Part shown: positions 1-59,372 of the stretch, in pieces | Numbering within the stretch: the stretch's first letter is position 1 | Layout: every line of letters starts with the position of its first letter | NCBI GenBank assembly: GCA_030523825.1 | Contig: JAUNHU010000007.1 | Location: forward strand, 1 to 59,372 | Reading direction: 5' to 3' | Origin: Lautropia sp. | GTDB lineage: Bacteria; Pseudomonadota; Gammaproteobacteria; Burkholderiales; Burkholderiaceae_E | DNA: 59,372 bases | Translations under genes and position numbers: made by a program | Notes under the pieces: model-generated | What the model was told of the DNA's origin: nothing | The model's input: the letters and a program-made list of their open reading frames with translations, nothing else | Databases searched by the model: none

Positions 1-1
1 G

Positions 2-34
2 TTCATCCGCCTGATGCACGAGGAGCAGACATGA
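2..34 (+). CDS. ABC transporter ATP-binding protein, C-terminal end only
   Basis: Only the last ten codons are in the window; they read FIRLMHEEQT followed by TGA. The stop overlaps the start of the downstream ABC-2 permease in an ATGA arrangement, which suggests translational coupling of the two genes. From that coupling I infer the ATPase subunit of the same exporter. No catalytic motif is visible because the rest of the gene lies outside the window. Confidence 0.6.
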   Translation, partial: FIRLMHEEQT

Positions 35-786
35 CGGGCTTCATGACGCTGTTGAAGAAGGAAGTGCTGCGCTTCTGGAAGGTGGCTTTCCAGACCATTG
101 CCGCGCCGGTGCTGTCGGCGTTGCTGTATCTGATGATCTTCTCGCATGCACTCACCGGGCGGGTGGAGGTGTTTCCGGGCGTCTCGTACACCAGCTTTCT
201 GGTGCCGGGGCTGGTGATGATGTCACTGTTGCAGAACGCCTTTGCCAATGCCTCGTCCTCGCTCATCCAGAGCAAGGTGAGCGGCAATCTGGTCTTCGTG
301 CTGCTGGCACCGCTGCGGCCGGTGGAGCTGTATGGCGGCTATGTGCTGGCCGCGATGGTGCGTGGCGTGGTCGTGGGGCTGGGGGTGATGCTGGTTACAT
401 TGTTCTTCGCCTCGCTGGGCCTGAGTCATCCGTGGTGGGCGCTGGTTTTTGCGGTGCTGGGCGCCGGTATCATGGGCACGCTGGGCCTGCTGGCCGGTAT
501 CTGGGCCGAAAAGTACGATCAGATCGCCACCTTCCAGAACTTCCTGATCACGCCGCTCACCTTCCTGTCGGGGGTGTTCTACTCGGTGCATTCGCTGCCG
601 CCGTTCTGGCACATGGCCTCGCACTTCAATCCCTTCTTCTACATGGTCGATGGCTTCCGCTACGGCTTCTTCGGCCAGTCGGACATCGACCCGTGGCACT
701 CGCTGGCCGTGGTCAGCCTGAGCTGGCTGGTGCTGGGCATCGTGGCAATGCGGCTCCTGAAAAGCGGCTATCACCTGCGGGGCTGA
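31..786 (+). CDS. ABC-2 type transporter permease (YadH-like)
   Basis: This 251-residue inner-membrane protein is the permease half of an ABC-2 exporter. It has about six hydrophobic segments. The conserved ABC-2 core is visible as an SFLVPGLVMM segment near residue 55, a long amphipathic stretch around KVSGNLVFVLLAPLRP, and the PLTFLSGVFYS segment near residue 175 followed by NPFFYMVDGFRYG. The length is normal for the YadH family. The start overlaps the stop of the upstream ATPase by 4 nt, so the two are probably co-translated. The substrate is unknown. In related genomes this pair lies upstream of a BolA protein and murA; here BolA follows but murA does not. Confidence 0.9.
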   Translation: MTGFMTLLKKEVLRFWKVAFQTIAAPVLSALLYLMIFSHALTGRVEVFPGVSYTSFLVPGLVMMSLLQNAFANASSSLIQSKVSGNLVFVLLAPLRPVELYGGYVLAAMVRGVVVGLGVMLVTLFFASLGLSHPWWALVFAVLGAGIMGTLGLLAGIWAEKYDQIATFQNFLITPLTFLSGVFYSVHSLPPFWHMASHFNPFFYMVDGFRYGFFGQSDIDPWHSLAVVSLSWLVLGIVAMRLLKSGYHLRG

Positions 787-882
787 GGGCGCAGCCCGGA
801 AAATGGGGTATCGGCCGGGGACGGGCTTCGTCTCTGGCTACAATAGGCGGCTTTCGCGGTTTTTGCCGCCTGGAGATTGTTC

Positions 883-1128
883 GTGGTTTCCCCCCAGCAA
901 GTTCAAGCCTACATTGCCGAAGGGCTCGCCTGCACCCATCTGGAAGTGGATGGTGACGGCCGCCATTTCGACGCCATCATCGTCTCGGATGCCTTCGAGG
1001 GCAAGCGGCCGGTGCAGCGCCACCAGATCGTCTATGGCGTGCTGGGCGACCGGATGAAGGAAGAAATCCATGCGCTGTCGATCAAGGCCGTGACGCCGGC
1101 CGAATGGCAGGCGATGCTCGACGCCTGA
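883..1128 (+). CDS. BolA/IbaG family protein
   Basis: This is an 81-residue BolA-fold protein. Family members bind monothiol glutaredoxins and take part in iron-sulfur cluster handling or stress response. The typical elements are an N-terminal helix beginning VSPQQVQAYI, a central strand HLEVDGDGRHFDAIIVSDAF, and the C-terminal RHQIVYGVLGDRMKEEIHALSIKA helix-strand unit. I chose the GTG at 883 because a GGAG motif at 872-875 lies seven bases upstream; the in-frame TTG at 877 is too close to it. A Grx4-type glutaredoxin, the usual BolA partner, is encoded far away at 51745-52065. murA, often the next gene, is absent. Confidence 0.85.
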   Translation: MVSPQQVQAYIAEGLACTHLEVDGDGRHFDAIIVSDAFEGKRPVQRHQIVYGVLGDRMKEEIHALSIKAVTPAEWQAMLDA

Positions 1129-1307
1129 TGGCTGCCTCCTGCGCAGGGCGCGCCTGGTGTGTGGCAGGGCTGGAAGCCTGACCTGCGCCGGCCGTATCCG
1201 GCAGTGAGAAGGCGGGACGCCGCGCACCGCATGCGGATGATCCTGCCGGGCGCCGGTGATGCGCAGGGTGCATGTGGCAGGACACGATTTGAATGGGAGA
1301 TGGAGCG

Positions 1308-1967
1308 ATGCTGACATTGGCGCTATCGAAGGGCCGGATTCTGGACGACACCTCGGGGTTGCTGGCGCATTGCGGCATTCACCTCGATGACAAGGCAGCG
1401 GACAGCCGTGCGCTGATCCTGCCCACCGATGATCCCAACCTGCGTCTGCTGATCGTGCGCGCCAGCGATGTGCCCACCTATGTGCAGCATGGCGCGGCAG
1501 ACCTCGGCATTGCCGGGCGTGACGTGATGCTGGAGCACGGCGGCGAAGGCGTCTATCAGCCGGTGGACCTTGGCATTGGTCGCTGCCGGCTGTGTGTGGC
1601 TGCGCCCGAAGGTTTTGATTATGCCGAGGCCACGCGGCGTGGCCGTCGCCTGCGGGTCGCCACCAAGTATGTGCGTACCGCCAGCGAACATTTTGCGCGC
1701 AAGGGCGTGCATGTCGACATCATCAAGCTCTATGGCTCGATGGAACTGGCCCCGCTGGTGGGGCTGGCCGATGCCATCGTCGATGTGGTCTCTACCGGCA
1801 ATACCTTGAGGGCAAACCACCTCGTCGAGGTGGAGGACATCATGCCGATTTCGGCGCGCCTCATCGTCAATCAGGCGTCGCTGAAGATGCACCAGTCGCG
1901 GCTGGCGCCGCTGATCGCGCAGCTGGAGCAGGCTGCGCAGGTGAATTTTGCAGGCAAGGCAGTGTGA
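1308..1967 (+). CDS. hisG: ATP phosphoribosyltransferase catalytic subunit, short form
   Basis: HisG condenses ATP with PRPP, the first committed step of histidine synthesis. At 219 residues this is the short HisG form, which lacks the C-terminal regulatory domain and works with a HisZ subunit; no hisZ is in the window. The N-terminus [11 protein letters not shown] is typical, and the PRPP-binding loop [18 protein letters not shown] lies near residues 160-178. I use the ATG at 1308 rather than the in-frame ATG at 1293 because GGGAG at 1295-1299 is eight bases upstream. It opens the his operon directly after the BolA gene. Confidence 0.95.
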
Positions 1968-2060
1968 TGGGCACGCAGCGTGTCTGGGCGATGGCCAATG
2001 AAGGGGCGGGCGTGCGCCGGCTCTGAAGACGAAGGAAAAAAACAGGACAAGGGCAGCAGC

Positions 2061-4685
2061 ATGAATGCAGCGGACAGGGACATCATCAATCGGCTCGATG
2101 TGAGCGATGCGGATTTCGAGGCACGGTTGCAGCGGCTGCTGGCGTGGAGCCCCGAGCAGGATTCGCAGATCGAGCAGGCAGTGGCCGACATTCTCGCGGA
2201 CGTGCGCGCACGCGGGGACGAGGCGCTGCTGGAATACACCCGGCGCTTCGACCGGGTGGAGGTGGCCGAGGCTGCCGCGCTGCGCCTGTCTGCCGCCGAG
2301 CTGAAGGCTGCGTTCGACAGCCTCGGTGAAACCGAGCGTCGCGGCCTGGAGCTGGCCGCCGAGCGCATCCGTCGCTATCACGAGCATCAGCGCGGCGTGT
2401 CGTGGTCATACACCGAAGTCGATGGCACGCGGCTGGGGCAGCGGGTGCTGCCGCTCGACCGTGTCGGTCTCTATGTGCCGGGTGGCAAGGCGGCCTATCC
2501 GTCGTCGGTGCTGATGAATGCCATTCCCGCCCGGGTTGCGGGTGTGAAGGAACTGGTGATGGTGGTGCCCACGCCCGGCGGTGTGCGCAATGCGGCGGTG
2601 CTGGCTGCTGCCCATCTGGCCGGTGTCGATGAGGTGTATGCCATTGGCGGTGCGCAGGCCGTGGCGGCGCTGGCCTACGGCACGGCGATGATCCGGCCGG
2701 TGGACAAGATCGTCGGGCCGGGCAATGCCTATGTGGCTGAGGCCAAGCGGCGCGTGTTCGGCACGGTCGGCATCGACATGATTGCCGGGCCGTCGGAAAT
2801 TCTGGTGGTGGCCGATGCTTCGGTGCCTGCCGACTGGGTGGCGATGGACCTGTTCTCGCAGGCCGAGCACGACGAGATGGCGCAGGCCATCCTCATTTCG
2901 CCCGATGCCGGTTATCTGGATGAGGTGGCTGCCTCGATTGCAAGACAGTTGCCGTCGATGCCGCGTGCGGCCGTCATTGCGAAATCGCTGGCCGATCGCG
3001 GTGCGCTGATTCATGTGAACGACATGAAGGAGGCGGCCGAACTCGTCAACCGGGTTGCGCCCGAACATCTGGAGCTGGCGGTGTCCGATGCTTCGGAACT
3101 GCTGGCAGACATCCGTCATGCGGGCGCCATCTTTGTGGGCGCCTGGGGCTGCGAGGCGCTGGGCGATTATTGCGCCGGCCCCAGCCACGTGCTGCCCACC
3201 ATGCGCACGCCGCGTTTTTCGTCGCCGCTGGGCGTGTACGACTTCCAGAAGCGCAGCAGTCTCATCGAGCCGTCGGCCGAATCGGCAAGACGGCTGGGTC
3301 GCGTCACCGCTGTGCTGGCACGGGCCGAAGGGCTGGAAGCGCATGCGCAGAGCGCCGAATACCGGGTGAATGCCGATGCGTCGGCTGTGGCGGATGTTGA
3401 AGGTCTGGCGAGCGAAGGGCGTACCGCTGCGGCGGATGGTGCTGCTCGCGGCATGGGGGCGGGCGTGGCAGATGCGGGATCGGCTTCTGTCGGTGCTGCT
3501 GGTGCGGCCGCGCAGGAAGGTTCGTCTGATCGCGCCGTTTCGCCCGCGCAGGTGCGTTCGGTGATGCAGCGCGTGGTGCGCCCCGATGTGCAGGCGATGT
3601 CTGCCTATGTGGTGGCCGATGCACGCGGGCTGGTGAAGCTGGATGCGATGGAAAATCCCTATCCGCTGCCCACCGACCTGTCGGAGGCACTGGGTGTGCA
3701 TCTGGCCAATCAGGCGCTCAACCGTTATCCGTCCGGTTCGTATGCCCGCCTGAAGCAGGCCATTGCACAGCATGACGGGCTGCCCGATGCGCGGATGCTG
3801 GTGCTGGGCAATGGTTCGGATGAACTGATTTCGCTGCTGGCGATGCTGGTGGCGCAGCCCGGTGCGGTGGTGATGGCACCGTCGCCTTCCTTCGTCATGT
3901 ACGAAATGTCGGCGAAGCTGAACGGGCTTTCCTTCGTGCCGGTGCCGCTGCGGGCGGATTTCAGTCTCGACGTGGGCGCCATGCTGACGGCCATCGAACG
4001 CCATCGGCCGTCGCTGGTGTTTCTCTCGTATCCCAACAATCCCACCGGCAACCTGTTTGCCGATGAGGATATCGAGGCCATCCTGCGTGCCACTGACGGG
4101 CTGGTGGTGCTGGACGAAGCCTATGCGCCCTTTGCCGACGAGGCGAGCTGGATGCCGCGCCTGTCGCAATATCCGAATCTGGCGGTGATGCGCACCTGCT
4201 CGAAATGGGGGCTGGCCGGTGCCCGCATCGGTTATCTGGCGGCTGCGCCCGAGTGGATTGCGCAGATCGAGAAGGTGCGTCCGCCCTATAACGTGAGCGT
4301 GCTGGATGCGGAAACCGCCATCTTTGCATTGAGCAACTGGTCGCGCTTTGCGGCGCAGACGGCGCTCATCCGGGAAGATCGCAGCCGCCTGGCGGGTGAG
4401 CTGCTGCAATTGCGTTCACCCGACGGGCTGAGCGAGATCTTCCCCTCGTCGGCCAATTTCATTCTGGTGCGGCTGGCAGGCAGCGCCGATGCGGAGCCGT
4501 CGCGTGCCACCCGTGTGGCGGCCGTGATGCGTGAGATGCGGGTGCTGGTGAAGGACGCCAGTAGAATGCACCCGTTGCTGGCCAATTGCCTGCGGCTGAC
4601 GGTGGGTTCTCCCCCCGAAAACCGCGCGATGCTGGCGGCGCTGGCCGAGGCCCTGCGGGTGGTGCCGGCGCAGGATCAGGGCTGA
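2061..4685 (+). CDS. hisD-hisC: Fused histidinol dehydrogenase - histidinol-phosphate aminotransferase
   Basis: One uninterrupted frame of 874 codons carries two histidine enzymes that are usually separate. Residues 1-436 are His[31 protein letters not shown], the AEHDE zinc-ligand region, APEHLEL and [13 protein letters not shown] are all present. Residues about 437-500 are an Ala/Gly/Ser-rich linker. From about residue 501 the protein is HisC, a class I/II PLP aminotransferase, with [19 protein letters not shown] and the PLP-lysine motif [14 protein letters not shown]. HisC would supply histidinol phosphate, HisD would oxidise histidinol to histidine. I chose the ATG at 2061 (MNAADRDI); an upstream in-frame extension to 1980 is unconserved in character. 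A sequencing error removing a stop cannot be excluded, but the linker is in frame throughout. Confidence 0.93.
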
Positions 4686-4727
4686 CCGGGCCGAATCAGG
4701 GTTCCAGAGGAATATCGGGGAATTTTC

Positions 4728-5321
4728 ATGCGCATTGCCGAAGTAAGCCGCAACACCAACGAAACCCGCATCACCGTGCGCGTGAATCTGGACGGCACGG
4801 GAAAGGCCAGCCTGGCAACGGGCGTGCCCTTTTTCGAGCACATGCTGGATCAGATTGCCCGGCATGGTCTGGTCGATCTGACCATTGAGGCCGAGGGCGA
4901 CCTGCACATCGACGATCATCACACCGTCGAGGATGTGGGCATCACGCTGGGGCAGGCACTGGCGCAGGCGCTGGGCGACAAGCGGGGCATCCGTCGCTAC
5001 GGTCATGCCTATGTGCCGCTGGATGAAGCGCTGTCGCGCGTGGTGGTGGATTTTTCCGGCCGGCCGGGGCTGAGCTGGAACGTGGATTTCACCCGCGCGA
5101 TGATCGGCCGCTTCGATGTGGATCTGGCGCAGGAGTTCTTTCAGGGCCTCGTCAATCATGCGCAGATGACGCTGCACGTGGACAACATCCGCGGCACCAA
5201 TGCGCATCACCAGTGTGAAACCATCTTCAAGGCATTTGGCCGGGCGCTGCGCATGGCGGCCGAGGAAGATCCGCGTGCAGCCGGGCAGGTGCCGTCCACC
5301 AAGGGCAGTCTGGTGGGCTGA
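4728..5321 (+). CDS. hisB: Imidazoleglycerol-phosphate dehydratase
   Basis: HisB dehydrates imidazole glycerol phosphate to imidazole acetol phosphate, the substrate of the HisC half of the upstream fusion. The 197-residue length is that of the monofunctional enzyme, without the histidinol-phosphatase domain found in enterics. Manganese-ligand motifs are visible: [13 protein letters not shown] near residue 34, [11 protein letters not shown] near 62, [15 protein letters not shown] near 85, and [17 protein letters not shown] near 157. It lies 42 bp after hisD-hisC and is part of the same operon. Confidence 0.96.
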
Positions 5322-5435
5322 TGGATATGTCGGACATGCAGGTATTTCGTGATGCGACCGGGGCAGTGTCTGTGGTGCAATCCGCACAGGTCGTCTTTCG
5401 GACGGTGTTTCCGATGAATGCAGGAGTTGCGTCGA

Positions 5436-6128
5436 ATGGCTGAAACCACGTCCACGGCGGGTAGTGCCAATTCCATTGCCATTGTCGATTTCGGCATGGG
5501 CAATCTGCGTTCGGTGGCGCGTGCCGTCGAGCATGTGGCGCCAAAGGCACGGGTGCGCATCACCGATGATCCGGCCGTCATCCGCGAGTCGGCCCGGGTG
5601 GTTTTTCCGGGGCAGGGGGCAATGCGCGATTGCATGCGCAGCCTGCGTGCCAAGCCCGGCCTCATCGACGCGGTGCGCCATGCCTGCGAGACCAAGCCGC
5701 TGCTGGGCATCTGCGTGGGCATGCAGATGCTGCTGGATGAAAGCGAGGAAGGGGCTGCCAGCGATGGTGATCGTGTCGTGCATACGCCGGCGCTGGGGCT
5801 GATGCCGGGGCGCGTGGTGCGTTTTCCGGCCGACGTGATGCAGGCAGCCGGCCATCTGAAGGTGCCGCACATGGGCTGGAACCGGGTGTTTCCCACCCGT
5901 GCGCACCCGGTGTGGGAAGGCATCGAGCCAGGCGCCTGGTTCTATTTCGTGCACAGCTATTTCGCGCAGCCCGATGATGCGGCGCATGTGGCAGCTACCA
6001 GTGCTTATGGGTTGGACTTTACCTGTGCACTGGCGCAGTCTAATATTTTCGCAACCCAGTTCCACCCTGAAAAGAGCGCGGCCAACGGGCTGCGGCTTTA
6101 TCAGAACTTCATCCACTGGAAACCATGA
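5436..6128 (+). CDS. hisH: Imidazole glycerol phosphate synthase glutaminase subunit
   Basis: HisH releases ammonia from glutamine and channels it to HisF. It is a class I glutamine amidotransferase: the nucleophile elbow GICVGMQ carries the catalytic cysteine near residue 92, and the HPEKSAANG segment near residue 209 supplies the histidine and glutamate. The oxyanion region GQGAMRDCM is also present. The start at 5436 (MAETTSTAG) is preferred over the in-frame ATG at 5418 because CAGGAG at 5421-5426 sits nine bases upstream. A 114-bp gap separates it from hisB. Confidence 0.95.
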
Positions 6129-6306
6129 GGATTTCCTGAACACTGCGTTTCTGTTGCTGCAAGCCGTGTCTGTCATGGTTTCGTGAGTGCATCCGGCCGG
6201 GTGTGTTCGCGGGCGGGTTCCTCGTGCGCAGGCAGGGGGTGCCGGGCAGGTCGTTGTGGCGCGGGCCGTGTTTCAAGGTTCCTGAACCGCCACTGTTGTA
6301 TCTGTC

Positions 6307-7030
6307 ATGCTGCTGATTCCTGCGATCGACCTCAAGGACGGACGTTGTGTCCGCCTCAAACAAGGCAATCTCGATGACGAGACGGTCTTTTCCGATTCCC
6401 CCGCTGAAGTAGCCCGCCGCTGGCTGGATCTGGGCGCCGAGCGCATCCATCTGGTCGATCTGAATGGCGCCGTGGCCGGCAAGCCGCAGAATGCCGGCGC
6501 CGTGCGCGAGATCATCGAGGCCGTAGGCGCCGAGGTGCCGGTGCAGCTGGGCGGTGGCATCCGTTCGCTCGACACCATCGAGCGCTATCTGGATGCCGGC
6601 CTCAGCTACGTCATCATCGGCACTGCCGCCGTGAAGAACCCCGGTTTCCTGCACGATGCCTGCACGGCTTTTCCGGGGCAGATCATCGTCGGGCTGGATG
6701 CGCGTGACGGCAAGGTGGCCACCGATGGCTGGAGCAAGATCTCCCGGCATGACGTGGTCGAGCTGGCCCGCAAGTTCGTGGGCTACGGTATCGAGGGCAT
6801 CATCTACACCGACATTGGCCGCGACGGCATGCTGAGCGGCGTGAATGTGGAGGCCACGCAACGCCTGGCGCAGGCGGTGGACGTGCCGGTGATCGCCTCG
6901 GGCGGTGTCACCGACCTGTCGGACATCGACCGGCTGCTGGAAGTGGAAGACGACGGCGTGGCTGGCGTCATTCTCGGCCGCTCCATCTACGAAGGCACGC
7001 TGGATTTTGCGGCGGCGCTGGAACGTGTCA

Positions 7031-7038
<8 letters not shown>
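6307..7038 (+). CDS. hisA: Phosphoribosylformimino-5-aminoimidazole carboxamide ribotide isomerase
   Basis: HisA isomerises ProFAR to PRFAR, the substrate of the HisF-HisH synthase. The 243-residue (beta/alpha)8 barrel begins [16 protein letters not shown], where the aspartate of AIDLKDG is catalytic. The phosphate-binding halves QLGGGIRSL near residue 80 and [10 protein letters not shown] near residue 197 mirror each other, as expected for this duplicated barrel, and [12 protein letters not shown] carries the second catalytic aspartate. The gene ends inside hisF, with an 8-nt overlap, so the two are probably coupled. A 178-bp gap without a gene precedes it. Confidence 0.96.
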
Positions 7039-7813
<775 letters not shown>

Positions 7814-7997
7814 GCTTTCATGCTCGTGTTCCGTCCCGCGCTGACCTTGGTGTCGCGCGTTGGCGGGCTGGTTGTTCTGGCAGGTTGCGGCGCCCCCGCT
7901 CCTGATTGCGTTGCAGGGCGAGCGCCTTGCCTGTTGCAGACGGGGGAGGCTGTCGCGGCCGGGCACGTGCATGACACGCACCTGCTTCGGTTTTGCC

Positions 7998-8008
7998 GGG
8001 GGGGGGGG
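7998..8008 (+). repeat. Poly-G tract (11 G) between hisF and hisI
   Basis: Eleven consecutive G residues occur in the 251-bp gap between hisF and hisI, 56 bp before the hisI start. The rest of the gap shows no convincing gene; a weak 82-codon frame from 7820 has a lipobox-like LAGC but no other support. Homopolymers of this length can slip during replication, so length may vary between cells. Confidence 0.9.
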
Positions 8009-8064
8009 CGGTTGTGTCGCGGGGGCTCGCGGGATTGTTGGGTTTGGGTCAACAGGACAAAGGC

Positions 8065-8478
8065 ATGAATACAGATTGGCTGGATGAACTGCGCTGGCAG
8101 GACGATGGCCTGCTGCCGGCCATTGCCCAGGACGCGGCCACCGGCCGGGTGCTGATGGTGGCCTGGATGAACCGCGAGGCCTTGCAGGAAACCGTACAGA
8201 CCGGGCGGGGCGTGTATTTTTCGCGCTCGCGCGGAAAGTTGTGGCGCAAGGGTGAAGAATCCGGCAACTGGCAGCAGGTGAAGGAAGTGCGCACCGATTG
8301 CGATGGCGATGTCATCCTGTTGCAGATCGAGCAGCGTGGCGGCGTGGCCTGCCATACCGGGCGGGAGTCCTGCTTCTTCAGACGGCTGGATGTTGCGCCG
8401 GATGCTGAAGGGGCTGCCCGCTGGCAGACAACCGACCCGGTGCTGAAAGACCCGGCGCAGATGTACGGCGCCCACTGA
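8065..8478 (+). CDS. hisI: Phosphoribosyl-AMP cyclohydrolase
   Basis: HisI opens the purine ring of PR-AMP, the third step of histidine synthesis. The 137-residue protein is the monofunctional cyclohydrolase, with the PR-ATP pyrophosphohydrolase encoded separately by hisE downstream. The signature motifs are [10 protein letters not shown] near residue 32, [18 protein letters not shown] near 52, the metal-binding DCDGD near 79, and [11 protein letters not shown] near 95, whose cysteines bind zinc. An AGGA at 8054-8057 precedes the ATG at 8065, and the usual N-terminus begins there. Confidence 0.95.
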
Positions 8479-8550
8479 GGTGTGGTGCTCCTCGGACAGG
8501 GGGCTGGGGAGTGCGGTGACTGAGGTGCGGGTGTTGGTAAGGAAGCCCGG

Positions 8551-8597
8551 GCCTTGACGGCCCGCGGCGTCTTGTCAGCACACGCTTTGGGGGCCAG
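8551..8597 (+). repeat. Decayed fragment of the 268-bp inverted-repeat element
   Basis: This 47-bp stretch in the gap between hisI and hisE matches an internal part of the 268-bp elements at 52117-52384 and 54174-54441 at roughly 85 per cent by eye. The shared core starts GCCTTGACGG and includes the CAGCACAC motif. The terminal inverted repeats are missing, so it looks like an old, eroded copy. Confidence 0.65.
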
Positions 8598-8638
8598 TGC
8601 AGCTTAACAGGGCAGATCAAGGGCACAGATTATTGGGG

Positions 8639-8659
8639 AATGCAGAATGCAGAATGCTG
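8639..8659 (+). repeat. Heptamer direct repeats spanning the hisE start
   Basis: Two exact AATGCAG units (8639-8645 and 8646-8652) are followed by AATGCTG (8653-8659) and then AATGCAA. The hisE ATG at 8647 is inside the second unit. The first unit also offers an ATG (8640), but that frame ends at once in TGA. Loss or gain of a 7-nt unit would move the translation start context. Confidence 0.8.
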
Positions 8660-8994
8660 AATGCAAGAAAGCGTCGGCGGGCTTGCTGGCCCAGCTTGCG
8701 GATGTGATCGAATCACGCCGCGGTGGTGATCCGGCCCGCAGCTATGTGGCAAAGTTGCTGGCGGGCCATGAGGACAAGCTGCTGAAGAAGATCGGCGAGG
8801 AAGCCACCGAGCTGGTGATGGCGGCCAAGGATGGCCAGCCGGAAAAGATCGTGGCAGAGACGGCCGACCTGTGGTTTCATTCCCTGGTGGTTCTGGCGCG
8901 GCACGGATTGCGGCCGGAGCACGTGATGGCCGAGCTGGCGCGCCGCGAAGGGGTGTCCGGTATCGACGAGAAGGCCAGTCGTCCGGCTGAATGA
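8647..8994 (+). CDS. hisE: Phosphoribosyl-ATP pyrophosphohydrolase
   Basis: HisE hydrolyses PR-ATP to PR-AMP, the second step of the histidine pathway. The 115-residue all-alpha MazG-like protein has [12 protein letters not shown] near residue 15, the metal-binding segment [17 protein letters not shown] near residue 47, and [18 protein letters not shown] near 70, which carry the acidic ligands of the family. The start is within a heptamer repeat and lacks a clear ribosome-binding site (only GGGGAA just upstream), so initiation may begin at a different in-frame codon. It follows hisI by 168 bp, a gap that holds a mobile-element remnant. Confidence 0.93.
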
Positions 8995-9013
8995 AGAATT
9001 ACGGAGGTTTCTG

Positions 9014-9421
9014 ATGGCTGAAGCAGGCAAAGAGGGGATGGCACAGGCTGCCGTGGCAGGGTTGGACGCCAACGGGCAGCTGCATGACTGTCTGTTCTGC
9101 CGGATTGCGCGCGGCGAGATTCCGGCACGCAAGGTGTATGAAGACGATCAGGCCGTTGCCTTTCATGACATCAACCCGAGCGCCCGGGTGCATTTCCTGA
9201 TCGTGCCGAAGCGCCATGTGGTCAATCTCTACGATGCCGACGAGCGCGAAAAGCCGCTGCTGGGCCACCTGTTTTCGCTGTGCGGCCGCCTGGCCCGCGA
9301 GCAGGGGCTGGAGAACGGCTTCAAGACCCAGGTCAACAGCGGGGCGGCCGGTGGGCAGGAGGTGTATCATCTGCACATTCATGTCCTGGGCGGAGGTCCG
9401 GCCGCAGCCCGTGCCGGCTGA
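9014..9421 (+). CDS. HIT family protein (HINT-like nucleotide hydrolase)
   Basis: This is a histidine-triad nucleotide-binding protein; HINT enzymes hydrolyse phosphoramidates such as AMP-lysine. The 135-residue sequence has CLFCRIARGEIPA near residue 26, FHDINPSARVHFLIVPKRH near 50, and the triad HLHIHVLGG near residue 118, whose middle histidine is the nucleophile. The N-terminus is about 20 residues longer than usual. A strong GGAGG at 9003-9007 precedes the ATG. It sits between hisE and tatA, as is common in Burkholderiales. Confidence 0.92.
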   Translation: MAEAGKEGMAQAAVAGLDANGQLHDCLFCRIARGEIPARKVYEDDQAVAFHDINPSARVHFLIVPKRHVVNLYDADEREKPLLGHLFSLCGRLAREQGLENGFKTQVNSGAAGGQEVYHLHIHVLGGGPAAARAG

Positions 9422-9527
9422 TCGCGGCATCTGCCTTGTCCCCGGTCCCACCAGCCCCCATGTGCTGGGGGTGAGAGAATCGTTTGCCGGCCGCAGTGCG
9501 CAGCCGGGCATTCAGGAGTGTTGAACA

Positions 9528-9770
9528 ATGGGTTCCATGAGCATCTGGCACTGGCTGATCGTGCTGGTGGTTGTCATGCTGGTGTTTGGCACCAAGCGCA
9601 TCAAGAACATCGGTACCGACCTGGGCGCTGCCATCAAGGGCTTCAAGGAAGGTGTGAAGGACGGCGTTTCCGACGAACCGGCCAAGCCGGCCGTGCCGCC
9701 CAGCGTCACGCAGTCGCAGCAGGCGGCCGATCCGAACACCGTCGATGTCGAGGCCAAGACCAAGGTCTGA
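9528..9770 (+). CDS. tatA: Sec-independent protein translocase subunit TatA
   Basis: TatA forms the variable pore-like part of the twin-arginine translocase. The 80-residue protein has one N-terminal membrane helix ([21 protein letters not shown]), the [10 protein letters not shown] hinge typical of the family, an amphipathic helix [14 protein letters not shown], and a short charged tail. AGGAG at about 9515-9519 precedes the ATG. tatB and tatC follow in the same direction. Confidence 0.95.
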
Positions 9771-9949
9771 CGGCACGCCGCGATTCCGGCGGCGTTGCGG
9801 TGTCTCCGTGGTTGTCTTGTGCAACCTGTCGGGGCAGCCTGGCGCCGTCAATCCAGCGCAAGCCTTCGTCCGGAGGCCGGTCGATCATCGTCGGCCGGCT
9901 TCTTTCGTGTCCTGAATCCGTCTTCCTTCTCCTCCACATTCACTGAGCG

Positions 9950-10489
9950 ATGTTCGACATCAGCTTCATGGAAATGATCATCGTGGCCATTGCCGCGCTG
10001 GTCATCATCGGACCCGAGCGGCTGCCCACCGTGGCGCGGCAGGCCGGGCAGTGGATCACGCGCGTGCGTCGCTACGTGGAAGACGCCAAGTCGGATTTCA
10101 GCCGGCAGATGGAACTGGCCGAGCTGAAGAACCTGAAGGAGCAGGTGGAGGACACCGCACGCGGTTTCGAGCGCAGCGTGCAGGACACGGTGCAGTCCAC
10201 CCGCAGTTCCTTCGACCAGCTGTCGGATTCAGTCGACCCGGTGAAGGACGACAGGACGACGGGACAGGCTGGCAGCACACCGGCGGACACCGCCGCGGTC
10301 GAGTGGGATTCGTCCTTCAACGATGCGGGCTCCTTCGAGTCCAGCGATCTGGATGATGAGCCGGTAACGCCGACCGACTGGGACAAGGTCTACGAGGACC
10401 GGCGCTTGCGGCAGCGGCTGCGCGACCGCCGGATCGAACGTGAACGTGAACGGGGCTTCAAGCGTCCCCGCTTCCGGGTGGAGCGCTGA
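9950..10489 (+). CDS. tatB: Sec-independent protein translocase subunit TatB
   Basis: TatB forms the twin-arginine signal receptor with TatC. The N-terminus MFDISFMEMIIVAIAALVIIGPERLPTVAR is characteristic: one membrane helix followed by the GPERLP hinge. A long amphipathic and acidic coiled region then runs to a basic C-terminus rich in Arg and Glu. At 179 residues it is normal for betaproteobacteria. It lies 179 bp after tatA and only 3 bp before tatC. Confidence 0.95.
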   Translation: MFDISFMEMIIVAIAALVIIGPERLPTVARQAGQWITRVRRYVEDAKSDFSRQMELAELKNLKEQVEDTARGFERSVQDTVQSTRSSFDQLSDSVDPVKDDRTTGQAGSTPADTAAVEWDSSFNDAGSFESSDLDDEPVTPTDWDKVYEDRRLRQRLRDRRIERERERGFKRPRFRVER

Positions 10490-10492
10490 CCC

Positions 10493-11350
10493 ATGGCCTG
10501 GCTGTTTGGCAAGAAGAAGGCGGCAGCACCTGCCGACGAGGAAAACTTCATCTCGCATCTGGTCGAGCTGCGTGATCGCGTCATCCGGTCGCTGATCGTC
10601 ATCCTGCTGCTGTTCTTTGCCTGCTTCTATGTGGCGCCCGACCTGATGAAGTTCCTGGCGCGCCCCTTGCAGGAGGCGCTGCCGCCCGGCTCCAACGCCG
10701 TATTCATCGCAGGCGAGGGCGCCTTCTTCACCCTCACCAAGATGGCGCTGCTCACTGCCGTGCTGCTGTCGCTGCCCTGGGTGCTCTATCAGGCGTGGGC
10801 CTTCGTCTCGCCGGGGCTCTATGCGCACGAAAAGCGCTTTGCCGGCCCGCTCATCGTCCTGTCGGTGATCTTCCTGGTGCTGGGCATCGCCTTTGCCTAT
10901 TTCTTCGTGCTGCCGGTGGCCTACAAGTTCTTCTTCTCGTTTGCCGAGAAGACGGGCGCCGACGTGATGCAGGATCTGCAGCGCTACTGGGACTTCACGC
11001 TCTCCATCTTCTTCGGCTTTGGCCTGGCCTTCGAGGTGCCGGTGGTGGTGATGCTGATGATCAAGCTCGGCATCGTCTCGGTCGAAGGTCTGCGCGAGGC
11101 GCGCCGCTATGTGATCGTCGGCGCCTTCGTGGTGGCTGCTGTGCTCACCCCGCCCGACGTGCTCTCGCAGTTCATGCTGGCCGTGCCGCTGATGCTGCTC
11201 TACGAGCTGGGCATCTTCCTGGGCGGTTTCCTTGCCACGCACAGCCAGGCGCCCGACGACCTGCCCGATGATCCGGGCGAGGAAGGTGCGCTCACGCCCG
11301 CCAGCCAGCACGCCTCCACTTCCCAGGGTGAATCTGCCTCCGGCAAGTGA
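10493..11350 (+). CDS. tatC: Sec-independent protein translocase subunit TatC
   Basis: TatC is the polytopic core receptor of the twin-arginine translocase. The 285-residue protein shows six membrane helices, the conserved cytoplasmic N-terminal motif FISHLVELRDRVIRSL near residue 17, and the FAYFFVLPVAYKFFFSFAE segment near residue 130. The C-terminal tail after the last helix is longer and more Ser/Thr/Pro/Asp-rich than usual. It closes the tatABC operon; the conserved neighbour htrA is displaced 25 kb downstream by the accessory block. Confidence 0.96.
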   Translation: MAWLFGKKKAAAPADEENFISHLVELRDRVIRSLIVILLLFFACFYVAPDLMKFLARPLQEALPPGSNAVFIAGEGAFFTLTKMALLTAVLLSLPWVLYQAWAFVSPGLYAHEKRFAGPLIVLSVIFLVLGIAFAYFFVLPVAYKFFFSFAEKTGADVMQDLQRYWDFTLSIFFGFGLAFEVPVVVMLMIKLGIVSVEGLREARRYVIVGAFVVAAVLTPPDVLSQFMLAVPLMLLYELGIFLGGFLATHSQAPDDLPDDPGEEGALTPASQHASTSQGESASGK

Positions 11351-14119
<2,769 letters not shown>

Positions 14120-14205
14120 CTGGTGTTTGCTGACCGCGTTGCGGTGCTTTCGGGCGCTGCGATGCGGTGAGCAGAGGAGGGGGCCTCGCTGCGAAGGCAT
14201 CCCTG

Positions 14206-14281
14206 CCGGGAAGGGCGCACAGCCCGGTGGCTCAACGCCGTCAAGCGCCGAATGCGCCGCCGGGCTGCACCCCCTTCCCGG
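14206..14281 (+). repeat. 76-nt hairpin repeat R1
   Basis: First of five 76-nt imperfect palindromes. Two 25-nt arms (14206-14230 and 14257-14281) pair except for an internal five-base bulge, around the constant loop CTCAACGCCGTCAAGCGCC plus GAATGCG. It lies in the 867-bp gap between katG and the DUF72 gene, which are convergent; apart from R1 and the repeat at 14551-14698 I see nothing supported in that gap. The upstream TGATATCGAAA motif of other copies is not conserved here, but GCGAAGG is. Confidence 0.9.
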
Positions 14282-14550
14282 TGGTGGCCCTTCAATCCCT
14301 GTTCACGGCAGAAGACCGCCCGTTCCGCTTTGTGCTGACGGGCGGTTTGTCGTTCCAGGACATCGGCCTTGTGGCACCGCATTTGCCTGGAATGCTCTAC
14401 GTGTTGGCTGCCGGACGACAGCCAGCTGCTCAAAGCGAGGGGGCTGGCGTCGCTGAAGAACCTGGCCGCCGTCCTCATCAGGCTGGAGCGCCCCGCGCGT
14501 GGAGCGGCTACATCGACTTGACCGCAGGGAGGCTGGTTCGGTGCAGGTTG

Positions 14551-14698
14551 AGGTGTACTGTCAACCGCAGACAGTTGCTTGATCGCGCTGTGCGTTGCTG
14601 AAAGAACGCCTGCCTGCTGGGCTCTTGAGCGCAGTGCCAAGTACTGGAGTTGTAAAAAACACGTCGATCCATGCCGTGATCGTGGCCTGTGCCTGCGC
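14551..14698 (+). repeat. Dispersed repeat, copy A (left of the DUF72 gene)
   Basis: About 148 bp that recurs in the same orientation at 16240-16396 with small indels. Both begin AGGTG, followed by ACTGTCAACCGCAGAC and GTTGCTGAAAGAA, and both end near GGCCTGTGCCTGCGC. The two copies flank the DUF72 gene. No stable reading frame explains the conservation. Confidence 0.8.
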
Positions 14699-14986
14699 AG
14701 GGCGCCTGTCAATGCAGGATCCAGACGTGACAAGGGGCGCAGAAGCGCCCCGAATTGCAGCACGGCTTGCTTGTCATCGCTCACCGGCTGGCTGGGTCAA
14801 CGCTGAAGCGGCCCCAGACTCAAAGTCCCATGGGATCATTTCCCATTGTGGGGATGCCAGGAATTATGGGCCGCCCATTTCCGGGTCTTCGTCTGGCTCG
14901 ATCGGCAGATCAGGTAGTACCTGAAGCATTTCCGGAATCGATTCGCTGACTACACGTGTTCATCGTAGCACGTTGTCCTCCGCTGT

Positions 14987-16156
14987 TCATGCGCACGTAT
15001 CCGGCACAGCCACGGGGGTGGATCGTGCCACCGCCTTCGCCAGTTCCACGACCGACAGCGGGGCCGAGCCCTCGGCCTTGTTGTTGATGCTCAGGTAGGC
15101 AGGGTAGCCCGCACCGCAGGTACCGGCAATGACACGTGCCAGGTGGGCGCGGGTTTCGGGGTCGGCGTCCTGGATCCGGTCGAAGGGGGCGTAGTGGGCC
15201 TTGGCATCTTCGTAGCCGTGAGCGCCATGCCGGCGGTGCAGGTTCCAGCGACAGACCAGCGGGCCAGGCCACAGGGCACGCAGCAGCGGTAGCTGATGTT
15301 CGATCAGGGGCATGCTGGCATGCAGCCCCAGGCAGTAGGTGACGGGGTTGCCGCTGGCCTGTCGTGCGGCCCGCAAGGCGTGGGCCAGCAGCGGGGCATT
15401 GGCAGCCGACAGGAAGGCGGCATCGCGCACTTCCAGCGCGATGACGGCATCGGGTGCCGTCGGCGCGAGCCGGGGCAGGGCAGACAGCATGCTGCCGATG
15501 CGCTGGATGAGCGCTGGAATATCTGCCAGCAGATGTCGGGGCAGCGGGCTGATCTGGAATACCAGTGCCCCGAGCCGTTCGCCCAGACCGTTGAGTGCGG
15601 GGGCGACGAATTCGCGGATCGCCAGCTCGGGATTCAGAAAATCGGGGTTCTCGCGCTGGCCGTGTCCGCCCGGGGCACGCAGGCGTGCACTGCATACCTG
15701 GCTGGGCGCCTTGACGATGAAGCGAAAGCCTGGCGGAACCTGTCTGGCGTAGTCCGCGTACTGCGCCGCATCCAGCGGGCGATAGAAGGTGCGATCGAGG
15801 CTCACGGTGCGCAGCAGCGGGTGCGCGCCATAGGCGTTCAGGCCCTGCCGGGCCAGCAGCCTCTCGGGATGGTGGCCCTCCCAGACGATGCCGGCCCAGC
15901 CCGGAAAATGCCACGACGAGGTGCCCAGGTGCAGGCCCCGGGGCAGTCGTGCTGCCAGTGTCTGGAGTGCCGGGGTGGCCGGTGCCGGTCGCACGATTGG
16001 TGGGGTGTCGCCGGTATCGGGGGCGGCCGTGCGCGCTGCCTGGGCGCGATCACGTGGCGCGCCGTCCTGCCGTTCGCGCGTTGCGTCCGGCGCGGTGCCG
16101 TCTTCCTGCTGGGCCGGGTCATCGAACAGGGAGGCTTGTGCAGCTGGCTTGGGCAT
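14987..16156 (-). CDS. DUF72 (YecE-like) family protein
   Basis: The 389-residue protein belongs to the DUF72/YecE TIM-barrel-like family, whose biochemical role is not settled. Typical family segments are LHLGTSSWHFPGWAG near residue 76, LRTVSLDRTFYRPL near 117, PPGFRFIVKAPSQV near 140, and the C-terminal AYLSINNKAEGSAPLSVVELAKAV. The first 70 residues are low-complexity and Ala/Pro/Asp-rich and are not part of the family core. The gene is flanked by direct copies of a dispersed repeat and by hairpin repeats R1 and R2, so it sits as an isolated cassette in reverse orientation to katG. Confidence 0.88.
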   Translation of the reverse strand: MPKPAAQASLFDDPAQQEDGTAPDATRERQDGAPRDRAQAARTAAPDTGDTPPIVRPAPATPALQTLAARLPRGLHLGTSSWHFPGWAGIVWEGHHPERLLARQGLNAYGAHPLLRTVSLDRTFYRPLDAAQYADYARQVPPGFRFIVKAPSQVCSARLRAPGGHGQRENPDFLNPELAIREFVAPALNGLGERLGALVFQISPLPRHLLADIPALIQRIGSMLSALPRLAPTAPDAVIALEVRDAAFLSAANAPLLAHALRAARQASGNPVTYCLGLHASMPLIEHQLPLLRALWPGPLVCRWNLHRRHGAHGYEDAKAHYAPFDRIQDADPETRAHLARVIAGTCGAGYPAYLSINNKAEGSAPLSVVELAKAVARSTPVAVPDTCA

Positions 16157-16239
16157 GGTGGGATTGTGCCATGCCCAGGTTCGCGAGATGCCTCGATACC
16201 CTGGGGACCGCGGATTGCCGCCATGACCCGTGCCTGATG

Positions 16240-16396
16240 AGGTGGACTGTCAACCGCAGACCGTTGCCTTATCGTGCCGTGTGTTGCTGAAAGAATGCCT
16301 GCGGAAGCTCGACGGCTTGCTGTGCCCTTGAGTGCCGTCCAGGCACTGGGGTTCACAACGTCGATCCGGACCGTGAATGCGGCCTGTGCCTGCGCT
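16240..16396 (+). repeat. Dispersed repeat, copy B (right of the DUF72 gene)
   Basis: Second copy of the repeat at 14551-14698, same orientation, with a few substitutions and indels. It lies immediately upstream of the reverse-strand DUF72 gene. The remainder of the 520-bp gap (16157-16676) holds hairpin repeat R2 and no supported gene. Confidence 0.8.
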
Positions 16397-16487
16397 GCTG
16401 GGGTGAGGTGCTTCCGCCATGAGAACGTTGCCTGACAGGAAGGGATGAAGGCCCTTTGAGATCGCAGCATGGGCGAAGGGTTGCCCT

Positions 16488-16563
16488 GCGGGAAGGGCGC
16501 ACAGCCTGGCGGCTGAACGTCGTCAAGCGCCGAATGCGCCGCGGGGCTGCACCCCCTTCCCGG
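16488..16563 (+). repeat. 76-nt hairpin repeat R2
   Basis: Same 76-nt palindromic design as R1, with loop CTGAACGTCGTCAAGCGCC. Exactly 31 nt before it, at 16457, is TGAGATCGCA, a variant of the TGATATCGAA motif found at the same offset in R3, R4 and R5. It separates the DUF72 and Rpn cassettes. Confidence 0.88.
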
Positions 16564-16676
16564 TGGTGGCTCTTGTGGGAGGGAGGGGCAAGATCTGTTT
16601 TGCTTGCTACAGGAATAGTCCTGCCTTCGCCCGGCAGTGAGAAATCCCCCATCAGCCGCAAGGGCCGGGGATTGTC

Positions 16677-17858
16677 TCAGCCGTCTGCAAACACCGTCGC
16701 CAGTGAGTCGGCATCCAGTACCTGGTCGATCCAGGTTTCCAGCTGCTGCGGCGTAGCCTGCTGAATGCGTTGCAGGGTGTGCGGTGGCAGCTCGCCAAAT
16801 CGCCGGGACAGCAGGCGTTGCAGGATCAGTGTCTGGGCCTGTTGAGCGCCTTCTGCATGACCTTTGGCGTGGCCTTCGGCGATACCCTGGGCCAGCCCTT
16901 CCTGGCGCATTTCCTGCTTGAAGCGTTCCATTTGCTCGGCCAGTCCCATTCTCAACTCCTTCAAATCATCCGCCTTGGGCAGTATCCATGCGGCATTGTG
17001 TCGTCGCAGGAGCAATGCCCGTATCCAGATCGCAAAGGTACGCTTCAGCTCTGGCTGGTTGTCGAGCAGCTCGTTCAGTTCGTCCACCAGCGGGATGATG
17101 GCCTGCAGGTTCTCCGGGTGCTCCAGCCTGACAACCGCTGCCACCAGATTTCTCAACCGGGAGAGATCCAGTCCTTTGGCCAGTTCGCGCTGATCCAGTA
17201 ACAGATACTTTAACCGGGGCAGGTATTCCGCTACAAGACCAGGTGCCCTGGGAAGCAGTTCGGCGATGTCGGTGGCTGCCGTCCATTGGGCCGAGCCGTT
17301 GTAGAGCACGATGGGGAGCACCGGGGGCAGGCGCTTGCCAGCCTTTGGGCCATCCATGTCCGTTGCCCTTGGCTGCTGTTGCTGGTGCTCTCTGGCTTGA
17401 GTGCCATCTGCTGGCCTGTGCGGTGCTGCAGCCCGGGATTGAGCGGATGTTCCTGCAGGAGAAAATGTTTCGGCAGGAGCGGAGATGCCATTGGCCTCTC
17501 GCCCCGGTACAAGTTCGCCGCGCCGGATGAGATCCTGATAAAGCAACCCCAGATAGGTCATCATCCGCACGGCCATCCAGCGATCAGGTTTGCTCTGAAA
17601 CTCGATCAGCAGATAGAGGTAGACCCAGTCCTCACCGGTGCGCACGCGCCAGACGACATCATCTGCCCGGTGACGCAGGTCGTCGGTGACGTAGCTGCCA
17701 GGCACTTTTTCCAGTGTGCTGTAGTCGAGGCTATGCAGCCATTCGTCGGGGATGAAGCCGAGAACGAGGTCTCGTACCAGTTCGGGAGAGGAGAAAAGCA
17801 GCTTGTAGGACGCATCGTCGACACGGGCGCCGGGCGGGGGAAGTTCGGAGCGGGACAT
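16677..17858 (-). CDS. Rpn family recombination-promoting nuclease / YhgA-like putative transposase
   Basis: The 393-residue protein fits the Rpn (YhgA-like) family of PD-(D/E)XK nucleases, DNA endonucleases that raise recA-independent recombination in E. coli. The N-terminal YKLLFSSPELVRDLVLGFIP is the family signature; the nuclease core runs through DDVVWRV to LLIEFQSKPDRWMAVRMM near residue 85, where E-F-Q-S-K supplies catalytic residues. The last 60 residues (RFGELPPHTLQRIQQATPQQ and on) resemble a DUF4351 tail. A 45-residue linker around residue 140 is low-complexity. It is divergent from the RloA gene across hairpin repeat R3. A second, truncated relative begins at 58993. Confidence 0.85.
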   Translation of the reverse strand: MSRSELPPPGARVDDASYKLLFSSPELVRDLVLGFIPDEWLHSLDYSTLEKVPGSYVTDDLRHRADDVVWRVRTGEDWVYLYLLIEFQSKPDRWMAVRMMTYLGLLYQDLIRRGELVPGREANGISAPAETFSPAGTSAQSRAAAPHRPADGTQAREHQQQQPRATDMDGPKAGKRLPPVLPIVLYNGSAQWTAATDIAELLPRAPGLVAEYLPRLKYLLLDQRELAKGLDLSRLRNLVAAVVRLEHPENLQAIIPLVDELNELLDNQPELKRTFAIWIRALLLRRHNAAWILPKADDLKELRMGLAEQMERFKQEMRQEGLAQGIAEGHAKGHAEGAQQAQTLILQRLLSRRFGELPPHTLQRIQQATPQQLETWIDQVLDADSLATVFADG

Positions 17859-18012
17859 TGGGGCTGGCCCCTGAGAAGATCGTGGGTCAGCAAAGTACTG
17901 GATAAAATATCAGTAATCAAGCGACGTGCACGATTTCCGCTTGAGGTGACAGGAGCACTTTACATGCGGCTGACGGCGCGCTGATATCGAAAACAAAGCG
18001 AAGGCTTTGCCT

Positions 18013-18088
18013 GCGGGAAGGAGGCACAGCCCGGCGGCTCAACGCCGTCAAGCGCCGAATGCGCCGCCGGGCAGCACGCCCTTCCCGG
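18013..18088 (+). repeat. 76-nt hairpin repeat R3
   Basis: Same 76-nt palindrome as R1, with the constant loop CTCAACGCCGTCAAGCGCC. TGATATCGAAAACAAAGCG starts at 17982, 31 nt before the hairpin. It lies in the 372-bp divergent gap between the Rpn gene and rloA. The rest of that gap is AT-rich from about 18150 to 18230 and likely contains the rloA promoter. Confidence 0.92.
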
Positions 18089-18230
18089 TGTTGACTCTTG
18101 TGGGGCGTCCGCTTGGGGGGCTGTGTGTCCCGCTCGTCATCTTTGAGCGCTAAAAGCACGTTGTTTACGAAAATATATTGATTTTTTGCTAAAAAATTGC
18201 GATATTGCTGTTTATTGATGGGTAAAGGTC

Positions 18231-19550
18231 ATGCTTGTTGAGTTCAGGGTCAAGAATTACCGTAGCCTGCGGGATGAGCAGGTGTTCAGCATGGTTGCAT
18301 CGACGGATAAGGCGATGCAGGACACCCATGTCATGGACACCGGTCTCAAGGCTGTGCCCGGAGTGCTGCGCTCCGCAGTGCTCTATGGTGCCAATGCCAG
18401 CGGAAAATCCAATTTGATCAAGGCGTTGCAGTATATGCGCAAGGTGGTTCTCCGATCTGCCGCCTGGCCGCCGGACGCACGCTTCTCTGTGTTGCCTTTT
18501 CTGCTGGACAAGGAGTCCGCCGTGGAGCCCACAGAGTTTGAGTTGACCTTCATCATGGATGGCGTGCGTCATCAGTACGGCTTTGCCATGACGAAAGAAC
18601 GCATCGTGAGCGAGTATCTGCTGGTGTACCGCGCTTTCAAGCCGCAGCGCTGGTTTGAGCGGCGCTACGATAAAGCCACTGGCAAGGACGTGTATGAGTT
18701 TGGTGCTGGCCTGAAGGGGGCAAAGGCAGTCTGGGAGCAGGCTACGCGGCCGAATGCCCTTTTCCTGTCGACAGCAGTCCAGCTGAACAGTGAAGCATTA
18801 CGGCCTGTGTTTGAATGGATTCAGCACGGTCTTGTCATCTTCAATGAACAGGCCCCTCTGAGTCCTTTTACGTCTTTGAAGATGTTGCAGAATCAGGAGG
18901 GTAAGCGCTGGATTTGCGATTTCCTGTCTGCAGCTGATATCAGCATTGCTGATATCGAACTGATCGAACAGCATGATGCTGATGTTGCTGACCCTATAAA
19001 CAAGCTAAGTTTTGCGGAGGGCGCGCCCAAGGAACTTCGTGCTCTGGATTCCCGGATTTCCGAAGTTCTGGGAGAGTCAGGGATGCCCGATGAGCGGGTA
19101 TATCGCGTAGCGTTTTTCCATGCAACGGAGCATGGCAACACTCCACTTGATCTGGAGGGCGAATCCAGCGGCACGCGCAATCTGCTGTTTCTTGCAGGGC
19201 CGATTCTGGACATCCTGAAAAGCGGGCGTGTGCTGGTTGTCGATGAACTCGATACCAGTCTGCACCCCTTGCTGGTACGCGAGCTGGTGCGCATGTTCCT
19301 GCGGCCCGAGATCAATACGGGCGGTGCGCAGCTAGTGTTCACCACGCACGATGCCTCGCTGCTGGCGGCCGATAACCTGCTGCGCCGCGATCAGGTCTGG
19401 TTTGTCGAAAAGGATGCTGATCAGGCATCGTCTCTGGTGGCGCTGGCCGAATACAGCCCGCGCAAGAATGAGGCATTGGAGAAGGGGTATCTGATGGGCC
19501 GCTATGGTGGCATACCCTTCTTGCAAGGTGGGCTGGAGGGTATGCACTGA
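18231..19550 (+). CDS. rloA: RloA/AbiLi-like AAA family ATPase
   Basis: This 439-residue ATPase is the first gene of a two-gene module matching RloA-RloB (AbiL-type) anti-phage or abortive-infection systems. It is an SMC/ABC-like AAA protein: MLVEFRVKNYRSLRDEQVFSM at the N-terminus, Walker A YGANASGKSNLIKAL near residue 53, an ABC-signature-like ESSGTRNLLFLAG near 315, Walker B VLVVDELDTSLHPLL near 335, and the H-loop FTTHDASLL near 366. The stop and the next start overlap as TGATG, which implies coupled translation. Third-position bases are more mixed than in backbone genes, consistent with acquisition. Defence function is inferred from family. Confidence 0.87.
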   Translation: MLVEFRVKNYRSLRDEQVFSMVASTDKAMQDTHVMDTGLKAVPGVLRSAVLYGANASGKSNLIKALQYMRKVVLRSAAWPPDARFSVLPFLLDKESAVEPTEFELTFIMDGVRHQYGFAMTKERIVSEYLLVYRAFKPQRWFERRYDKATGKDVYEFGAGLKGAKAVWEQATRPNALFLSTAVQLNSEALRPVFEWIQHGLVIFNEQAPLSPFTSLKMLQNQEGKRWICDFLSAADISIADIELIEQHDADVADPINKLSFAEGAPKELRALDSRISEVLGESGMPDERVYRVAFFHATEHGNTPLDLEGESSGTRNLLFLAGPILDILKSGRVLVVDELDTSLHPLLVRELVRMFLRPEINTGGAQLVFTTHDASLLAADNLLRRDQVWFVEKDADQASSLVALAEYSPRKNEALEKGYLMGRYGGIPFLQGGLEGMH

Positions 19551-20230
19551 TGGGGCGCGACAATTCGCCCAGGGAGCGACAGCGCAGGCACCTTGAGCGA
19601 AAGACGAATAGCCGCGCCGGCCATGACCGCATCCTGATTGTCTCTGAAGGGGCACGAACCGAGCCGAATTATTTCAATGAAATCAGGGCAGTCTTTCGCC
19701 TGCACACGGCCAGCGTGCAGGTGCATCACAGTGAATTGGGCACTGCGCCGATTCATGTGGTGAAATATGCAGAACGCCTATTCAATAACGGGCATCCTCA
19801 TAAGGGTATCCAGAAGCGCGCCTTTGAGCAGGTATACGTGGTGTTCGACCGGGACGAGCACCAGAGTTATTCTGATGCCCTGAATAAGGCTGAGTCACTG
19901 GACGGGAAACTGCGCAATGATCTCAAGTCCCCGGTAAAGTTCCGGGCCATCGCGTCGGTTCCCTGCTTCGAGTTGTGGCTGCTCTTGCACTTCGAGGCAA
20001 TCAGCGCACCGTTGCACCGCAGCGATGTGTTCAGACGCCTGAAGCGGCATCTTCCGGAATACGAGAAAGGGGCAGCGGATATCTTTGGACGCACCCAGGA
20101 AATGCTGGATTCCGCCTTTGGCAGGGCGCGCGGGCTTCCAAAAGAGGCACGTTTCACCGCTGAGGGACCCTATACCGACGTGCATGAACTGGTCGAGGTG
20201 CTGATCGGGTTGAAAAAAACGCCATCCTGA
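19550..20230 (+). CDS. rloB: RloB-like protein with TOPRIM-type acidic motifs
   Basis: RloB proteins are the presumed effector partner of RloA-type ATPases. The 226-residue sequence opens with a basic segment and then has ILIVSEGARTEPNYFNEI near residue 27 and VYVVFDRDEHQSY near residue 95; a glutamate followed by a D-x-D motif is the pattern of TOPRIM-type nucleases. ASVPCFELWLLLHFE near residue 136 is the other hallmark of the family. It starts within the stop of rloA and ends inside a hairpin that may act as terminator. The target (DNA or RNA) cannot be read from the sequence. Confidence 0.87.
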   Translation: MGRDNSPRERQRRHLERKTNSRAGHDRILIVSEGARTEPNYFNEIRAVFRLHTASVQVHHSELGTAPIHVVKYAERLFNNGHPHKGIQKRAFEQVYVVFDRDEHQSYSDALNKAESLDGKLRNDLKSPVKFRAIASVPCFELWLLLHFEAISAPLHRSDVFRRLKRHLPEYEKGAADIFGRTQEMLDSAFGRARGLPKEARFTAEGPYTDVHELVEVLIGLKKTPS

Positions 20231-20237
20231 ATGGCGT
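20219..20237 (+). terminator. Hairpin at the end of rloB
   Basis: ACGCCAT (20219-20225) pairs with ATGGCGT (20231-20237) around a five-base loop that contains the rloB stop codon. An A-rich run precedes it and T-rich sequence follows, so it could terminate in either direction, but the stem is only seven base pairs. Confidence 0.45.
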
Positions 20238-20292
20238 GTTTCGTGGCCTTTTTCCTGCAAGGGCAGGCCCGCATCAGTTTCAAGGGCCGGGA

Positions 20293-20353
20293 GACCGTGC
20301 CCCTCGCAGGCGCTTCGGCGCTTGACGGCGTTGAGCCTGCGAGGGGTGCGGTC
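20293..20353 (-). repeat. Variant hairpin R6: same loop, different stem, reverse orientation
   Basis: A 61-nt palindrome. The left arm GACCGTGCCCCTCGCAGGC pairs with the right arm ending GGGGTGCGGTC over 19 positions with two adjacent mismatches. Read on the minus strand, its loop contains CTCAACGCCGTCAAGCGCC, the constant loop of R1-R5, yet the stem sequence is unrelated. It lies 116 nt before R4 in the rloB/lactonase gap (20231-20601), which otherwise has no supported gene. Confidence 0.85.
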
Positions 20354-20468
20354 GGAACGGCCCTCTGCATCGGAGGCACGATGAAGTTGTTCCTTAGCGC
20401 GTCAGTGTTCCCGGAGAGGAAGGACTTGACGCTGCCTTGATATCGAAAGCAAAGCGATAGATCTCCCT

Positions 20469-20544
20469 GCCGGAAGGGCGCACAGCCCGGCGGCTCAACG
20501 CCGTCAAGCGCCGAATGCACCGCTGGGCTGCACCCCCTTCCCGG
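20469..20544 (+). repeat. 76-nt hairpin repeat R4
   Basis: Same 76-nt palindrome and loop as R1, with TGATATCGAAAGCAAAGCG starting 31 nt upstream at 20438. The upstream flank from about 20270 (CATCAGTTTCAA, then GCATCGGAGGCACGATGAAG) is shared with the flank of R5, so the repeat unit is longer than the hairpin. It separates rloB from the convergent lactonase gene. Confidence 0.92.
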
Positions 20545-20601
20545 TGGTGGCTCTTGTGGGGCACGGCACAGTTCGGCTCGCCGGTCAGCGTTCCATCTTG
20601 A

Positions 20602-21456
20602 TTACGAGATTGTCGTGAATATCCGGTTCTTCAGCCGGTGGCCGCTGTTTTCGTCGTGTGCAAATTGGGTAATTGTCGGTTTGCGGCTGCACAGTTCCCG
20701 CATTCGCCGGGTGCTGTCGTTGTGCAGGTCGGCGTCGATGGCCACGCCATCCACTTCGCCCCTGAGCATGGCTGCCTCGGTGTAGGCGGCGTCACCGGCC
20801 AGCAATACATAGTGCTCGCCCTGGTCGATGATGACCGACAGGTGGCCCAGGGTGTGTCCCGGTGTGGGCACGAGCCGGATGCGTCCGTCTGCGGTGAGTT
20901 TCCGGCTGCTGGCAAAACTCTCGAAGGGGCCGTCATCGAAGCTGATGCCGCTGGGGTTGAACCACTTGGGGTAGTGCATGTTCAGGTAGCCCTGCATCGG
21001 GCCATTGCTTGCGAGGCAGGCTTCCTTTTCGGTGTGGCTGAGCACGAATTCGCTGTGGGGAAAATGGTGAATGCCGCCGGCGTGATCGCCGTGCATGTGT
21101 GTCATCACCACCCATTTCACGCGGTGGGGATCAAGTCCCAGGGCGCGGATGCGTTCGCCGACTTCTTCTTCCGGTTTTACCCAGCGCCGTTCGCAGAACT
21201 GCATGAACGGATGCCACCACGGTTGATACCCCTTGTCGTTGGCATGGGCGCTTTCGCCGGTGTCCACCACGATCAATCCTTCGGGGTGCTCGATCAGATA
21301 GCAACCGATGGGCAGTCTCGGCGACCAGTGCGGGTCGATGAGCACGTCGAACACCCGGGCAGGGCGTTTGCGAAAGCGGGCAACCTGATGCCGGGACTTG
21401 ATCTGCACGTCGCCCGTCTGGATGGGGTGAAGCCTGATGTCTGACATGTCTGGCAC
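20602..21456 (-). CDS. Metallo-beta-lactamase-fold hydrolase, N-acyl homoserine lactonase-like
   Basis: The 284-residue protein has the metallo-beta-lactamase fold. The dinuclear zinc motif is VVMTHMHGDHAGG near residue 116, followed by LVPTPGHTLGHLSVI near 196 and LLAGDAAYTEAAM near 217, and the PIGCYLIEHPEGLIVVDTG strand pair at the front. Overall it resembles AiiA-type AHL lactonases, which open the lactone ring of quorum signals, but the substrate could be another lactone or ester. It is the last gene of a reverse-strand cluster, 64 bp downstream of a Crp/Fnr regulator that may control it. Confidence 0.82.
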   Translation of the reverse strand: MPDMSDIRLHPIQTGDVQIKSRHQVARFRKRPARVFDVLIDPHWSPRLPIGCYLIEHPEGLIVVDTGESAHANDKGYQPWWHPFMQFCERRWVKPEEEVGERIRALGLDPHRVKWVVMTHMHGDHAGGIHHFPHSEFVLSHTEKEACLASNGPMQGYLNMHYPKWFNPSGISFDDGPFESFASSRKLTADGRIRLVPTPGHTLGHLSVIIDQGEHYVLLAGDAAYTEAAMLRGEVDGVAIDADLHNDSTRRMRELCSRKPTITQFAHDENSGHRLKNRIFTTIS

Positions 21457-21519
21457 TCCGCCAACACGAGGAGGCGGCAGTATAGGCAGGTTGCCGCGAG
21501 ACGGGCTGACAGAAAACGG

Positions 21520-22116
21520 TCAGTTGCCGGCCAGTTTCTTGCGAATGGCCGTGAGCGTCTGGCGGCGGATGCCCAGGTAGGAGCACAGATCGGACACCGA
21601 CAGGCGGCTGAACAGCTCCGGGTCGTCCTGCATGAAGTCCTGATAGCGTTGTTCGGCCTTGGTGATGAGAAAGCGCTCGGTTCTGCGCACATAGGCGAAC
21701 AGTGCCTGTTCGAGCATGATCCGGTAAAAGCGTTCCAGTTCGGGCATGTCCCGGCAGCAGTCGTTGAAATGCGTGAATGGCATCAGCACCAGCGTGCTGG
21801 CTTCGACGGCCACGAAGTCGTAGCGGGCGGGTTCTCCGTTGCGCATGGCGTAGTAATCGCCAGCGCCGGTGTGCTCTCTGAAGAAATTGACATTCACCTG
21901 CTCGCCCTGGCTGTCAGTGTAGACGGCCTTGAGCAGGCCACGGGCCACATAGGCCACCTGCGTCGGGGTGTCGCCCTGGTGGATGAAGACCTGTCGTGCG
22001 GGCAGTTCCAGCACCTGCAAGCCCCCGCCGACCCGTTGCAGTGCCGCGTCGCTCAGGCCCGGGCAATGGTGGTGGATGGTGTCGAGCAGCGCTTTTATCC
22101 AGGGGGATGGGGGCAT
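21520..22116 (-). CDS. Crp/Fnr family transcriptional regulator
   Basis: This is a 198-residue regulator with a cyclic-nucleotide-binding-like beta-roll (LPARQVFIHQGDTPTQVAYVARGLLKAVY near residues 34-62) and a C-terminal helix-turn-helix LSVSDLCSYLGIRRQTLTAIRKKLAG. There is no N-terminal cysteine cluster of the Fnr type. The start at 22116 gives the common length; a longer reading to 22191 or 22254 is open and contains an AAGAAGGAGGAAA run at about 22160, so the start is uncertain. It lies between the monooxygenase and the lactonase genes, transcribed with them. Confidence 0.85.
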   Translation of the reverse strand: MPPSPWIKALLDTIHHHCPGLSDAALQRVGGGLQVLELPARQVFIHQGDTPTQVAYVARGLLKAVYTDSQGEQVNVNFFREHTGAGDYYAMRNGEPARYDFVAVEASTLVLMPFTHFNDCCRDMPELERFYRIMLEQALFAYVRRTERFLITKAEQRYQDFMQDDPELFSRLSVSDLCSYLGIRRQTLTAIRKKLAGN

Positions 22117-22275
22117 GGTCGGGGCGATGGGATTTCGGTGGCAGGCGTGTTGCCGATTTTCCTCCTTCTTTTGCGCATGGCAAGGATGCATGCATCCGCC
22201 CGATGCGGGGTGTACGAGATTACGCAATCTCTTTGTTTCGAGAAAAATGCACACCCTACGCGATGCGGGATGTGC

Positions 22276-23298
22276 TCAGGAGCCTCCCAATGCCGGAAAT
22301 TCCGGCAGCACGTATTCCGCCAGTTCAGCCAGCACGTCCTTTGCCGGGCGGCGTGATGCTTTCAGGTTGAAGGCGATGTGGTTGACGCCGGCATCGCGCA
22401 GGCGGCTCAGGTGTTCTAGCAGCGCATGCCGTCCTGCCGCCATGCCGGCATGGATGGGGGTGAGGGGCGCGTCGGGATCGGGCAGGAGGTCGAAGAACTG
22501 GCCCTGCGCAAAGGGGCGGAAGGCATCGCCTGCGTGCTGCGCGGCTATTTGTCTCCACGTCGAGACGAGTTGGCGGGTGCGGTCGGCGTCGATGTAATAG
22601 TAGAACCAGGCATCGCTCTGGTGGGCGATCCAGTCCATGTCCTGCTGGCTGCGTCCCACCACCACGAGGGGTAATCGCCCGTGCACGGGTTTGGGAATCA
22701 CGTCGAGATTTCCCCCGAAGCGGCCGTGGCGGGGGAAATGCCCCTGCGGGAAGCGCGTTTCGCTCGCCTGGCGGATCATCGCCAGCGCCTCACGGAAGCG
22801 TTCTCCGCGATGCGCGTAATCGTCTTCCACGCCAAAGAGCGGGTACTCGGTGGGGCGATCGCCCGAGGCCACGCCGAGCAGCATCCGGCCACCGGACAGG
22901 TGGTCGATGGATGCTGCTGCCTTCGCCGCATGCACGGGGTGTCGCAGGGTGATGACGGCAGCAGCCGTGCCGAGTGCGATCTGCCGGGTGCGGGCCGCCA
23001 GAAAGGCCAGGTAGGTGAACGGGTCGAACACCTGACCCACATCGCCGAAACCGGGGTCGAAGGTGGGCACATCGCGTGCCCAGAGTGCGGCAAACCCCAG
23101 CTCGTCGGCCAGTTGGGCCAGCTCGCCGTGGCCCTGCATGGTGGGGGCGGGGCTGTCGGGATAGCCCTCCAGCGGCAGGATGAAACCCAGGGTCAGCTTG
23201 CCGGGGGCAAAGGTGCGCCGAAAGCCGGCATGGGCGATGGGGGTTGCCAGCGTGGTGGCGCTGTCATCCGGTGCCGTGTGTGTGGAGGGCGTGTTCAT
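22276..23298 (-). CDS. Luciferase-like (LLM class) flavin-dependent oxidoreductase
   Basis: The 340-residue protein is a bacterial-luciferase-like TIM barrel using reduced flavin. Visible family features are LTLGFILPLEGYPDSPAPT near residue 35, ADELGFAALWARDVPTFDPGFGDVGQVFDPFTYLAFLAART near 63-103, IALGTAAAVITLRHPVHAAKAAASIDHLSGGRMLLGVASGD near 106-146, and PLVVVGRSQQDMDWIAHQSDAW near 207. It looks like the BA3436-type subgroup of unknown substrate. It follows the MDR dehydrogenase by 16 bp and is probably co-transcribed with it. Confidence 0.85.
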   Translation of the reverse strand: MNTPSTHTAPDDSATTLATPIAHAGFRRTFAPGKLTLGFILPLEGYPDSPAPTMQGHGELAQLADELGFAALWARDVPTFDPGFGDVGQVFDPFTYLAFLAARTRQIALGTAAAVITLRHPVHAAKAAASIDHLSGGRMLLGVASGDRPTEYPLFGVEDDYAHRGERFREALAMIRQASETRFPQGHFPRHGRFGGNLDVIPKPVHGRLPLVVVGRSQQDMDWIAHQSDAWFYYYIDADRTRQLVSTWRQIAAQHAGDAFRPFAQGQFFDLLPDPDAPLTPIHAGMAAGRHALLEHLSRLRDAGVNHIAFNLKASRRPAKDVLAELAEYVLPEFPALGGS

Positions 23299-23314
23299 GG
23301 GTTTGCGTCCCGGT

Positions 23315-24337
23315 TCATGCGTTGCCGATGCGGATCACGATCTTGCCAAAGGCGCCACGGCCCAGGTGCTCGTAAGCCTGGATGGCCTCGTCGAAAGTGT
23401 AGACCCGGTCGATGACCGGCTTGATGCCGTGGCGGTCGAGGAAGGGGTTCATCCGGTCGAAGGAGGTGCGGGGCGCGACGGCGATGCCACGGATGGTGGT
23501 TTGCCGGAAGATGACGGGCATCAGTTCGAGCGCGCAGGTCTGCCCGCTGAGGAAGCCCACCTGGGCAATGACGCCGCCGACCTTCGTGGCCTGCACGGAC
23601 TGGTTCAGGCCATTGCCGCCGGCCACGTCGATGGTCACATCCACGCCCTGGCCGTCGGTCAGAGCCAGCACTTCCCGCGCCCAATCCGGGTGCGAGCGGT
23701 AGTTGATGCCGTCGCTGGCGCCCAGTTGCCGGATGCGGGCGAGGCTGGCATCGTTGCTCGATGTGGCGATGACCCGTGCGCCATGCGCTGCGGCAATCTG
23801 GGCGGCAAAGATCGAGACGCCGCCGGTGCCCTGCACCAGCACGGTCTGACCGGGTTCCAGCCGGCCCACGTCCATCAGCGAATACCAGGCGGTGAGCGCG
23901 GCAATGGGCAGGGTCGCCGCTTCCTCGTCGGACATCGACGCCGGTGCCGCGACGGCACCGTTTTCATGCAGGATCATGTATTCCGCCAGCCCGCCTGGCA
24001 GCGGCATGCCAAGGCAGTACATCGGCTCGTCGGGGCCGGGGGTACCGTCCAGCCAGCGCGAGTACAGGTGCGAATTGACCCGGTCGCCCACCTTGAAGCG
24101 GGTCACGCCGTCGCCCACCGCCACCACTTCGCCCACGGCATCCGACACCGGGATCAGCGGCTTCGGCACCAGGTGGGGTTCGTAGATGCCATCCACGATG
24201 GCCTTGTCGCGGAAGTTGAGCGACACGGCCGACACCTTGATGAGCAGTTCGCCTGCCTTGGGGGTCGGGGTTTCGACTTCGCGCTGACGCAGGTTGTGGA
24301 GTCCGAAATCGTCGAGCAGCCATGCTTTCATGGTCAT
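23315..24337 (-). CDS. MDR-family NAD(P)-dependent alcohol dehydrogenase / quinone oxidoreductase
   Basis: The 340-residue medium-chain dehydrogenase has the GroES-like N-terminal domain (AVSLNFRDKAIVDGIY near residue 37, VGEVVAVGDGVTRFKVGDRV near 70) and a Rossmann domain with GQTVLVQGTGGVSIFAAQIAAAHGARVIATSS near 162-193. The cysteine cluster of the structural zinc is absent, so it is closer to quinone-oxidoreductase-like members than to classical zinc alcohol dehydrogenases. It is the first gene of a reverse-strand cluster and divergent from a LysR regulator, its likely controller. Confidence 0.88.
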   Translation of the reverse strand: MTMKAWLLDDFGLHNLRQREVETPTPKAGELLIKVSAVSLNFRDKAIVDGIYEPHLVPKPLIPVSDAVGEVVAVGDGVTRFKVGDRVNSHLYSRWLDGTPGPDEPMYCLGMPLPGGLAEYMILHENGAVAAPASMSDEEAATLPIAALTAWYSLMDVGRLEPGQTVLVQGTGGVSIFAAQIAAAHGARVIATSSNDASLARIRQLGASDGINYRSHPDWAREVLALTDGQGVDVTIDVAGGNGLNQSVQATKVGGVIAQVGFLSGQTCALELMPVIFRQTTIRGIAVAPRTSFDRMNPFLDRHGIKPVIDRVYTFDEAIQAYEHLGRGAFGKIVIRIGNA

Positions 24338-24568
24338 CTGAATATCTCCTGATGAAGGGGGCAGGGAATGGGGCCGGGCAGTGCCGTCTGGCGCAGGGGG
24401 GCAGCTCGTGCGGTCTGCCCATGTGACCGGGTGGTGAGGTTGTCAGGAGGCGATTCTATGTTTCCGTGTTTTATCCGTGGTCGAAGTTTTGGCGTAAGAT
24501 TGGAGAATGAAATGATCCAATGATCGCTGGCTGAATGCCCCGGCGGGGCCGGGGAGCGGCACCACAGG
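24338..24568 (+). promoter_or_regulatory. Divergent promoter region between MDR dehydrogenase and LysR gene
   Basis: A 231-bp divergent gap. Its right half (about 24455-24525) is AT-rich, with TTTCCGTGTTTTATCCG, and is the probable site of both promoters and of a LysR box. No unambiguous T-N11-A operator could be picked by eye. Confidence 0.4.
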
Positions 24569-25486
24569 ATGAGAAACCCCATGCGCGAAGACCGTTTCGA
24601 TGGTGTTGCCCTTTTCATCACCGTCGTGGAGGCCGGCAGCTTTGCGGCCGCTGCCAACCGCGTTCATCTGACGCGCTCTGCCGTGGCCAAGGCGGTGGCC
24701 CGGCTGGAAACCCGGCTCGGGGTGCGCCTCTTTCAGCGCACCACCCGCCAGCAGGTGCTCACCGACGAGGGTATGCGTTACTACGAGCACTGCTGCCGGC
24801 TGATGGCAGAACTCCGCGAGCTGGAGTCCGCGCTGCACGAGGGACGGCAGGAGGTGGAGGGGCGGGTGCGCATCAGTGCGCCGGTGCTGTTCGGGCGCCG
24901 CTGTGTGGCGCCGGTATTGCGCGGGCTGGTGCGGGCACATCCCCGTCTGGTGGTGGAGGCCGAGTTCTCGGATCGCGTCGTCGATGTGGTGGCGGACGGA
25001 TTCGATCTGGTGGTTCGCATCGGTGCGCTGGCCGATTCCGGTTCCCTGGTGGCGCGCAAGCTCGGCGAGCAGCGGATGGCGATCTTTGCCTCACCAGCCT
25101 ATCTTGCCGTGCATGGCCGGCCCTCCAGTGTGGCTGAACTGAAGCAGCACACCGGCATTCTCTATGGCAAATCGGCTGCCACCCGAAGCTGGCAATTACG
25201 GGATGAGAGCGGCGCGAGTCACACCATCCTGCTGGAAGGGCGGGAACGATACGATGACCTGCAGGCGGTGGCCGATTCGGCCATTGCAGGGGGCGGACTG
25301 GCCTGGCTGCCGCGCTGGCTGGGCGCGCCGCACGTGGCCTCGGGCGAGCTGGCGCTGGTGATGGACAGCGATCGGGTGCTGTCGGTGGACATCCATGTGC
25401 TGTGGCCGCAGAACCGCTATCTGCCGCTGCGGGTGCGCACCCTCATCGACGCGCTGACGGATCAGGTGCCTGGGCTGCTGGGGTGA
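24569..25486 (+). CDS. LysR family transcriptional regulator
   Basis: The 305-residue regulator has the LysR winged helix-turn-helix (FDGVALFITVVEAGSFAAAANRVHLTRSAVAKAVARLETRLGVRLFQRTTR, residues about 10-60) and a periplasmic-binding-like effector domain (RVRISAPVLFGRRCVAPVLRG near 100, GSLVARKLGEQRMAIFASPAYL near 155). A second ATG at 24581 (MREDRFDG) is an equally good start. It is divergent from the MDR-LLM-Crp-lactonase cluster and probably regulates it. The effector is unknown. Confidence 0.92.
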   Translation: MRNPMREDRFDGVALFITVVEAGSFAAAANRVHLTRSAVAKAVARLETRLGVRLFQRTTRQQVLTDEGMRYYEHCCRLMAELRELESALHEGRQEVEGRVRISAPVLFGRRCVAPVLRGLVRAHPRLVVEAEFSDRVVDVVADGFDLVVRIGALADSGSLVARKLGEQRMAIFASPAYLAVHGRPSSVAELKQHTGILYGKSAATRSWQLRDESGASHTILLEGRERYDDLQAVADSAIAGGGLAWLPRWLGAPHVASGELALVMDSDRVLSVDIHVLWPQNRYLPLRVRTLIDALTDQVPGLLG

Positions 25487-25631
25487 GTGCAGATCCCGCA
25501 TCAGTTTCAATGGTCGGAGCGGCCCCCTGTATCGAAGGCAGGGTGAAATTCTTCTGCCATGCGGAAGCCTTCCCGAACAGGGGAAGGACTGACCGTGCTC
25601 TGATATCGAAAACACAGCGACGGTTTTTCCT

Positions 25632-25707
25632 GCGGGAAGGCCGCGCGACCCGGCGGCTCTACGCCGTCAAGCGCCGAATGCGCCGCCGGGCCGCACGCCC
25701 TTACCGT
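25632..25707 (+). repeat. 76-nt hairpin repeat R5
   Basis: Fifth 76-nt palindrome, with loop CTCTACGCCGTCAAGCGCC and some stem drift. TGATATCGAAAACACAGCG starts at 25601, again 31 nt upstream. The flank from about 25499 matches the flank of R4, and GCATCGAAGGCACGATGAAG recurs just after the hairpin at about 25718. The stretch 25487-25798 contains only these repeats, between lysR and the CRISPR island boundary. Confidence 0.9.
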
Positions 25708-25798
25708 TGTGGCCCCCTGCATCGAAGGCACGATGAAGTTTTTTCGCTACGGGGAAGTTCCCTGATGGAAAGGATTGGCGCTCCTCTCACAACGGGAG

Positions 25799-25959
25799 TC
25801 AATCCCGCGCCGGCTCCTGATCCGGGGCGATGGGGCCTTCCGGTTCGTGTTCCTGCTGTGCCGTGTTGCTGGCAGGACGGGTGCCGATGGTGATCGGCAG
25901 TTCCAGCTCCTGCCCGCTGCGGATCAGGCGGAAACTGGCGGTTGAGCCGGGCGTGAGGC
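25799..25959 (-). repeat. 161-bp direct repeat, left end of CRISPR-Cas island (copy of htrA 3' end)
   Basis: Base for base identical to 36344-36504, which is the last 161 bp of the htrA gene. On the minus strand it encodes the last 52 or so residues of HtrA, from LTPGSTASFRLIRSG to PDQEPARD and the stop, but the upstream part of the gene is missing here. Similarity ends abruptly at 25959. It marks the left boundary of the island carrying cas3 through the CRISPR array. Confidence 0.95.
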
Positions 25960-26154
25960 TTAGATCGCTAGCGCGGTTTCGGGTGGCCATCTCCATTCTT
26001 GGCCGCAGAGACAGCAGAAGCCGCTGCTTGTCACCAAAAACCTACAGTTCTTTGGTTGTTTTTTGCGGAAGAGGGCTGTTACACGCGACTGTTTGTACTA
26101 TTTCCGAAAGCACAAGAAATAGTTTGCAAAAGGGCTGTCTTCACGGGATGAGAG
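25960..26154 (+). promoter_or_regulatory. Upstream region of the cas operon
   Basis: 195 bp between the htrA-derived repeat and cas3 with no gene. It becomes AT-rich from about 26030, including TTTGGTTGTTTTTTGCGG and a weak inverted pair TATTTC/GAAATA around 26099-26121. The cas promoter is probably here; no regulator can be assigned. Confidence 0.45.
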
Positions 26155-28872
26155 ATGGACATTCGGATGCAGCGGGGAACGTGGATACCTTGGGGCAAGC
26201 TGTCGGATGACCGGATGCGGCTCCATCCTCTTCTGGATCATCAGATGGACGTGGCCAGTGTAATGCTGGCCTTGACCAAGGTCATCGGTATCAGGCGTGC
26301 TTTGGAGCGTGCGGCGGGCAGATCCTTGTCCGACATTGATGTTACCCGTCTCGGAGCTTTAGCCTATTTGCACGATATTGGCAAGGCCTCAACGGGGTTT
26401 CAGGTTCGCTTCTGGGAAGGAGGGGGGCGTGAGCGTCGGCCTGCCTATTGGCATGTAAAACCCTGCGGACATGGGCCGCAGGGGTGGAGTTTGTTCCAGG
26501 GAAGCCTTGCTGGTGCCGAGCGGATCCTGGCCGGTTTGCCGCTGGAGGAAATGGATGGCTGGGGAGCGTCCACATTTGAACTGCTGCATGCAAGCATCAG
26601 TCATCATGGTCGGCCGGTGACTCCCGTGGATGTCGAGTCGATCTGGACACCAATCCGGGATGGGCACGTACTTATCTATGACCCTGCCGAAACCGTCGCT
26701 GCAATGGGTCAGGCGCTTCGGCAGCACTTTGCAGCCGCATTTGTGGATGATGCCGATGAATTGCCTGCCAGGCCGGAGTTCTCGCATCTGTTTGCGGGGC
26801 TCGTGCAGTTGGCTGACTGGTTGGGGTCGGATACCCGGGAGGGTTTCTTTCCGTTCTCTCAAGCCGATGAAGTGAGGGCCTTGACGGCGCCTGGTCGGGC
26901 GCGTCATGCGATCCGGGCCGTGGGAATAGATGCTGGTGACTGGCAGAGCCGACAAGCCAGAACCACAGACAGCTTTGCGCAGGCGTTCCAGGTACCGGCA
27001 CCACGACAGATGCAGGCGGCGATGGCCGCTGATGATCTGGGGGCGCTGGTCATTCTGGAGGCAGAAACGGGCAGCGGCAAAACAGAGGCTGCCCTGTGGC
27101 GCTTCCTGCATCTGTGGCGAGCAGGGCTGGTTGACAGCCTGTACTTTGCGCTTCCGACGAGAGTGGCCGCTAGTCAGCTGTATGAACGGGTTCGTGCCTT
27201 TGTCGAGCAAGCTTGGAGCAGTGACAGACCTGTGGTACTACGGGCATTGCCTGGCTATACCGCAGCTGATGGCGAGAGTTTTCAGGCGCTGCCGGAGTTT
27301 AAGGTGCTCTGGCACGATGAACCTTCCGATGAAGATGCCGAGCGGCGTTGGGCTGCAGAGTCTCCCAAGCGATATCTGGCCGCCACTCTTGCAGTGGGAA
27401 CAATTGATCAGGCTTTGCTGGGAAGTTTGCAGATCAAACATGCGCACATGCGGCAGGCCATGTTGTCGCGAAGCCTGTTGGTGATCGACGAGGTCCATGC
27501 ATCGGATTCGTATATGACACGTTTGTCAGAACATTTGCTGCGTGTTCATCTGGCCTGCGGTGGTCAGGCACTGCTGTTGTCAGCGACCTTGGGAGCCATT
27601 GCAAGAACACGCTATCTGTCCCTGGGCCCTGGAGGGGAGTCAAAGGACATAGTGCCAGGGCTTGCCGAGGCGGCCGGTGTTCCGTATCCGGCGGTTTCCT
27701 GTTGGCAGGGTGAAGGACGCGAACCGCGCACTGTTACGAAACAGATCACCGGAAACGCCCGGGAAAAGCGGCTGAGCTGGAAAACGCTTGAAGCAATCGA
27801 CGATTATGAAAGGGTGGCAGCGCTGGCTGTAGAGGCGGCAGCGAAAGGGGCGAGGGTGCTGATTATCCGCAACACGGTACCTGCGGCCATTGAAACGCTA
27901 CATGCCGTGGAGGCGCTGGCCAAAGCACGGCAGCTGGATTGCCTGTTCAAGCTCAACGGTGTCAGTACACTGCATCACAGCAGGTTCAGTCGGGCGGATC
28001 GGCCATTGCTGGACCAGGCCGTTGAACACCAGCTCGGCAAACATCGCGGCTCGGCGTCGGGCTTGATTCTCATCGGCACACAGACGCTTGAACAGAGTCT
28101 GGATATAGATGCCGATCTGTTGATTACCGACCTGTGTCCGATGGATGTCCTGTTGCAGCGGGTTGGGCGCTTGCATCGGCACGAACGACCGAGTGGGAAA
28201 CGTCAGGATGATCGCAGACCTTCAGGGTTTGAATTGCCTTTTGCCTGGGTTCTCATCCCGACAGGCGGGGATCTGGCGCCGATGTTGGACAGACAACGAC
28301 ACGGGCTGGGGCCCATCCGCATCAAGGGCCAGCCCATGGGAGGCGTCTATGCAGATCTGCGGGTTCTGGAGGCAACGCGACGTCTGATCGTGGAGAAAGC
28401 CGAGCGTTGCATTCCTGCGGACAACCGGGAATTGGTGGAAAAAGCGACCCATCCCGAGGCGCTGGATAACATCGCGGCTGAGCTGGGGGGGCGTTGGCAG
28501 CGCTTCGGACAGGAGTATGACGGCGGGCTGAGGGCGGTGGAAAGCGTTGCCGAAATTCATGCCATCGCTTTCGAGTGCCCGTTTGATTGTTTCCGATCAC
28601 GTAGTGAAGACGAGTTCGTCATCGGCAGCCGATTGGGGGCTGCCGACCGCCTCTTGGTGTTCAGTGAGGAGCCAATGGGGCCCTTTGGGATCCCCGTCAG
28701 GCAGCTGACCCTGCGCCATCACATGGTGGAAAGGGGGTTGCCCGCCGATGTTGTGCCAACACGGCTGCAGATACTGCCCGATGGTTCCGGTTTCAGCTTC
28801 GTGCTGGGCAGCACGCAGTACCGATACAGTCGATTGGGGGTTGAACGTCTGCCGTCCATGCAAGGAGAGTGA
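26155..28872 (+). CDS. cas3: CRISPR-associated helicase/nuclease Cas3 (type I-E)
   Basis: Cas3 is recruited by Cascade to unwind and degrade target DNA. The 905-residue protein has an N-terminal HD nuclease domain (HPLLDHQMDVASVM near residue 23, YLHDIGKAS with H73-D74, and SISHHGRPV near 145) and a superfamily 2 helicase: Walker A ETGSGKTEAALW near 303, DEVH box VIDEVHASDSYM near 443, SATLG near 480, and motif VI QRVGRLHRHER near 667. All catalytic motifs appear intact. It heads the operon cas3-cas8e-cse2-cas7-cas5-cas6e-cas1-cas2, and its stop is 7 nt before the next start. Confidence 0.95.
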   Translation: MDIRMQRGTWIPWGKLSDDRMRLHPLLDHQMDVASVMLALTKVIGIRRALERAAGRSLSDIDVTRLGALAYLHDIGKASTGFQVRFWEGGGRERRPAYWHVKPCGHGPQGWSLFQGSLAGAERILAGLPLEEMDGWGASTFELLHASISHHGRPVTPVDVESIWTPIRDGHVLIYDPAETVAAMGQALRQHFAAAFVDDADELPARPEFSHLFAGLVQLADWLGSDTREGFFPFSQADEVRALTAPGRARHAIRAVGIDAGDWQSRQARTTDSFAQAFQVPAPRQMQAAMAADDLGALVILEAETGSGKTEAALWRFLHLWRAGLVDSLYFALPTRVAASQLYERVRAFVEQAWSSDRPVVLRALPGYTAADGESFQALPEFKVLWHDEPSDEDAERRWAAESPKRYLAATLAVGTIDQALLGSLQIKHAHMRQAMLSRSLLVIDEVHASDSYMTRLSEHLLRVHLACGGQALLLSATLGAIARTRYLSLGPGGESKDIVPGLAEAAGVPYPAVSCWQGEGREPRTVTKQITGNAREKRLSWKTLEAIDDYERVAALAVEAAAKGARVLIIRNTVPAAIETLHAVEALAKARQLDCLFKLNGVSTLHHSRFSRADRPLLDQAVEHQLGKHRGSASGLILIGTQTLEQSLDIDADLLITDLCPMDVLLQRVGRLHRHERPSGKRQDDRRPSGFELPFAWVLIPTGGDLAPMLDRQRHGLGPIRIKGQPMGGVYADLRVLEATRRLIVEKAERCIPADNRELVEKATHPEALDNIAAELGGRWQRFGQEYDGGLRAVESVAEIHAIAFECPFDCFRSRSEDEFVIGSRLGAADRLLVFSEEPMGPFGIPVRQLTLRHHMVERGLPADVVPTRLQILPDGSGFSFVLGSTQYRYSRLGVERLPSMQGE

Positions 28873-28879
28873 CAGGATC

Positions 28880-30508
28880 ATGTCCGATGCATCGAAAGAA
28901 GATAAATCGTGGGGAAATCTGTTGATCGAGCCATTGATCCGATGGCGGGAGTTGGCAGATGGATGTTTGAAAGAGGGTAGTCTCCCCGAATTGCTTACGG
29001 CGCTGGCCGCTGACTCTGTGCAAGATTTTCCCGCACTACGGCCGCACCAGCGTCATCCTTGGTTTGCTTTTCTGGTGCAGCTGGCACTGATCGCGTTGCA
29101 ACGAGCAGGTAAGGCCGAACCATGGACTCACCCAGCTGAATGGCAGCAGGCTTTGAGGGCACTGACGCCAGATCGATCAGGACAGCCCGCAGATGACGCC
29201 TGGTGTCTTGTGGCTCCGGTTGAGATGCCCGCATTTCTCCAGCCGCCTGTTCCGGAAGGTAGTGTCAGTGCGTGGAAGATCTTGTCCGCTGCAGATGAGC
29301 TGGACATGCTTGTGACTTCAAAGAATCATGATGTGAAGGGCGCAAGGGCACGGAGAGCGCAGGCGGATGACTGGATATTTGCGTTGCTCAGTCTGCAGAC
29401 GCAGGAAGGGTTTCTTGGTAAGGGAAACTATGGCATTTCGAGGATGAACGGGGGATTTGCCAGTCGGCCAGGTGTTGGCATTGCTGCCGTGGGCAGGTGG
29501 GGGCGACGCTGGGCCGATGATGTGGCTCGCTTGTTGCATGAAAGACATGAAATTGCCCGCAAGATGCAGCTGTCGCTGGAGGGCGGATATGCACTGCTTT
29601 GGCTGTTGCCGTGGAAAGGAACCGATTCCCTGGCTTTCAATCGCCTCGACCCCTTCTATATCGAAGTATGTCGGCGTGTTCGGTTGCAGCTGACCGAACA
29701 CGGCGAACTCTTTGCAAAGGTTGTGGGAACCGAAGTACCTCGTGTCGAAGCGAAGGACAGGAATGGTGTCACGGGAGATCCGTGGACACCCGTTGAAACA
29801 GTGAAAGCCAAGGCACTGACGTTATCGGCGGGGGGCTTTGATTACCAGCTGATGTGCGAACTGATCGGTGGTGGCAAGTATACCCAAGGTAGTGCGTGGA
29901 GATTGGACGGTTGGCCCCAAGGAGAACATCTGCAGGTTATCGCACAGACGATTGTCCGCGGACAAGGGAAAACCGAGGGTTATCACGAGCGATGTGTGCC
30001 TGTATCCCCAAAAGTCCGTTCCTTGCTGAGAGCAAAGACGGGGTTGAATTTCTCTGATATTGCCCAGAGCCGGATCAAGGCGATCGCTGACGTCAGAGGA
30101 TTGTTGTGGGGATGCCTGGTAGTGCTGTTCAGCAACGGAGAGATTGCTGCATCTCCGGAGGTCAAGGAGCGGGCTAGTCGTTTTTCCAACCCTTTTGAAA
30201 AAGCTGAAGACCAACGATTCTTTGATGATCTGGCGTTGGAGTGCGAGGTTCCCGCCGAACAGCGAGCACAGCAGCGGTTGCAGTGGCAGATTGATCTTGT
30301 CGGTCGGGCAGAGGGTGTCCTGCAGGATGCATTCCGGGCAGGTCCGCGCAGTGGCAGTCGGCGCTACAAGGCACAGTCGGCTGCTTTGTCGATGTTTCAT
30401 GGCCGCCTGCGTGGCAAGAAATCGCCATTACCCGATCTGGCCAACTACTACGCCCAGAAGGGGGCTTCAGAACAGAACCATGCAGGAGATTGGCAGCATG
30501 TCGATTGA
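28880..30508 (+). CDS. casA: Cascade large subunit Cas8e (Cse1/CasA)
   Basis: Cse1 recognises the PAM and recruits Cas3 in type I-E Cascade. The 542-residue protein starts MSDASKEDKSWGNLLIEPLIRWRE and shows the family's LRPHQRHPWFAFLVQLALIALQRAG segment near residue 53 and QEGFLGKGNYGISRMNGGFASRPGVG near 175, a typical Cse1 block. The C-terminal third is a helical bundle. Start at 28880 follows an AGGA at 28873-28876 region. It overlaps cse2 by 11 nt. Base composition is less GC-rich at third positions than backbone genes. Confidence 0.93.
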   Translation: MSDASKEDKSWGNLLIEPLIRWRELADGCLKEGSLPELLTALAADSVQDFPALRPHQRHPWFAFLVQLALIALQRAGKAEPWTHPAEWQQALRALTPDRSGQPADDAWCLVAPVEMPAFLQPPVPEGSVSAWKILSAADELDMLVTSKNHDVKGARARRAQADDWIFALLSLQTQEGFLGKGNYGISRMNGGFASRPGVGIAAVGRWGRRWADDVARLLHERHEIARKMQLSLEGGYALLWLLPWKGTDSLAFNRLDPFYIEVCRRVRLQLTEHGELFAKVVGTEVPRVEAKDRNGVTGDPWTPVETVKAKALTLSAGGFDYQLMCELIGGGKYTQGSAWRLDGWPQGEHLQVIAQTIVRGQGKTEGYHERCVPVSPKVRSLLRAKTGLNFSDIAQSRIKAIADVRGLLWGCLVVLFSNGEIAASPEVKERASRFSNPFEKAEDQRFFDDLALECEVPAEQRAQQRLQWQIDLVGRAEGVLQDAFRAGPRSGSRRYKAQSAALSMFHGRLRGKKSPLPDLANYYAQKGASEQNHAGDWQHVD

Positions 30509-31052
30509 TCAGGAAGTGCGGCTGGAAGCTCTGGTCGGCCCGAAGTCCAGGGATGTACGCTACGCGGCACTCAGTGCTTATGTCGAGCATGCCAGCCTGG
30601 GTGAACGGGCTGCCTTGGCACGATTGAATCCGGCGAATCTGCGGCCTCATCAGCTGAGTGCCTTGTCGCGGGCATTGCTGGCTGCCGAGATGAGCCCGGA
30701 AAAAATGCGGCACGAAACCTGGCTCAACTGGGCGTTAATTGCGCACGGCATGGCATTGGCCGGGCATGACCACAACGAGCGTCTTGGGACGCAGCTGGAA
30801 CGTGCCGGTATTGCGGAGGGACGTGTCAATCGCCTGCTGGCCGCACGGGGAGAGGCTTTTCGGCAGATGTTGCCCCCTTTGCTGCGCCTGATGGCCAGCA
30901 AAGGGGTAAAACCCAACTGGTACGAGTTGGGTGAACTCATCGTGAAAGGCAGCAGCACTCAGTCACCGGATCGTGAATGGGCAGAGGATCTGCGTCTTCG
31001 GATTGCCGGAGCTTATTTTTCAGCGCTTTCAAAGAGTACCAACACCAAGTAA
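30498..31052 (+). CDS. casB: Cascade small subunit Cse2 (CasB)
   Basis: Cse2 forms the dimer along the belly of Cascade and stabilises the R-loop. The 184-residue, mainly helical protein has the characteristic RAALARLNPANL near residue 37, ETWLNWALIAHGMALAGHDH near 72, GTQLERAGIAEGRVNRLLAARGEAFRQMLPPLLRLMAS near 95, and NWYELGELIVKG near 137. The ATG at 30498 has CAGGAG nine bases upstream and is preferred over the ATG at 30480. It starts inside the end of casA. Confidence 0.93.
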   Translation: MSIDQEVRLEALVGPKSRDVRYAALSAYVEHASLGERAALARLNPANLRPHQLSALSRALLAAEMSPEKMRHETWLNWALIAHGMALAGHDHNERLGTQLERAGIAEGRVNRLLAARGEAFRQMLPPLLRLMASKGVKPNWYELGELIVKGSSTQSPDREWAEDLRLRIAGAYFSALSKSTNTK

Positions 31053-31073
31053 ATCATCAACCGGGTAAAAATC

Positions 31074-32258
31074 ATGAGCTTGCCGAGATTCATCCAGATT
31101 CACACGCTTCACAACTATCCTGCCGCTTTGCTCAACCGGGATGATGCAGGATTGGCCAAACGCCTTCCTTATGGAGACGCTGTCCGTACCCGAATATCAT
31201 CGCAGTGCCTGAAACGCCATTGGCGTATGGCAGAGGACGCTTTTGCCCTGCGGAACCTGAACGTCTCCATGTCGGTGCGTTCGCGTGAGTTGCCCGCATT
31301 GATCAAGAAACGCTTGATTGAGAGGGGTGTTTCCGAAACTTCTGCTCAGGCTGCGGTGGAAGCGCTGCGCCAGGGTGGGTTGCTGGACAAAGGCAAGGAA
31401 CTGAAGGGCGAGGCTGCCCTGGAAACGGCGCAGGCTGTGCTGATGGGGTATGCAGAGATCGACTATCTGGTTAAGAGGTGCGCATCCATTGCACAAGATG
31501 ACTCAGATGAAAAGGACATCAAAAAAGGTGTTGCGGATTTTCTGAAAGCAGAGAAGAAGAACATTCAGGCACTGAAACTGGGTAGCGGCCTGGAAGCCGC
31601 GCTTTTTGGTCGTATGGTGACTTCCGATGTGCTTGCCTCTCGGGATGCCGCCATGTACGTCGCGCATGCGTTCACGGTTCACGAAGCTCAGGTCGAGAAC
31701 GATTATTTCACTGTGGTTGATGATTTGTTGCGTGAGGCAGGTGAAACCGGTTCTGCCGGGATTTTCGATACCGAGCTGGCCAGCGGTCTTTACTATGGCT
31801 ACGTGGTGGTCGATGTTCCACAACTGGTGGCCAATCTGGAAGGAGTCGCCATGACTGGCTGGAACACGATCAGTCCTGCGCAAAGGGAGCTTTCAGGCCG
31901 AGTGGTCAAACACCTGTTGCACCTGATCGCTACGATCAGCCCGGGGGCGAAGCGAGGCTCGACCGCTCCCTTTGAATGGGCCAAGTTCGTGATGGTGGAG
32001 GCTGGAGATTGGCAGCCTCGTACTCTGGCCGGAGCTTTTCAGAATGCACTGAAACTGGAAGGCGAAGGGCTCAGAAAGCGCGCTATCGAGCGGCTGTCTA
32101 CCGAACTCAGGTATCTTGATGAGGCTTACGGTGTGTCTCAGGCGCGCCGTTATCTGTCAGTCGATGATGTCGAAATACCTGGGGCTGAGCGCCTTGACCT
32201 GAAATCGCTGGCCGATTGGGCTGAAAGTATCGTCAAGCAGGCGTGCGTGGGAGCATGA
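31074..32258 (+). CDS. casC: Cascade backbone subunit Cas7e (CasC)
   Basis: Cas7e forms the six-copy crRNA-binding backbone of Cascade. The 394-residue protein begins FIQIHTLHNYPAALLNRDDAGLAKRLPYGDAVRTRISSQCLKRHWR, a highly typical opening for type I-E Cas7, and has ALFGRMVTSD near residue 176, AMYVAHAFTVHEAQVENDYFTVVDD near 193-217 and the SGLYYGYVVVDVPQL strand near 237. It lies 21 bp after casB and 1 bp before casD. Confidence 0.95.
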   Translation: MSLPRFIQIHTLHNYPAALLNRDDAGLAKRLPYGDAVRTRISSQCLKRHWRMAEDAFALRNLNVSMSVRSRELPALIKKRLIERGVSETSAQAAVEALRQGGLLDKGKELKGEAALETAQAVLMGYAEIDYLVKRCASIAQDDSDEKDIKKGVADFLKAEKKNIQALKLGSGLEAALFGRMVTSDVLASRDAAMYVAHAFTVHEAQVENDYFTVVDDLLREAGETGSAGIFDTELASGLYYGYVVVDVPQLVANLEGVAMTGWNTISPAQRELSGRVVKHLLHLIATISPGAKRGSTAPFEWAKFVMVEAGDWQPRTLAGAFQNALKLEGEGLRKRAIERLSTELRYLDEAYGVSQARRYLSVDDVEIPGAERLDLKSLADWAESIVKQACVGA

Positions 32259-32259
32259 T

Positions 32260-33030
32260 GTGACCCGTTACCTGATACTGAAACTGCAATCCCCATTGAT
32301 TGCGTTCGGTGGTGAAGCGATCGACAACCATGGGGTGATCCGGGACTTCCCGGCACTGTCGATGGTGACGGGATTGATTGCCAACGCGCTAGGCTGGGAT
32401 CGGTCTGAGGATGGAAGGCACAACCAGTTACAGCAACGTTTGCGCATGGGAAGTGTCTTGGCGCCTGGCTCACGACGCTTGCAGGATTTCCAGACCGCGA
32501 AGATTGATGGTGACGATATCGGATGGACCACTTGGGGGGCGCCCGAGGAACGGCGGGGTGGGGCTGGAACCTATGCCGGGCCGCACCTTCGCTATCGGGA
32601 CTATCACGCCAATCTTTGCATGTGGGTGGTGGTGACGTTGAAGCCTGCCGAGGCAAGTCCGACACTCGGCGATATTTCCGAAGCGCTGAATCGTCCTGCC
32701 AGACCTCTCTTCATCGGCAGAAAGCCGTGCGTGCCCAGTGGGCCGATCTTTGCCGGCTGGTGCGAGGCGGAGACGCTGCTCGACGCGCTGCAGCACATCG
32801 TCGCTGAACAGGGGGCGGCTGCGAAGGAAGCGGAGCGTGACGCACGCAAACCCCACGACGAGATTTGTTCGGCTGGTTGGCGCGCACAATGGCCTGAAGG
32901 GGAAGGACAGCTGTCTTCCGACCGCCGCGTCGACGTTTGTGATGAACGAAACTGGAGCACTGGCCTGCATGGCGGGTGGAGACCTGTGCGTGAGGGCATG
33001 TTGTATGCCAAGAGAGGTACCCATGAGTGA
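32260..33030 (+). CDS. casD: Cascade subunit Cas5e (CasD)
   Basis: Cas5e caps the 5' handle of the crRNA. The 256-residue RAMP protein starts at a GTG (32260), giving TRYLILKLQSPLIAFGGEAIDNHGVIRDFPALSMVTGLIANALG, where the strand-helix pattern and the D-x-P-x-x-S-M-x-T-G-L-I motif are typical of the family. A second conserved segment is LNRPARPLFIGRKPCVPSGPI near residue 145. The GTG start is forced by the position of the casC stop. It overlaps cas6e by 8 nt. Confidence 0.92.
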   Translation: MTRYLILKLQSPLIAFGGEAIDNHGVIRDFPALSMVTGLIANALGWDRSEDGRHNQLQQRLRMGSVLAPGSRRLQDFQTAKIDGDDIGWTTWGAPEERRGGAGTYAGPHLRYRDYHANLCMWVVVTLKPAEASPTLGDISEALNRPARPLFIGRKPCVPSGPIFAGWCEAETLLDALQHIVAEQGAAAKEAERDARKPHDEICSAGWRAQWPEGEGQLSSDRRVDVCDERNWSTGLHGGWRPVREGMLYAKRGTHE

Positions 33031-33787
33031 CCAACCGATTTTCCTGCTCCATACTCGTCCAGATGCGCGCATGCTTTCCGCTTGGATTGCACGGAAGCAT
33101 GCCCGCAGCAGCCATCGGCCCTCCGATATGGGTGATGCACTGCACGGTCTGTTGACCAAAGCATTCGGCGACTTAGCCCCTAAACCCTTTCGGTATCTTG
33201 ATGAAGATCGTGGTTTGCTTGCTTACACTCATCTGGACGATCGGGCGATGGCGGCACAGGTGGTACTTGCTGATCCGATTGCTGCCCAGACACTGGGGCT
33301 TGGGGCCAGCAGCCGTGATGGTGGTTATCGCCTGCGCCCTTTCCCGGCAAAGTGGCCGGTGGGCCAAACTCTATCGTTCGAGGTGAGAGTACGTCCTACG
33401 ACCCGCTCCGATGACGGTGAAAGGGATGTCTTTCTGCGCGCAGTGGCCAAGGCTAATGGAGCTGCGCTTGATCGCTCTCAGGTGTATCTGGAGTGGTTCA
33501 GGAAGCAGGTGGAAGGCGCCGATCAGAGGGAACGTCAGCCGTGGCAGGGCGGGGTGGAATTGCTCGATACCCGGGTCGATGCATTTCAACGTTTGAAGGT
33601 CGTGCGTCGTGACCAGAAGTCTGCCGACGATGAAGCACGTAAGACTTCCATCATCGAAGGCCCCGATGTTGTATTGAAGGGGCGGTTGCGTGTTCAGGAT
33701 TCTGAAGCTTTTGCGCAGTTGCTTCGCCGAGGGGTCGGTCGGCATCGTGCCTTCGGTTTTGGCATGTTGCTGTTGAGCAGGGCATGA
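33023..33787 (+). CDS. casE: crRNA endoribonuclease Cas6e (CasE)
   Basis: Cas6e cuts the pre-crRNA within each repeat and stays bound to the 3' hairpin. The 254-residue protein begins MSDQPIFLLHTRPDARMLSAWI and carries basic/histidine residues at KHARSSHRPSDMGDALHGLL near residue 30, the expected place of the catalytic histidine, and the C-terminal Gly-rich loop GVGRHRAFGFGMLLL near 238. The internal repeat-binding region is rich in Arg. It overlaps casD by 8 nt and ends 15 bp before cas1. Confidence 0.92.
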   Translation: MSDQPIFLLHTRPDARMLSAWIARKHARSSHRPSDMGDALHGLLTKAFGDLAPKPFRYLDEDRGLLAYTHLDDRAMAAQVVLADPIAAQTLGLGASSRDGGYRLRPFPAKWPVGQTLSFEVRVRPTTRSDDGERDVFLRAVAKANGAALDRSQVYLEWFRKQVEGADQRERQPWQGGVELLDTRVDAFQRLKVVRRDQKSADDEARKTSIIEGPDVVLKGRLRVQDSEAFAQLLRRGVGRHRAFGFGMLLLSRA

Positions 33788-33802
33788 GGATGGGGGGCGG
33801 TA

Positions 33803-34693
33803 ATGCTCAAAGGTCGCCTGGGTCTTGAGACTGCCCGCGTGCCGCACGTCGACAGGCATGGCTTGTTGTGGCTGTCGAGGGGGGAACTGTGTGTGATCGA
33901 TGGGTGCTTGCACTTCGCGCGGGGTCAGGAATCTAGAACAAGCGTCGACCAGATACCGCATCAAACCGTCTCGATGATCTTGCTGGGCCCCGGTAGCAGC
34001 GTGACACATGATGCACTGCGTCTGCTCGCTCGCCACGGTACACTGCTGGCCGCGGTGGGGGTAGACGGTGTGCGCTGTTACACCGCTCCACCTTTGACCT
34101 CTCGGCCGTCGATCGTGGCTCGACGGCAGGCAGAACTTTGGGGAGACAGTAGGCGCCGGATCAGCGTGGCCAGACATATGTATGCCTTGCGTCTCGGAGA
34201 GGTGTTGCCACACAGGGATCTGGATACCCTGCGTGGTATAGAAGGTTCCCGTGTCAAGAACGTCTACAGGCTGATGGCCGACAAATACGGTATTGAATGG
34301 CGGGGGCGTCGCTATGATCGTTCCGACCCGAGCGCTGCAGACGTTCCCAATCAGGCCATCAATCATGCAGTAACAGCCGTGGAGGCTGCTGCTGTCGTTG
34401 CGGTTCAGGCGATCGGGGCGATCCCTTCGTTGGGTTTCATTCATGAAGATCCAGGGCAGTCCTTCGTGCTCGACATCGCAGATCTCTTTCGGGACACCGT
34501 CACGCTGCAGATTGCCTTTACCGCGGCAAAGCACGCAAGGAATAGTGCTGATTCGATCGACCGCCTGGTGCGAAAGGAGGCGGCCACGGTGTTCCGAAAA
34601 GAAAAGGTGATAGCCTCGATGATCGATCGCATCAAACAGGTTTTGAAGCTGGAAGAGATTGGTTATGGCAATGGTCATGGTCGTGATTCGTGA
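33803..34693 (+). CDS. cas1: CRISPR integrase Cas1 (type I-E)
   Basis: Cas1 inserts new spacers with Cas2. The 296-residue protein has type I-E features: LSRGELCVIDGCLHFARGQE near residue 24, PHQTVSMILLGPGSSVTHDALRLLARHGTLLAAVG near 52-86, and the metal ligands E147 (RGIEGSR), H214 (GFIHEDPG) and D224 (VLDIADLFRD). All three are present, so it should be active. It overlaps cas2 by 29 nt. Confidence 0.95.
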   Translation: MLKGRLGLETARVPHVDRHGLLWLSRGELCVIDGCLHFARGQESRTSVDQIPHQTVSMILLGPGSSVTHDALRLLARHGTLLAAVGVDGVRCYTAPPLTSRPSIVARRQAELWGDSRRRISVARHMYALRLGEVLPHRDLDTLRGIEGSRVKNVYRLMADKYGIEWRGRRYDRSDPSAADVPNQAINHAVTAVEAAAVVAVQAIGAIPSLGFIHEDPGQSFVLDIADLFRDTVTLQIAFTAAKHARNSADSIDRLVRKEAATVFRKEKVIASMIDRIKQVLKLEEIGYGNGHGRDS

Positions 34694-34979
34694 CATGCCA
34701 GCCCGCTTTCACGGATTTCTCTGTTCCACCATGCTGGAAGTGGCTCCGAACGTTTTCGTCTCTCCCCGGATGAATCCGGGGGTGCGCGAGCGGGTCTGGA
34801 CAGTCGTCTCGGATTGGTACCACGCCAAGCCTCAGGGCAGTCTGGTCATGGTGTGGCGGGATCTGAACGCAGTCGGAGGGGTTGGCCTGGCCAATTTGGG
34901 CGACCCCCCTCGCGAGCTGGTGGAGTACGACGACATGTGGCTGGTACGTCGGATGATCTCTCCAAACGTAACGTTATAG
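34665..34979 (+). CDS. cas2: CRISPR-associated Cas2 (type I-E, CasCas2CT1988-like)
   Basis: Cas2 dimerises to bridge two Cas1 dimers during spacer capture. The 104-residue protein has the ferredoxin-like start MAMVMVVIRDMPARFHGFLCSTMLEVAPNVFVSPRMNPGVRERVW seen in I-E Cas2. Three ATGs (34665, 34671, 34677) are in frame; the first has GGAAGAG seven bases upstream. It begins inside the end of cas1 and its stop is only 51 bp before the first CRISPR repeat. Confidence 0.92.
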   Translation: MAMVMVVIRDMPARFHGFLCSTMLEVAPNVFVSPRMNPGVRERVWTVVSDWYHAKPQGSLVMVWRDLNAVGGVGLANLGDPPRELVEYDDMWLVRRMISPNVTL

Positions 34980-35030
34980 AACATAGAATACGGAGGTTTT
35001 CTCTTGTAATTCATGGGGTTGGTTGCAAGA
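34980..35030 (+). promoter_or_regulatory. CRISPR leader
   Basis: Short AT-rich stretch between the cas2 stop and the first repeat, including ATAGAACATAGAATACGG and TTTTCTCTTGTAATTC. Array transcription and new spacer insertion should start at this end, because the opposite end of the array carries the degenerate repeats. No IHF site could be assigned with confidence. Confidence 0.6.
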
Positions 35031-35913
35031 GGTTCCCCCGCGTATGCGGGGATAGACCCGTACCGCTAGTTGTTCTGCGCACAGCCGATTGGGTTCCCCC
35101 GCGTATGCGGGGATAGACCCGGTCATTGACCCTCCTTGATTCCTCGATACAAGGTTCCCCCGCGTATGCGGGGATAGACCCCCGACCGCTGCCGTTCGCA
35201 ACGTGAAGGTGTAGGTTCCCCCGCGTATGCGGGGATAGACCCTGGTCTTGAGGAGGCGTGGTCTTGAACTTCCAGGTTCCCCCGCGTATGCGGGGATAGA
35301 CCCTTGACCGACAGGCCGCCCGAGGCGATCAGGTAGGTTCCCCCGCGTATGCGGGGATAGACCCCCGTCGGATCATTTCGGTAAATACGTGGCGAAGGTT
35401 CCCCCGCGTATGCGGGGATAGACCCAGAAGTCCCTGCCAATAGTTCGTCATCAGCCTGGTTCCCCCGCGTATGCGGGGATAGACCCGAGATACTTAATCT
35501 CGCCATCGACGAATTGCCGGCTCCCCCGCGTATGCGGGGATAGACCCTTGCCCAAAAGCCCTCATGGTTCGAGCGGATGGGTTCCCCCGCGTATGCGGGG
35601 ATAGACCCCGCCTAGGCCCTAGGCCAGTTTAGTACGTCAAGGTTCCCCCGCGTATGCGGGGATAGACCTTACGTAGATGCTGCTACAGGCTGCTCATTGG
35701 AGGTTCCCCCGCGTACGCGGGGATAGACCTTAAAGGGCTTAGACTGTAAAAGCCCTTTGGCCGGTTCCCCCGCGTATGCGGGGATAGACCCCAACCGCGA
35801 GTCAAAACCATGAAAATCCATACGGTTCCCCCGCGTATGCGGGGATAGAGCCCGGTCCGGATCGCGCCCCACCGGAAAATGACAGGCTCCCCGCGTATGT
35901 GGGGAATGGGCTT
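35031..35913 (+). CRISPR. Type I-E CRISPR array, 15 repeats and 14 spacers
   Basis: Repeats start every 61 nt at 35031, 35092, 35153, 35214, 35275, 35336, 35397, 35458, 35519, 35580, 35641, 35702, 35763, 35824 and 35885. The 29-nt repeat begins GGTTCCCCCGCG and ends GCGGGGATAGACCC, so CCCCGC...GCGGGG forms the Cas6e hairpin; all spacers are 32 nt. Repeats at 35031-35458 are uniform, 35519 has one change in its fourth base, and 35641 onwards drift (35702, 35824), with the last copy (35885) clearly degenerate. This puts the oldest end on the right and transcription on the plus strand, as for the cas genes. The short open frames in the array are repeat artefacts. Confidence 0.98.
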
Positions 35914-36343
35914 TACGAGGAGACGCACCGGCAGGCCAGAGGGGATGTTCTGGAAAGTGTCTCGTTGCTGTCGCTCAGCGCAACTCGCCCGGCAGGGAGC
36001 GCAGGACGAAATCCAGCATGTCGCGCAGGTCGGCAAGGGATCCGTGCTCGGACGAGAGGGGGCCGGTCATCCGGTGGCGCATGCTTTCTATTGCCATGGC
36101 TGAAAACAGCGAAGCCTGATAGTGCCGGCTCTCCGCGGGGGGTGGGGCAGGCGGGTGCACGCCGTGTCGATGAAGGCATGCAACAGCATGTCCTGCAGGT
36201 CCCGGTGTAGATGATGTCGACGGGTGTTTATTTGGCAGAGTGCCAGAATGAGCCGGCAGCGCAAGGAGATCAAGGCCGGCCTGAAGTAGAAGTGCGACGA
36301 TCGGAGCGCGAGGCTCAGATTGCTCTGATGCTTGCCGTTTGAT
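35914..36343 (+). other. Gene-poor stretch between CRISPR array and htrA
   Basis: About 430 bp with no supported gene. Two reverse-strand fragments (35975-36160 ending ADLRDMLDFVLRSLPGELR, and 36088-36273) look protein-like in parts and could be pieces of one frameshifted, decayed gene, but I do not recognise the family. The stretch is part of the segment bounded by the 161-bp repeats. Confidence 0.4.
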
Positions 36344-36504
36344 TCAATCCCGCGCCGGCTCCTGATCCGGGGCGATGGGGCCTTCCGGTTCGTGTTCCTG
36401 CTGTGCCGTGTTGCTGGCAGGACGGGTGCCGATGGTGATCGGCAGTTCCAGCTCCTGCCCGCTGCGGATCAGGCGGAAACTGGCGGTTGAGCCGGGCGTG
36501 AGGC
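36344..36504 (-). repeat. 161-bp direct repeat, right end of CRISPR-Cas island (htrA 3' end)
   Basis: Identical to 25799-25959 by direct comparison of the two stretches. Here the repeat is continuous with the intact htrA gene. The distance between the copies is 10,545 bp and the segment between them holds the whole CRISPR-Cas locus. Confidence 0.95.
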
Positions 36505-37633
36505 GTGCGATGGTGTTCAGCATCTGGGTGGTGTCCTGGATGCTTTCGTCGTTGATGCCGACGAGGATGTCGCTGGCATGCACGCCGGCCTTTTCGGCCG
36601 GGCCGTTGCGCATCACGCCGGCGATGATCGCGCCTTTCTGTTCTTCGGAGAGTTGCAGCGCCTCGCGCAACTCGGGGGTGAGATCCTGCGGCTCGACGCC
36701 GATGTAGCCCCGGATGACGCGGCCGTTGGTGATGATCTGCTGCATCACCTCCTGGACGATGGAAACCGGAATGGCAAAGCCGATGCCCAGCGAGCCGCCG
36801 GTGCGCGAGTAGATGGCGGTGTTCAGGCCGATGAGCCGGCCGCGCGTATCGACCAGTGCGCCGCCGGAGTTGCCCGGGTTGATGGCCGCATCGGTCTGGA
36901 TGAAATTCTCGAAGGTGTTGATGCCGAGCTGGGTGCGGCCCAGGGCCGAGACGATGCCAAGCGTGACGGTCTGGCCCACGCCGAAGGGGTTGCCGATGGC
37001 CAGCACCACGTCGCCCACTGAAATGTCGCCGCCCTGCGAGAAGTCGATGGTGGGCAGGTTCTGGCGGTTCACCTTCAGCACGGCGATGTCGGTGTCGGGG
37101 TCGCTGCCCACCAGTCGGGCCTGCAGCCGTTCGCCGCTGGGCAATATCGCCTCGATCTGCGTGCCGTCGCCCAGCACGTGATGGTTGGTGAGGATGTAGC
37201 CACTGGCATCGGCAATCACGCCCGAGCCCATGTCGTCATCGGGATTGTCTTCGGGGGCCTCGTCTTCCTCGCCCTCCAGCGGCAGACGGCGCTTGTCTTC
37301 GCTGGGGGCATCGCCGGTGGCGTCGTCGGTGCCCGGTGCCGTGCCATCGTTGCGGGCGATGATGCTGACCACGGCCGGGCTGGCCCGGTGGGCGGCATCA
37401 CGGTATGACAGAATCGGGGGCATTTCCCCGGCAGAGGCAGCCTGCGGTGTGGCCGGTTGCGCAGGCGCTGCGTTGCCGGCCGGGGAGGGCGAGGCCGGTT
37501 GGGCCGGCCTGTGAGCCGCCGCTTTCATGGCGCCACCGGGCAGCCAGTCGGGGCGGAAGGTGCCCAGCACGAAGACGATGGCCGTGGCCACCGTGACACA
37601 CTGGGCAAAGAGCAACCAGATCCTTTTCAGCAT
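36344..37633 (-). CDS. Trypsin-like serine protease, HtrA/DegS type with one PDZ domain
   Basis: Periplasmic HtrA-family protease for envelope quality control or stress signalling. The 429-residue protein has an N-terminal membrane anchor (LLFAQCVTVATAIVFVLGTF), a Pro/Ala-rich linker to residue 70, then a trypsin domain with the catalytic triad in ILTNHHVLG (His), DPDTDIAVLKV (Asp) and INPGNSGGAL (Ser), and a single PDZ domain from about residue 300. An acidic insert (EGEEDEAPEDNPDDD) interrupts the start of the protease domain. A single PDZ and a membrane anchor point to DegS-like topology. Its 3' end is duplicated at 25799-25959, next to the CRISPR-Cas island. Confidence 0.93.
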   Translation of the reverse strand: MLKRIWLLFAQCVTVATAIVFVLGTFRPDWLPGGAMKAAAHRPAQPASPSPAGNAAPAQPATPQAASAGEMPPILSYRDAAHRASPAVVSIIARNDGTAPGTDDATGDAPSEDKRRLPLEGEEDEAPEDNPDDDMGSGVIADASGYILTNHHVLGDGTQIEAILPSGERLQARLVGSDPDTDIAVLKVNRQNLPTIDFSQGGDISVGDVVLAIGNPFGVGQTVTLGIVSALGRTQLGINTFENFIQTDAAINPGNSGGALVDTRGRLIGLNTAIYSRTGGSLGIGFAIPVSIVQEVMQQIITNGRVIRGYIGVEPQDLTPELREALQLSEEQKGAIIAGVMRNGPAEKAGVHASDILVGINDESIQDTTQMLNTIARLTPGSTASFRLIRSGQELELPITIGTRPASNTAQQEHEPEGPIAPDQEPARD

Positions 37634-37713
37634 GCCGCACGGCCGGCCACGCTGCCGGGGTCGGTATCAGTGAGCCGTGACGGCTGGCGTGACGGCATTT
37701 GGGAGAACAAGGA

Positions 37714-38490
37714 ATGACACATGTCTCAGGCCCGGTTCCCACACGGGAACTGCTGGATCATCTGGATGAGGTTTTTCAAACGGTTGCCGTCAGGGATTAT
37801 TCCCCAAACGGGTTGCAGGTGGAAGGCAGGGCAGAGATCCGTCGCATGATGACGGCGGTGACGGCCAGCCAGAATATTGTCGACGAAGCGGTGAAACGCG
37901 GGGTGGATGCCCTGCTGGTGCATCACGGCTATTTCTGGAAGGGCGAAGATCAGCGTGTGGTGGGGATGAAGAAGCGCCGGCTGGCTGCGCTGCTCAAGGC
38001 CGACATCAACCTGATTGCCTGGCACCTGCCGCTCGACCTGCATCAGGAATTAGGTAATAACGTTGTTTTGGGGCAACAGCTGGAGTGGCCGGCCCATGGC
38101 TGGGGCGGTAATTACGAAGGCAAGCCCATCATCGGCTGGCACGATCTGGCCGAGCCACTGGGTGCCGAGGCCATCGCGGCGCGGATCACGGAGCGCCTGG
38201 GGCGCCAGCCGCTGCTGGTGGGGGCGCTCGACCGGCAGGTACGTCGAATCGCTTGGTGTACCGGCGGCGCGCAGGATTATCTGCAGGACGCCATCGACCT
38301 GGGCGCCGACTGTTTCATCAGCGGCGAGATTTCCGAGCGCACCACCCACTTGGCCCGGGAGGCTGGCGTCATCTACGCGGCGGCCGGCCACCATGCCACC
38401 GAGCGGGGCGGGGTGCAGGCGCTGGGGCGGCACCTGGCCGATCACTTCGGCATCGACGTGGAGTTCGTCGACGATCCGAATCCGGTCTGA
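37714..38490 (+). CDS. Nif3-like dinuclear metal protein (YbgI family)
   Basis: The 258-residue protein belongs to the NIF3/YbgI family, a dinuclear-metal fold often named GTP cyclohydrolase I type 2, whose physiological role is unsettled. Metal-binding motifs are LLVHHGYFWKGE near residue 68, IAWHLPLDLHQELGNN near 97-112, and the C-terminal AAGHHATERGGVQALGRHL near 226. I chose the ATG at 37714, preceded by GGGAG and AAGGA, over a TTG at 37699. It is divergent from htrA across 80 bp, a pairing typical of Burkholderiales. Confidence 0.92.
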   Translation: MTHVSGPVPTRELLDHLDEVFQTVAVRDYSPNGLQVEGRAEIRRMMTAVTASQNIVDEAVKRGVDALLVHHGYFWKGEDQRVVGMKKRRLAALLKADINLIAWHLPLDLHQELGNNVVLGQQLEWPAHGWGGNYEGKPIIGWHDLAEPLGAEAIAARITERLGRQPLLVGALDRQVRRIAWCTGGAQDYLQDAIDLGADCFISGEISERTTHLAREAGVIYAAAGHHATERGGVQALGRHLADHFGIDVEFVDDPNPV

Positions 38491-38588
38491 CCCACCGCCA
38501 TTTTCCCGACAACGCAGCGCCTTCCCATCCGGCCATACAGAGCGAGTATCGCGCAAGAGACCGCTGACGGATGGGGCGCCAATGAAAA

Positions 38589-38631
38589 ACGCCCGCCCCG
38601 GACACCGCAGGAAGCGGGCCGGGGCGGGCGT
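38589..38631 (-). terminator. Rho-independent terminator of mscL
   Basis: ACGCCCGCCCCGG (38589-38601) pairs perfectly with CCGGGGCGGGCGT (38619-38631), a 13-bp stem. On the minus strand the stem is followed by GTTTTTC, so it terminates transcription from mscL, about 95 bp after its stop codon. Confidence 0.85.
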
Positions 38632-38725
38632 GGCTGAAAGCTGCCAAAGACCGGGCGGGAGCGTTCAGGTGTCAGGCGTCTGGTACCTGTTCTCCCTGGG
38701 GCCTTCGGTCATGATGCGGACGGAA

Positions 38726-39169
38726 TCAGGCGCGGCTTTTCAGCGAGTCGCGGATTTCACGCAGCAGCACGACATCTTCCGGGGTGGGGGCCGGTGCAGC
38801 GGCTTCTTCCTTGATGAGCTTCTTCTTGGCGCCGTTGAACACGCGAACCATCTGGAAGATGATGAAGGCGAGGATCAGGAAGTTCAGGAAGATGGTGATG
38901 AAGTTGCCGTAGGCCAGCAGGGGCACGCCGGCCTTGGTCAGCGCGTCGTAGGTCTCGGGCACGCCGGTCGGCAGCGGCTTCGTGCTCAGCACGATGAAGT
39001 AGTTCGAGAAATCGAGGCCACCGAACACGGCACCGACGACCGGCATGATGATGTCCTTCACCATCGAGTCGACGATCTTGCCGAAGGCGCCGCCGATGAT
39101 CACACCGACCGCCAGGTCGACGACGTTGCCCTTCAGGGCGAAATCTCTGAATTCCTTCATCATGGACAT
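38726..39169 (-). CDS. mscL: Large-conductance mechanosensitive channel
   Basis: MscL opens under membrane tension to release solutes during osmotic downshock. The 147-residue protein has the N-terminal amphipathic helix and first membrane helix ([37 protein letters not shown]), the periplasmic loop, the second helix ([23 protein letters not shown]) and the cytoplasmic C-terminal helix [23 protein letters not shown] lies about eight bases upstream of the ATG. A strong terminator follows. It stands between nif3 and petA, as in related genomes. Confidence 0.96.
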
Positions 39170-39851
39170 GATTGTTACTCCCGTGCTTGCTGCAATTTTT
39201 TATTGAACGTGAATGGACTTGAGAGTCGGCAATCACGACAGAAAAGCATGGAGCATCCGTGATTGCACCCTTCAATTCGGGATTATCCGCATATCGTCAT
39301 GCGCCGCGCAAGGCGTTTGACGCTTGTTTGCAGGGTGGGGGCGCTCTCGCAATCATCGGTTGGGGCAGGGGCTTCCTCATCATGCGGAGTCTGCCGTGCA
39401 GCACATAACATGAGCTTATCTGCGCTCATTGGGCGGGCTTGTTGCGCGAAAACATGTTTATCCTGCATTTGCGGGGTGCATGTCCAGAAGGCGAGGGCCG
39501 TGCCTTTCGCGGAGGATGATCCAGAGGCCGCAACGCTGGCCGTCGGGCTTTGGGGGCCAATCTGCAGGGAGCGGGAGACATTTCCGGGAGTGCGCTCATG
39601 AAGGCGCCTTGCCGGTGTGCCTGCATCAGGGGCTCTGCTGGCCGGGTGTTGCCGTTTTCTGACGTCTTGGATGCGCATGTCGCGCGGGTGGCACTCTGGC
39701 GGGGCTGTACGGCGCAGCGGATTGCCGTCGTGCCGGTTTCACCACCCTTTCTGACTTTGGTCAAATTGCCCCGGTAGCCCCACGCCTATACTCGGCCGAG
39801 ATATTTTGTTTTTGTGCAAACCACAATGAAGTTTGACGAGGGGTCTTCCTG
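39170..39851 (+). other. Gene-free region between mscL and petA
   Basis: 682 bp of divergent intergenic DNA. Short open frames on both strands lack a ribosome-binding site and recognisable domains, so I do not call a gene. The last 90 bp contain the probable petA promoter. Confidence 0.5.
39766..39792 (+). promoter_or_regulatory. Possible sigma-70 promoter of petABC
   Basis: TATACT at 39787-39792 is a good -10 match; TTGCCC at 39766-39771 is the best nearby -35, but the spacing of 15 is short. It lies 60 bp upstream of petA. Confidence 0.3.
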
Positions 39852-40463
39852 ATGGCCGATACGCTACCCGAACCGATGGACCCGGCCCGCCGCAACGCGC
39901 TGGTGACGACCTGCGTGCTGGGCGGGGTTGGTGCAGCCGGCGTTGCCGTTCCGCTGGTCAGCACCTTCCAGCCTTCCGAGCGGGCCAAGGCGGCCGGTGC
40001 GCCGGTCGAGGCCAGCATTGCCGGCATGCAGCCGGGTGAACTGCGTCGTGTCGAGTGGCGGGGCAACCCCGTCTGGCTCATCCGCCGCACCCCGCAGATG
40101 CTGGCGTCGCTGAAGCAGCAGGATTCGCAGCTTCTCGATCCGAACTCCGAGCAGTACTACATGTACGAGACGCCGGCCTACGCGAAGAACCCGCACCGTT
40201 CCATCAAGGAAGAGTACCTGGTCGTGGTGGGCATCTGTTCGCACTTGGGCTGTTCGCCCAGCGAGAAGTTTGCGGCGGGTCCCCAGCCCTCCCTGCCCGA
40301 CAGCTGGCTGGGCGGCTTCCTCTGCCCCTGCCACGGTTCCACCTTCGACATGGCAGGCCGGGTCTTCAAGAACAAGCCGGCCAACGCCAACCTGGACGTG
40401 CCGCCCCACAAGTATCTGACCGACACCACGCTGTTGATTGGTGCCGACGACACGACAGGCTGA
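39852..40463 (+). CDS. petA: Ubiquinol-cytochrome c reductase Rieske iron-sulfur subunit
   Basis: The Rieske protein passes electrons from ubiquinol to cytochrome c1 in the bc1 complex. The 203-residue protein has a twin-arginine-like N-terminus (DPARRNALVTTCVLGGVG), one membrane anchor, and the 2Fe-2S ligands in ICSHLGCSP near residue 133 and CPCHGSTFD near 160, including the disulfide cysteines. It is an expected Tat substrate. GAGGGG lies about nine bases before the ATG. petB and petC follow in one operon. Confidence 0.96.
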   Translation: MADTLPEPMDPARRNALVTTCVLGGVGAAGVAVPLVSTFQPSERAKAAGAPVEASIAGMQPGELRRVEWRGNPVWLIRRTPQMLASLKQQDSQLLDPNSEQYYMYETPAYAKNPHRSIKEEYLVVVGICSHLGCSPSEKFAAGPQPSLPDSWLGGFLCPCHGSTFDMAGRVFKNKPANANLDVPPHKYLTDTTLLIGADDTTG

Positions 40464-40561
40464 GCATCACGTTCCCGGCATTGCCGATCCCATCATGCCG
40501 GCCGGCGCTGCGCTGCAGCAGCCGCCCGGTGCAAGCATACGAATCGACAGCAGGTTAGCTC

Positions 40562-41947
40562 ATGGCAGCAGAGAAAAAGGTCGACACGACGGGCCTCATG
40601 GGGTGGATCGACCACCGCTTCCCCGCCACCGTCCTCTGGAAGCGGGACGTGGCCGAATACTACGCCCCCAAGAATTTCAACTTCTGGTACATCTTCGGCT
40701 CGCTGGCCATGCTGGTGCTGGTCATCCAGATCGTCACCGGCATCTTCCTGGTCATGCACTACAAGCCGGATGCCGAGAAGGCGTTTGCCTCCGTGGAGTA
40801 CATCATGCGTGATGTGCCCTGGGGCTGGCTGGTGCGCTACATGCACTCCACCGGCGCGTCGGCCTTCTTCATCGTCGTCTACCTGCACATGTTCCGCGGG
40901 CTGCTCTACGGTTCCTACCGCAAGCCGCGCGAGCTGGTCTGGCTGTTCGGCTGCATGATCTTCATGGCGCTGATGGCCGAAGCCTTCTTCGGCTATCTGC
41001 TCCCCTGGGGGCAGATGTCGTACTGGGGCGCCCAGGTCATCGTCAACCTGTTCTCCGCCATCCCGGTCATCGGTGAAGACCTGTCCATCTGGATTCGTGG
41101 CGATTACGTGGTGGGCGACGCCACGCTGAACCGCTTCTTCTCCTTCCACGTCATCGCGATCCCGCTGGTGCTGCTGGGCCTGGCCGTGGCGCACATCATC
41201 GCGCTGCACGAAGTGGGTTCCAACAACCCCGATGGCATCGAGATCAAGGCCAAGAAGGGCCCCGATGGCAACCCGCTCGACGGCATCCCCTTCCACCCGT
41301 ACTACACGGTGCATGACATCTTCGGTGTCACGATCTTCCTGCTGATCTTCTCGGCGGTGATCTTCTTCGCACCCGAGATGGGCGGCTACTTCCTGGAGTA
41401 CAACAACTTCATCCCGGCCGACCCGCTGAAGACGCCGCCGCACATTGCGCCGGTCTGGTACTTCACGCCCTTCTATTCCATCCTGCGGGCCACCACCACC
41501 GAGTTCCTGTACTACGGCATGCTGCCCTTCCTGCTGGTGCTCCTGGTGTTCATCCTGAAGTCGGCACGCTTTGCCATCGCCAAGCTCATCGGCACGGTGG
41601 TGATCCTGTCGCTGTGCGCAGGCTTCTTCCTGCTGGATGCGAAGTTCTGGGGCGTGGTTGCCATGGGCGCCTCCACCCTGATCTTCTTCGCGCTGCCCTG
41701 GATCGACCAGAGCCCGTCGCGTTCCATCCGCTATCGTCCCACGTGGCACAAGGCGTTCTATGCCGTCTTCGTCGTGGCCTTCCTGGTGCTGGGCTACTAC
41801 GGCGTGCAGCCGCCGTCGCCCACGGCCGAGCGTCTGTCGCAGTTCTTCACGCTGATCTACTTCGGCTTCTTCTTCTTCATGCCGTGGTGGAGCCAGATCG
41901 GAACCTTCAAGCAGCCGCCCGAGCGCGTCACTTTCAAGCCCCACTGA
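40562..41947 (+). CDS. petB: Ubiquinol-cytochrome c reductase cytochrome b subunit
   Basis: Cytochrome b carries the two haems and both quinone sites of the bc1 complex. The 461-residue protein has at least eight membrane helices. Haem-ligand histidines lie in [23 protein letters not shown] near residue 93-115 and [27 protein letters not shown] near 195-221; [16 protein letters not shown] near 142 and the PDNYIPA-equivalent [26 protein letters not shown] near 285-305 form quinone-site elements. The length includes the extra C-terminal helices usual in betaproteobacteria. Confidence 0.96.
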
Positions 41948-41969
41948 ACTCCAGGCAGCGAGAAACCCA

Positions 41970-42854
41970 ATGAATATTCCCGTTTTCATTCGTCGCCGCT
42001 TCGGTATCCTGGCCACGGCCCTCGCCTGTGCGCTGTCGGCCCCCGTGATGGCGGCTGATGCCGGCGTGAAGCTGGACAAGTTTCCGGCCGAGAAGATGAA
42101 CGACATGCCGGCACTGCAGGATGGTGCCCGCACCTTCGTCAACTACTGCCTCAACTGTCATGGCGCATCCATGATGCGCTTCAACCGGCTGAAGGACATC
42201 GGCCTCACCGACGAGCAGATCACCGAGAGCCTGGTGTTCACCGGCGCCCGTGTCGGTGATCTGATGAAGGTGGCCATGACGCCGGCCGATGGCAAGGCAT
42301 GGTTTGGTGCCGCGCCCCCGGATCTCTCCGTCATCGCCCGTGCGCGTTCGTCGCACGATGGCTCGGGTGCCGACTGGCTCTACACCTACCTGCGCAGCTA
42401 CTACCGCGATGGTTCCCGCGAAACCGGCTGGAACAACTCCGTGTTCGCCAACGTGGGCATGCCGCACATCCTGTGGCAGTGGCAGGGGCAGCGCGGTGCC
42501 GTCGAGGAACGTGTCGCCCCGGTGAAGGACGAGGCCACCGGTGAAGTCACCGGCTGGAAGAAGACCATCATCGAGCTGGACAGGTACGGCAACCGCTCCG
42601 AGCGCGAAGAAGCGCTGTCCGGCAACGACCATGTCGAAGGCTCCACCTTCACGATGGGCAAGCCCGAGGGGGGCACGCTGTCCGAGGCCGAGTACGACGA
42701 CAAGGTGGCCAATCTGGTCGCCTTCATGAACTACATGTCCGACCCCACCGCGTCCACCCGTTCCAGTCTGGGCATCTGGGTGATGCTGTTCCTGCTGGTG
42801 TTCATCGCATCGGCCTGGAAGCTCAACCGCGAGTTCTGGAAGGACATCAAGTAA
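41970..42854 (+). CDS. petC: Ubiquinol-cytochrome c reductase cytochrome c1
   Basis: Cytochrome c1 accepts electrons from the Rieske protein and passes them to soluble cytochrome c. The 294-residue precursor has a signal peptide (FGILATALACALSAPVMA), the haem-binding CLNCH in VNYCLNCHGASMMRFNRL near residue 55, the conserved APPDLSVIARAR near 114 and GADWLYTYLRSYYRD near 135, and a C-terminal membrane anchor (SLGIWVMLFLLVFIASAWKLNREFWKD). It closes petABC and is followed by a strong terminator. Confidence 0.96.
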   Translation: MNIPVFIRRRFGILATALACALSAPVMAADAGVKLDKFPAEKMNDMPALQDGARTFVNYCLNCHGASMMRFNRLKDIGLTDEQITESLVFTGARVGDLMKVAMTPADGKAWFGAAPPDLSVIARARSSHDGSGADWLYTYLRSYYRDGSRETGWNNSVFANVGMPHILWQWQGQRGAVEERVAPVKDEATGEVTGWKKTIIELDRYGNRSEREEALSGNDHVEGSTFTMGKPEGGTLSEAEYDDKVANLVAFMNYMSDPTASTRSSLGIWVMLFLLVFIASAWKLNREFWKDIK

Positions 42855-42908
42855 GGCCGTCCTCCGGCGTTGGCGCCGGAGATGCAACACCTGCGGGCGG
42901 TATCCAGG

Positions 42909-42934
42909 GAGGGGGCGAAGTCATTCGCCCCCTC
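42909..42934 (+). terminator. Rho-independent terminator after petC
   Basis: GAGGGGGCGAA (42909-42919) pairs with TTCGCCCCCTC (42924-42934) around a four-base loop, an 11-bp perfect stem followed by a short T pair. A weaker CTCCGGCG/CGCCGGAG hairpin lies at 42862-42881. Confidence 0.75.
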
Positions 42935-43020
42935 TTGCATGGCGTGATATCTTGTTTGTCGGCCCAGTCATTCTTGTCAGGAACCCGTCCGGGTTCCCGT
43001 GTCATCAGGAGAGTTCACCC

Positions 43021-43635
43021 ATGATGGTGCTTTATTCCGGGACCACCTGCCCGTTCAGCCAACGTTGCCGTTTCGTGTTGTTCGAGAAGGGCATGGATTT
43101 CGAGATCCGGGATGTCGACCTGTACAACAAGCCCGAAGACATCTCGATCATGAACCCCTACGGCCAGGTGCCGGTTCTGGTCGAGCGGGATCTGATCCTG
43201 TACGAATCCAACATCATCAACGAATACATCGACGAGCGCTTCCCGCATCCGCAGCTGATGCCGGCAGACCCCGTGATGCGTGCCCGCACGCGGCTGTTCC
43301 TGTTCAATTTCGAGCGTGAGCTGTTCGTGCACGTGCAGACGCTGGAGCGCCGCGACCACGACAAGGAAACGGCCCGCACGATGGATCGGGCCCGCGCCCA
43401 GATCCGCGATCGGCTCACCCAGCTCACCCCCATCTTCGTGAAGAACCGCTTCATGCTGGGTGACGAGTTCTCGATGCTGGACGTGGCAATGGCGCCGCTG
43501 CTCTGGCGTCTCGACCATTATTCGATCGACATGCCCAAGTCGGCAGCACCGCTGATGAAGTACGCAGAGCGCATCTTCTCGCGTCCTGCCTACATCGAGG
43601 CACTCACCCCCTCCGAAAAGGTCATGCGTCGCTGA
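43021..43635 (+). CDS. sspA: Stringent starvation protein A (GST-fold)
   Basis: SspA is an RNA-polymerase-associated glutathione-S-transferase-fold protein linked to starvation and acid tolerance. The 204-residue protein starts MMVLYSGTTCPFSQRCRFVLFEKGMDFE, has NPYGQVPVLVERDLILYESNIINEYIDERFPHPQLMP near residues 42-78, and a helical C-terminal half with FMLGDEFSMLDVAMAPLLWRL. CAGGAGAG precedes the ATG. The stop overlaps the sspB start as TGATG. Confidence 0.94.
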   Translation: MMVLYSGTTCPFSQRCRFVLFEKGMDFEIRDVDLYNKPEDISIMNPYGQVPVLVERDLILYESNIINEYIDERFPHPQLMPADPVMRARTRLFLFNFERELFVHVQTLERRDHDKETARTMDRARAQIRDRLTQLTPIFVKNRFMLGDEFSMLDVAMAPLLWRLDHYSIDMPKSAAPLMKYAERIFSRPAYIEALTPSEKVMRR

Positions 43636-44318
43636 TGGCCGAGATCTCGACCAAGCCCTACATGATCCGCGCGATTCACGAGTGGTGTACCGACAACGGC
43701 TACACCCCCTATCTGCTGGTGAAGGTAGGCGGGAAGGCGCGGGTGCCCATGCAGCATGTGCAGAACGACGAGATCGTGCTCAATGTCTCGTCGATGGCCA
43801 CCAATGCGTTGCAGATCGGCAACGATGTCATCCGTTTCGAGGCCCGCTTCAACGGTGTCCCCGAGCACATCATCGTGCCGGTGGGCAACGTGGCGGCCAT
43901 CTATGCGCGCGAGACCGGTTCCGGCATGGCCTTCAGTCCCGAGATCGACGAGGGCGATGATCTGGCAGACCAGGCTGACCAGCAGGGCAGGACTCCTGCC
44001 CTGGCTGCCGTGCCGCCCGCTGACGGCGCCGATGGGGCCGGCAGCAGCGGCAATGGGGCCGTGCTGGCCTTTGGACGCAAGGGCCGCGACAAATCGAAGG
44101 GCGGGCGAGGTGATGGTACGGACGGCAATGCCGCGCGTGCGACCGACGCCGATGCCGACAGCAGCGCCGATGATCAGGGCGGGGCCGAGGGCGAACGCCA
44201 GCGGCCGCCCTCCGGGCTGCGTCCGGCCGGTGCCACCGACAGCAGCGGCGGCACGCCACCGGACGACGAGCCACCACCAGCCGGCGGCGGCAAGCCTCGT
44301 CTCGTGCGCGTCAAATGA
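43635..44318 (+). CDS. sspB: ClpXP adaptor protein SspB-like
   Basis: SspB delivers ssrA-tagged proteins to ClpXP. Residues 1-105 form the dimeric substrate-binding fold: KPYMIRAIHEWCTDNGYTPYLLV, NDEIVLNVSSMATNALQIGNDVIRFEARFNGVPEHIIVPVGNVAAIYARETGSGM. The rest is a 110-residue low-complexity tail rich in Asp, Gly and Pro that ends in KPRLVRVK, resembling the C-terminal ClpX-binding tag of SspB. The tail is much longer than in E. coli. It is translationally coupled to sspA. Confidence 0.93.
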   Translation: MAEISTKPYMIRAIHEWCTDNGYTPYLLVKVGGKARVPMQHVQNDEIVLNVSSMATNALQIGNDVIRFEARFNGVPEHIIVPVGNVAAIYARETGSGMAFSPEIDEGDDLADQADQQGRTPALAAVPPADGADGAGSSGNGAVLAFGRKGRDKSKGGRGDGTDGNAARATDADADSSADDQGGAEGERQRPPSGLRPAGATDSSGGTPPDDEPPPAGGGKPRLVRVK

Positions 44319-44481
44319 TCCTGTCATCCGGCGGCTCGCAGCAAGCATTCGACAGCGTTTGCCTGTAGAATCGCAGCCGCACCGTCGGAAGGATCAACCG
44401 GGATCACATCGGCCTTCTTCCGCTGCATCCCAAAGGGCGGCCGGTTCTCCACCAGTCTTTCAGCCCCGATGCCAGTCACGT

Positions 44482-44557
44482 GCCGCTTTAGCTCAGTTGG
44501 TAGAGCAACCGCCTTGTAAGCGGTAGGTCGTCAGTTCGAATCCGACAAGCGGCACCA
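44482..44557 (+). tRNA. tRNA-Thr (anticodon UGU)
   Basis: A 76-nt cloverleaf. GCCGCTT at the 5' end pairs with AAGCGGC before the discriminator A and encoded CCA end; the D-arm includes AGCTCAGTTGGTAGAGC, the anticodon stem ACCGC/GCGGT encloses loop CTTGTAA with anticodon TGT at 44515-44517, and the T-arm contains GTTCGAATC. It lies 163 bp after sspB, as in Burkholderiales. Confidence 0.97.
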
Positions 44558-45042
44558 TTTTCCTTGTGTTTCAAGGGGTTGGCTCATCAGTTCATCTTTG
44601 CCGAGACTATAGCTCCTGCCTGTCAGGTGTGCGTAGGTTCACTTGCATTGTTGGCGGCTTCTGCGGGGCCTGAGCGCTGGCGCGCAGCATGGCGGCCCGC
44701 AGGATGGCGTTCAGGCGGGTCTGGTAGTCGCTGCCGTCGCGTTTCAACCAGCATCGAATGCCAGGGTGAAGTTTGAGCGAGGGTCGGCTGGGCTGAGACA
44801 GCAGGGCACAGGACGCTGGCAGCTTCGCCATTATGCACCCCCGGTATTTCCCCGGCATGGCTTCCCGGCGCTTTCCGGCCCTTCCTTCGCGTATCATCCC
44901 TCGAACGCTCATGCTCCCCGCAACACCGCCGTGTGGCCCGGAGCCATCCGCCCCTGTCTGTCATCCTCGCTGCTGCCATGCCGCGCGCCGGTGTTCGCCA
45001 TCCTTATGACGGCCGGTCAGAAAACGAACAACAACCCGTTCC
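44558..45042 (+). other. Gene-free region between tRNA-Thr and the permease gene
   Basis: 485 bp without a supported gene. There is no integrase or attachment-site duplication of the tRNA 3' end visible here, so the tRNA does not mark an island boundary within this stretch. Confidence 0.5.
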
Positions 45043-46569
45043 ATGAGTTCCCACGCCACTGCCGCACCCCCTGCCAACGAAAAGCTGATTGCTTCTTCCC
45101 AACCCACGCTGCGCCGTTCGCTGCTGGCACGGCACATGTCGATGATTGCCATTGGCGGTTCGATCGGCACGGGCCTGTTCGTGGCCTCGGGGGCCACCAT
45201 TTCCGAGGCGGGGCCGGGCGGTGCCTTGCTGGCCTATGCGCTCGTTGGCCTGATGGTCTACTTCCTGATGACCAGCCTGGGTGAACTGGCCGCCTACATG
45301 CCGGTATCGGGCTCCTTTGCTACCTACGGCGCCTGCTATGTGGATGAGGGCTTCGGCTTCGCGCTGGGCTGGAACTACTGGTACAACTGGGCCATCACGA
45401 TTGCGGTCGACCTGGTGGCGGCCCAGCTCGTCATGGCCTACTGGTTCCCCGAAGTGCCCGGGGTGCTGTGGAGCGCCGTCTTCCTGGCCCTGATGTTCGC
45501 GCTCAACGTCATCTCGGTGAAGGGCTTCGGTGAAGCCGAATACTGGTTTGCCGCCATCAAGGTCTGTACCGTCGTGGTCTTCATTGCCGTGGGCCTGCTG
45601 ATGATCGTCGGCATCATCCACGGGGGCGAGCGCGCTACCTCCTTTGCAGAGAGCCTCGGCAACTGGACCACCGGCGAGGCGCCCTTCGTGGGCGGCTTCT
45701 CGGCCCTCATCGGCGTGGCGATGATCGTCGGCTTCTCCTTCCAGGGTACCGAACTCATCGGCATCGCCGCTGCCGAATCGAAGGACCCCGGCCGCAACAT
45801 CCCGCGTGCCGTCCGGCAGGTGTTCTGGCGGATCCTGCTGTTCTACATCCTCGCCATCCTCGTCATCAGCCTGCTCATCCCCTATACCGATCCGCGCCTC
45901 CTGCGCAACGATCTGGGCGACATCAGTGTCAGCCCCTTCACCCTCGTCTTCGAGCGGGCCGGGCTGCTGTCGGCCGCTGCCGTCATGAATGCGGTCGTGC
46001 TCACTTCGGTGCTGTCGGCCGGCAACTCCGGCATGTATGCCTCCACCCGCATGCTCTACACGCTGGCCACGCAGGGCATGGCACCGCGCATCTTTGCCCG
46101 CCTGTCATCCAATGGCGTGCCCGTGTGGGCGCTGGTGGCCACCACCGTCGTGGCGGGCCTCTGCTTTGCCACCTACCTGGGCAGCCCCGAAAACATCTAC
46201 GTGTGGCTGCTCAACCTCTCGGGCATGACCGGCTTCATCGCCTGGCTGGGCATTGCCATCAGCCACTACCGCTTCCGCAAGGGTTACATCGCCCAGGGGC
46301 GTGACCTCTCCGCGCTGCCCTACCGGGCCTCGGCCTTTCCGTTTGGGCCGGTTTTCGCCTTCATCCTGTGCATGATCATCACGCTGGGCCAGAACTACCA
46401 GGCCTTCCTCGCCGACCGGATCGACTGGACGGGCGTTGTCGCCACCTACATTGGCCTGCCGGTGTTCCTCGGCATCTGGTTTGGCTACCGGCTCATCAAG
46501 GGCTCAAGATTTGTCCGTTACGCCGACATGAGTTTCGAGTCGCCCCGCATCTCCGATTCGGACGCCTGA
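45043..46569 (+). CDS. Amino acid permease (LysP-like, APC superfamily)
   Basis: The 508-residue transporter is a member of the amino acid-polyamine-organocation superfamily with twelve membrane helices. Helix 1 carries the family motif IAIGGSIGTGLFVASG near residue 36, followed by GPGGALLAYALVGLMVYFLMTSLGELAAYMPVSGSF near 58-93 and FSFQGTELIGIAAAESKDPGRNIPRAV near 230, all typical of the LysP/AroP branch. Basic or aromatic amino acids are possible substrates; the sequence alone does not decide. It converges with the aldo/keto reductase gene. Confidence 0.93.
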   Translation: MSSHATAAPPANEKLIASSQPTLRRSLLARHMSMIAIGGSIGTGLFVASGATISEAGPGGALLAYALVGLMVYFLMTSLGELAAYMPVSGSFATYGACYVDEGFGFALGWNYWYNWAITIAVDLVAAQLVMAYWFPEVPGVLWSAVFLALMFALNVISVKGFGEAEYWFAAIKVCTVVVFIAVGLLMIVGIIHGGERATSFAESLGNWTTGEAPFVGGFSALIGVAMIVGFSFQGTELIGIAAAESKDPGRNIPRAVRQVFWRILLFYILAILVISLLIPYTDPRLLRNDLGDISVSPFTLVFERAGLLSAAAVMNAVVLTSVLSAGNSGMYASTRMLYTLATQGMAPRIFARLSSNGVPVWALVATTVVAGLCFATYLGSPENIYVWLLNLSGMTGFIAWLGIAISHYRFRKGYIAQGRDLSALPYRASAFPFGPVFAFILCMIITLGQNYQAFLADRIDWTGVVATYIGLPVFLGIWFGYRLIKGSRFVRYADMSFESPRISDSDA

Positions 46570-46609
46570 GTGCGGGGGCGGGGTGAGCGCGATGGATTTC
46601 CGCCATGCC

Positions 46610-47644
46610 TCATTCCCCGCCAAAGGATGAGAACTTCCGCTTCCGGTCCAGTGCGGCCATGCGTTTCATGTCGTCGGCACTCAGCTCGAAATCGAAGATC
46701 GTGATGTTCTCGCGGATGTGATCCGGGTTGCTGGAGCCGGGAATGGCGATGTTGGCCGCCTGCAGCTGCCAGCGCAGGATGATCTGCGCCGGCGTCTTGC
46801 GATGTGCGGCCGCGAGGGCGCGAATGACCGGATCGGCAAAGAGCGTGTCCTTGCCGCCCAGGCTGTAGGAATTGCGCCCGCCCAGCGGATACCACGCTTC
46901 CATCTGCGTGCCGTACTCCCGCAGGAAGGCCTTGGTGTGCGTGTCCTGATGGTAGGGGTGGACTTCATTCTGCACCACCGCTGGTGTAATGCTGGCAACC
47001 GCCATGATGTCCCCGAAGGTCTTGCGGTGGTAATTCGACAGCCCGATGGCGCGCAGCTTGCCGGCCTGCACATACCTTTCCATCACCTGCCAGGCATCGC
47101 GGTCATGTGAATCCGGCGCATGCAGCAGCAACAGGTCGATGTAGTCGCTGCCCAGTTCCTTCAGCCGCTCGTCAATGGCGCGGCCAGCATTGGCGTAATC
47201 GCTGCTGCCGTAGATCTTGGTGGTGATGAAGATCTGGTCACGCGGAATGCCCGAGGCCCGCACGGCCTTGCCTACGCTGGCCTCGTTGCGGTACATCCGT
47301 GCCGTGTCGATGAGGCGATAACCTGCCCGCAGCGCATGCGTCACGGAGTTTTCCGCCTGCGCGGGCGAGAGTGACCACACGCCCAGTCCGATGATCGGCA
47401 TGTCGATGCCGTTGTTCAGGCGTACCGTGCGCTTTCCGAAATCGAAGGGATGGAAGACGTGCTTCCCGGCGGCACCGGTGGCAGCACGCGGGTTGCCGGT
47501 GGGTGGCTGATCAGCCCCTGCCGTCTTGCCGTCGGTGTCAGGGGGCGGTGCCGAATTGCCTTGGGATCGTGATACTGCCGGAAGGGCCGAAAGGAGAAGC
47601 GGGGCGGCGATGTGTTGCAGCATCTGGCGACGTGAACGGGACAT
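46610..47644 (-). CDS. Aldo/keto reductase with twin-arginine-like signal
   Basis: The 344-residue protein begins MSRSRRQMLQHIAAPLLLSALPAVSRS, a plausible Tat signal peptide, followed by a 45-residue linker and an aldo/keto reductase barrel. The catalytic tetrad region is visible: LIDTARMYRNEASVGKAVR (Asp, Tyr), IFITTKIYGSSDY (Lys), and LLLLHAPDS (His); NADPH-binding ends with IPGSSNPDHIRENI. The gene closely resembles soluble 2,5-diketogluconate-type reductases, so the signal would make it unusual in being periplasmic. It is transcribed towards the permease. Confidence 0.9.
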   Translation of the reverse strand: MSRSRRQMLQHIAAPLLLSALPAVSRSQGNSAPPPDTDGKTAGADQPPTGNPRAATGAAGKHVFHPFDFGKRTVRLNNGIDMPIIGLGVWSLSPAQAENSVTHALRAGYRLIDTARMYRNEASVGKAVRASGIPRDQIFITTKIYGSSDYANAGRAIDERLKELGSDYIDLLLLHAPDSHDRDAWQVMERYVQAGKLRAIGLSNYHRKTFGDIMAVASITPAVVQNEVHPYHQDTHTKAFLREYGTQMEAWYPLGGRNSYSLGGKDTLFADPVIRALAAAHRKTPAQIILRWQLQAANIAIPGSSNPDHIRENITIFDFELSADDMKRMAALDRKRKFSSFGGE

Positions 47645-47993
47645 GGCGCGGTCTCCTGCGGGGGGTGAGCAGAATTGCGGCAGGGGGGCTGGTCGCAGGG
47701 GAGTGTTTCCTCCCTATCCTAAGCGCGGTCTGCATGTCCGTAAATGAATGGTTCTGGAATGCTGCATTCCAGCGCTGGTGATAATGGCGCAGGGAAACAT
47801 GCCCTCTGGGGGATGGCCCGAGTCATGTTCATCGGCTGTGGCAAACCGTTCACGGGCCGCTCATCGCAGCGCCGCGGGCGGGCGTCAACCGCTGGCCCGG
47901 ATACCGCCAACCATTGAGCCGCACGCGGCAGACACACACGGGCGTCATGACCACAATGCACGCCGATTCAGAGCGATCGGGGAGCCTGTTGTC
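47645..47993 (+). other. Divergent gene-free gap
   Basis: 349 bp between the divergent aldo/keto reductase and CAP-domain genes. An open frame continues upstream of the CAP gene but has no signal or ribosome-binding site, so I see no additional gene. Confidence 0.45.
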
Positions 47994-48770
47994 ATGCGCG
48001 GCGATGCCATTCCATTTTCGGTACGGCCATTGGTGGCCGCGGTGCTGTTTGGCGTGCTGCTGGGCGCGTGTGGCGGCGGCAGTTCCGACAGCGGCCACCT
48101 GGAGCCGTCACTGGGGCAGGGCAATGCCGAGTTGATCCGTGCCGAATATCAGGCTGCGCTGAAGGCAGCCGAACAGCGCCAGGACATGATGAGGGCCGCA
48201 GCACTGCCGGCCGGCTCCGTCGCTCAGGACATTGCCCCGGCGCAGATGGATTTGCCGATCAGCAAGGAAAGTCTTGATGACGAGGCAGTCAGCCCGATGC
48301 CTGTGGGCACCGGGGCCGAGGCGCTGGCGCATGCGCAGCCCTTCCATGCGCTGGCTCGGGAAGTGGTGGAGAAGGTGAACGCGATTCGTGCGCAGCCGCA
48401 GCGCTGTGGCGACACGATGTATCCGGCAGCGGGGCCGCTGGTGTGGAACGCGCGGGTGGCCTATGCAGCCCTGCTGGAATCCGAATGGATGGTGAAGACC
48501 AACTCCTTCAGCCACCAGTGGGAAGACGGCAAATACGTCTGGGACCGTTTCGACATGGCGCACTATGCGTGGTCGAAGGCCGATGAAAACATTGCCGCCG
48601 GTTTCAGCACGCTGGACAAGGCCATGCAGGCGTGGCTGGAGAGCCCCTCGCACTGCAAGGCGATGATGCGGCCCGACATTCGTGAGATCGGTCTGTCGGT
48701 ACTGCCGGGCCGCGAGGGCAGCCGCTACAACTCCTACTGGACGATGGCACTGGGTACGCCCGGGCACTGA
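47994..48770 (+). CDS. CAP-domain (SCP-like) lipoprotein
   Basis: The 258-residue protein has a lipoprotein signal (VLFGVLLGACGGGSS; lipobox LLGAC with the modified cysteine near residue 24), a low-complexity spacer, and a CAP/SCP domain from about residue 117: VVEKVNAIRAQPQRCGD, PLVWNARVAYAALLESEWM, NSFSHQWEDG, ENIAAGFSTLDKAMQAWLESPSHCKAMM and the C-terminal YWTMALG. These are the canonical CAP motifs, including the HQ and S-x-H-C metal-binding histidines. GGGGAG precedes the ATG at 47994. Bacterial CAP proteins have poorly known roles. Confidence 0.9.
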   Translation: MRGDAIPFSVRPLVAAVLFGVLLGACGGGSSDSGHLEPSLGQGNAELIRAEYQAALKAAEQRQDMMRAAALPAGSVAQDIAPAQMDLPISKESLDDEAVSPMPVGTGAEALAHAQPFHALAREVVEKVNAIRAQPQRCGDTMYPAAGPLVWNARVAYAALLESEWMVKTNSFSHQWEDGKYVWDRFDMAHYAWSKADENIAAGFSTLDKAMQAWLESPSHCKAMMRPDIREIGLSVLPGREGSRYNSYWTMALGTPGH

Positions 48771-48785
48771 AGGCGTCCGCTGGCG

Positions 48786-49163
48786 TCACTCCGGCAGGCG
48801 CCGGTCGTCCGTCTGCTGTTCGGCCAGCAGCACGCCGCTGATCACGCCACTGATGATGCTGTAGAGTAGCGCAGCCAGCACGGCCCACCAGAAGCCGTCA
48901 ATGTGGAAGCCGTCCACCATCCGCGACGTGACCCAAAACATCAGCCCGTTCAGGACGAGTGTGAACAGGCCCAGCGTGACCACCGTGATCGGCAGCGTCA
49001 GCACGAACAGGACCGGCCGGATGACGGTATTGAGAAAACCGATGATGAGCGCCACCAGCAGCGCGGTGCCGAAGCTCCTGAGCTGGACGGCATCGAGGAT
49101 GTAGGGCAGCAGGAAGATGGTGGCCGCGTTGACGGCCCAGACCAGAAGCAGGCGGATGCTCAT
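48786..49163 (-). CDS. Phage holin family 4-like membrane protein (YvlD type)
   Basis: A 125-residue protein with four membrane helices, of the superfamily annotated as phage holin family 4 or YvlD. The pattern LVALIIGFLNTVIRPVLFVLTLPITVVTLGLFTLVLNGLMFWVTSR is typical. Despite the name, chromosomal members are not usually phage genes, and there are no phage genes nearby. The ATG at 49163 has a strong AAGGAGGGA upstream on the minus strand. It converges with the CAP gene. Confidence 0.88.
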   Translation of the reverse strand: MSIRLLLVWAVNAATIFLLPYILDAVQLRSFGTALLVALIIGFLNTVIRPVLFVLTLPITVVTLGLFTLVLNGLMFWVTSRMVDGFHIDGFWWAVLAALLYSIISGVISGVLLAEQQTDDRRLPE

Positions 49164-49260
49164 GGGGTATCCCTCCTTGGGGAGAAGGCCGCCCGGGCCG
49201 GTGACGGCTGCAGGCTGGCAGGCGACGGAAGTGTCACATGTTCGCACATGTGGGTAATTT

Positions 49261-49301
49261 GCCAGCTTTCAAGCGTCAGTTGCCAGCTTTCAAGCGTCAG
49301 G
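49261..49301 (+). repeat. 21-bp tandem duplication
   Basis: GCCAGCTTTCAAGCGTCAG occurs twice with a period of 21 (49261 and 49282). It lies between the membrane-protein gene and the end of vapC. Confidence 0.9.
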
Positions 49302-49312
49302 TGTTCAGGCGC

Positions 49313-49723
49313 TCAGCCGCGTGCCGTTGGCACCACCCGCAAGCCCAGCAGCTGGTGCATGGTGTCGAAATCGCGGTCCTGGTGCAGCAGGGCATAGTCG
49401 CGCTGCAGGCAGAAGGCGCCGATCATCACATCGAGCGCACTGCGAATGGTGAATCCCTGCGCAACCATTGCCCGGAAGTGGCTGGCGGCCTCACAAGCCA
49501 GCTCCGGGCTGAAGGCGGGCTCGACGATGAAGCCTTCGAGCAGGTGGCGGGCATTGCGGTAGTCGCGCTCATGACGGAATCCGCGCAGCACTTCGTAGAG
49601 CACCAGATCGGGCACCACCAGATGCTCGGCCTGCTGTCTGAGCAATTGCTTCAGTGTGGTGGTGGCGGGCGCGGATGTGCCGCGAAAGAAGTCGATCCAG
49701 ACGCTGCTGTCGATGACGATCAT
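49313..49723 (-). CDS. vapC: VapC-type PIN-domain ribonuclease toxin
   Basis: VapC toxins are PIN-domain RNases that typically cut tRNA or rRNA. The 136-residue protein starts MIVIDSSVWIDFFRG, with the first catalytic aspartate, and has LVLYEVLRGFRHERD (conserved glutamate) near residue 41, SALDVMIGAFCLQRDYALLHQDRDFD near 96 with the remaining acidic residues. The start overlaps the vapB stop by 4 nt, the standard layout for these pairs. Confidence 0.92.
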   Translation of the reverse strand: MIVIDSSVWIDFFRGTSAPATTTLKQLLRQQAEHLVVPDLVLYEVLRGFRHERDYRNARHLLEGFIVEPAFSPELACEAASHFRAMVAQGFTIRSALDVMIGAFCLQRDYALLHQDRDFDTMHQLLGLRVVPTARG

Positions 49724-49980
49724 GGCTTGTCATGGCCTTTTGCGTCGTAGACTGCCTCGGGGCTCATGACACGCAGCATGCCGCTGCCGATGGCTGCCGG
49801 CACCTGGTCGGGCTGGTCATCCCAGTGCAGTCTGCCTTCCCACTTGAGAACTTCGAGTGCGTGGTTACGGCGGGCAACCAGACGCAAGCCTTCTTCGACG
49901 GCTTCGCGCTTGCTCTTGAAATGGCCGCCTCTCATGGCGGCTTCCATGAGCGTGTCGTCAATGTCGATGTTTGTGCGCAT
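49720..49980 (-). CDS. vapB: VapB-type antitoxin
   Basis: The 86-residue protein starts MRTNIDIDDTLMEAAMRGGHFKSKREAVEEGLRLVARR, the ribbon-helix-helix-like opening of the VapB family (PF09957-type). The C-terminal half, which should wrap around the toxin, is acidic and proline-containing. It lies just before vapC and downstream of a palindrome at 50004-50016 that is a candidate autoregulatory operator. Confidence 0.9.
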   Translation of the reverse strand: MRTNIDIDDTLMEAAMRGGHFKSKREAVEEGLRLVARRNHALEVLKWEGRLHWDDQPDQVPAAIGSGMLRVMSPEAVYDAKGHDKP

Positions 49981-50003
49981 TATGTGTGTTTCGGGTGTTT
50001 TTT

Positions 50004-50016
50004 GTGTAGGCTACAC
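50004..50016 (-). promoter_or_regulatory. Palindromic operator candidate of vapBC
   Basis: GTGTAG-G-CTACAC is a perfect inverted repeat 24 bp upstream of the vapB start. VapBC complexes usually bind such palindromes in their own promoter. Confidence 0.55.
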
Positions 50017-50107
50017 GGGTTATGCGCAGGAGGCAAGTGACGGGCGGGAAGGCCGTGTCGTCATGCGTCGGCCGGCATGGGGGAGTAGGGGGAAGGCCCG
50101 GAGGGGG

Positions 50108-50677
50108 TCAGCGCTCCGGGTTCCACGGTGGCGCCAGTTGTTGCGCGATGCCGAACAGGTCGAGCACGCGGCCCAGCATGTGATCCACCATCGTCTCGAT
50201 GCTGTCGGGGCGCTGGTAGAAGGCGGGCACGGGCGGGTAGATGATGCCGCCCATCTCGGTCACGCGAGTCATGTTGTGCAGGTGGGCGAGGTTCAGCGGC
50301 GCCTCGCGCGTCAGCATCACCAGCCGGCGGCGCTCCTTCAGCACCACATCGGCGGCGCGGGTGATGAGGTTGTCGGAAAGCCCCAGCGCCACGGCGGCCA
50401 GGGTGCGCATCGAGCAGGGGGCGATGACCATGCCCTCGGTGCTGAACGAGCCCGAGGCGATGCAGGCGCCGATGTCCTTCACCGAATGGACATGGCTGGC
50501 CAGCGCCTCGACGGCGCTGCGGTTCATGTCCAGCTCGGCCGCAATCGTCTGCCAGGCGGCCGCAGACACCATCAGGTGGGTTTCGACATCGGACTGCGCA
50601 CGCAGGTGCTGCAGCAGGCGCACGCCCAGAATTGCGCCACTGGCGCCGGTAATCGCAACGATCAGATGACGACTCAT
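50108..50677 (-). CDS. ubiX: Flavin prenyltransferase UbiX
   Basis: UbiX makes the prenylated FMN cofactor used by the decarboxylase UbiD in ubiquinone synthesis. The 189-residue protein starts MSRHLIVAITGASGAILGVRLL, a flavin-binding motif, and has GMVIAPCSMRTLAAVALGLSDNLITRAADVVLKERRRLVMLTREAPLN near residues 82-128 and IIYPPVPAFYQRPDSIETMVDHMLGRVLDLFGI at the end. I use the ATG at 50677; the longer reading to 50767 adds an unrelated stretch. It is divergent from argC. In related genomes it follows grxD in one operon. Confidence 0.94.
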   Translation of the reverse strand: MSRHLIVAITGASGAILGVRLLQHLRAQSDVETHLMVSAAAWQTIAAELDMNRSAVEALASHVHSVKDIGACIASGSFSTEGMVIAPCSMRTLAAVALGLSDNLITRAADVVLKERRRLVMLTREAPLNLAHLHNMTRVTEMGGIIYPPVPAFYQRPDSIETMVDHMLGRVLDLFGIAQQLAPPWNPER

Positions 50678-50784
50678 CAGCAACGGCAGGAAGGTTGATT
50701 GGCGAAAAATCGCCGGAATGATGTTAGTGTGCAGACTGATTTGCTCGGGCGCAAACAGGCGCCCCACCCACAGGAACGCTCATC

Positions 50785-51738
50785 ATGACTCAGTACTCGG
50801 TTTTCGTTGACGGACAGGAAGGCACCACCGGTTTGCAGATCGACGAGTATCTGCGCCGGCGCACCGACATCACGGTGCTGCGCATCGACCCGGCCCTGCG
50901 GAAAGACCCGGCCGAGCGCGCCCGTCTGCTGAATGCGGCCGATGTGGCGTTCCTGTGCCTGCCCGATGCTGCCGCACGGGAATCGGTGGCACTGGTGGAG
51001 AACCCCGCCACCTGCGTGATCGACACCAGCACGGCGCACCGTGTGGATGAAGGCTGGGCCTATGGCATGCCCGAACTGGATGCCGGCCAGCGTGCGCGCA
51101 TCCGCAGCAGCAACCGCATTGCCAATCCCGGTTGCCATGCCTCGGCCTTCATCCTGGCCGTGCGGCCGCTGGTGGATGCCGGTCTGCTGCCGGCAGACTA
51201 CCCGCTGTCGGCCACCTCGCTTACCGGCTTTTCAGGCGGGGGCAAGAAGATGATCGAGCAATACGGGGTGGCGATGGCCGACGGTCATGGGTCGCCCCTG
51301 CTGTCGCCGCGTCCCTATGCACTGGGGCTGGCGCACAAGCACCTGCCCGAGATGATTCGCTATGGCCAGCTTGCGCAGGCGCCGATCTTCAGCCCGGTGG
51401 TCGGGCCGTTCTACAAGGGGCTGGCCGTGACGATTCCGCTGGACATTGCCCGCCTGGGTGGCAAGGCCAGCCGGCAGGCCATCCACGACGCGCTCAGCGC
51501 CCGCTATGCTGGTGAGCCCTTCGTGACGGTGGCACCGCTGGATGCCGAGGTGGATGGCGGCTTCTTCGACGTGCAGGGCTGCAACGGCAGCAACCGCGTC
51601 GACCTGTTCGTGTTCGGCAATGATCGCCAGTGCCTGCTGGTGGCGCGGCTGGACAACCTCGGCAAGGGCGCCAGCGGCGCCGCCATCCAGTCGATGAACG
51701 TGCGCCTGGGGCTGGACGAGACGCTGGGGCTGGTCTGA
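50785..51738 (+). CDS. argC: N-acetyl-gamma-glutamyl-phosphate reductase, type 2
   Basis: ArgC reduces N-acetylglutamyl phosphate in arginine synthesis. The 317-residue protein is the shorter type 2 form: [20 protein letters not shown] at the N-terminus, [13 protein letters not shown] near residue 55, [22 protein letters not shown] near 82, and the active-site cysteine in [19 protein letters not shown] near 117. [15 protein letters not shown] near 150 is also typical. It is divergent from ubiX and interrupts the expected grxD-ubiX pairing. Confidence 0.94.
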
Positions 51739-51744
51739 GCCTGC

Positions 51745-52065
51745 TCAGCCCTTGGCGCTTTCCGGCAGCAGCTTCTGCAGCTCGCCGGTCTCGGCCATCT
51801 CGGCCATGATGTCGGTGCCGCCGATGAACTCGCCGTTGATGTAGAGCTGCGGGATGGTCGGCCAGTTGGAATAGTCCTTGATGGCCTGGCGCACTTCCTC
51901 GTCTTCCAGCACGTTGATGGTGACGAGCTGCTTCACGCCGGCGTTCTTCAGCACCTGAATGGCCTTGCCCGAAAAACCGCATTGCGGGAACTGGGCCGTG
52001 CCCTTCATGAACAGCACGATCGGGTGCTCGGTAACGGTCTGCTTGATGAATGCCTGTGCGTCCAT
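51745..52065 (-). CDS. grxD: Monothiol glutaredoxin Grx4 type
   Basis: Grx4 carries and delivers iron-sulfur clusters, usually with a BolA partner such as the one at 883-1128. The 106-residue protein has the monothiol active site QCGFSGKA near residue 29, preceded by [11 protein letters not shown], and the glutathione-binding segments [23 protein letters not shown] near 67. The ATG at 52065 has GGAG about eight bases upstream; an extension to 52083 is not needed. It lies 6 bp from the convergent argC. Confidence 0.95.
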
Positions 52066-52116
52066 GAATTTTCTCCGGAGCAAATGGGTGAAAGCGGCCG
52101 GCGCAGGTGGGCCTGA

Positions 52117-52384
52117 GAGCGTGTTATGAACTTATTCGTCCCCGCGAAAGCCCCACAGGGCGTGCAGAACAAGGCGCCAGGCCCGCCGAATCCTGGATGG
52201 ATTCAAGGGAATGGCAACGCAGTGCTGCACGTCCTGCGGGACTTTCCCGCTGGGCTGCCGCCAAAACCGCGCGCTGGACAGCGTTGCCACGCTTGACAAG
52301 GCGGCCAGCCTTGACGGCGCGTGGCGCCTTGCCAGCACACGGTTTTGGGGGCAGCGCGGGGACGAATAAGTTCATAACACGCTC
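52117..52384 (+). mobile_element. 268-bp terminal-inverted-repeat element, copy 1 (MITE-like)
   Basis: Ends in perfect inverted repeats of about 30 bp starting GAGCGTGTTATGAACTTATT and continuing CGTCCCCGCG. It is flanked by TGA on both sides (52114-52116 and 52385-52387), a likely target duplication. It has no transposase and contains a second, internal imperfect palindrome (CCAAAACCG...CGGTTTTGG). It lies in the 553-bp gap between grxD and the NmrA-type gene; the remainder of the gap has no supported gene. Confidence 0.9.
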
Positions 52385-52618
52385 TGAAGCCCTGCCGGAC
52401 GACGCAAAAGCCGCATGGTAACGCGATGGCTCCCGGTCGTGGCTTCACTCCGGTCAAGTTTGGGGGAAGATTCCTGCTGGGGCTGACGGCAGGGCTGGCG
52501 CCATGTCCGATTGCCGGGCACGGAAAGCAGAAAGGAAGGGTGCGGTCGCCCGGTGCAGCACTGGTCGGGCTGGTTGCGCGCAGCCTGGCACGGCCAAGCG
52601 AGACGGCATTTCTCCTGT

Positions 52619-53662
52619 TCAGGGCTTCTGTGCCAGCGCCAGCGTGAGCGGCAGCGTCAGGGGCGGGCGTTCCAGCAGGCGGGGCAGGTCATCCGTCATC
52701 TCGGCCAGCTCGCCTTGGGCAATGGCCGTGTAGGTGGACACCCAGGCGTCCAGTTCCCAGTCCTGCGCAGCGGGCCAGCCGGCACGACGGCTGGCGTAGG
52801 CTTCGTCGATGCTTTCGTGGTGGAAGCGATGCGGCTTGCCGGTGGCGCGCGTCAGTTCGGTGGCCACTTCTGCCATGTTCAGCGACTGCGGGCCGGTGAG
52901 GGTGTAGGTACGGTTCAGGTGTGGCTTGCCGGGCTGGTTCGAGGCGTGGGCGGCGCTGGCCGGGGAGCCATGCCGGGCGCGGGCAGGGGCGCCGCTGGTG
53001 CCGACGGCAACTGCATCGTCGTCGCGGGGCGTGCCGCTATCGGTGGCGTCGTCGTCAGCGGCGTGGTTGCCGGCGGCGGCCTGCCCGCGGTGGGCCGCCA
53101 CCGGGCGATGGTTGCTTTGGGCAAGATCCATCAGCACCCGCACGGCTGCATCGGCCACATCGCGCTGCGACACGCAGGCGACACGGCCATTGCCTGCCGG
53201 CCCGCGAATCACGCCGTGGGCATCGGCCAGCTCCAGCATGATTTCCGTGTAGAAATTGTCCCGCAGGAAGGTGTAGGCCATGCCGCTGTCCCGGATGGCC
53301 TGCTCGGTGTCGGCATGGGTGCGGGCCAGCGTGAAGGTACTGTCCGGCCGCGCATTGGCAAAGGACAGATACACGATGTGCCCCACGCCGGCATCGCGGG
53401 CGGCGCGCACGAAGCTGCGGTGTTCCTCCCCGCGCGTGGCACTTTCCGAGGCAGACACCATGAACAGCAGGTCTATGCCGGTCAGCGCCTGACGTGAAGC
53501 GTCGTAGTCGGCGTAATGGCAGGCACGCACCGTTGTGTGCGGCAGAGCTGGCGCCTTGTCCGGGGAGCGCAGCAGGAGTGTCAGCGGAAATCCCTGTCGG
53601 CTGAGTTCACGCGCCACCCTGCCGCCGATGGTGCCGCTGGAACCTGTGATGGCGATGTTCAT
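52619..53662 (-). CDS. NmrA-like NAD(P)-binding oxidoreductase
   Basis: The 347-residue protein belongs to the atypical short-chain dehydrogenases (NmrA/quinone oxidoreductase 2 type). The Rossmann motif is MNIAITGSSGTIGGRVARELSRQG at the N-terminus; VGHIVYLSFANARPDSTFTLARTHADTEQAIRDSGMAYTFLRDNFYTEIM near residues 95-145 is typical. A 65-residue low-complexity insert (Ala/Asp/His-rich, about residues 185-250) interrupts the fold before YTLTGPQSLNMAEVATEL. The start at 53662 follows a TCCTGATG-type region; longer readings add nothing conserved. It is flanked by two inverted 268-bp elements, which suggests arrival as a cassette. Confidence 0.85.
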   Translation of the reverse strand: MNIAITGSSGTIGGRVARELSRQGFPLTLLLRSPDKAPALPHTTVRACHYADYDASRQALTGIDLLFMVSASESATRGEEHRSFVRAARDAGVGHIVYLSFANARPDSTFTLARTHADTEQAIRDSGMAYTFLRDNFYTEIMLELADAHGVIRGPAGNGRVACVSQRDVADAAVRVLMDLAQSNHRPVAAHRGQAAAGNHAADDDATDSGTPRDDDAVAVGTSGAPARARHGSPASAAHASNQPGKPHLNRTYTLTGPQSLNMAEVATELTRATGKPHRFHHESIDEAYASRRAGWPAAQDWELDAWVSTYTAIAQGELAEMTDDLPRLLERPPLTLPLTLALAQKP

Positions 53663-54173
53663 GCCGATGTTCTCCTGATGGCTGCCTGCTGGATGAGTGC
53701 GCATGACGGCCAGGGATCGTCTGAACAAGCCGCTGCGGGTCTGTCAGTCGGCCGGGGCTATGCTGGCGGATCTGCAGCAGGACAGAAACCGCTTTTTTGC
53801 GCGGGCGTCCGGGCGACGTGGAGGCCGGCGCTGGCTGATCCTGTCGGACCTTGCATGGCTCCGCCTGGTGTTCCCGGGGGCCTGTTCCGGTGCTTCCTGG
53901 TGAGCGTCTGAACAATTCATGATAACGGAGCCGACACCCCTGGCATTGTGGCCGTCATGTATCCATTGAGAGCAAATATTTCAGGGGGGTGTGTTTTTCG
54001 CATGCCGGCATGCAGAAAACGAGGGCTCGTGTCATGCAGGTGCAGGGCCGGCATGAGCACACGGAAGCGGTCGAATCTGCAGGACTTGCCCGGCTCATGC
54101 CGCCAAAGCCTGAGTGGGAGTCTCCTGTGCAATGGCACAGCAGAACCTGCGCAGTTCATGCTGCTAAAGCCTA

Positions 54174-54441
54174 GAGCGTGTTATGAACTTATTCGTCCCC
54201 GCGCTGGCCCCAAAACCGTGTGCTGGCAAGGCGCCACGCGCCGTCAAGGCTGGCTGCCTTGTCAAGCGTGGCAACGCAGTCCAGCGCGCGGTTTTGGGGC
54301 CAGCCCGCAGGGAAAGCCCCGCAGGACGTGCAGCACTGCGTTGCCAGCCCCTTGAATCCATCGAGGATTCAGCGGGTCTGACGCCTTGTTCTGCACGCCC
54401 TGTGGGGCTTTCGCGGGGACGAATAAGTTCATAACACGCTC
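54174..54441 (-). mobile_element. 268-bp terminal-inverted-repeat element, copy 2 (MITE-like)
   Basis: Same length as copy 1 and in opposite orientation: its reverse complement matches copy 1 throughout, with scattered substitutions in the interior and identical ends. It is flanked by TA on both sides. The gap 53663-54173 to its left holds no supported gene. Both copies keep an 83-codon open frame that starts in the terminal repeat, but it has no recognisable domain. Confidence 0.9.
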
Positions 54442-54568
54442 TAAGTCTGAGCAGATGCTTCATGCCCTGCACCCGATGCGGGGCGTTGGTGGTCGCAGAG
54501 GGGCTTATGCGGGGATGAATCAGTGCATGACACGCGCCAGGAATTGTGTGGAGGGGGCGTCGGCAGGA

Positions 54569-55792
54569 TCAGGGCTGCCCGGGCGTGCCGACGAACACGC
54601 CACCACTCACCCGCGGCTGACCGGCAAGATCGCGCCAGGTGAAAACCTGTTCAAAACCGGCAGCTTTCAGCAGGGCCTGCACGGCGTCTTGCTGGTCGTA
54701 ACCGTGCTCCAGCAGCAACCAGCCGCCGGGCGCGAGATGTGTCGGGGCGCCGGCGATGATGATGCGCAGGTCGTCGAGACCGTCGGCGCCGGAGGCCAGC
54801 GCCTGCTGCGGCTCGAAGCGCAGATCGCCCTGTTGCAGGTGGTGGTCGGCCGCAGCAATGTAGGGCGGGTTTGAGACGATCAGGTCGAAACGCGGGGTGA
54901 TGCTGACGGATTTCGCGCCTGAAGTCTCCGAATGTCTTTTGTTCAAATTATCAGGCGGCGTGCATGAACCAGGTTTCTCTCGAACCCCTTCGTCTGCCTG
55001 AAGTGCATCCCACCAGCTGCCGTGGTGCCAGCGGATTCGCGAGGCACCCAGCGTGCGCGCATTTTCCTGTGCCAAAGCCAGCGCATCAGCCGAGCGTTCC
55101 ACCGCATGCACTTCCACCTCCGGGTGCAGCAGCGCCAGCGTGATGGCGATGATGCCGCTTCCCGTGCCCAGATCCAGCAGACGCAGCGGGGCGTGACCCA
55201 TGCCGGTCTGCACCGGGGGGGCGTCATCACCGTGTGTAGGCAAATTGTCTTGATTTAAAGACGAGTTGTGCGCCGGCCAGGCGGAAGCTGGCTGGGTGGT
55301 GGGCGTAGATTGGGGGGCGCGCGTTGACCGGGCCTGAGGGGGCGTTGGGGTGAGTACTGGCGCTGGCGTCGGCGAAGGAGATTGCCCTGATGTTGGCTCT
55401 GTGATTGGCGCGGCGCCGGGTTGTACGTGGGCGCAAGACCCGATATCAGTGCACCGCGCCGTTCGCTTTGCAATCCAGGGAGCCAGCCGCTCGCACGCCA
55501 CCTCCACCAGCGTTTCAGTGTCAGCACGCGGAATCAGTACCGCAGGCGACACCGCAAAGCGGTGGCCGTGAAATTCCTGTTCACCCAGCAGGTAGGCAAG
55601 CGGCTCACCGTTGCGGCGCCGCCCGGCAAGCGTTGCAAAATGCGCCGCCACGTCGGCGTCTGCCGTGTCGTCGCCGTGGGCCATCAGCCAGGTCTGCGCC
55701 TTGCCGGTAACCAGACTCATCAGCCGGCGGCTTTCGTTGCGCGGCAGGCCGCTGGCCTGCATCAGCCGGTCGAAGGTTTCTTCCATTTTCAT
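54569..55792 (-). CDS. prmC: Peptide chain release factor N5-glutamine methyltransferase, with long inserts
   Basis: PrmC methylates the GGQ glutamine of release factors such as the neighbouring PrfA. The family core is clear: an N-terminal helical domain ending in EPLAYLLGEQEFHGHRFAVSPAVLIPRADTETLVE near residues 62-97, the SAM-binding LLDLGTGSGIIAITLAL near 203, and the catalytic NPPY in FDLIVSNPPYIAAADHHL near 300. At 407 residues it is about 120 longer than usual because of two low-complexity inserts, one of about 85 residues before the SAM motif (Pro/Thr/Ala-rich) and one of about 35 before NPPY. It lies 20 bp after prfA. Confidence 0.93.
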   Translation of the reverse strand: MKMEETFDRLMQASGLPRNESRRLMSLVTGKAQTWLMAHGDDTADADVAAHFATLAGRRRNGEPLAYLLGEQEFHGHRFAVSPAVLIPRADTETLVEVACERLAPWIAKRTARCTDIGSCAHVQPGAAPITEPTSGQSPSPTPAPVLTPTPPQARSTRAPQSTPTTQPASAWPAHNSSLNQDNLPTHGDDAPPVQTGMGHAPLRLLDLGTGSGIIAITLALLHPEVEVHAVERSADALALAQENARTLGASRIRWHHGSWWDALQADEGVREKPGSCTPPDNLNKRHSETSGAKSVSITPRFDLIVSNPPYIAAADHHLQQGDLRFEPQQALASGADGLDDLRIIIAGAPTHLAPGGWLLLEHGYDQQDAVQALLKAAGFEQVFTWRDLAGQPRVSGGVFVGTPGQP

Positions 55793-55812
55793 GAAATCAA
55801 GCCAACAGGAAC

Positions 55813-56898
55813 TCAGCCCGCTGCATCCAGCTGCTCGGCCGCCTGCTCGGCAATGCGGGCTTTTATCAGCGCATCGCTCAGCTCATCCAGATCGCCGTCC
55901 ATGATGGCCTGCAATTTGTAGAGCGTGAGATTGATGCGGTGATCGGTCATGCGCCCTTGCGGAAAATTGTAGGTGCGGATGCGTTCGGAGCGGTCGCCCG
56001 AGCCGACGAGATTCTTGCGGTGCGCGGCAGTCTTTGCGTGGCGCGCGCGTTCCTCGGCATCGCGCAGGCGCGTCAGCAGCACCGTCATCGCCTTCTCGCG
56101 GTTGCGGTGTTGCGAGCGGTCATCCTGACATTCCGCCACCGTGCCCGTGGGCAGGTGGGTGATGCGCACCGCCGATTCCGTCTTGTTCACGTGCTGCCCG
56201 CCCGCGCCCGAGGCACGGAACACGTCGATGCGCAGATCGTCGGGATTGATGGTGATGTCGCCGGTGGGCTCGGCTTCGGCCATCACCGCCACCGTGCAGG
56301 CCGAGGTGTGGATGCGCCCCTGCGACTCGGTGACAGGCACACGCTGCACCCGGTGCGTGCCCGACTCGAAACGCAGATGACCGAACACCTCGCGGCCCGT
56401 CACCTGCACGATCACCTCGCGGTAGCCCCCCAGCTCGGATTCGCTGGCCGACAGGATCTCGGTCTGCCAGCCACGCCGCTCGGCATGGCGCAAATACATG
56501 CGCAGCAGATCGCCCGCAAAGAGCGCACTCTCGTCGCCGCCCGTGCCCGCACGGATTTCCAGAATCGCATTGCGCGCATCATCCGGGTCGCGCGGCCGCA
56601 GCAGTGTCTCGATCTGCGCCAGCGCCGCGTCCCGTCGCTGCCCGGCACTGGTGGCCTCCTCATCGGCAAACTCGCGCAGCTCCGGGTCGTCGCGCATCTG
56701 CTGCGCAGCCGCCAGATCGGCATCGGCCTGCCGCCACTGCGCATAGGTGTCCAGCACCTCCGAAACCTCGGCGTGCTCCTGATTCAGGCGGCGCAGCAGC
56801 GCGATGTCGTTGCCGGCATCCTGGCTGGCCAGTTGGGCGTTCAGCTCATCCAGCCGGTTCTGCATCCGGTCGAGCTGCGCCCGCAGGGTGTCTTTCAT
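55813..56898 (-). CDS. prfA: Peptide chain release factor 1
   Basis: RF1 recognises UAA and UAG stop codons. The 361-residue protein has the normal length and layout: N-terminal coiled helices, the codon-recognition PxT tripeptide as P-V-T in [21 protein letters not shown] near residue 187, and the peptidyl-transferase loop [21 protein letters not shown] near 228, with the GGQ that PrmC methylates. [18 protein letters not shown] and [14 protein letters not shown] follow. It starts the prfA-prmC operon. Confidence 0.97.
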
Positions 56899-57036
56899 GA
56901 TGGGACGGGTGGTGGGGGCACAGGCATTCTAATGCCGGGCGGGGGCTGGATGCTTGTCGTGGCTGAGGGTGCGTGCAGATGTGTGGAGCGAGGCGACAAG
57001 GGCTGTGCTGACATTGGCCCCGCCTTCGGCCTTTGC

Positions 57037-57075
57037 AACTTGCTCAGCTGTCCGGGTGTCGTTCGATGGTGGGAT
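57037..57075 (+). repeat. 39-bp repeat at the osmC 3' end
   Basis: Covers the osmC stop codon and its last codons. A copy with 6 differences lies at 58954-58992 in the same orientation, on the far side of the IS3 remnant and the Phd/PIN pair. Both contain CCGGGTGTCGTTC. Confidence 0.65.
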
Positions 57076-57523
57076 GGCAATGGATGGGCACCTGCAGGGA
57101 ATTGGCGATGAAGCAGGCCGCGTGTGCGTCATGATGAAGCGCGCGTGCCTTGTCTGCGTCGCTGTCGGCGCTGATCTGCACATGAGGATGGAGCGTGATC
57201 GACACGAAGCGGCCGGCATGCTGTGCGTCACCTTCGTCCATCGTCGCTTCGGCATGGTCGGTGTATGACAGCACCGTGATCCGGTTGACGGCGCACAGGT
57301 GCAGGTACCACAGCTTGTGGCAGGCCGAGGTGGCGGCAAGCAGCATGTCCTCCGGGTTCCAGCGAGAGGCGTTGCCGCGGAAAGCCGGGTCGGCAGACCC
57401 CGGCAGCACAGGCTTGCCCGGTATCGTTGCGATGAAGTCTCGGGAATATGCCGTATAGGACGAGGTGCCGCTGCCCCGGTTGCCGGTCCATTCGACGGTG
57501 CTTTGATAACGATGCTGTTTCAT
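57044..57523 (-). CDS. OsmC family protein
   Basis: OsmC/Ohr proteins are peroxide-reducing thiol enzymes or relatives. The 159-residue protein has QSTVEWTGNRGSGTSSYTAYSRDF at the N-terminus, NPEDMLLAATSACHKLWYLHLC near residue 57 with one conserved cysteine, and HHDAHAACFIANSLQVPIHCHPTIE near 128 with the second. The two cysteines are separated as in OsmC rather than in Ohr. Whether it reduces organic or inorganic peroxides is not decided. Its 3' end is partly repeated downstream. Confidence 0.88.
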   Translation of the reverse strand: MKQHRYQSTVEWTGNRGSGTSSYTAYSRDFIATIPGKPVLPGSADPAFRGNASRWNPEDMLLAATSACHKLWYLHLCAVNRITVLSYTDHAEATMDEGDAQHAGRFVSITLHPHVQISADSDADKARALHHDAHAACFIANSLQVPIHCHPTIERHPDS

Positions 57524-57639
57524 GGTTCAACGATGCTGTCTCTTTCTGGCGCATGACACGCGCCAGGATGGTTTATGGTGGGTTTTCCCATACGGAATAC
57601 GTCCGGGCAACACCATGCAGACGAGATATTTTCCACGGT

Positions 57640-58066
57640 TCAACCCGATGCCCTGTCGGGGTTTGCCCGCTCGGCCATCTGGCTGACGACAACCGGCCAT
57701 GTGGCCGATGTTCATGCCCGCTACATCGTGGGCTGGCGCGTGAGCTGCAGCATGCAGGCCGACTTCGTGCTGGATGCGCTGGAGCAGGCCCTGTACGCCT
57801 GCCAGCCCGAGTGTGACACACTGATCCACCACAGTGACCGGGGCAGCCAGTATGTGTCCGTTCGCTACTCGGAACGACTGGCGCAGGCCGGTATGGTGCC
57901 TTCGGTCGGCAGCCGGGGCGACAGCTACCACAACGCTCTGGCCGAGCGTATCAACGGCCTGTACAGGCCGGAAATCGTCCACCGGCCCAGTGCTTGGAAA
58001 ACGGTCACGTCGCCGGCGGCGCTTGAGACTCTCAAATGGGTCTCGTGGTTCAATCATCGTTTGTGA
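57640..58066 (+). pseudogene. IS3 family transposase (orfB) remnant
   Basis: The frame contains the rve integrase core of IS3-type transposases: HARYIVGWRVSCSMQADFVLDALEQALYACQ, LIHHSDRGSQYVSVRYSERLAQAGMVPSVGSRGDSYHNALAERINGLYRPEIVHR and ALETLKWVSWFNHRL. The N-terminal half including the first catalytic aspartate is missing or scrambled (the segment before HARYIVGW is out of character), orfA is absent, and the frame stops at WFNHRL before the usual C-terminus. No terminal inverted repeats were found. It is a degraded insertion. Confidence 0.85.
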
Positions 58067-58136
58067 TTTGAGCACAGCGAATCGGCATGCCTTCCCTCCG
58101 GGAGGGATTGCAGAAGGGGTAGGGGTTGTGTAATCA

Positions 58137-58146
58137 TGTGTACACA
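58137..58146 (+). promoter_or_regulatory. Palindromic operator candidate of the Phd/PIN pair
   Basis: TGTGTACACA is a perfect 10-bp palindrome 21 bp before the antitoxin start; a second half GTGTACA lies at 58162-58168, overlapping the ATG, and TTGTGTA at 58126-58132 pairs with TACACAA at 58141-58147. Autoregulation by the antitoxin is likely. Confidence 0.5.
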
Positions 58147-58167
58147 AATTCGGCTTGCGAGGTGTAC

Positions 58168-58431
58168 ATGGAAACGGTGAAGGTGGGTGTGAGGGAGTTT
58201 CGCGCGCAGTTGACCGACTATCTGGCTGCGAGAGAGCCTGTCACCATTACGCGCCATGGGCATACGGTGGGGTACTTCATCCCGGCGCATGGGAGCGGTG
58301 AGGCAGAGTTGACCGCGCTGAAGCAGGCGGCGAAGACGCTGGATGCGTTGTTGGCAGCGCATCAGGCGGATGTGGAGGCGCTGGCGCAGGAGTTTCGGGC
58401 AGTGCGTCGCCGCAGGAAGACCAGGCAATGA
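58168..58431 (+). CDS. Phd/YefM-like antitoxin
   Basis: The 87-residue protein starts METVKVGVREFRAQLTDYLAAREPVTITRHGHTVGYFIPAHG, the DNA-binding fold of the Phd/YefM family, followed by a helical toxin-binding tail ending in a basic RRRRKTRQ. The ATG at 58168 gives the family N-terminus; a TTG at 58126 adds 14 unrelated residues. Its end overlaps the PIN toxin start by 4 nt. Confidence 0.88.
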   Translation: METVKVGVREFRAQLTDYLAAREPVTITRHGHTVGYFIPAHGSGEAELTALKQAAKTLDALLAAHQADVEALAQEFRAVRRRRKTRQ

Positions 58432-58850
58432 GTGCCAAAGCTCTGGTGCTCGACGCGAACATTCTGATCCGGGCAGTGTTGGGCGCCCGGGCACGTCAGC
58501 TGATTCTTCAGTACGCAGCTTCCACGCTGTTTTTTGCGCCAGATGTTGCTTATGAGGATGCACGTCATTACCTCCCGGCGTTGCTTCAGAAACGTGGCAT
58601 GGATCCCGGGTCTGCATTGTTGGTTCTGGATGCGTTGGCTGATGTGGTGCGACCGCTCGATCTGGAGCTTTATCAGCATCTCAAGGCGGATGCGCTGAGC
58701 CGCATTGGTACTCGTGACGAGGATGACTGGCCTGTGCTGGCGTGTGCCATGTTGATTGACTGTCCGGTCTGGACGGAGGACAACGATTTTTTTGGTACGG
58801 GCGTGGCAACCTGGACGAGTGATCGGGTGGAGCTGTTTCTGGGGGCGTGA
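58428..58850 (+). CDS. PIN-domain toxin
   Basis: The 140-residue protein has a PIN nuclease fold: VLDANILIRAVLG near residue 7 with the first aspartate, FAPDVAYEDARHYLPALLQKRG near 37 with the conserved acidic residue, DEDDWPVLACAMLIDCPVWTEDNDFFGTGVATW near 99 with the remaining acidic residues. It is encoded directly after a Phd-type antitoxin, overlapping ATGA. It should be an RNase toxin, though the target is unknown. It is distinct from the VapC at 49313-49723. Confidence 0.88.
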   Translation: MSAKALVLDANILIRAVLGARARQLILQYAASTLFFAPDVAYEDARHYLPALLQKRGMDPGSALLVLDALADVVRPLDLELYQHLKADALSRIGTRDEDDWPVLACAMLIDCPVWTEDNDFFGTGVATWTSDRVELFLGA

Positions 58851-58953
58851 CGCGCCTGTCCGCCCGCCTTTCAGGGGCAGCGGTTGGCGAAGCAACTGTC
58901 CTGCGTGAGGCGGCAGTCAAGCAGGTGGTTGAAGGTACCCGCCCGGTGTCAAC

Positions 58954-58992
58954 AACCTGCTCAGTCGCCCGGGTGTCGTTCAATGGTCGGAT
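58954..58992 (+). repeat. 39-bp repeat, second copy
   Basis: Matches 57037-57075 (osmC 3' end) with 6 differences in 39 positions, same orientation. It ends immediately before the ATG of the Rpn-like partial gene. Confidence 0.6.
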
Positions 58993-59372
58993 ATGAAAAG
59001 TGACCGGGTGGTGCCGGTGGTCATCTTCCTGAAGGATGGCAAGGTTCCGCGTCGTCGGCTCTGTCTCGGGATTGATGGTCGAAGCTATCTGCGTTTTCAC
59101 TACATTGCCCGCGTGTTGCCGCGGCTGCCGGCACGACGTTATTTCGAGAGTGACAACATCGTTGCCCGGCTGAATCTCGTCACCATGCGCCATGCGCGCA
59201 AGGATCGGCCCGTCGTCTATGGGCAGGCGCTGAAGGGGCTGCTGGCGCTGGAGGCCAACGCCGACAAGCAGCGCAAGTATCTGGATTTCATCGACATGTA
59301 TCTCCCGCTTGAGGATAATGAACGGGAGGTTTTTGAACGGACTTATCGACAGGAGAACGAACGGATGGGCGG
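58993..59372 (+). CDS. Rpn/YhgA-like putative transposase, partial
   Basis: The frame runs open to the window edge (126 codons, MKSDRVVPVVIFLKDGKVPRR and on). The segments YLRFHYIARVLPRLPARRYF, NIVARLNLVTMRHARKDRPVVYGQALKGLLALEANADKQRKYLDFIDMYLPLEDNEREVF look like the C-terminal half of Rpn/YhgA-type proteins. The expected N-terminal nuclease block, present in the relative at 16677-17858, is missing upstream, where a stop lies at 58930-58932. It is therefore either a truncated gene or a short family member, incomplete at the right edge. Confidence 0.55.
   Translation, partial: MKSDRVVPVVIFLKDGKVPRRRLCLGIDGRSYLRFHYIARVLPRLPARRYFESDNIVARLNLVTMRHARKDRPVVYGQALKGLLALEANADKQRKYLDFIDMYLPLEDNEREVFERTYRQENERMG

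Follow-up and report, generated by a model that had tools for sequence, protein, structure and literature searches.

A type I-E CRISPR-Cas locus between two identical copies of the htrA 3′ end in Lautropia sp., most likely the trace of a chance acquisition of foreign DNA at a variable spot

The CRISPR-Cas locus and the repeats that flank it

The window is a stretch of 59,372 nucleotides from Lautropia sp. (contig JAUNHU010000007.1 of assembly GCA_030523825.1). Features in and around the CRISPR-Cas locus are listed in Table 1. The genes cas3, cas8e, cas11, cas7, cas5, cas6e, cas1e, and cas2e are adjacent on one strand, as is characteristic of type I-E. Seven of them score above their NCBIfam cut-offs, Cas8e only barely (70.7 against 70.05 bits), while Cas11e was identified by PADLOC; judged from their sequence, the genes appear open and of normal length. 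The array lies beside cas2 and has the repeat length (28–29 nt) and 61-nt period of type I-E, with 14 repeats and 13 spacers. ORF, NCBIfam, PADLOC and array analysis confirmed that the repeats enclose the array and all eight cas genes, as a preliminary description had it.

Table 1. Features of the window from tatC to htrA
Feature	Position	Strand	Remarks
tatC	10493–11350	+	PF00902; left edge of variable region
Rest of variable region	11351–25798		katG-like peroxidase, DUF72, PF04754 protein, AbiL-like (RloAB) pair, metallo-hydrolase, cNMP-binding protein, luciferase-like protein, zinc dehydrogenase, LysR, dispersed repeats; four further ORFs of 80–253 aa outside the search
Orphan copy, last 161 bases of htrA	25799–25959	−	Stop codon at 25799; identical to 36344–36504
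26-bp stretch spanning left junction	25944–25969	+	Imperfect repeat of 36299–36324
Orphan htrA end to cas3	25960–26154	+	195 bp
Type I-E operon cas3-cas8e-cas11-cas7-cas5-cas6-cas1-cas2	26155–34979	+	NCBIfam, PADLOC
CRISPR array	35031–35851	+	14 repeats of 28 nt, 61-nt period, 13 spacers of 33 nt
Array to htrA	35852–36343	+	About 490 bp, without known match
Partner of 26-bp stretch	36299–36324	+	19 nt before right copy
Native htrA 3′ end, second copy of direct repeat	36344–36504	−	Inside ORF 36344–37633
htrA, Do-family serine protease	36344–37633	−	429 aa; TIGR02037 374.5 bits (cut-off 416.2, not reached)

Direct letter comparison of the two copies gave 161 identical bases out of 161, in the same orientation and spaced by 10,545, in agreement with what had been noted before. 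The match cannot be extended by a single base at either end, and the same pair appears in a self-comparison of the window (164 columns, 99%). A search of the genome itself (3.36 Mb in 293 contigs, 80.7% complete) with the 161 bases gave two matches (E ≤ 0.001; 40 of the 44 first-look candidates were scored), both of them the known pair. The possibility that the sequence exists in many genomic copies was thus not borne out, no third copy being found there. As read from the letters, an exact repeat of this length is not a product of chance.

Given that htrA is encoded on the minus strand, the repeat starts exactly at its stop codon (TCA on the plus strand). The right copy is the natural end of the htrA reading frame and the left one an orphan, as proposed: its similarity to htrA stops at base 25959, and nothing of the gene follows. 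The duplication is likely to be recent. The earlier claim that perfect identity implies this is too strong as proof, since zero differences in 161 bp bound the divergence only at about 2% (rule of three), and gene conversion could keep the copies identical.

No integrase or recombinase was found at 25960–36343 using ORFs, profiles and PADLOC, a search that did not extend to small out-of-frame ORFs. A single tRNA was found in the window (tRNA-Thr, 44482–44557), and it lies outside the repeats. The repeats are htrA coding sequence and not the insertion sequences or transposase genes that flank a composite transposon. The one match to PF04754 “Transposase_31”, which is the Rpn nuclease family, also lies outside them.

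Among the cas loci compared, 25960–26250 matches only the window's own loci (E ≤ 0.1), and 35850–36343 gives, beyond its own loci, one 23-bp match at chance level (L083, E 0.049). The segment 35860–36343 has no match in the plasmid collection and is single copy in its own genome. The members of the 26-bp pair agree at 20 of 26 bases, a score reached in 5 of 5000 random draws. The joint between 25959 and 25960 looks illegitimate, and the 26-bp similarity is possibly microhomology at this joint.

The arrangement might be an effect of assembly: the sample would contain a chromosome lacking the island together with a free circle, or DNA of two strains, and the assembler would have joined them through the 161-bp repeat. 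An incomplete genome in 293 contigs is compatible with this, and an integrated unit should have the same assembly-graph junctions as a chromosome plus circle. However, the contig runs through both copies and ends elsewhere, and its first and last 400 bases have no exact overlap with other contigs, making this explanation quite unlikely. Assembler overlap was also considered as a source of the 161 bases themselves; the contig ends were checked and none was seen. A direct repeat of the target around inserted DNA could also arise if a cas fragment were captured where the target had been cut in staggered fashion, the 161 bases being duplicated when the ends were filled in. This would need end joining on both sides, and usual bacterial target duplications are far shorter than 161 bp; we consider it scarcely credible.

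The segment between htrA and tatC in relatives

The junction without the island had been expected to be htrA–lysR, but relatives show htrA–tatC. The gene order htrA-nif3-mscL is found in all eight congeners, and tatC in all nine genomes of the genus, its own included. The htrA and tatC genes are adjacent and compact in five of the eight congeners; two (G003 and G005) have other DNA there, and in G006 the segment is split across contigs. The G003 insert carries a type I restriction-modification system and a PADLOC candidate with SIR2 similarity. Across the family, the distance from tatC to nif3 fits htrA alone in 38 of the 53 genomes having both on one contig. Conserved flanks with such variable contents are a feature of integrase-free hotspots. 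Given these neighbors in relatives, and the position of tatC in the window, the CRISPR unit forms the part next to htrA of a variable region of 25 kb. The lysR side belongs to the same region, so that the cas unit is a single module of a larger hotspot and occupies its htrA edge.

The cas unit looks acquired, given that there is no close Cas7 in the eight congeners and that its G+C content is lower. Six congeners have no Cas7 match, and in the other two the match is about 36% identical and elsewhere in the genome; G+C is 58.0% between the repeats compared to 63.8% for the contig outside 11351–36343. Comparison of the array with phages returned two records, both weak and of low identity, and a phage search with the segment between and including the repeats gave no match. 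Plasmids yielded two records for the region, consisting only of short pieces inside htrA.

No copy of the htrA end is present in the G003 and G005 inserts or in the stretch of G006 that was examined. G005 matches itself only in one inverted stretch of 39 columns, close to the end of htrA.

The flanks of related cas loci

In a scan for close relatives, Cas7 was at least 60% identical in 58 of 59 related loci. The nearest (70%–75%) mostly carry the name Comamonadaceae or names of genera of that family, and the related I-E loci with complete operons have the same cas gene order. Flanking repeats were sought in 58 of the 59 Cas7-related loci (L089 was left out) and in L098, in addition to the window. 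Six of these 59 relatives had no cas3 or cas2 match and 13 lacked 300 bp on one side, leaving 40 to be compared, over flanks of about 0.3 to 5 kb on the left and 1 to 6.7 kb on the right. Matches beside left-side arrays were removed.

A near-identical gene-end repeat was seen in none of the 40, among the matches listed. The direct matches listed are those in L040 (26 bp, 85%), L055 (42 and 36 columns, 83% and 86%), L057 (117 and 42 columns, 68% and 79%), L050 (551 columns, 69%), L098 (355 and 135 columns, 67%–68%) and L058 (1673 columns, 91%, and 43 at 98%), the last with an ORF duplicated on either side. Only inverted matches were listed for L031, L036, L054, L061, L066, L080, and L081. In L050, L058, and L098 similar ORFs lie on both sides of the cas locus; judged by eye, they are paralogs. 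The closest approach to a counter-example is L058, which sits between two direct ORF copies, so that the window is not entirely alone in having duplicated flanks. An HtrA match was found in the examined flanks of none of 60 related cas loci, and the case of a cas locus at this same site without the repeat was therefore not encountered.

Flanking repeats were also considered as a property of this cas family, an idea that is unsupported, given that 0 of 40 related loci have a near-identical gene-end repeat among the matches listed.

The 161-bp repeat seems to go with the insertion event rather than with the cas unit, since the G003, G005 and G006 stretches have no htrA-end copy and none of the 40 cas loci, among the matches listed, has a comparable repeat. 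This bears on the preliminary description, which saw an insertion of integrase type that rebuilds the gene end. The duplication of the htrA end stands; the integrase island is not supported, no integrase having been found between the repeats and no near-identical gene-end repeat at the 40 related loci compared, among the matches listed. A site-specific integrative element at the htrA 3′ end, its enzyme elsewhere or lost, would account for a gene end present twice with htrA intact, for one edge lying exactly at the stop codon, and for the imperfect 26-bp repeat near both edges. It is nevertheless improbable, because no recombinase was found between the repeats (apart from small out-of-frame ORFs, outside the search), the independent inserts at the htrA site lack the same attachment structure, and 0 of 40 related loci have a near-identical gene-end repeat, among the matches listed.

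Origin of the duplication and comparison with known systems

The CRISPR cluster between gene-end copies most likely reflects foreign DNA captured by accident at a variable spot, and not a new kind of mobile element. As to how this happened, entry of a circularized fragment by a single RecA crossover has, in our estimate, an even chance of being correct. The recipient site would be the tatC–htrA segment, a variable hotspot in the genus. In the latest change at this hotspot, the donor fragment would have carried the type I-E unit immediately adjoining the final 161 bases of htrA, and might have come, for example, from a conspecific strain whose hotspot already had the unit. It would have been trimmed and then closed to a circle by end joining, the 25959/25960 joint being the product, and one RecA-dependent crossover within the common 161 bases would have brought it into the chromosome. 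The outcome would be an undamaged htrA and two identical repeats, one of them the 161-bp orphan gene end at the other side of the unit, with no integrase. Since the searches returned no conspecific genome in the donor or the empty state, we infer these steps and have not seen them. Natural competence is unsupported: in this genome, 81% complete, the ComEC match of 19.8 bits is below the cut-off, which is a weak test as just 5 of 14 control genomes pass it.

Some features sit less well with the circle. Since one end of the repeat coincides with the stop codon, the donor and recipient inserts would both have to abut that codon. The 26-bp echo at both edges is not predicted by a plain circle except as microhomology. 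The L058 locus also lies between direct ORF copies (1673 columns, 91%).

The same final sequence could be reached without a circle by one-sided replacement (homology-facilitated illegitimate recombination). Here the CRISPR unit would already have been beside htrA, and an incoming fragment from another strain, with the order lysR-repeat-htrA, would have recombined homologously further left, its broken end, 161 bases into htrA, being joined illegitimately upstream of cas3. Most cases of this process have 3–10 bp of microhomology at the joint (PMC3240628), for which the 26-bp similarity may qualify. However, reported events insert and delete about 1 kb on average, and the fragment here would be long; in the same source only 4 of 60 E. 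coli clones apparently arose in this way, 3 of those 4 without homology at the joint (PMC3240628). We therefore regard one-sided replacement as rather unlikely.

RecA acting between the two repeats could in principle delete the unit again, and such a loss is plausible. A stronger version, a recombinase-free mobile CRISPR cassette using the 161 bp of the host's htrA as a portable homology handle, with repeated exit as a circle and re-entry by RecA at htrA in further cells of the species, perhaps stimulated by the hotspot's Rpn-like nuclease, is very improbable.

If captured as a circle, the locus is a readable scar of a possible CRISPR-Cas acquisition without mobility genes of its own, and the segment in which the crossover took place would be preserved in the duplicated gene end. 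Were both states to be found among conspecifics, the locus would parallel in nature the single-crossover capture known from the laboratory, and immunity would be losable in one step by RecA.

A literature search on CRISPR islands at htrA or tatC, circularizing cas loci, gene-end elements and type I-E systems of Burkholderiales found no direct precedent. Elements that rebuild a gene end, e14 and phage 21 at icd among them, encode an integrase and bring along a diverged copy of the gene end. The locus resembles them in being an insertion at the 3′ end of a protein gene with the gene end present twice; unlike them, it has identical copies and no integrase was found. With the I-E loci of Comamonadaceae and other proteobacteria it shares the gene order of complete operons and, in 58 of 59, a Cas7 at least 60% identical. 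It differs in its gene-end repeat, a near-identical counterpart of which was seen in 0 of 40 loci with usable flanks among the matches listed, L058 having an ORF duplicated at 91%.

As in integrase-free hotspots (PMC5635113), there are conserved flanks (here htrA and tatC), varied contents that include defense genes, and no integrase found. The model in that paper is a double crossover in the flanks, which alone would leave no duplicated gene end. Such duplications do arise in E. coli given cut, partly homologous DNA: part of the homologous gene end was duplicated in 56 of 60 Lac− clones, with 109–950 bp in the 14 sequenced, which was attributed to circles that had been stripped of some of the homology before a single crossover brought them in (PMC3240628). 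That case involved a laboratory plasmid of known make, whereas the present one is a natural insertion, but both have a partial direct duplication of a gene end, here of 161 bp, with no recombinase of their own.

The duplicated htrA end and the CRISPR-Cas unit

The window corresponds to the whole of contig C61, in an assembly (3.36 Mb, 293 contigs, 80.7% complete) that looks like a metagenome-assembled genome. Direct comparison of the two 161-base stretches confirmed that they are identical and in the same orientation, with identity ending immediately at both edges. The repeat begins exactly at the htrA stop codon and the right copy is the 3' end of the htrA open reading frame (ORF), which bears out the preliminary description of this copy as the natural gene end and of the left copy as an orphan. 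A search for further copies, for which 40 of 44 initial candidates were scored, found no third one in the assembled genome.

As had been described, the repeats enclose eight cas genes and an array. Seven genes of this type I-E operon pass their NCBIfam cut-offs, Cas8e only barely (70.7 vs 70.05 bits), and the eighth is a Cas11e match in PADLOC. In the array 13 spacers separate 14 repeats, and past the final clear repeat of its far end comes one that looks degenerate by eye. No recombinase was found between the copies, in line with the lack of an integrase in the preliminary description, in a search that covered all but small out-of-frame ORFs. Between the repeats G+C content is 58.0%, compared with 62.6% in 11351-25798, the remainder of the variable region (the tatC–htrA interval), and 63.8% in the contig outside that region.

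Cas7 was matched in 7 of 61 genomes, counting its own. Two of eight congeners match, at 36% and at other genomic places, and six have no match; G047, from another family, matches at 73%. Fifty-nine named cas loci came out of a scan for close relatives, and most of the nearest bear the name Comamonadaceae or that of a genus in this family. We infer that the CRISPR unit was acquired. The named cas relatives, together with the gene order, suggest that the organism belongs to Burkholderiales.

Features of the window and of two compared loci
Feature	Position	Remark
tatC	10493-11350	conserved htrA neighbour
Dispersed repeat copies	14191-14292, 16473-16579, 17970-18106, 20427-20562, 25589-25715	pairs 72-95% alike
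PF04754/DUF4351 protein	16677-17858	
AbiL-like pair	18231-20230	RloA-type ATPase and RloB
Left repeat copy	25799-25959	orphan htrA end
cas operon	26155-34979	type I-E
CRISPR array	35031-35851	
Degenerate-looking CRISPR repeat	~35885-35911	
26-base similarity	25944-25969, 36299-36324	20/26 equal
Right repeat copy	36344-36504	native htrA end
htrA	36344-37633	minus strand
Right contig end	58973-59372	
L058, 537-aa ORF	1625-3285, 16266-17926	direct copies
L090 (G003), defence genes	6769-17413	htrA–tatC site

The htrA–tatC neighbourhood in relatives

The island-free htrA–lysR junction that the preliminary description would look for in relatives is not borne out. On its 5' side htrA has nif3 and, beyond it, mscL in all eight congeners, with petABC after these in seven, the G004 contig piece stopping short of that position. 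The conserved gene beyond the 3' end of htrA is tatC, which all nine genus genomes (own one counted) possess. From its position in the window, tatC is 25 kb from htrA, and lysR is therefore not the conserved neighbour.

The family survey found tatC in 71 of its 74 genomes, nif3 in 67 and both in 66; of these 66, 13 have the two genes on different contigs and 53 have them on one. The latter comprise 38 compact genomes (same strand, <2.6 kb apart), a distance that fits room for htrA alone; six where the genes are close but oppositely oriented; and nine, our genome included, with wider spacing. Four of these nine (G030, G080, G081, G082; 6.6-8.2 kb) belong to one other genus, and two, at 85-87 kb, may simply be non-syntenic.

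Five congeners are compact (G001, G002, G004, G007, G008). Of the other three, two (G003, G005) carry inserts and one (G006) has the region broken between contigs. In G003, which has the most similar htrA, the inserted DNA codes for type I restriction-modification proteins, along with a PADLOC candidate that resembles SIR2; the defence genes at this position therefore differ between genomes. For the insert of G005 and the stretch examined in G006, the analysis went as far as a list of the ORFs.

The CRISPR unit is thus one module, on the htrA side, of a variable region that extends further. The rest of this region contains a katG-like peroxidase, a DUF72 protein, the PF04754 protein (presumably of the Rpn recombination-promoting nuclease family), the AbiL-like/RloAB pair and metabolic genes. 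The pair is a second defence candidate, and similar DNA occurs elsewhere in G003. Parts of 18000-26154 have ~69-70% similar DNA at other places in G002, G003 and G008. Copies of the dispersed repeat family recur across the left half of this region as well as on many of the genome's other contigs, and one lies shortly before the orphan htrA end. The right contig end, 67-88% identical to several other contigs, is dispersed repeated sequence, where assembly stopped.

Origin of the repeat

No htrA-end copy was found within the G003 and G005 inserts or the examined G006 stretch. A flank comparison took in 59 related cas loci (58 of those from the scan, L089 being left out, and L098), and at the 40 with usable flanks there was no near-identical gene-end repeat among the matches listed. 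Hence the repeat seems to mark a single event in the window. On either side of the cas locus of Halorhodospira abdelmalekii (L058) lies a copy of a 537-aa ORF, the two in direct orientation and 91% identical in DNA; loci L050 and L098 have more distantly similar ORFs on their two sides.

The repeat is most simply explained by circularisation and a single homologous crossover: a fragment would close into a circle, which would then enter the chromosome through that crossover. The genome gave no ComEC match above the cut-off, a weak test, and natural transformation is therefore not claimed. One-sided illegitimate recombination could yield the same product. Of the 26 bases across the left junction, 20 equal those of a stretch ending 19 nt short of the right copy. 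In 5000 random draws from the window, less a few skipped for overlap, 5 scored as high; the similarity was a post hoc observation. We take it as possible microhomology at an illegitimate joint; less probably, it is an old attachment-like repeat.

One E. coli study bears on both routes (PMC3240628). Of 60 Lac- clones obtained with plasmid DNA that was cut and partly homologous, 56 carried a partial duplication of the homologous gene end, explained there by a single crossover of a circle missing part of the homology; linearisation, degradation and recircularisation were favoured over a pre-existing deletion as the source of the loss. The other four looked like cases of one-sided illegitimate recombination.

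The preliminary description had read the locus as the footprint of an insertion that rebuilds its target gene end, as integrase-driven islands do. The duplicated htrA end is real and was described well; the arrangement is better not taken for a new island type, and no report of it was found in the literature searched. Repeat and CRISPR unit are best seen as the scar of a homologous capture, its history unproven, in a known kind of hotspot. Integrase-free hotspots are common, as PMC5635113 shows, and the 161-bp orphan falls inside the 109-950 bp range of the duplications in 14 sequenced E. coli clones (PMC3240628).
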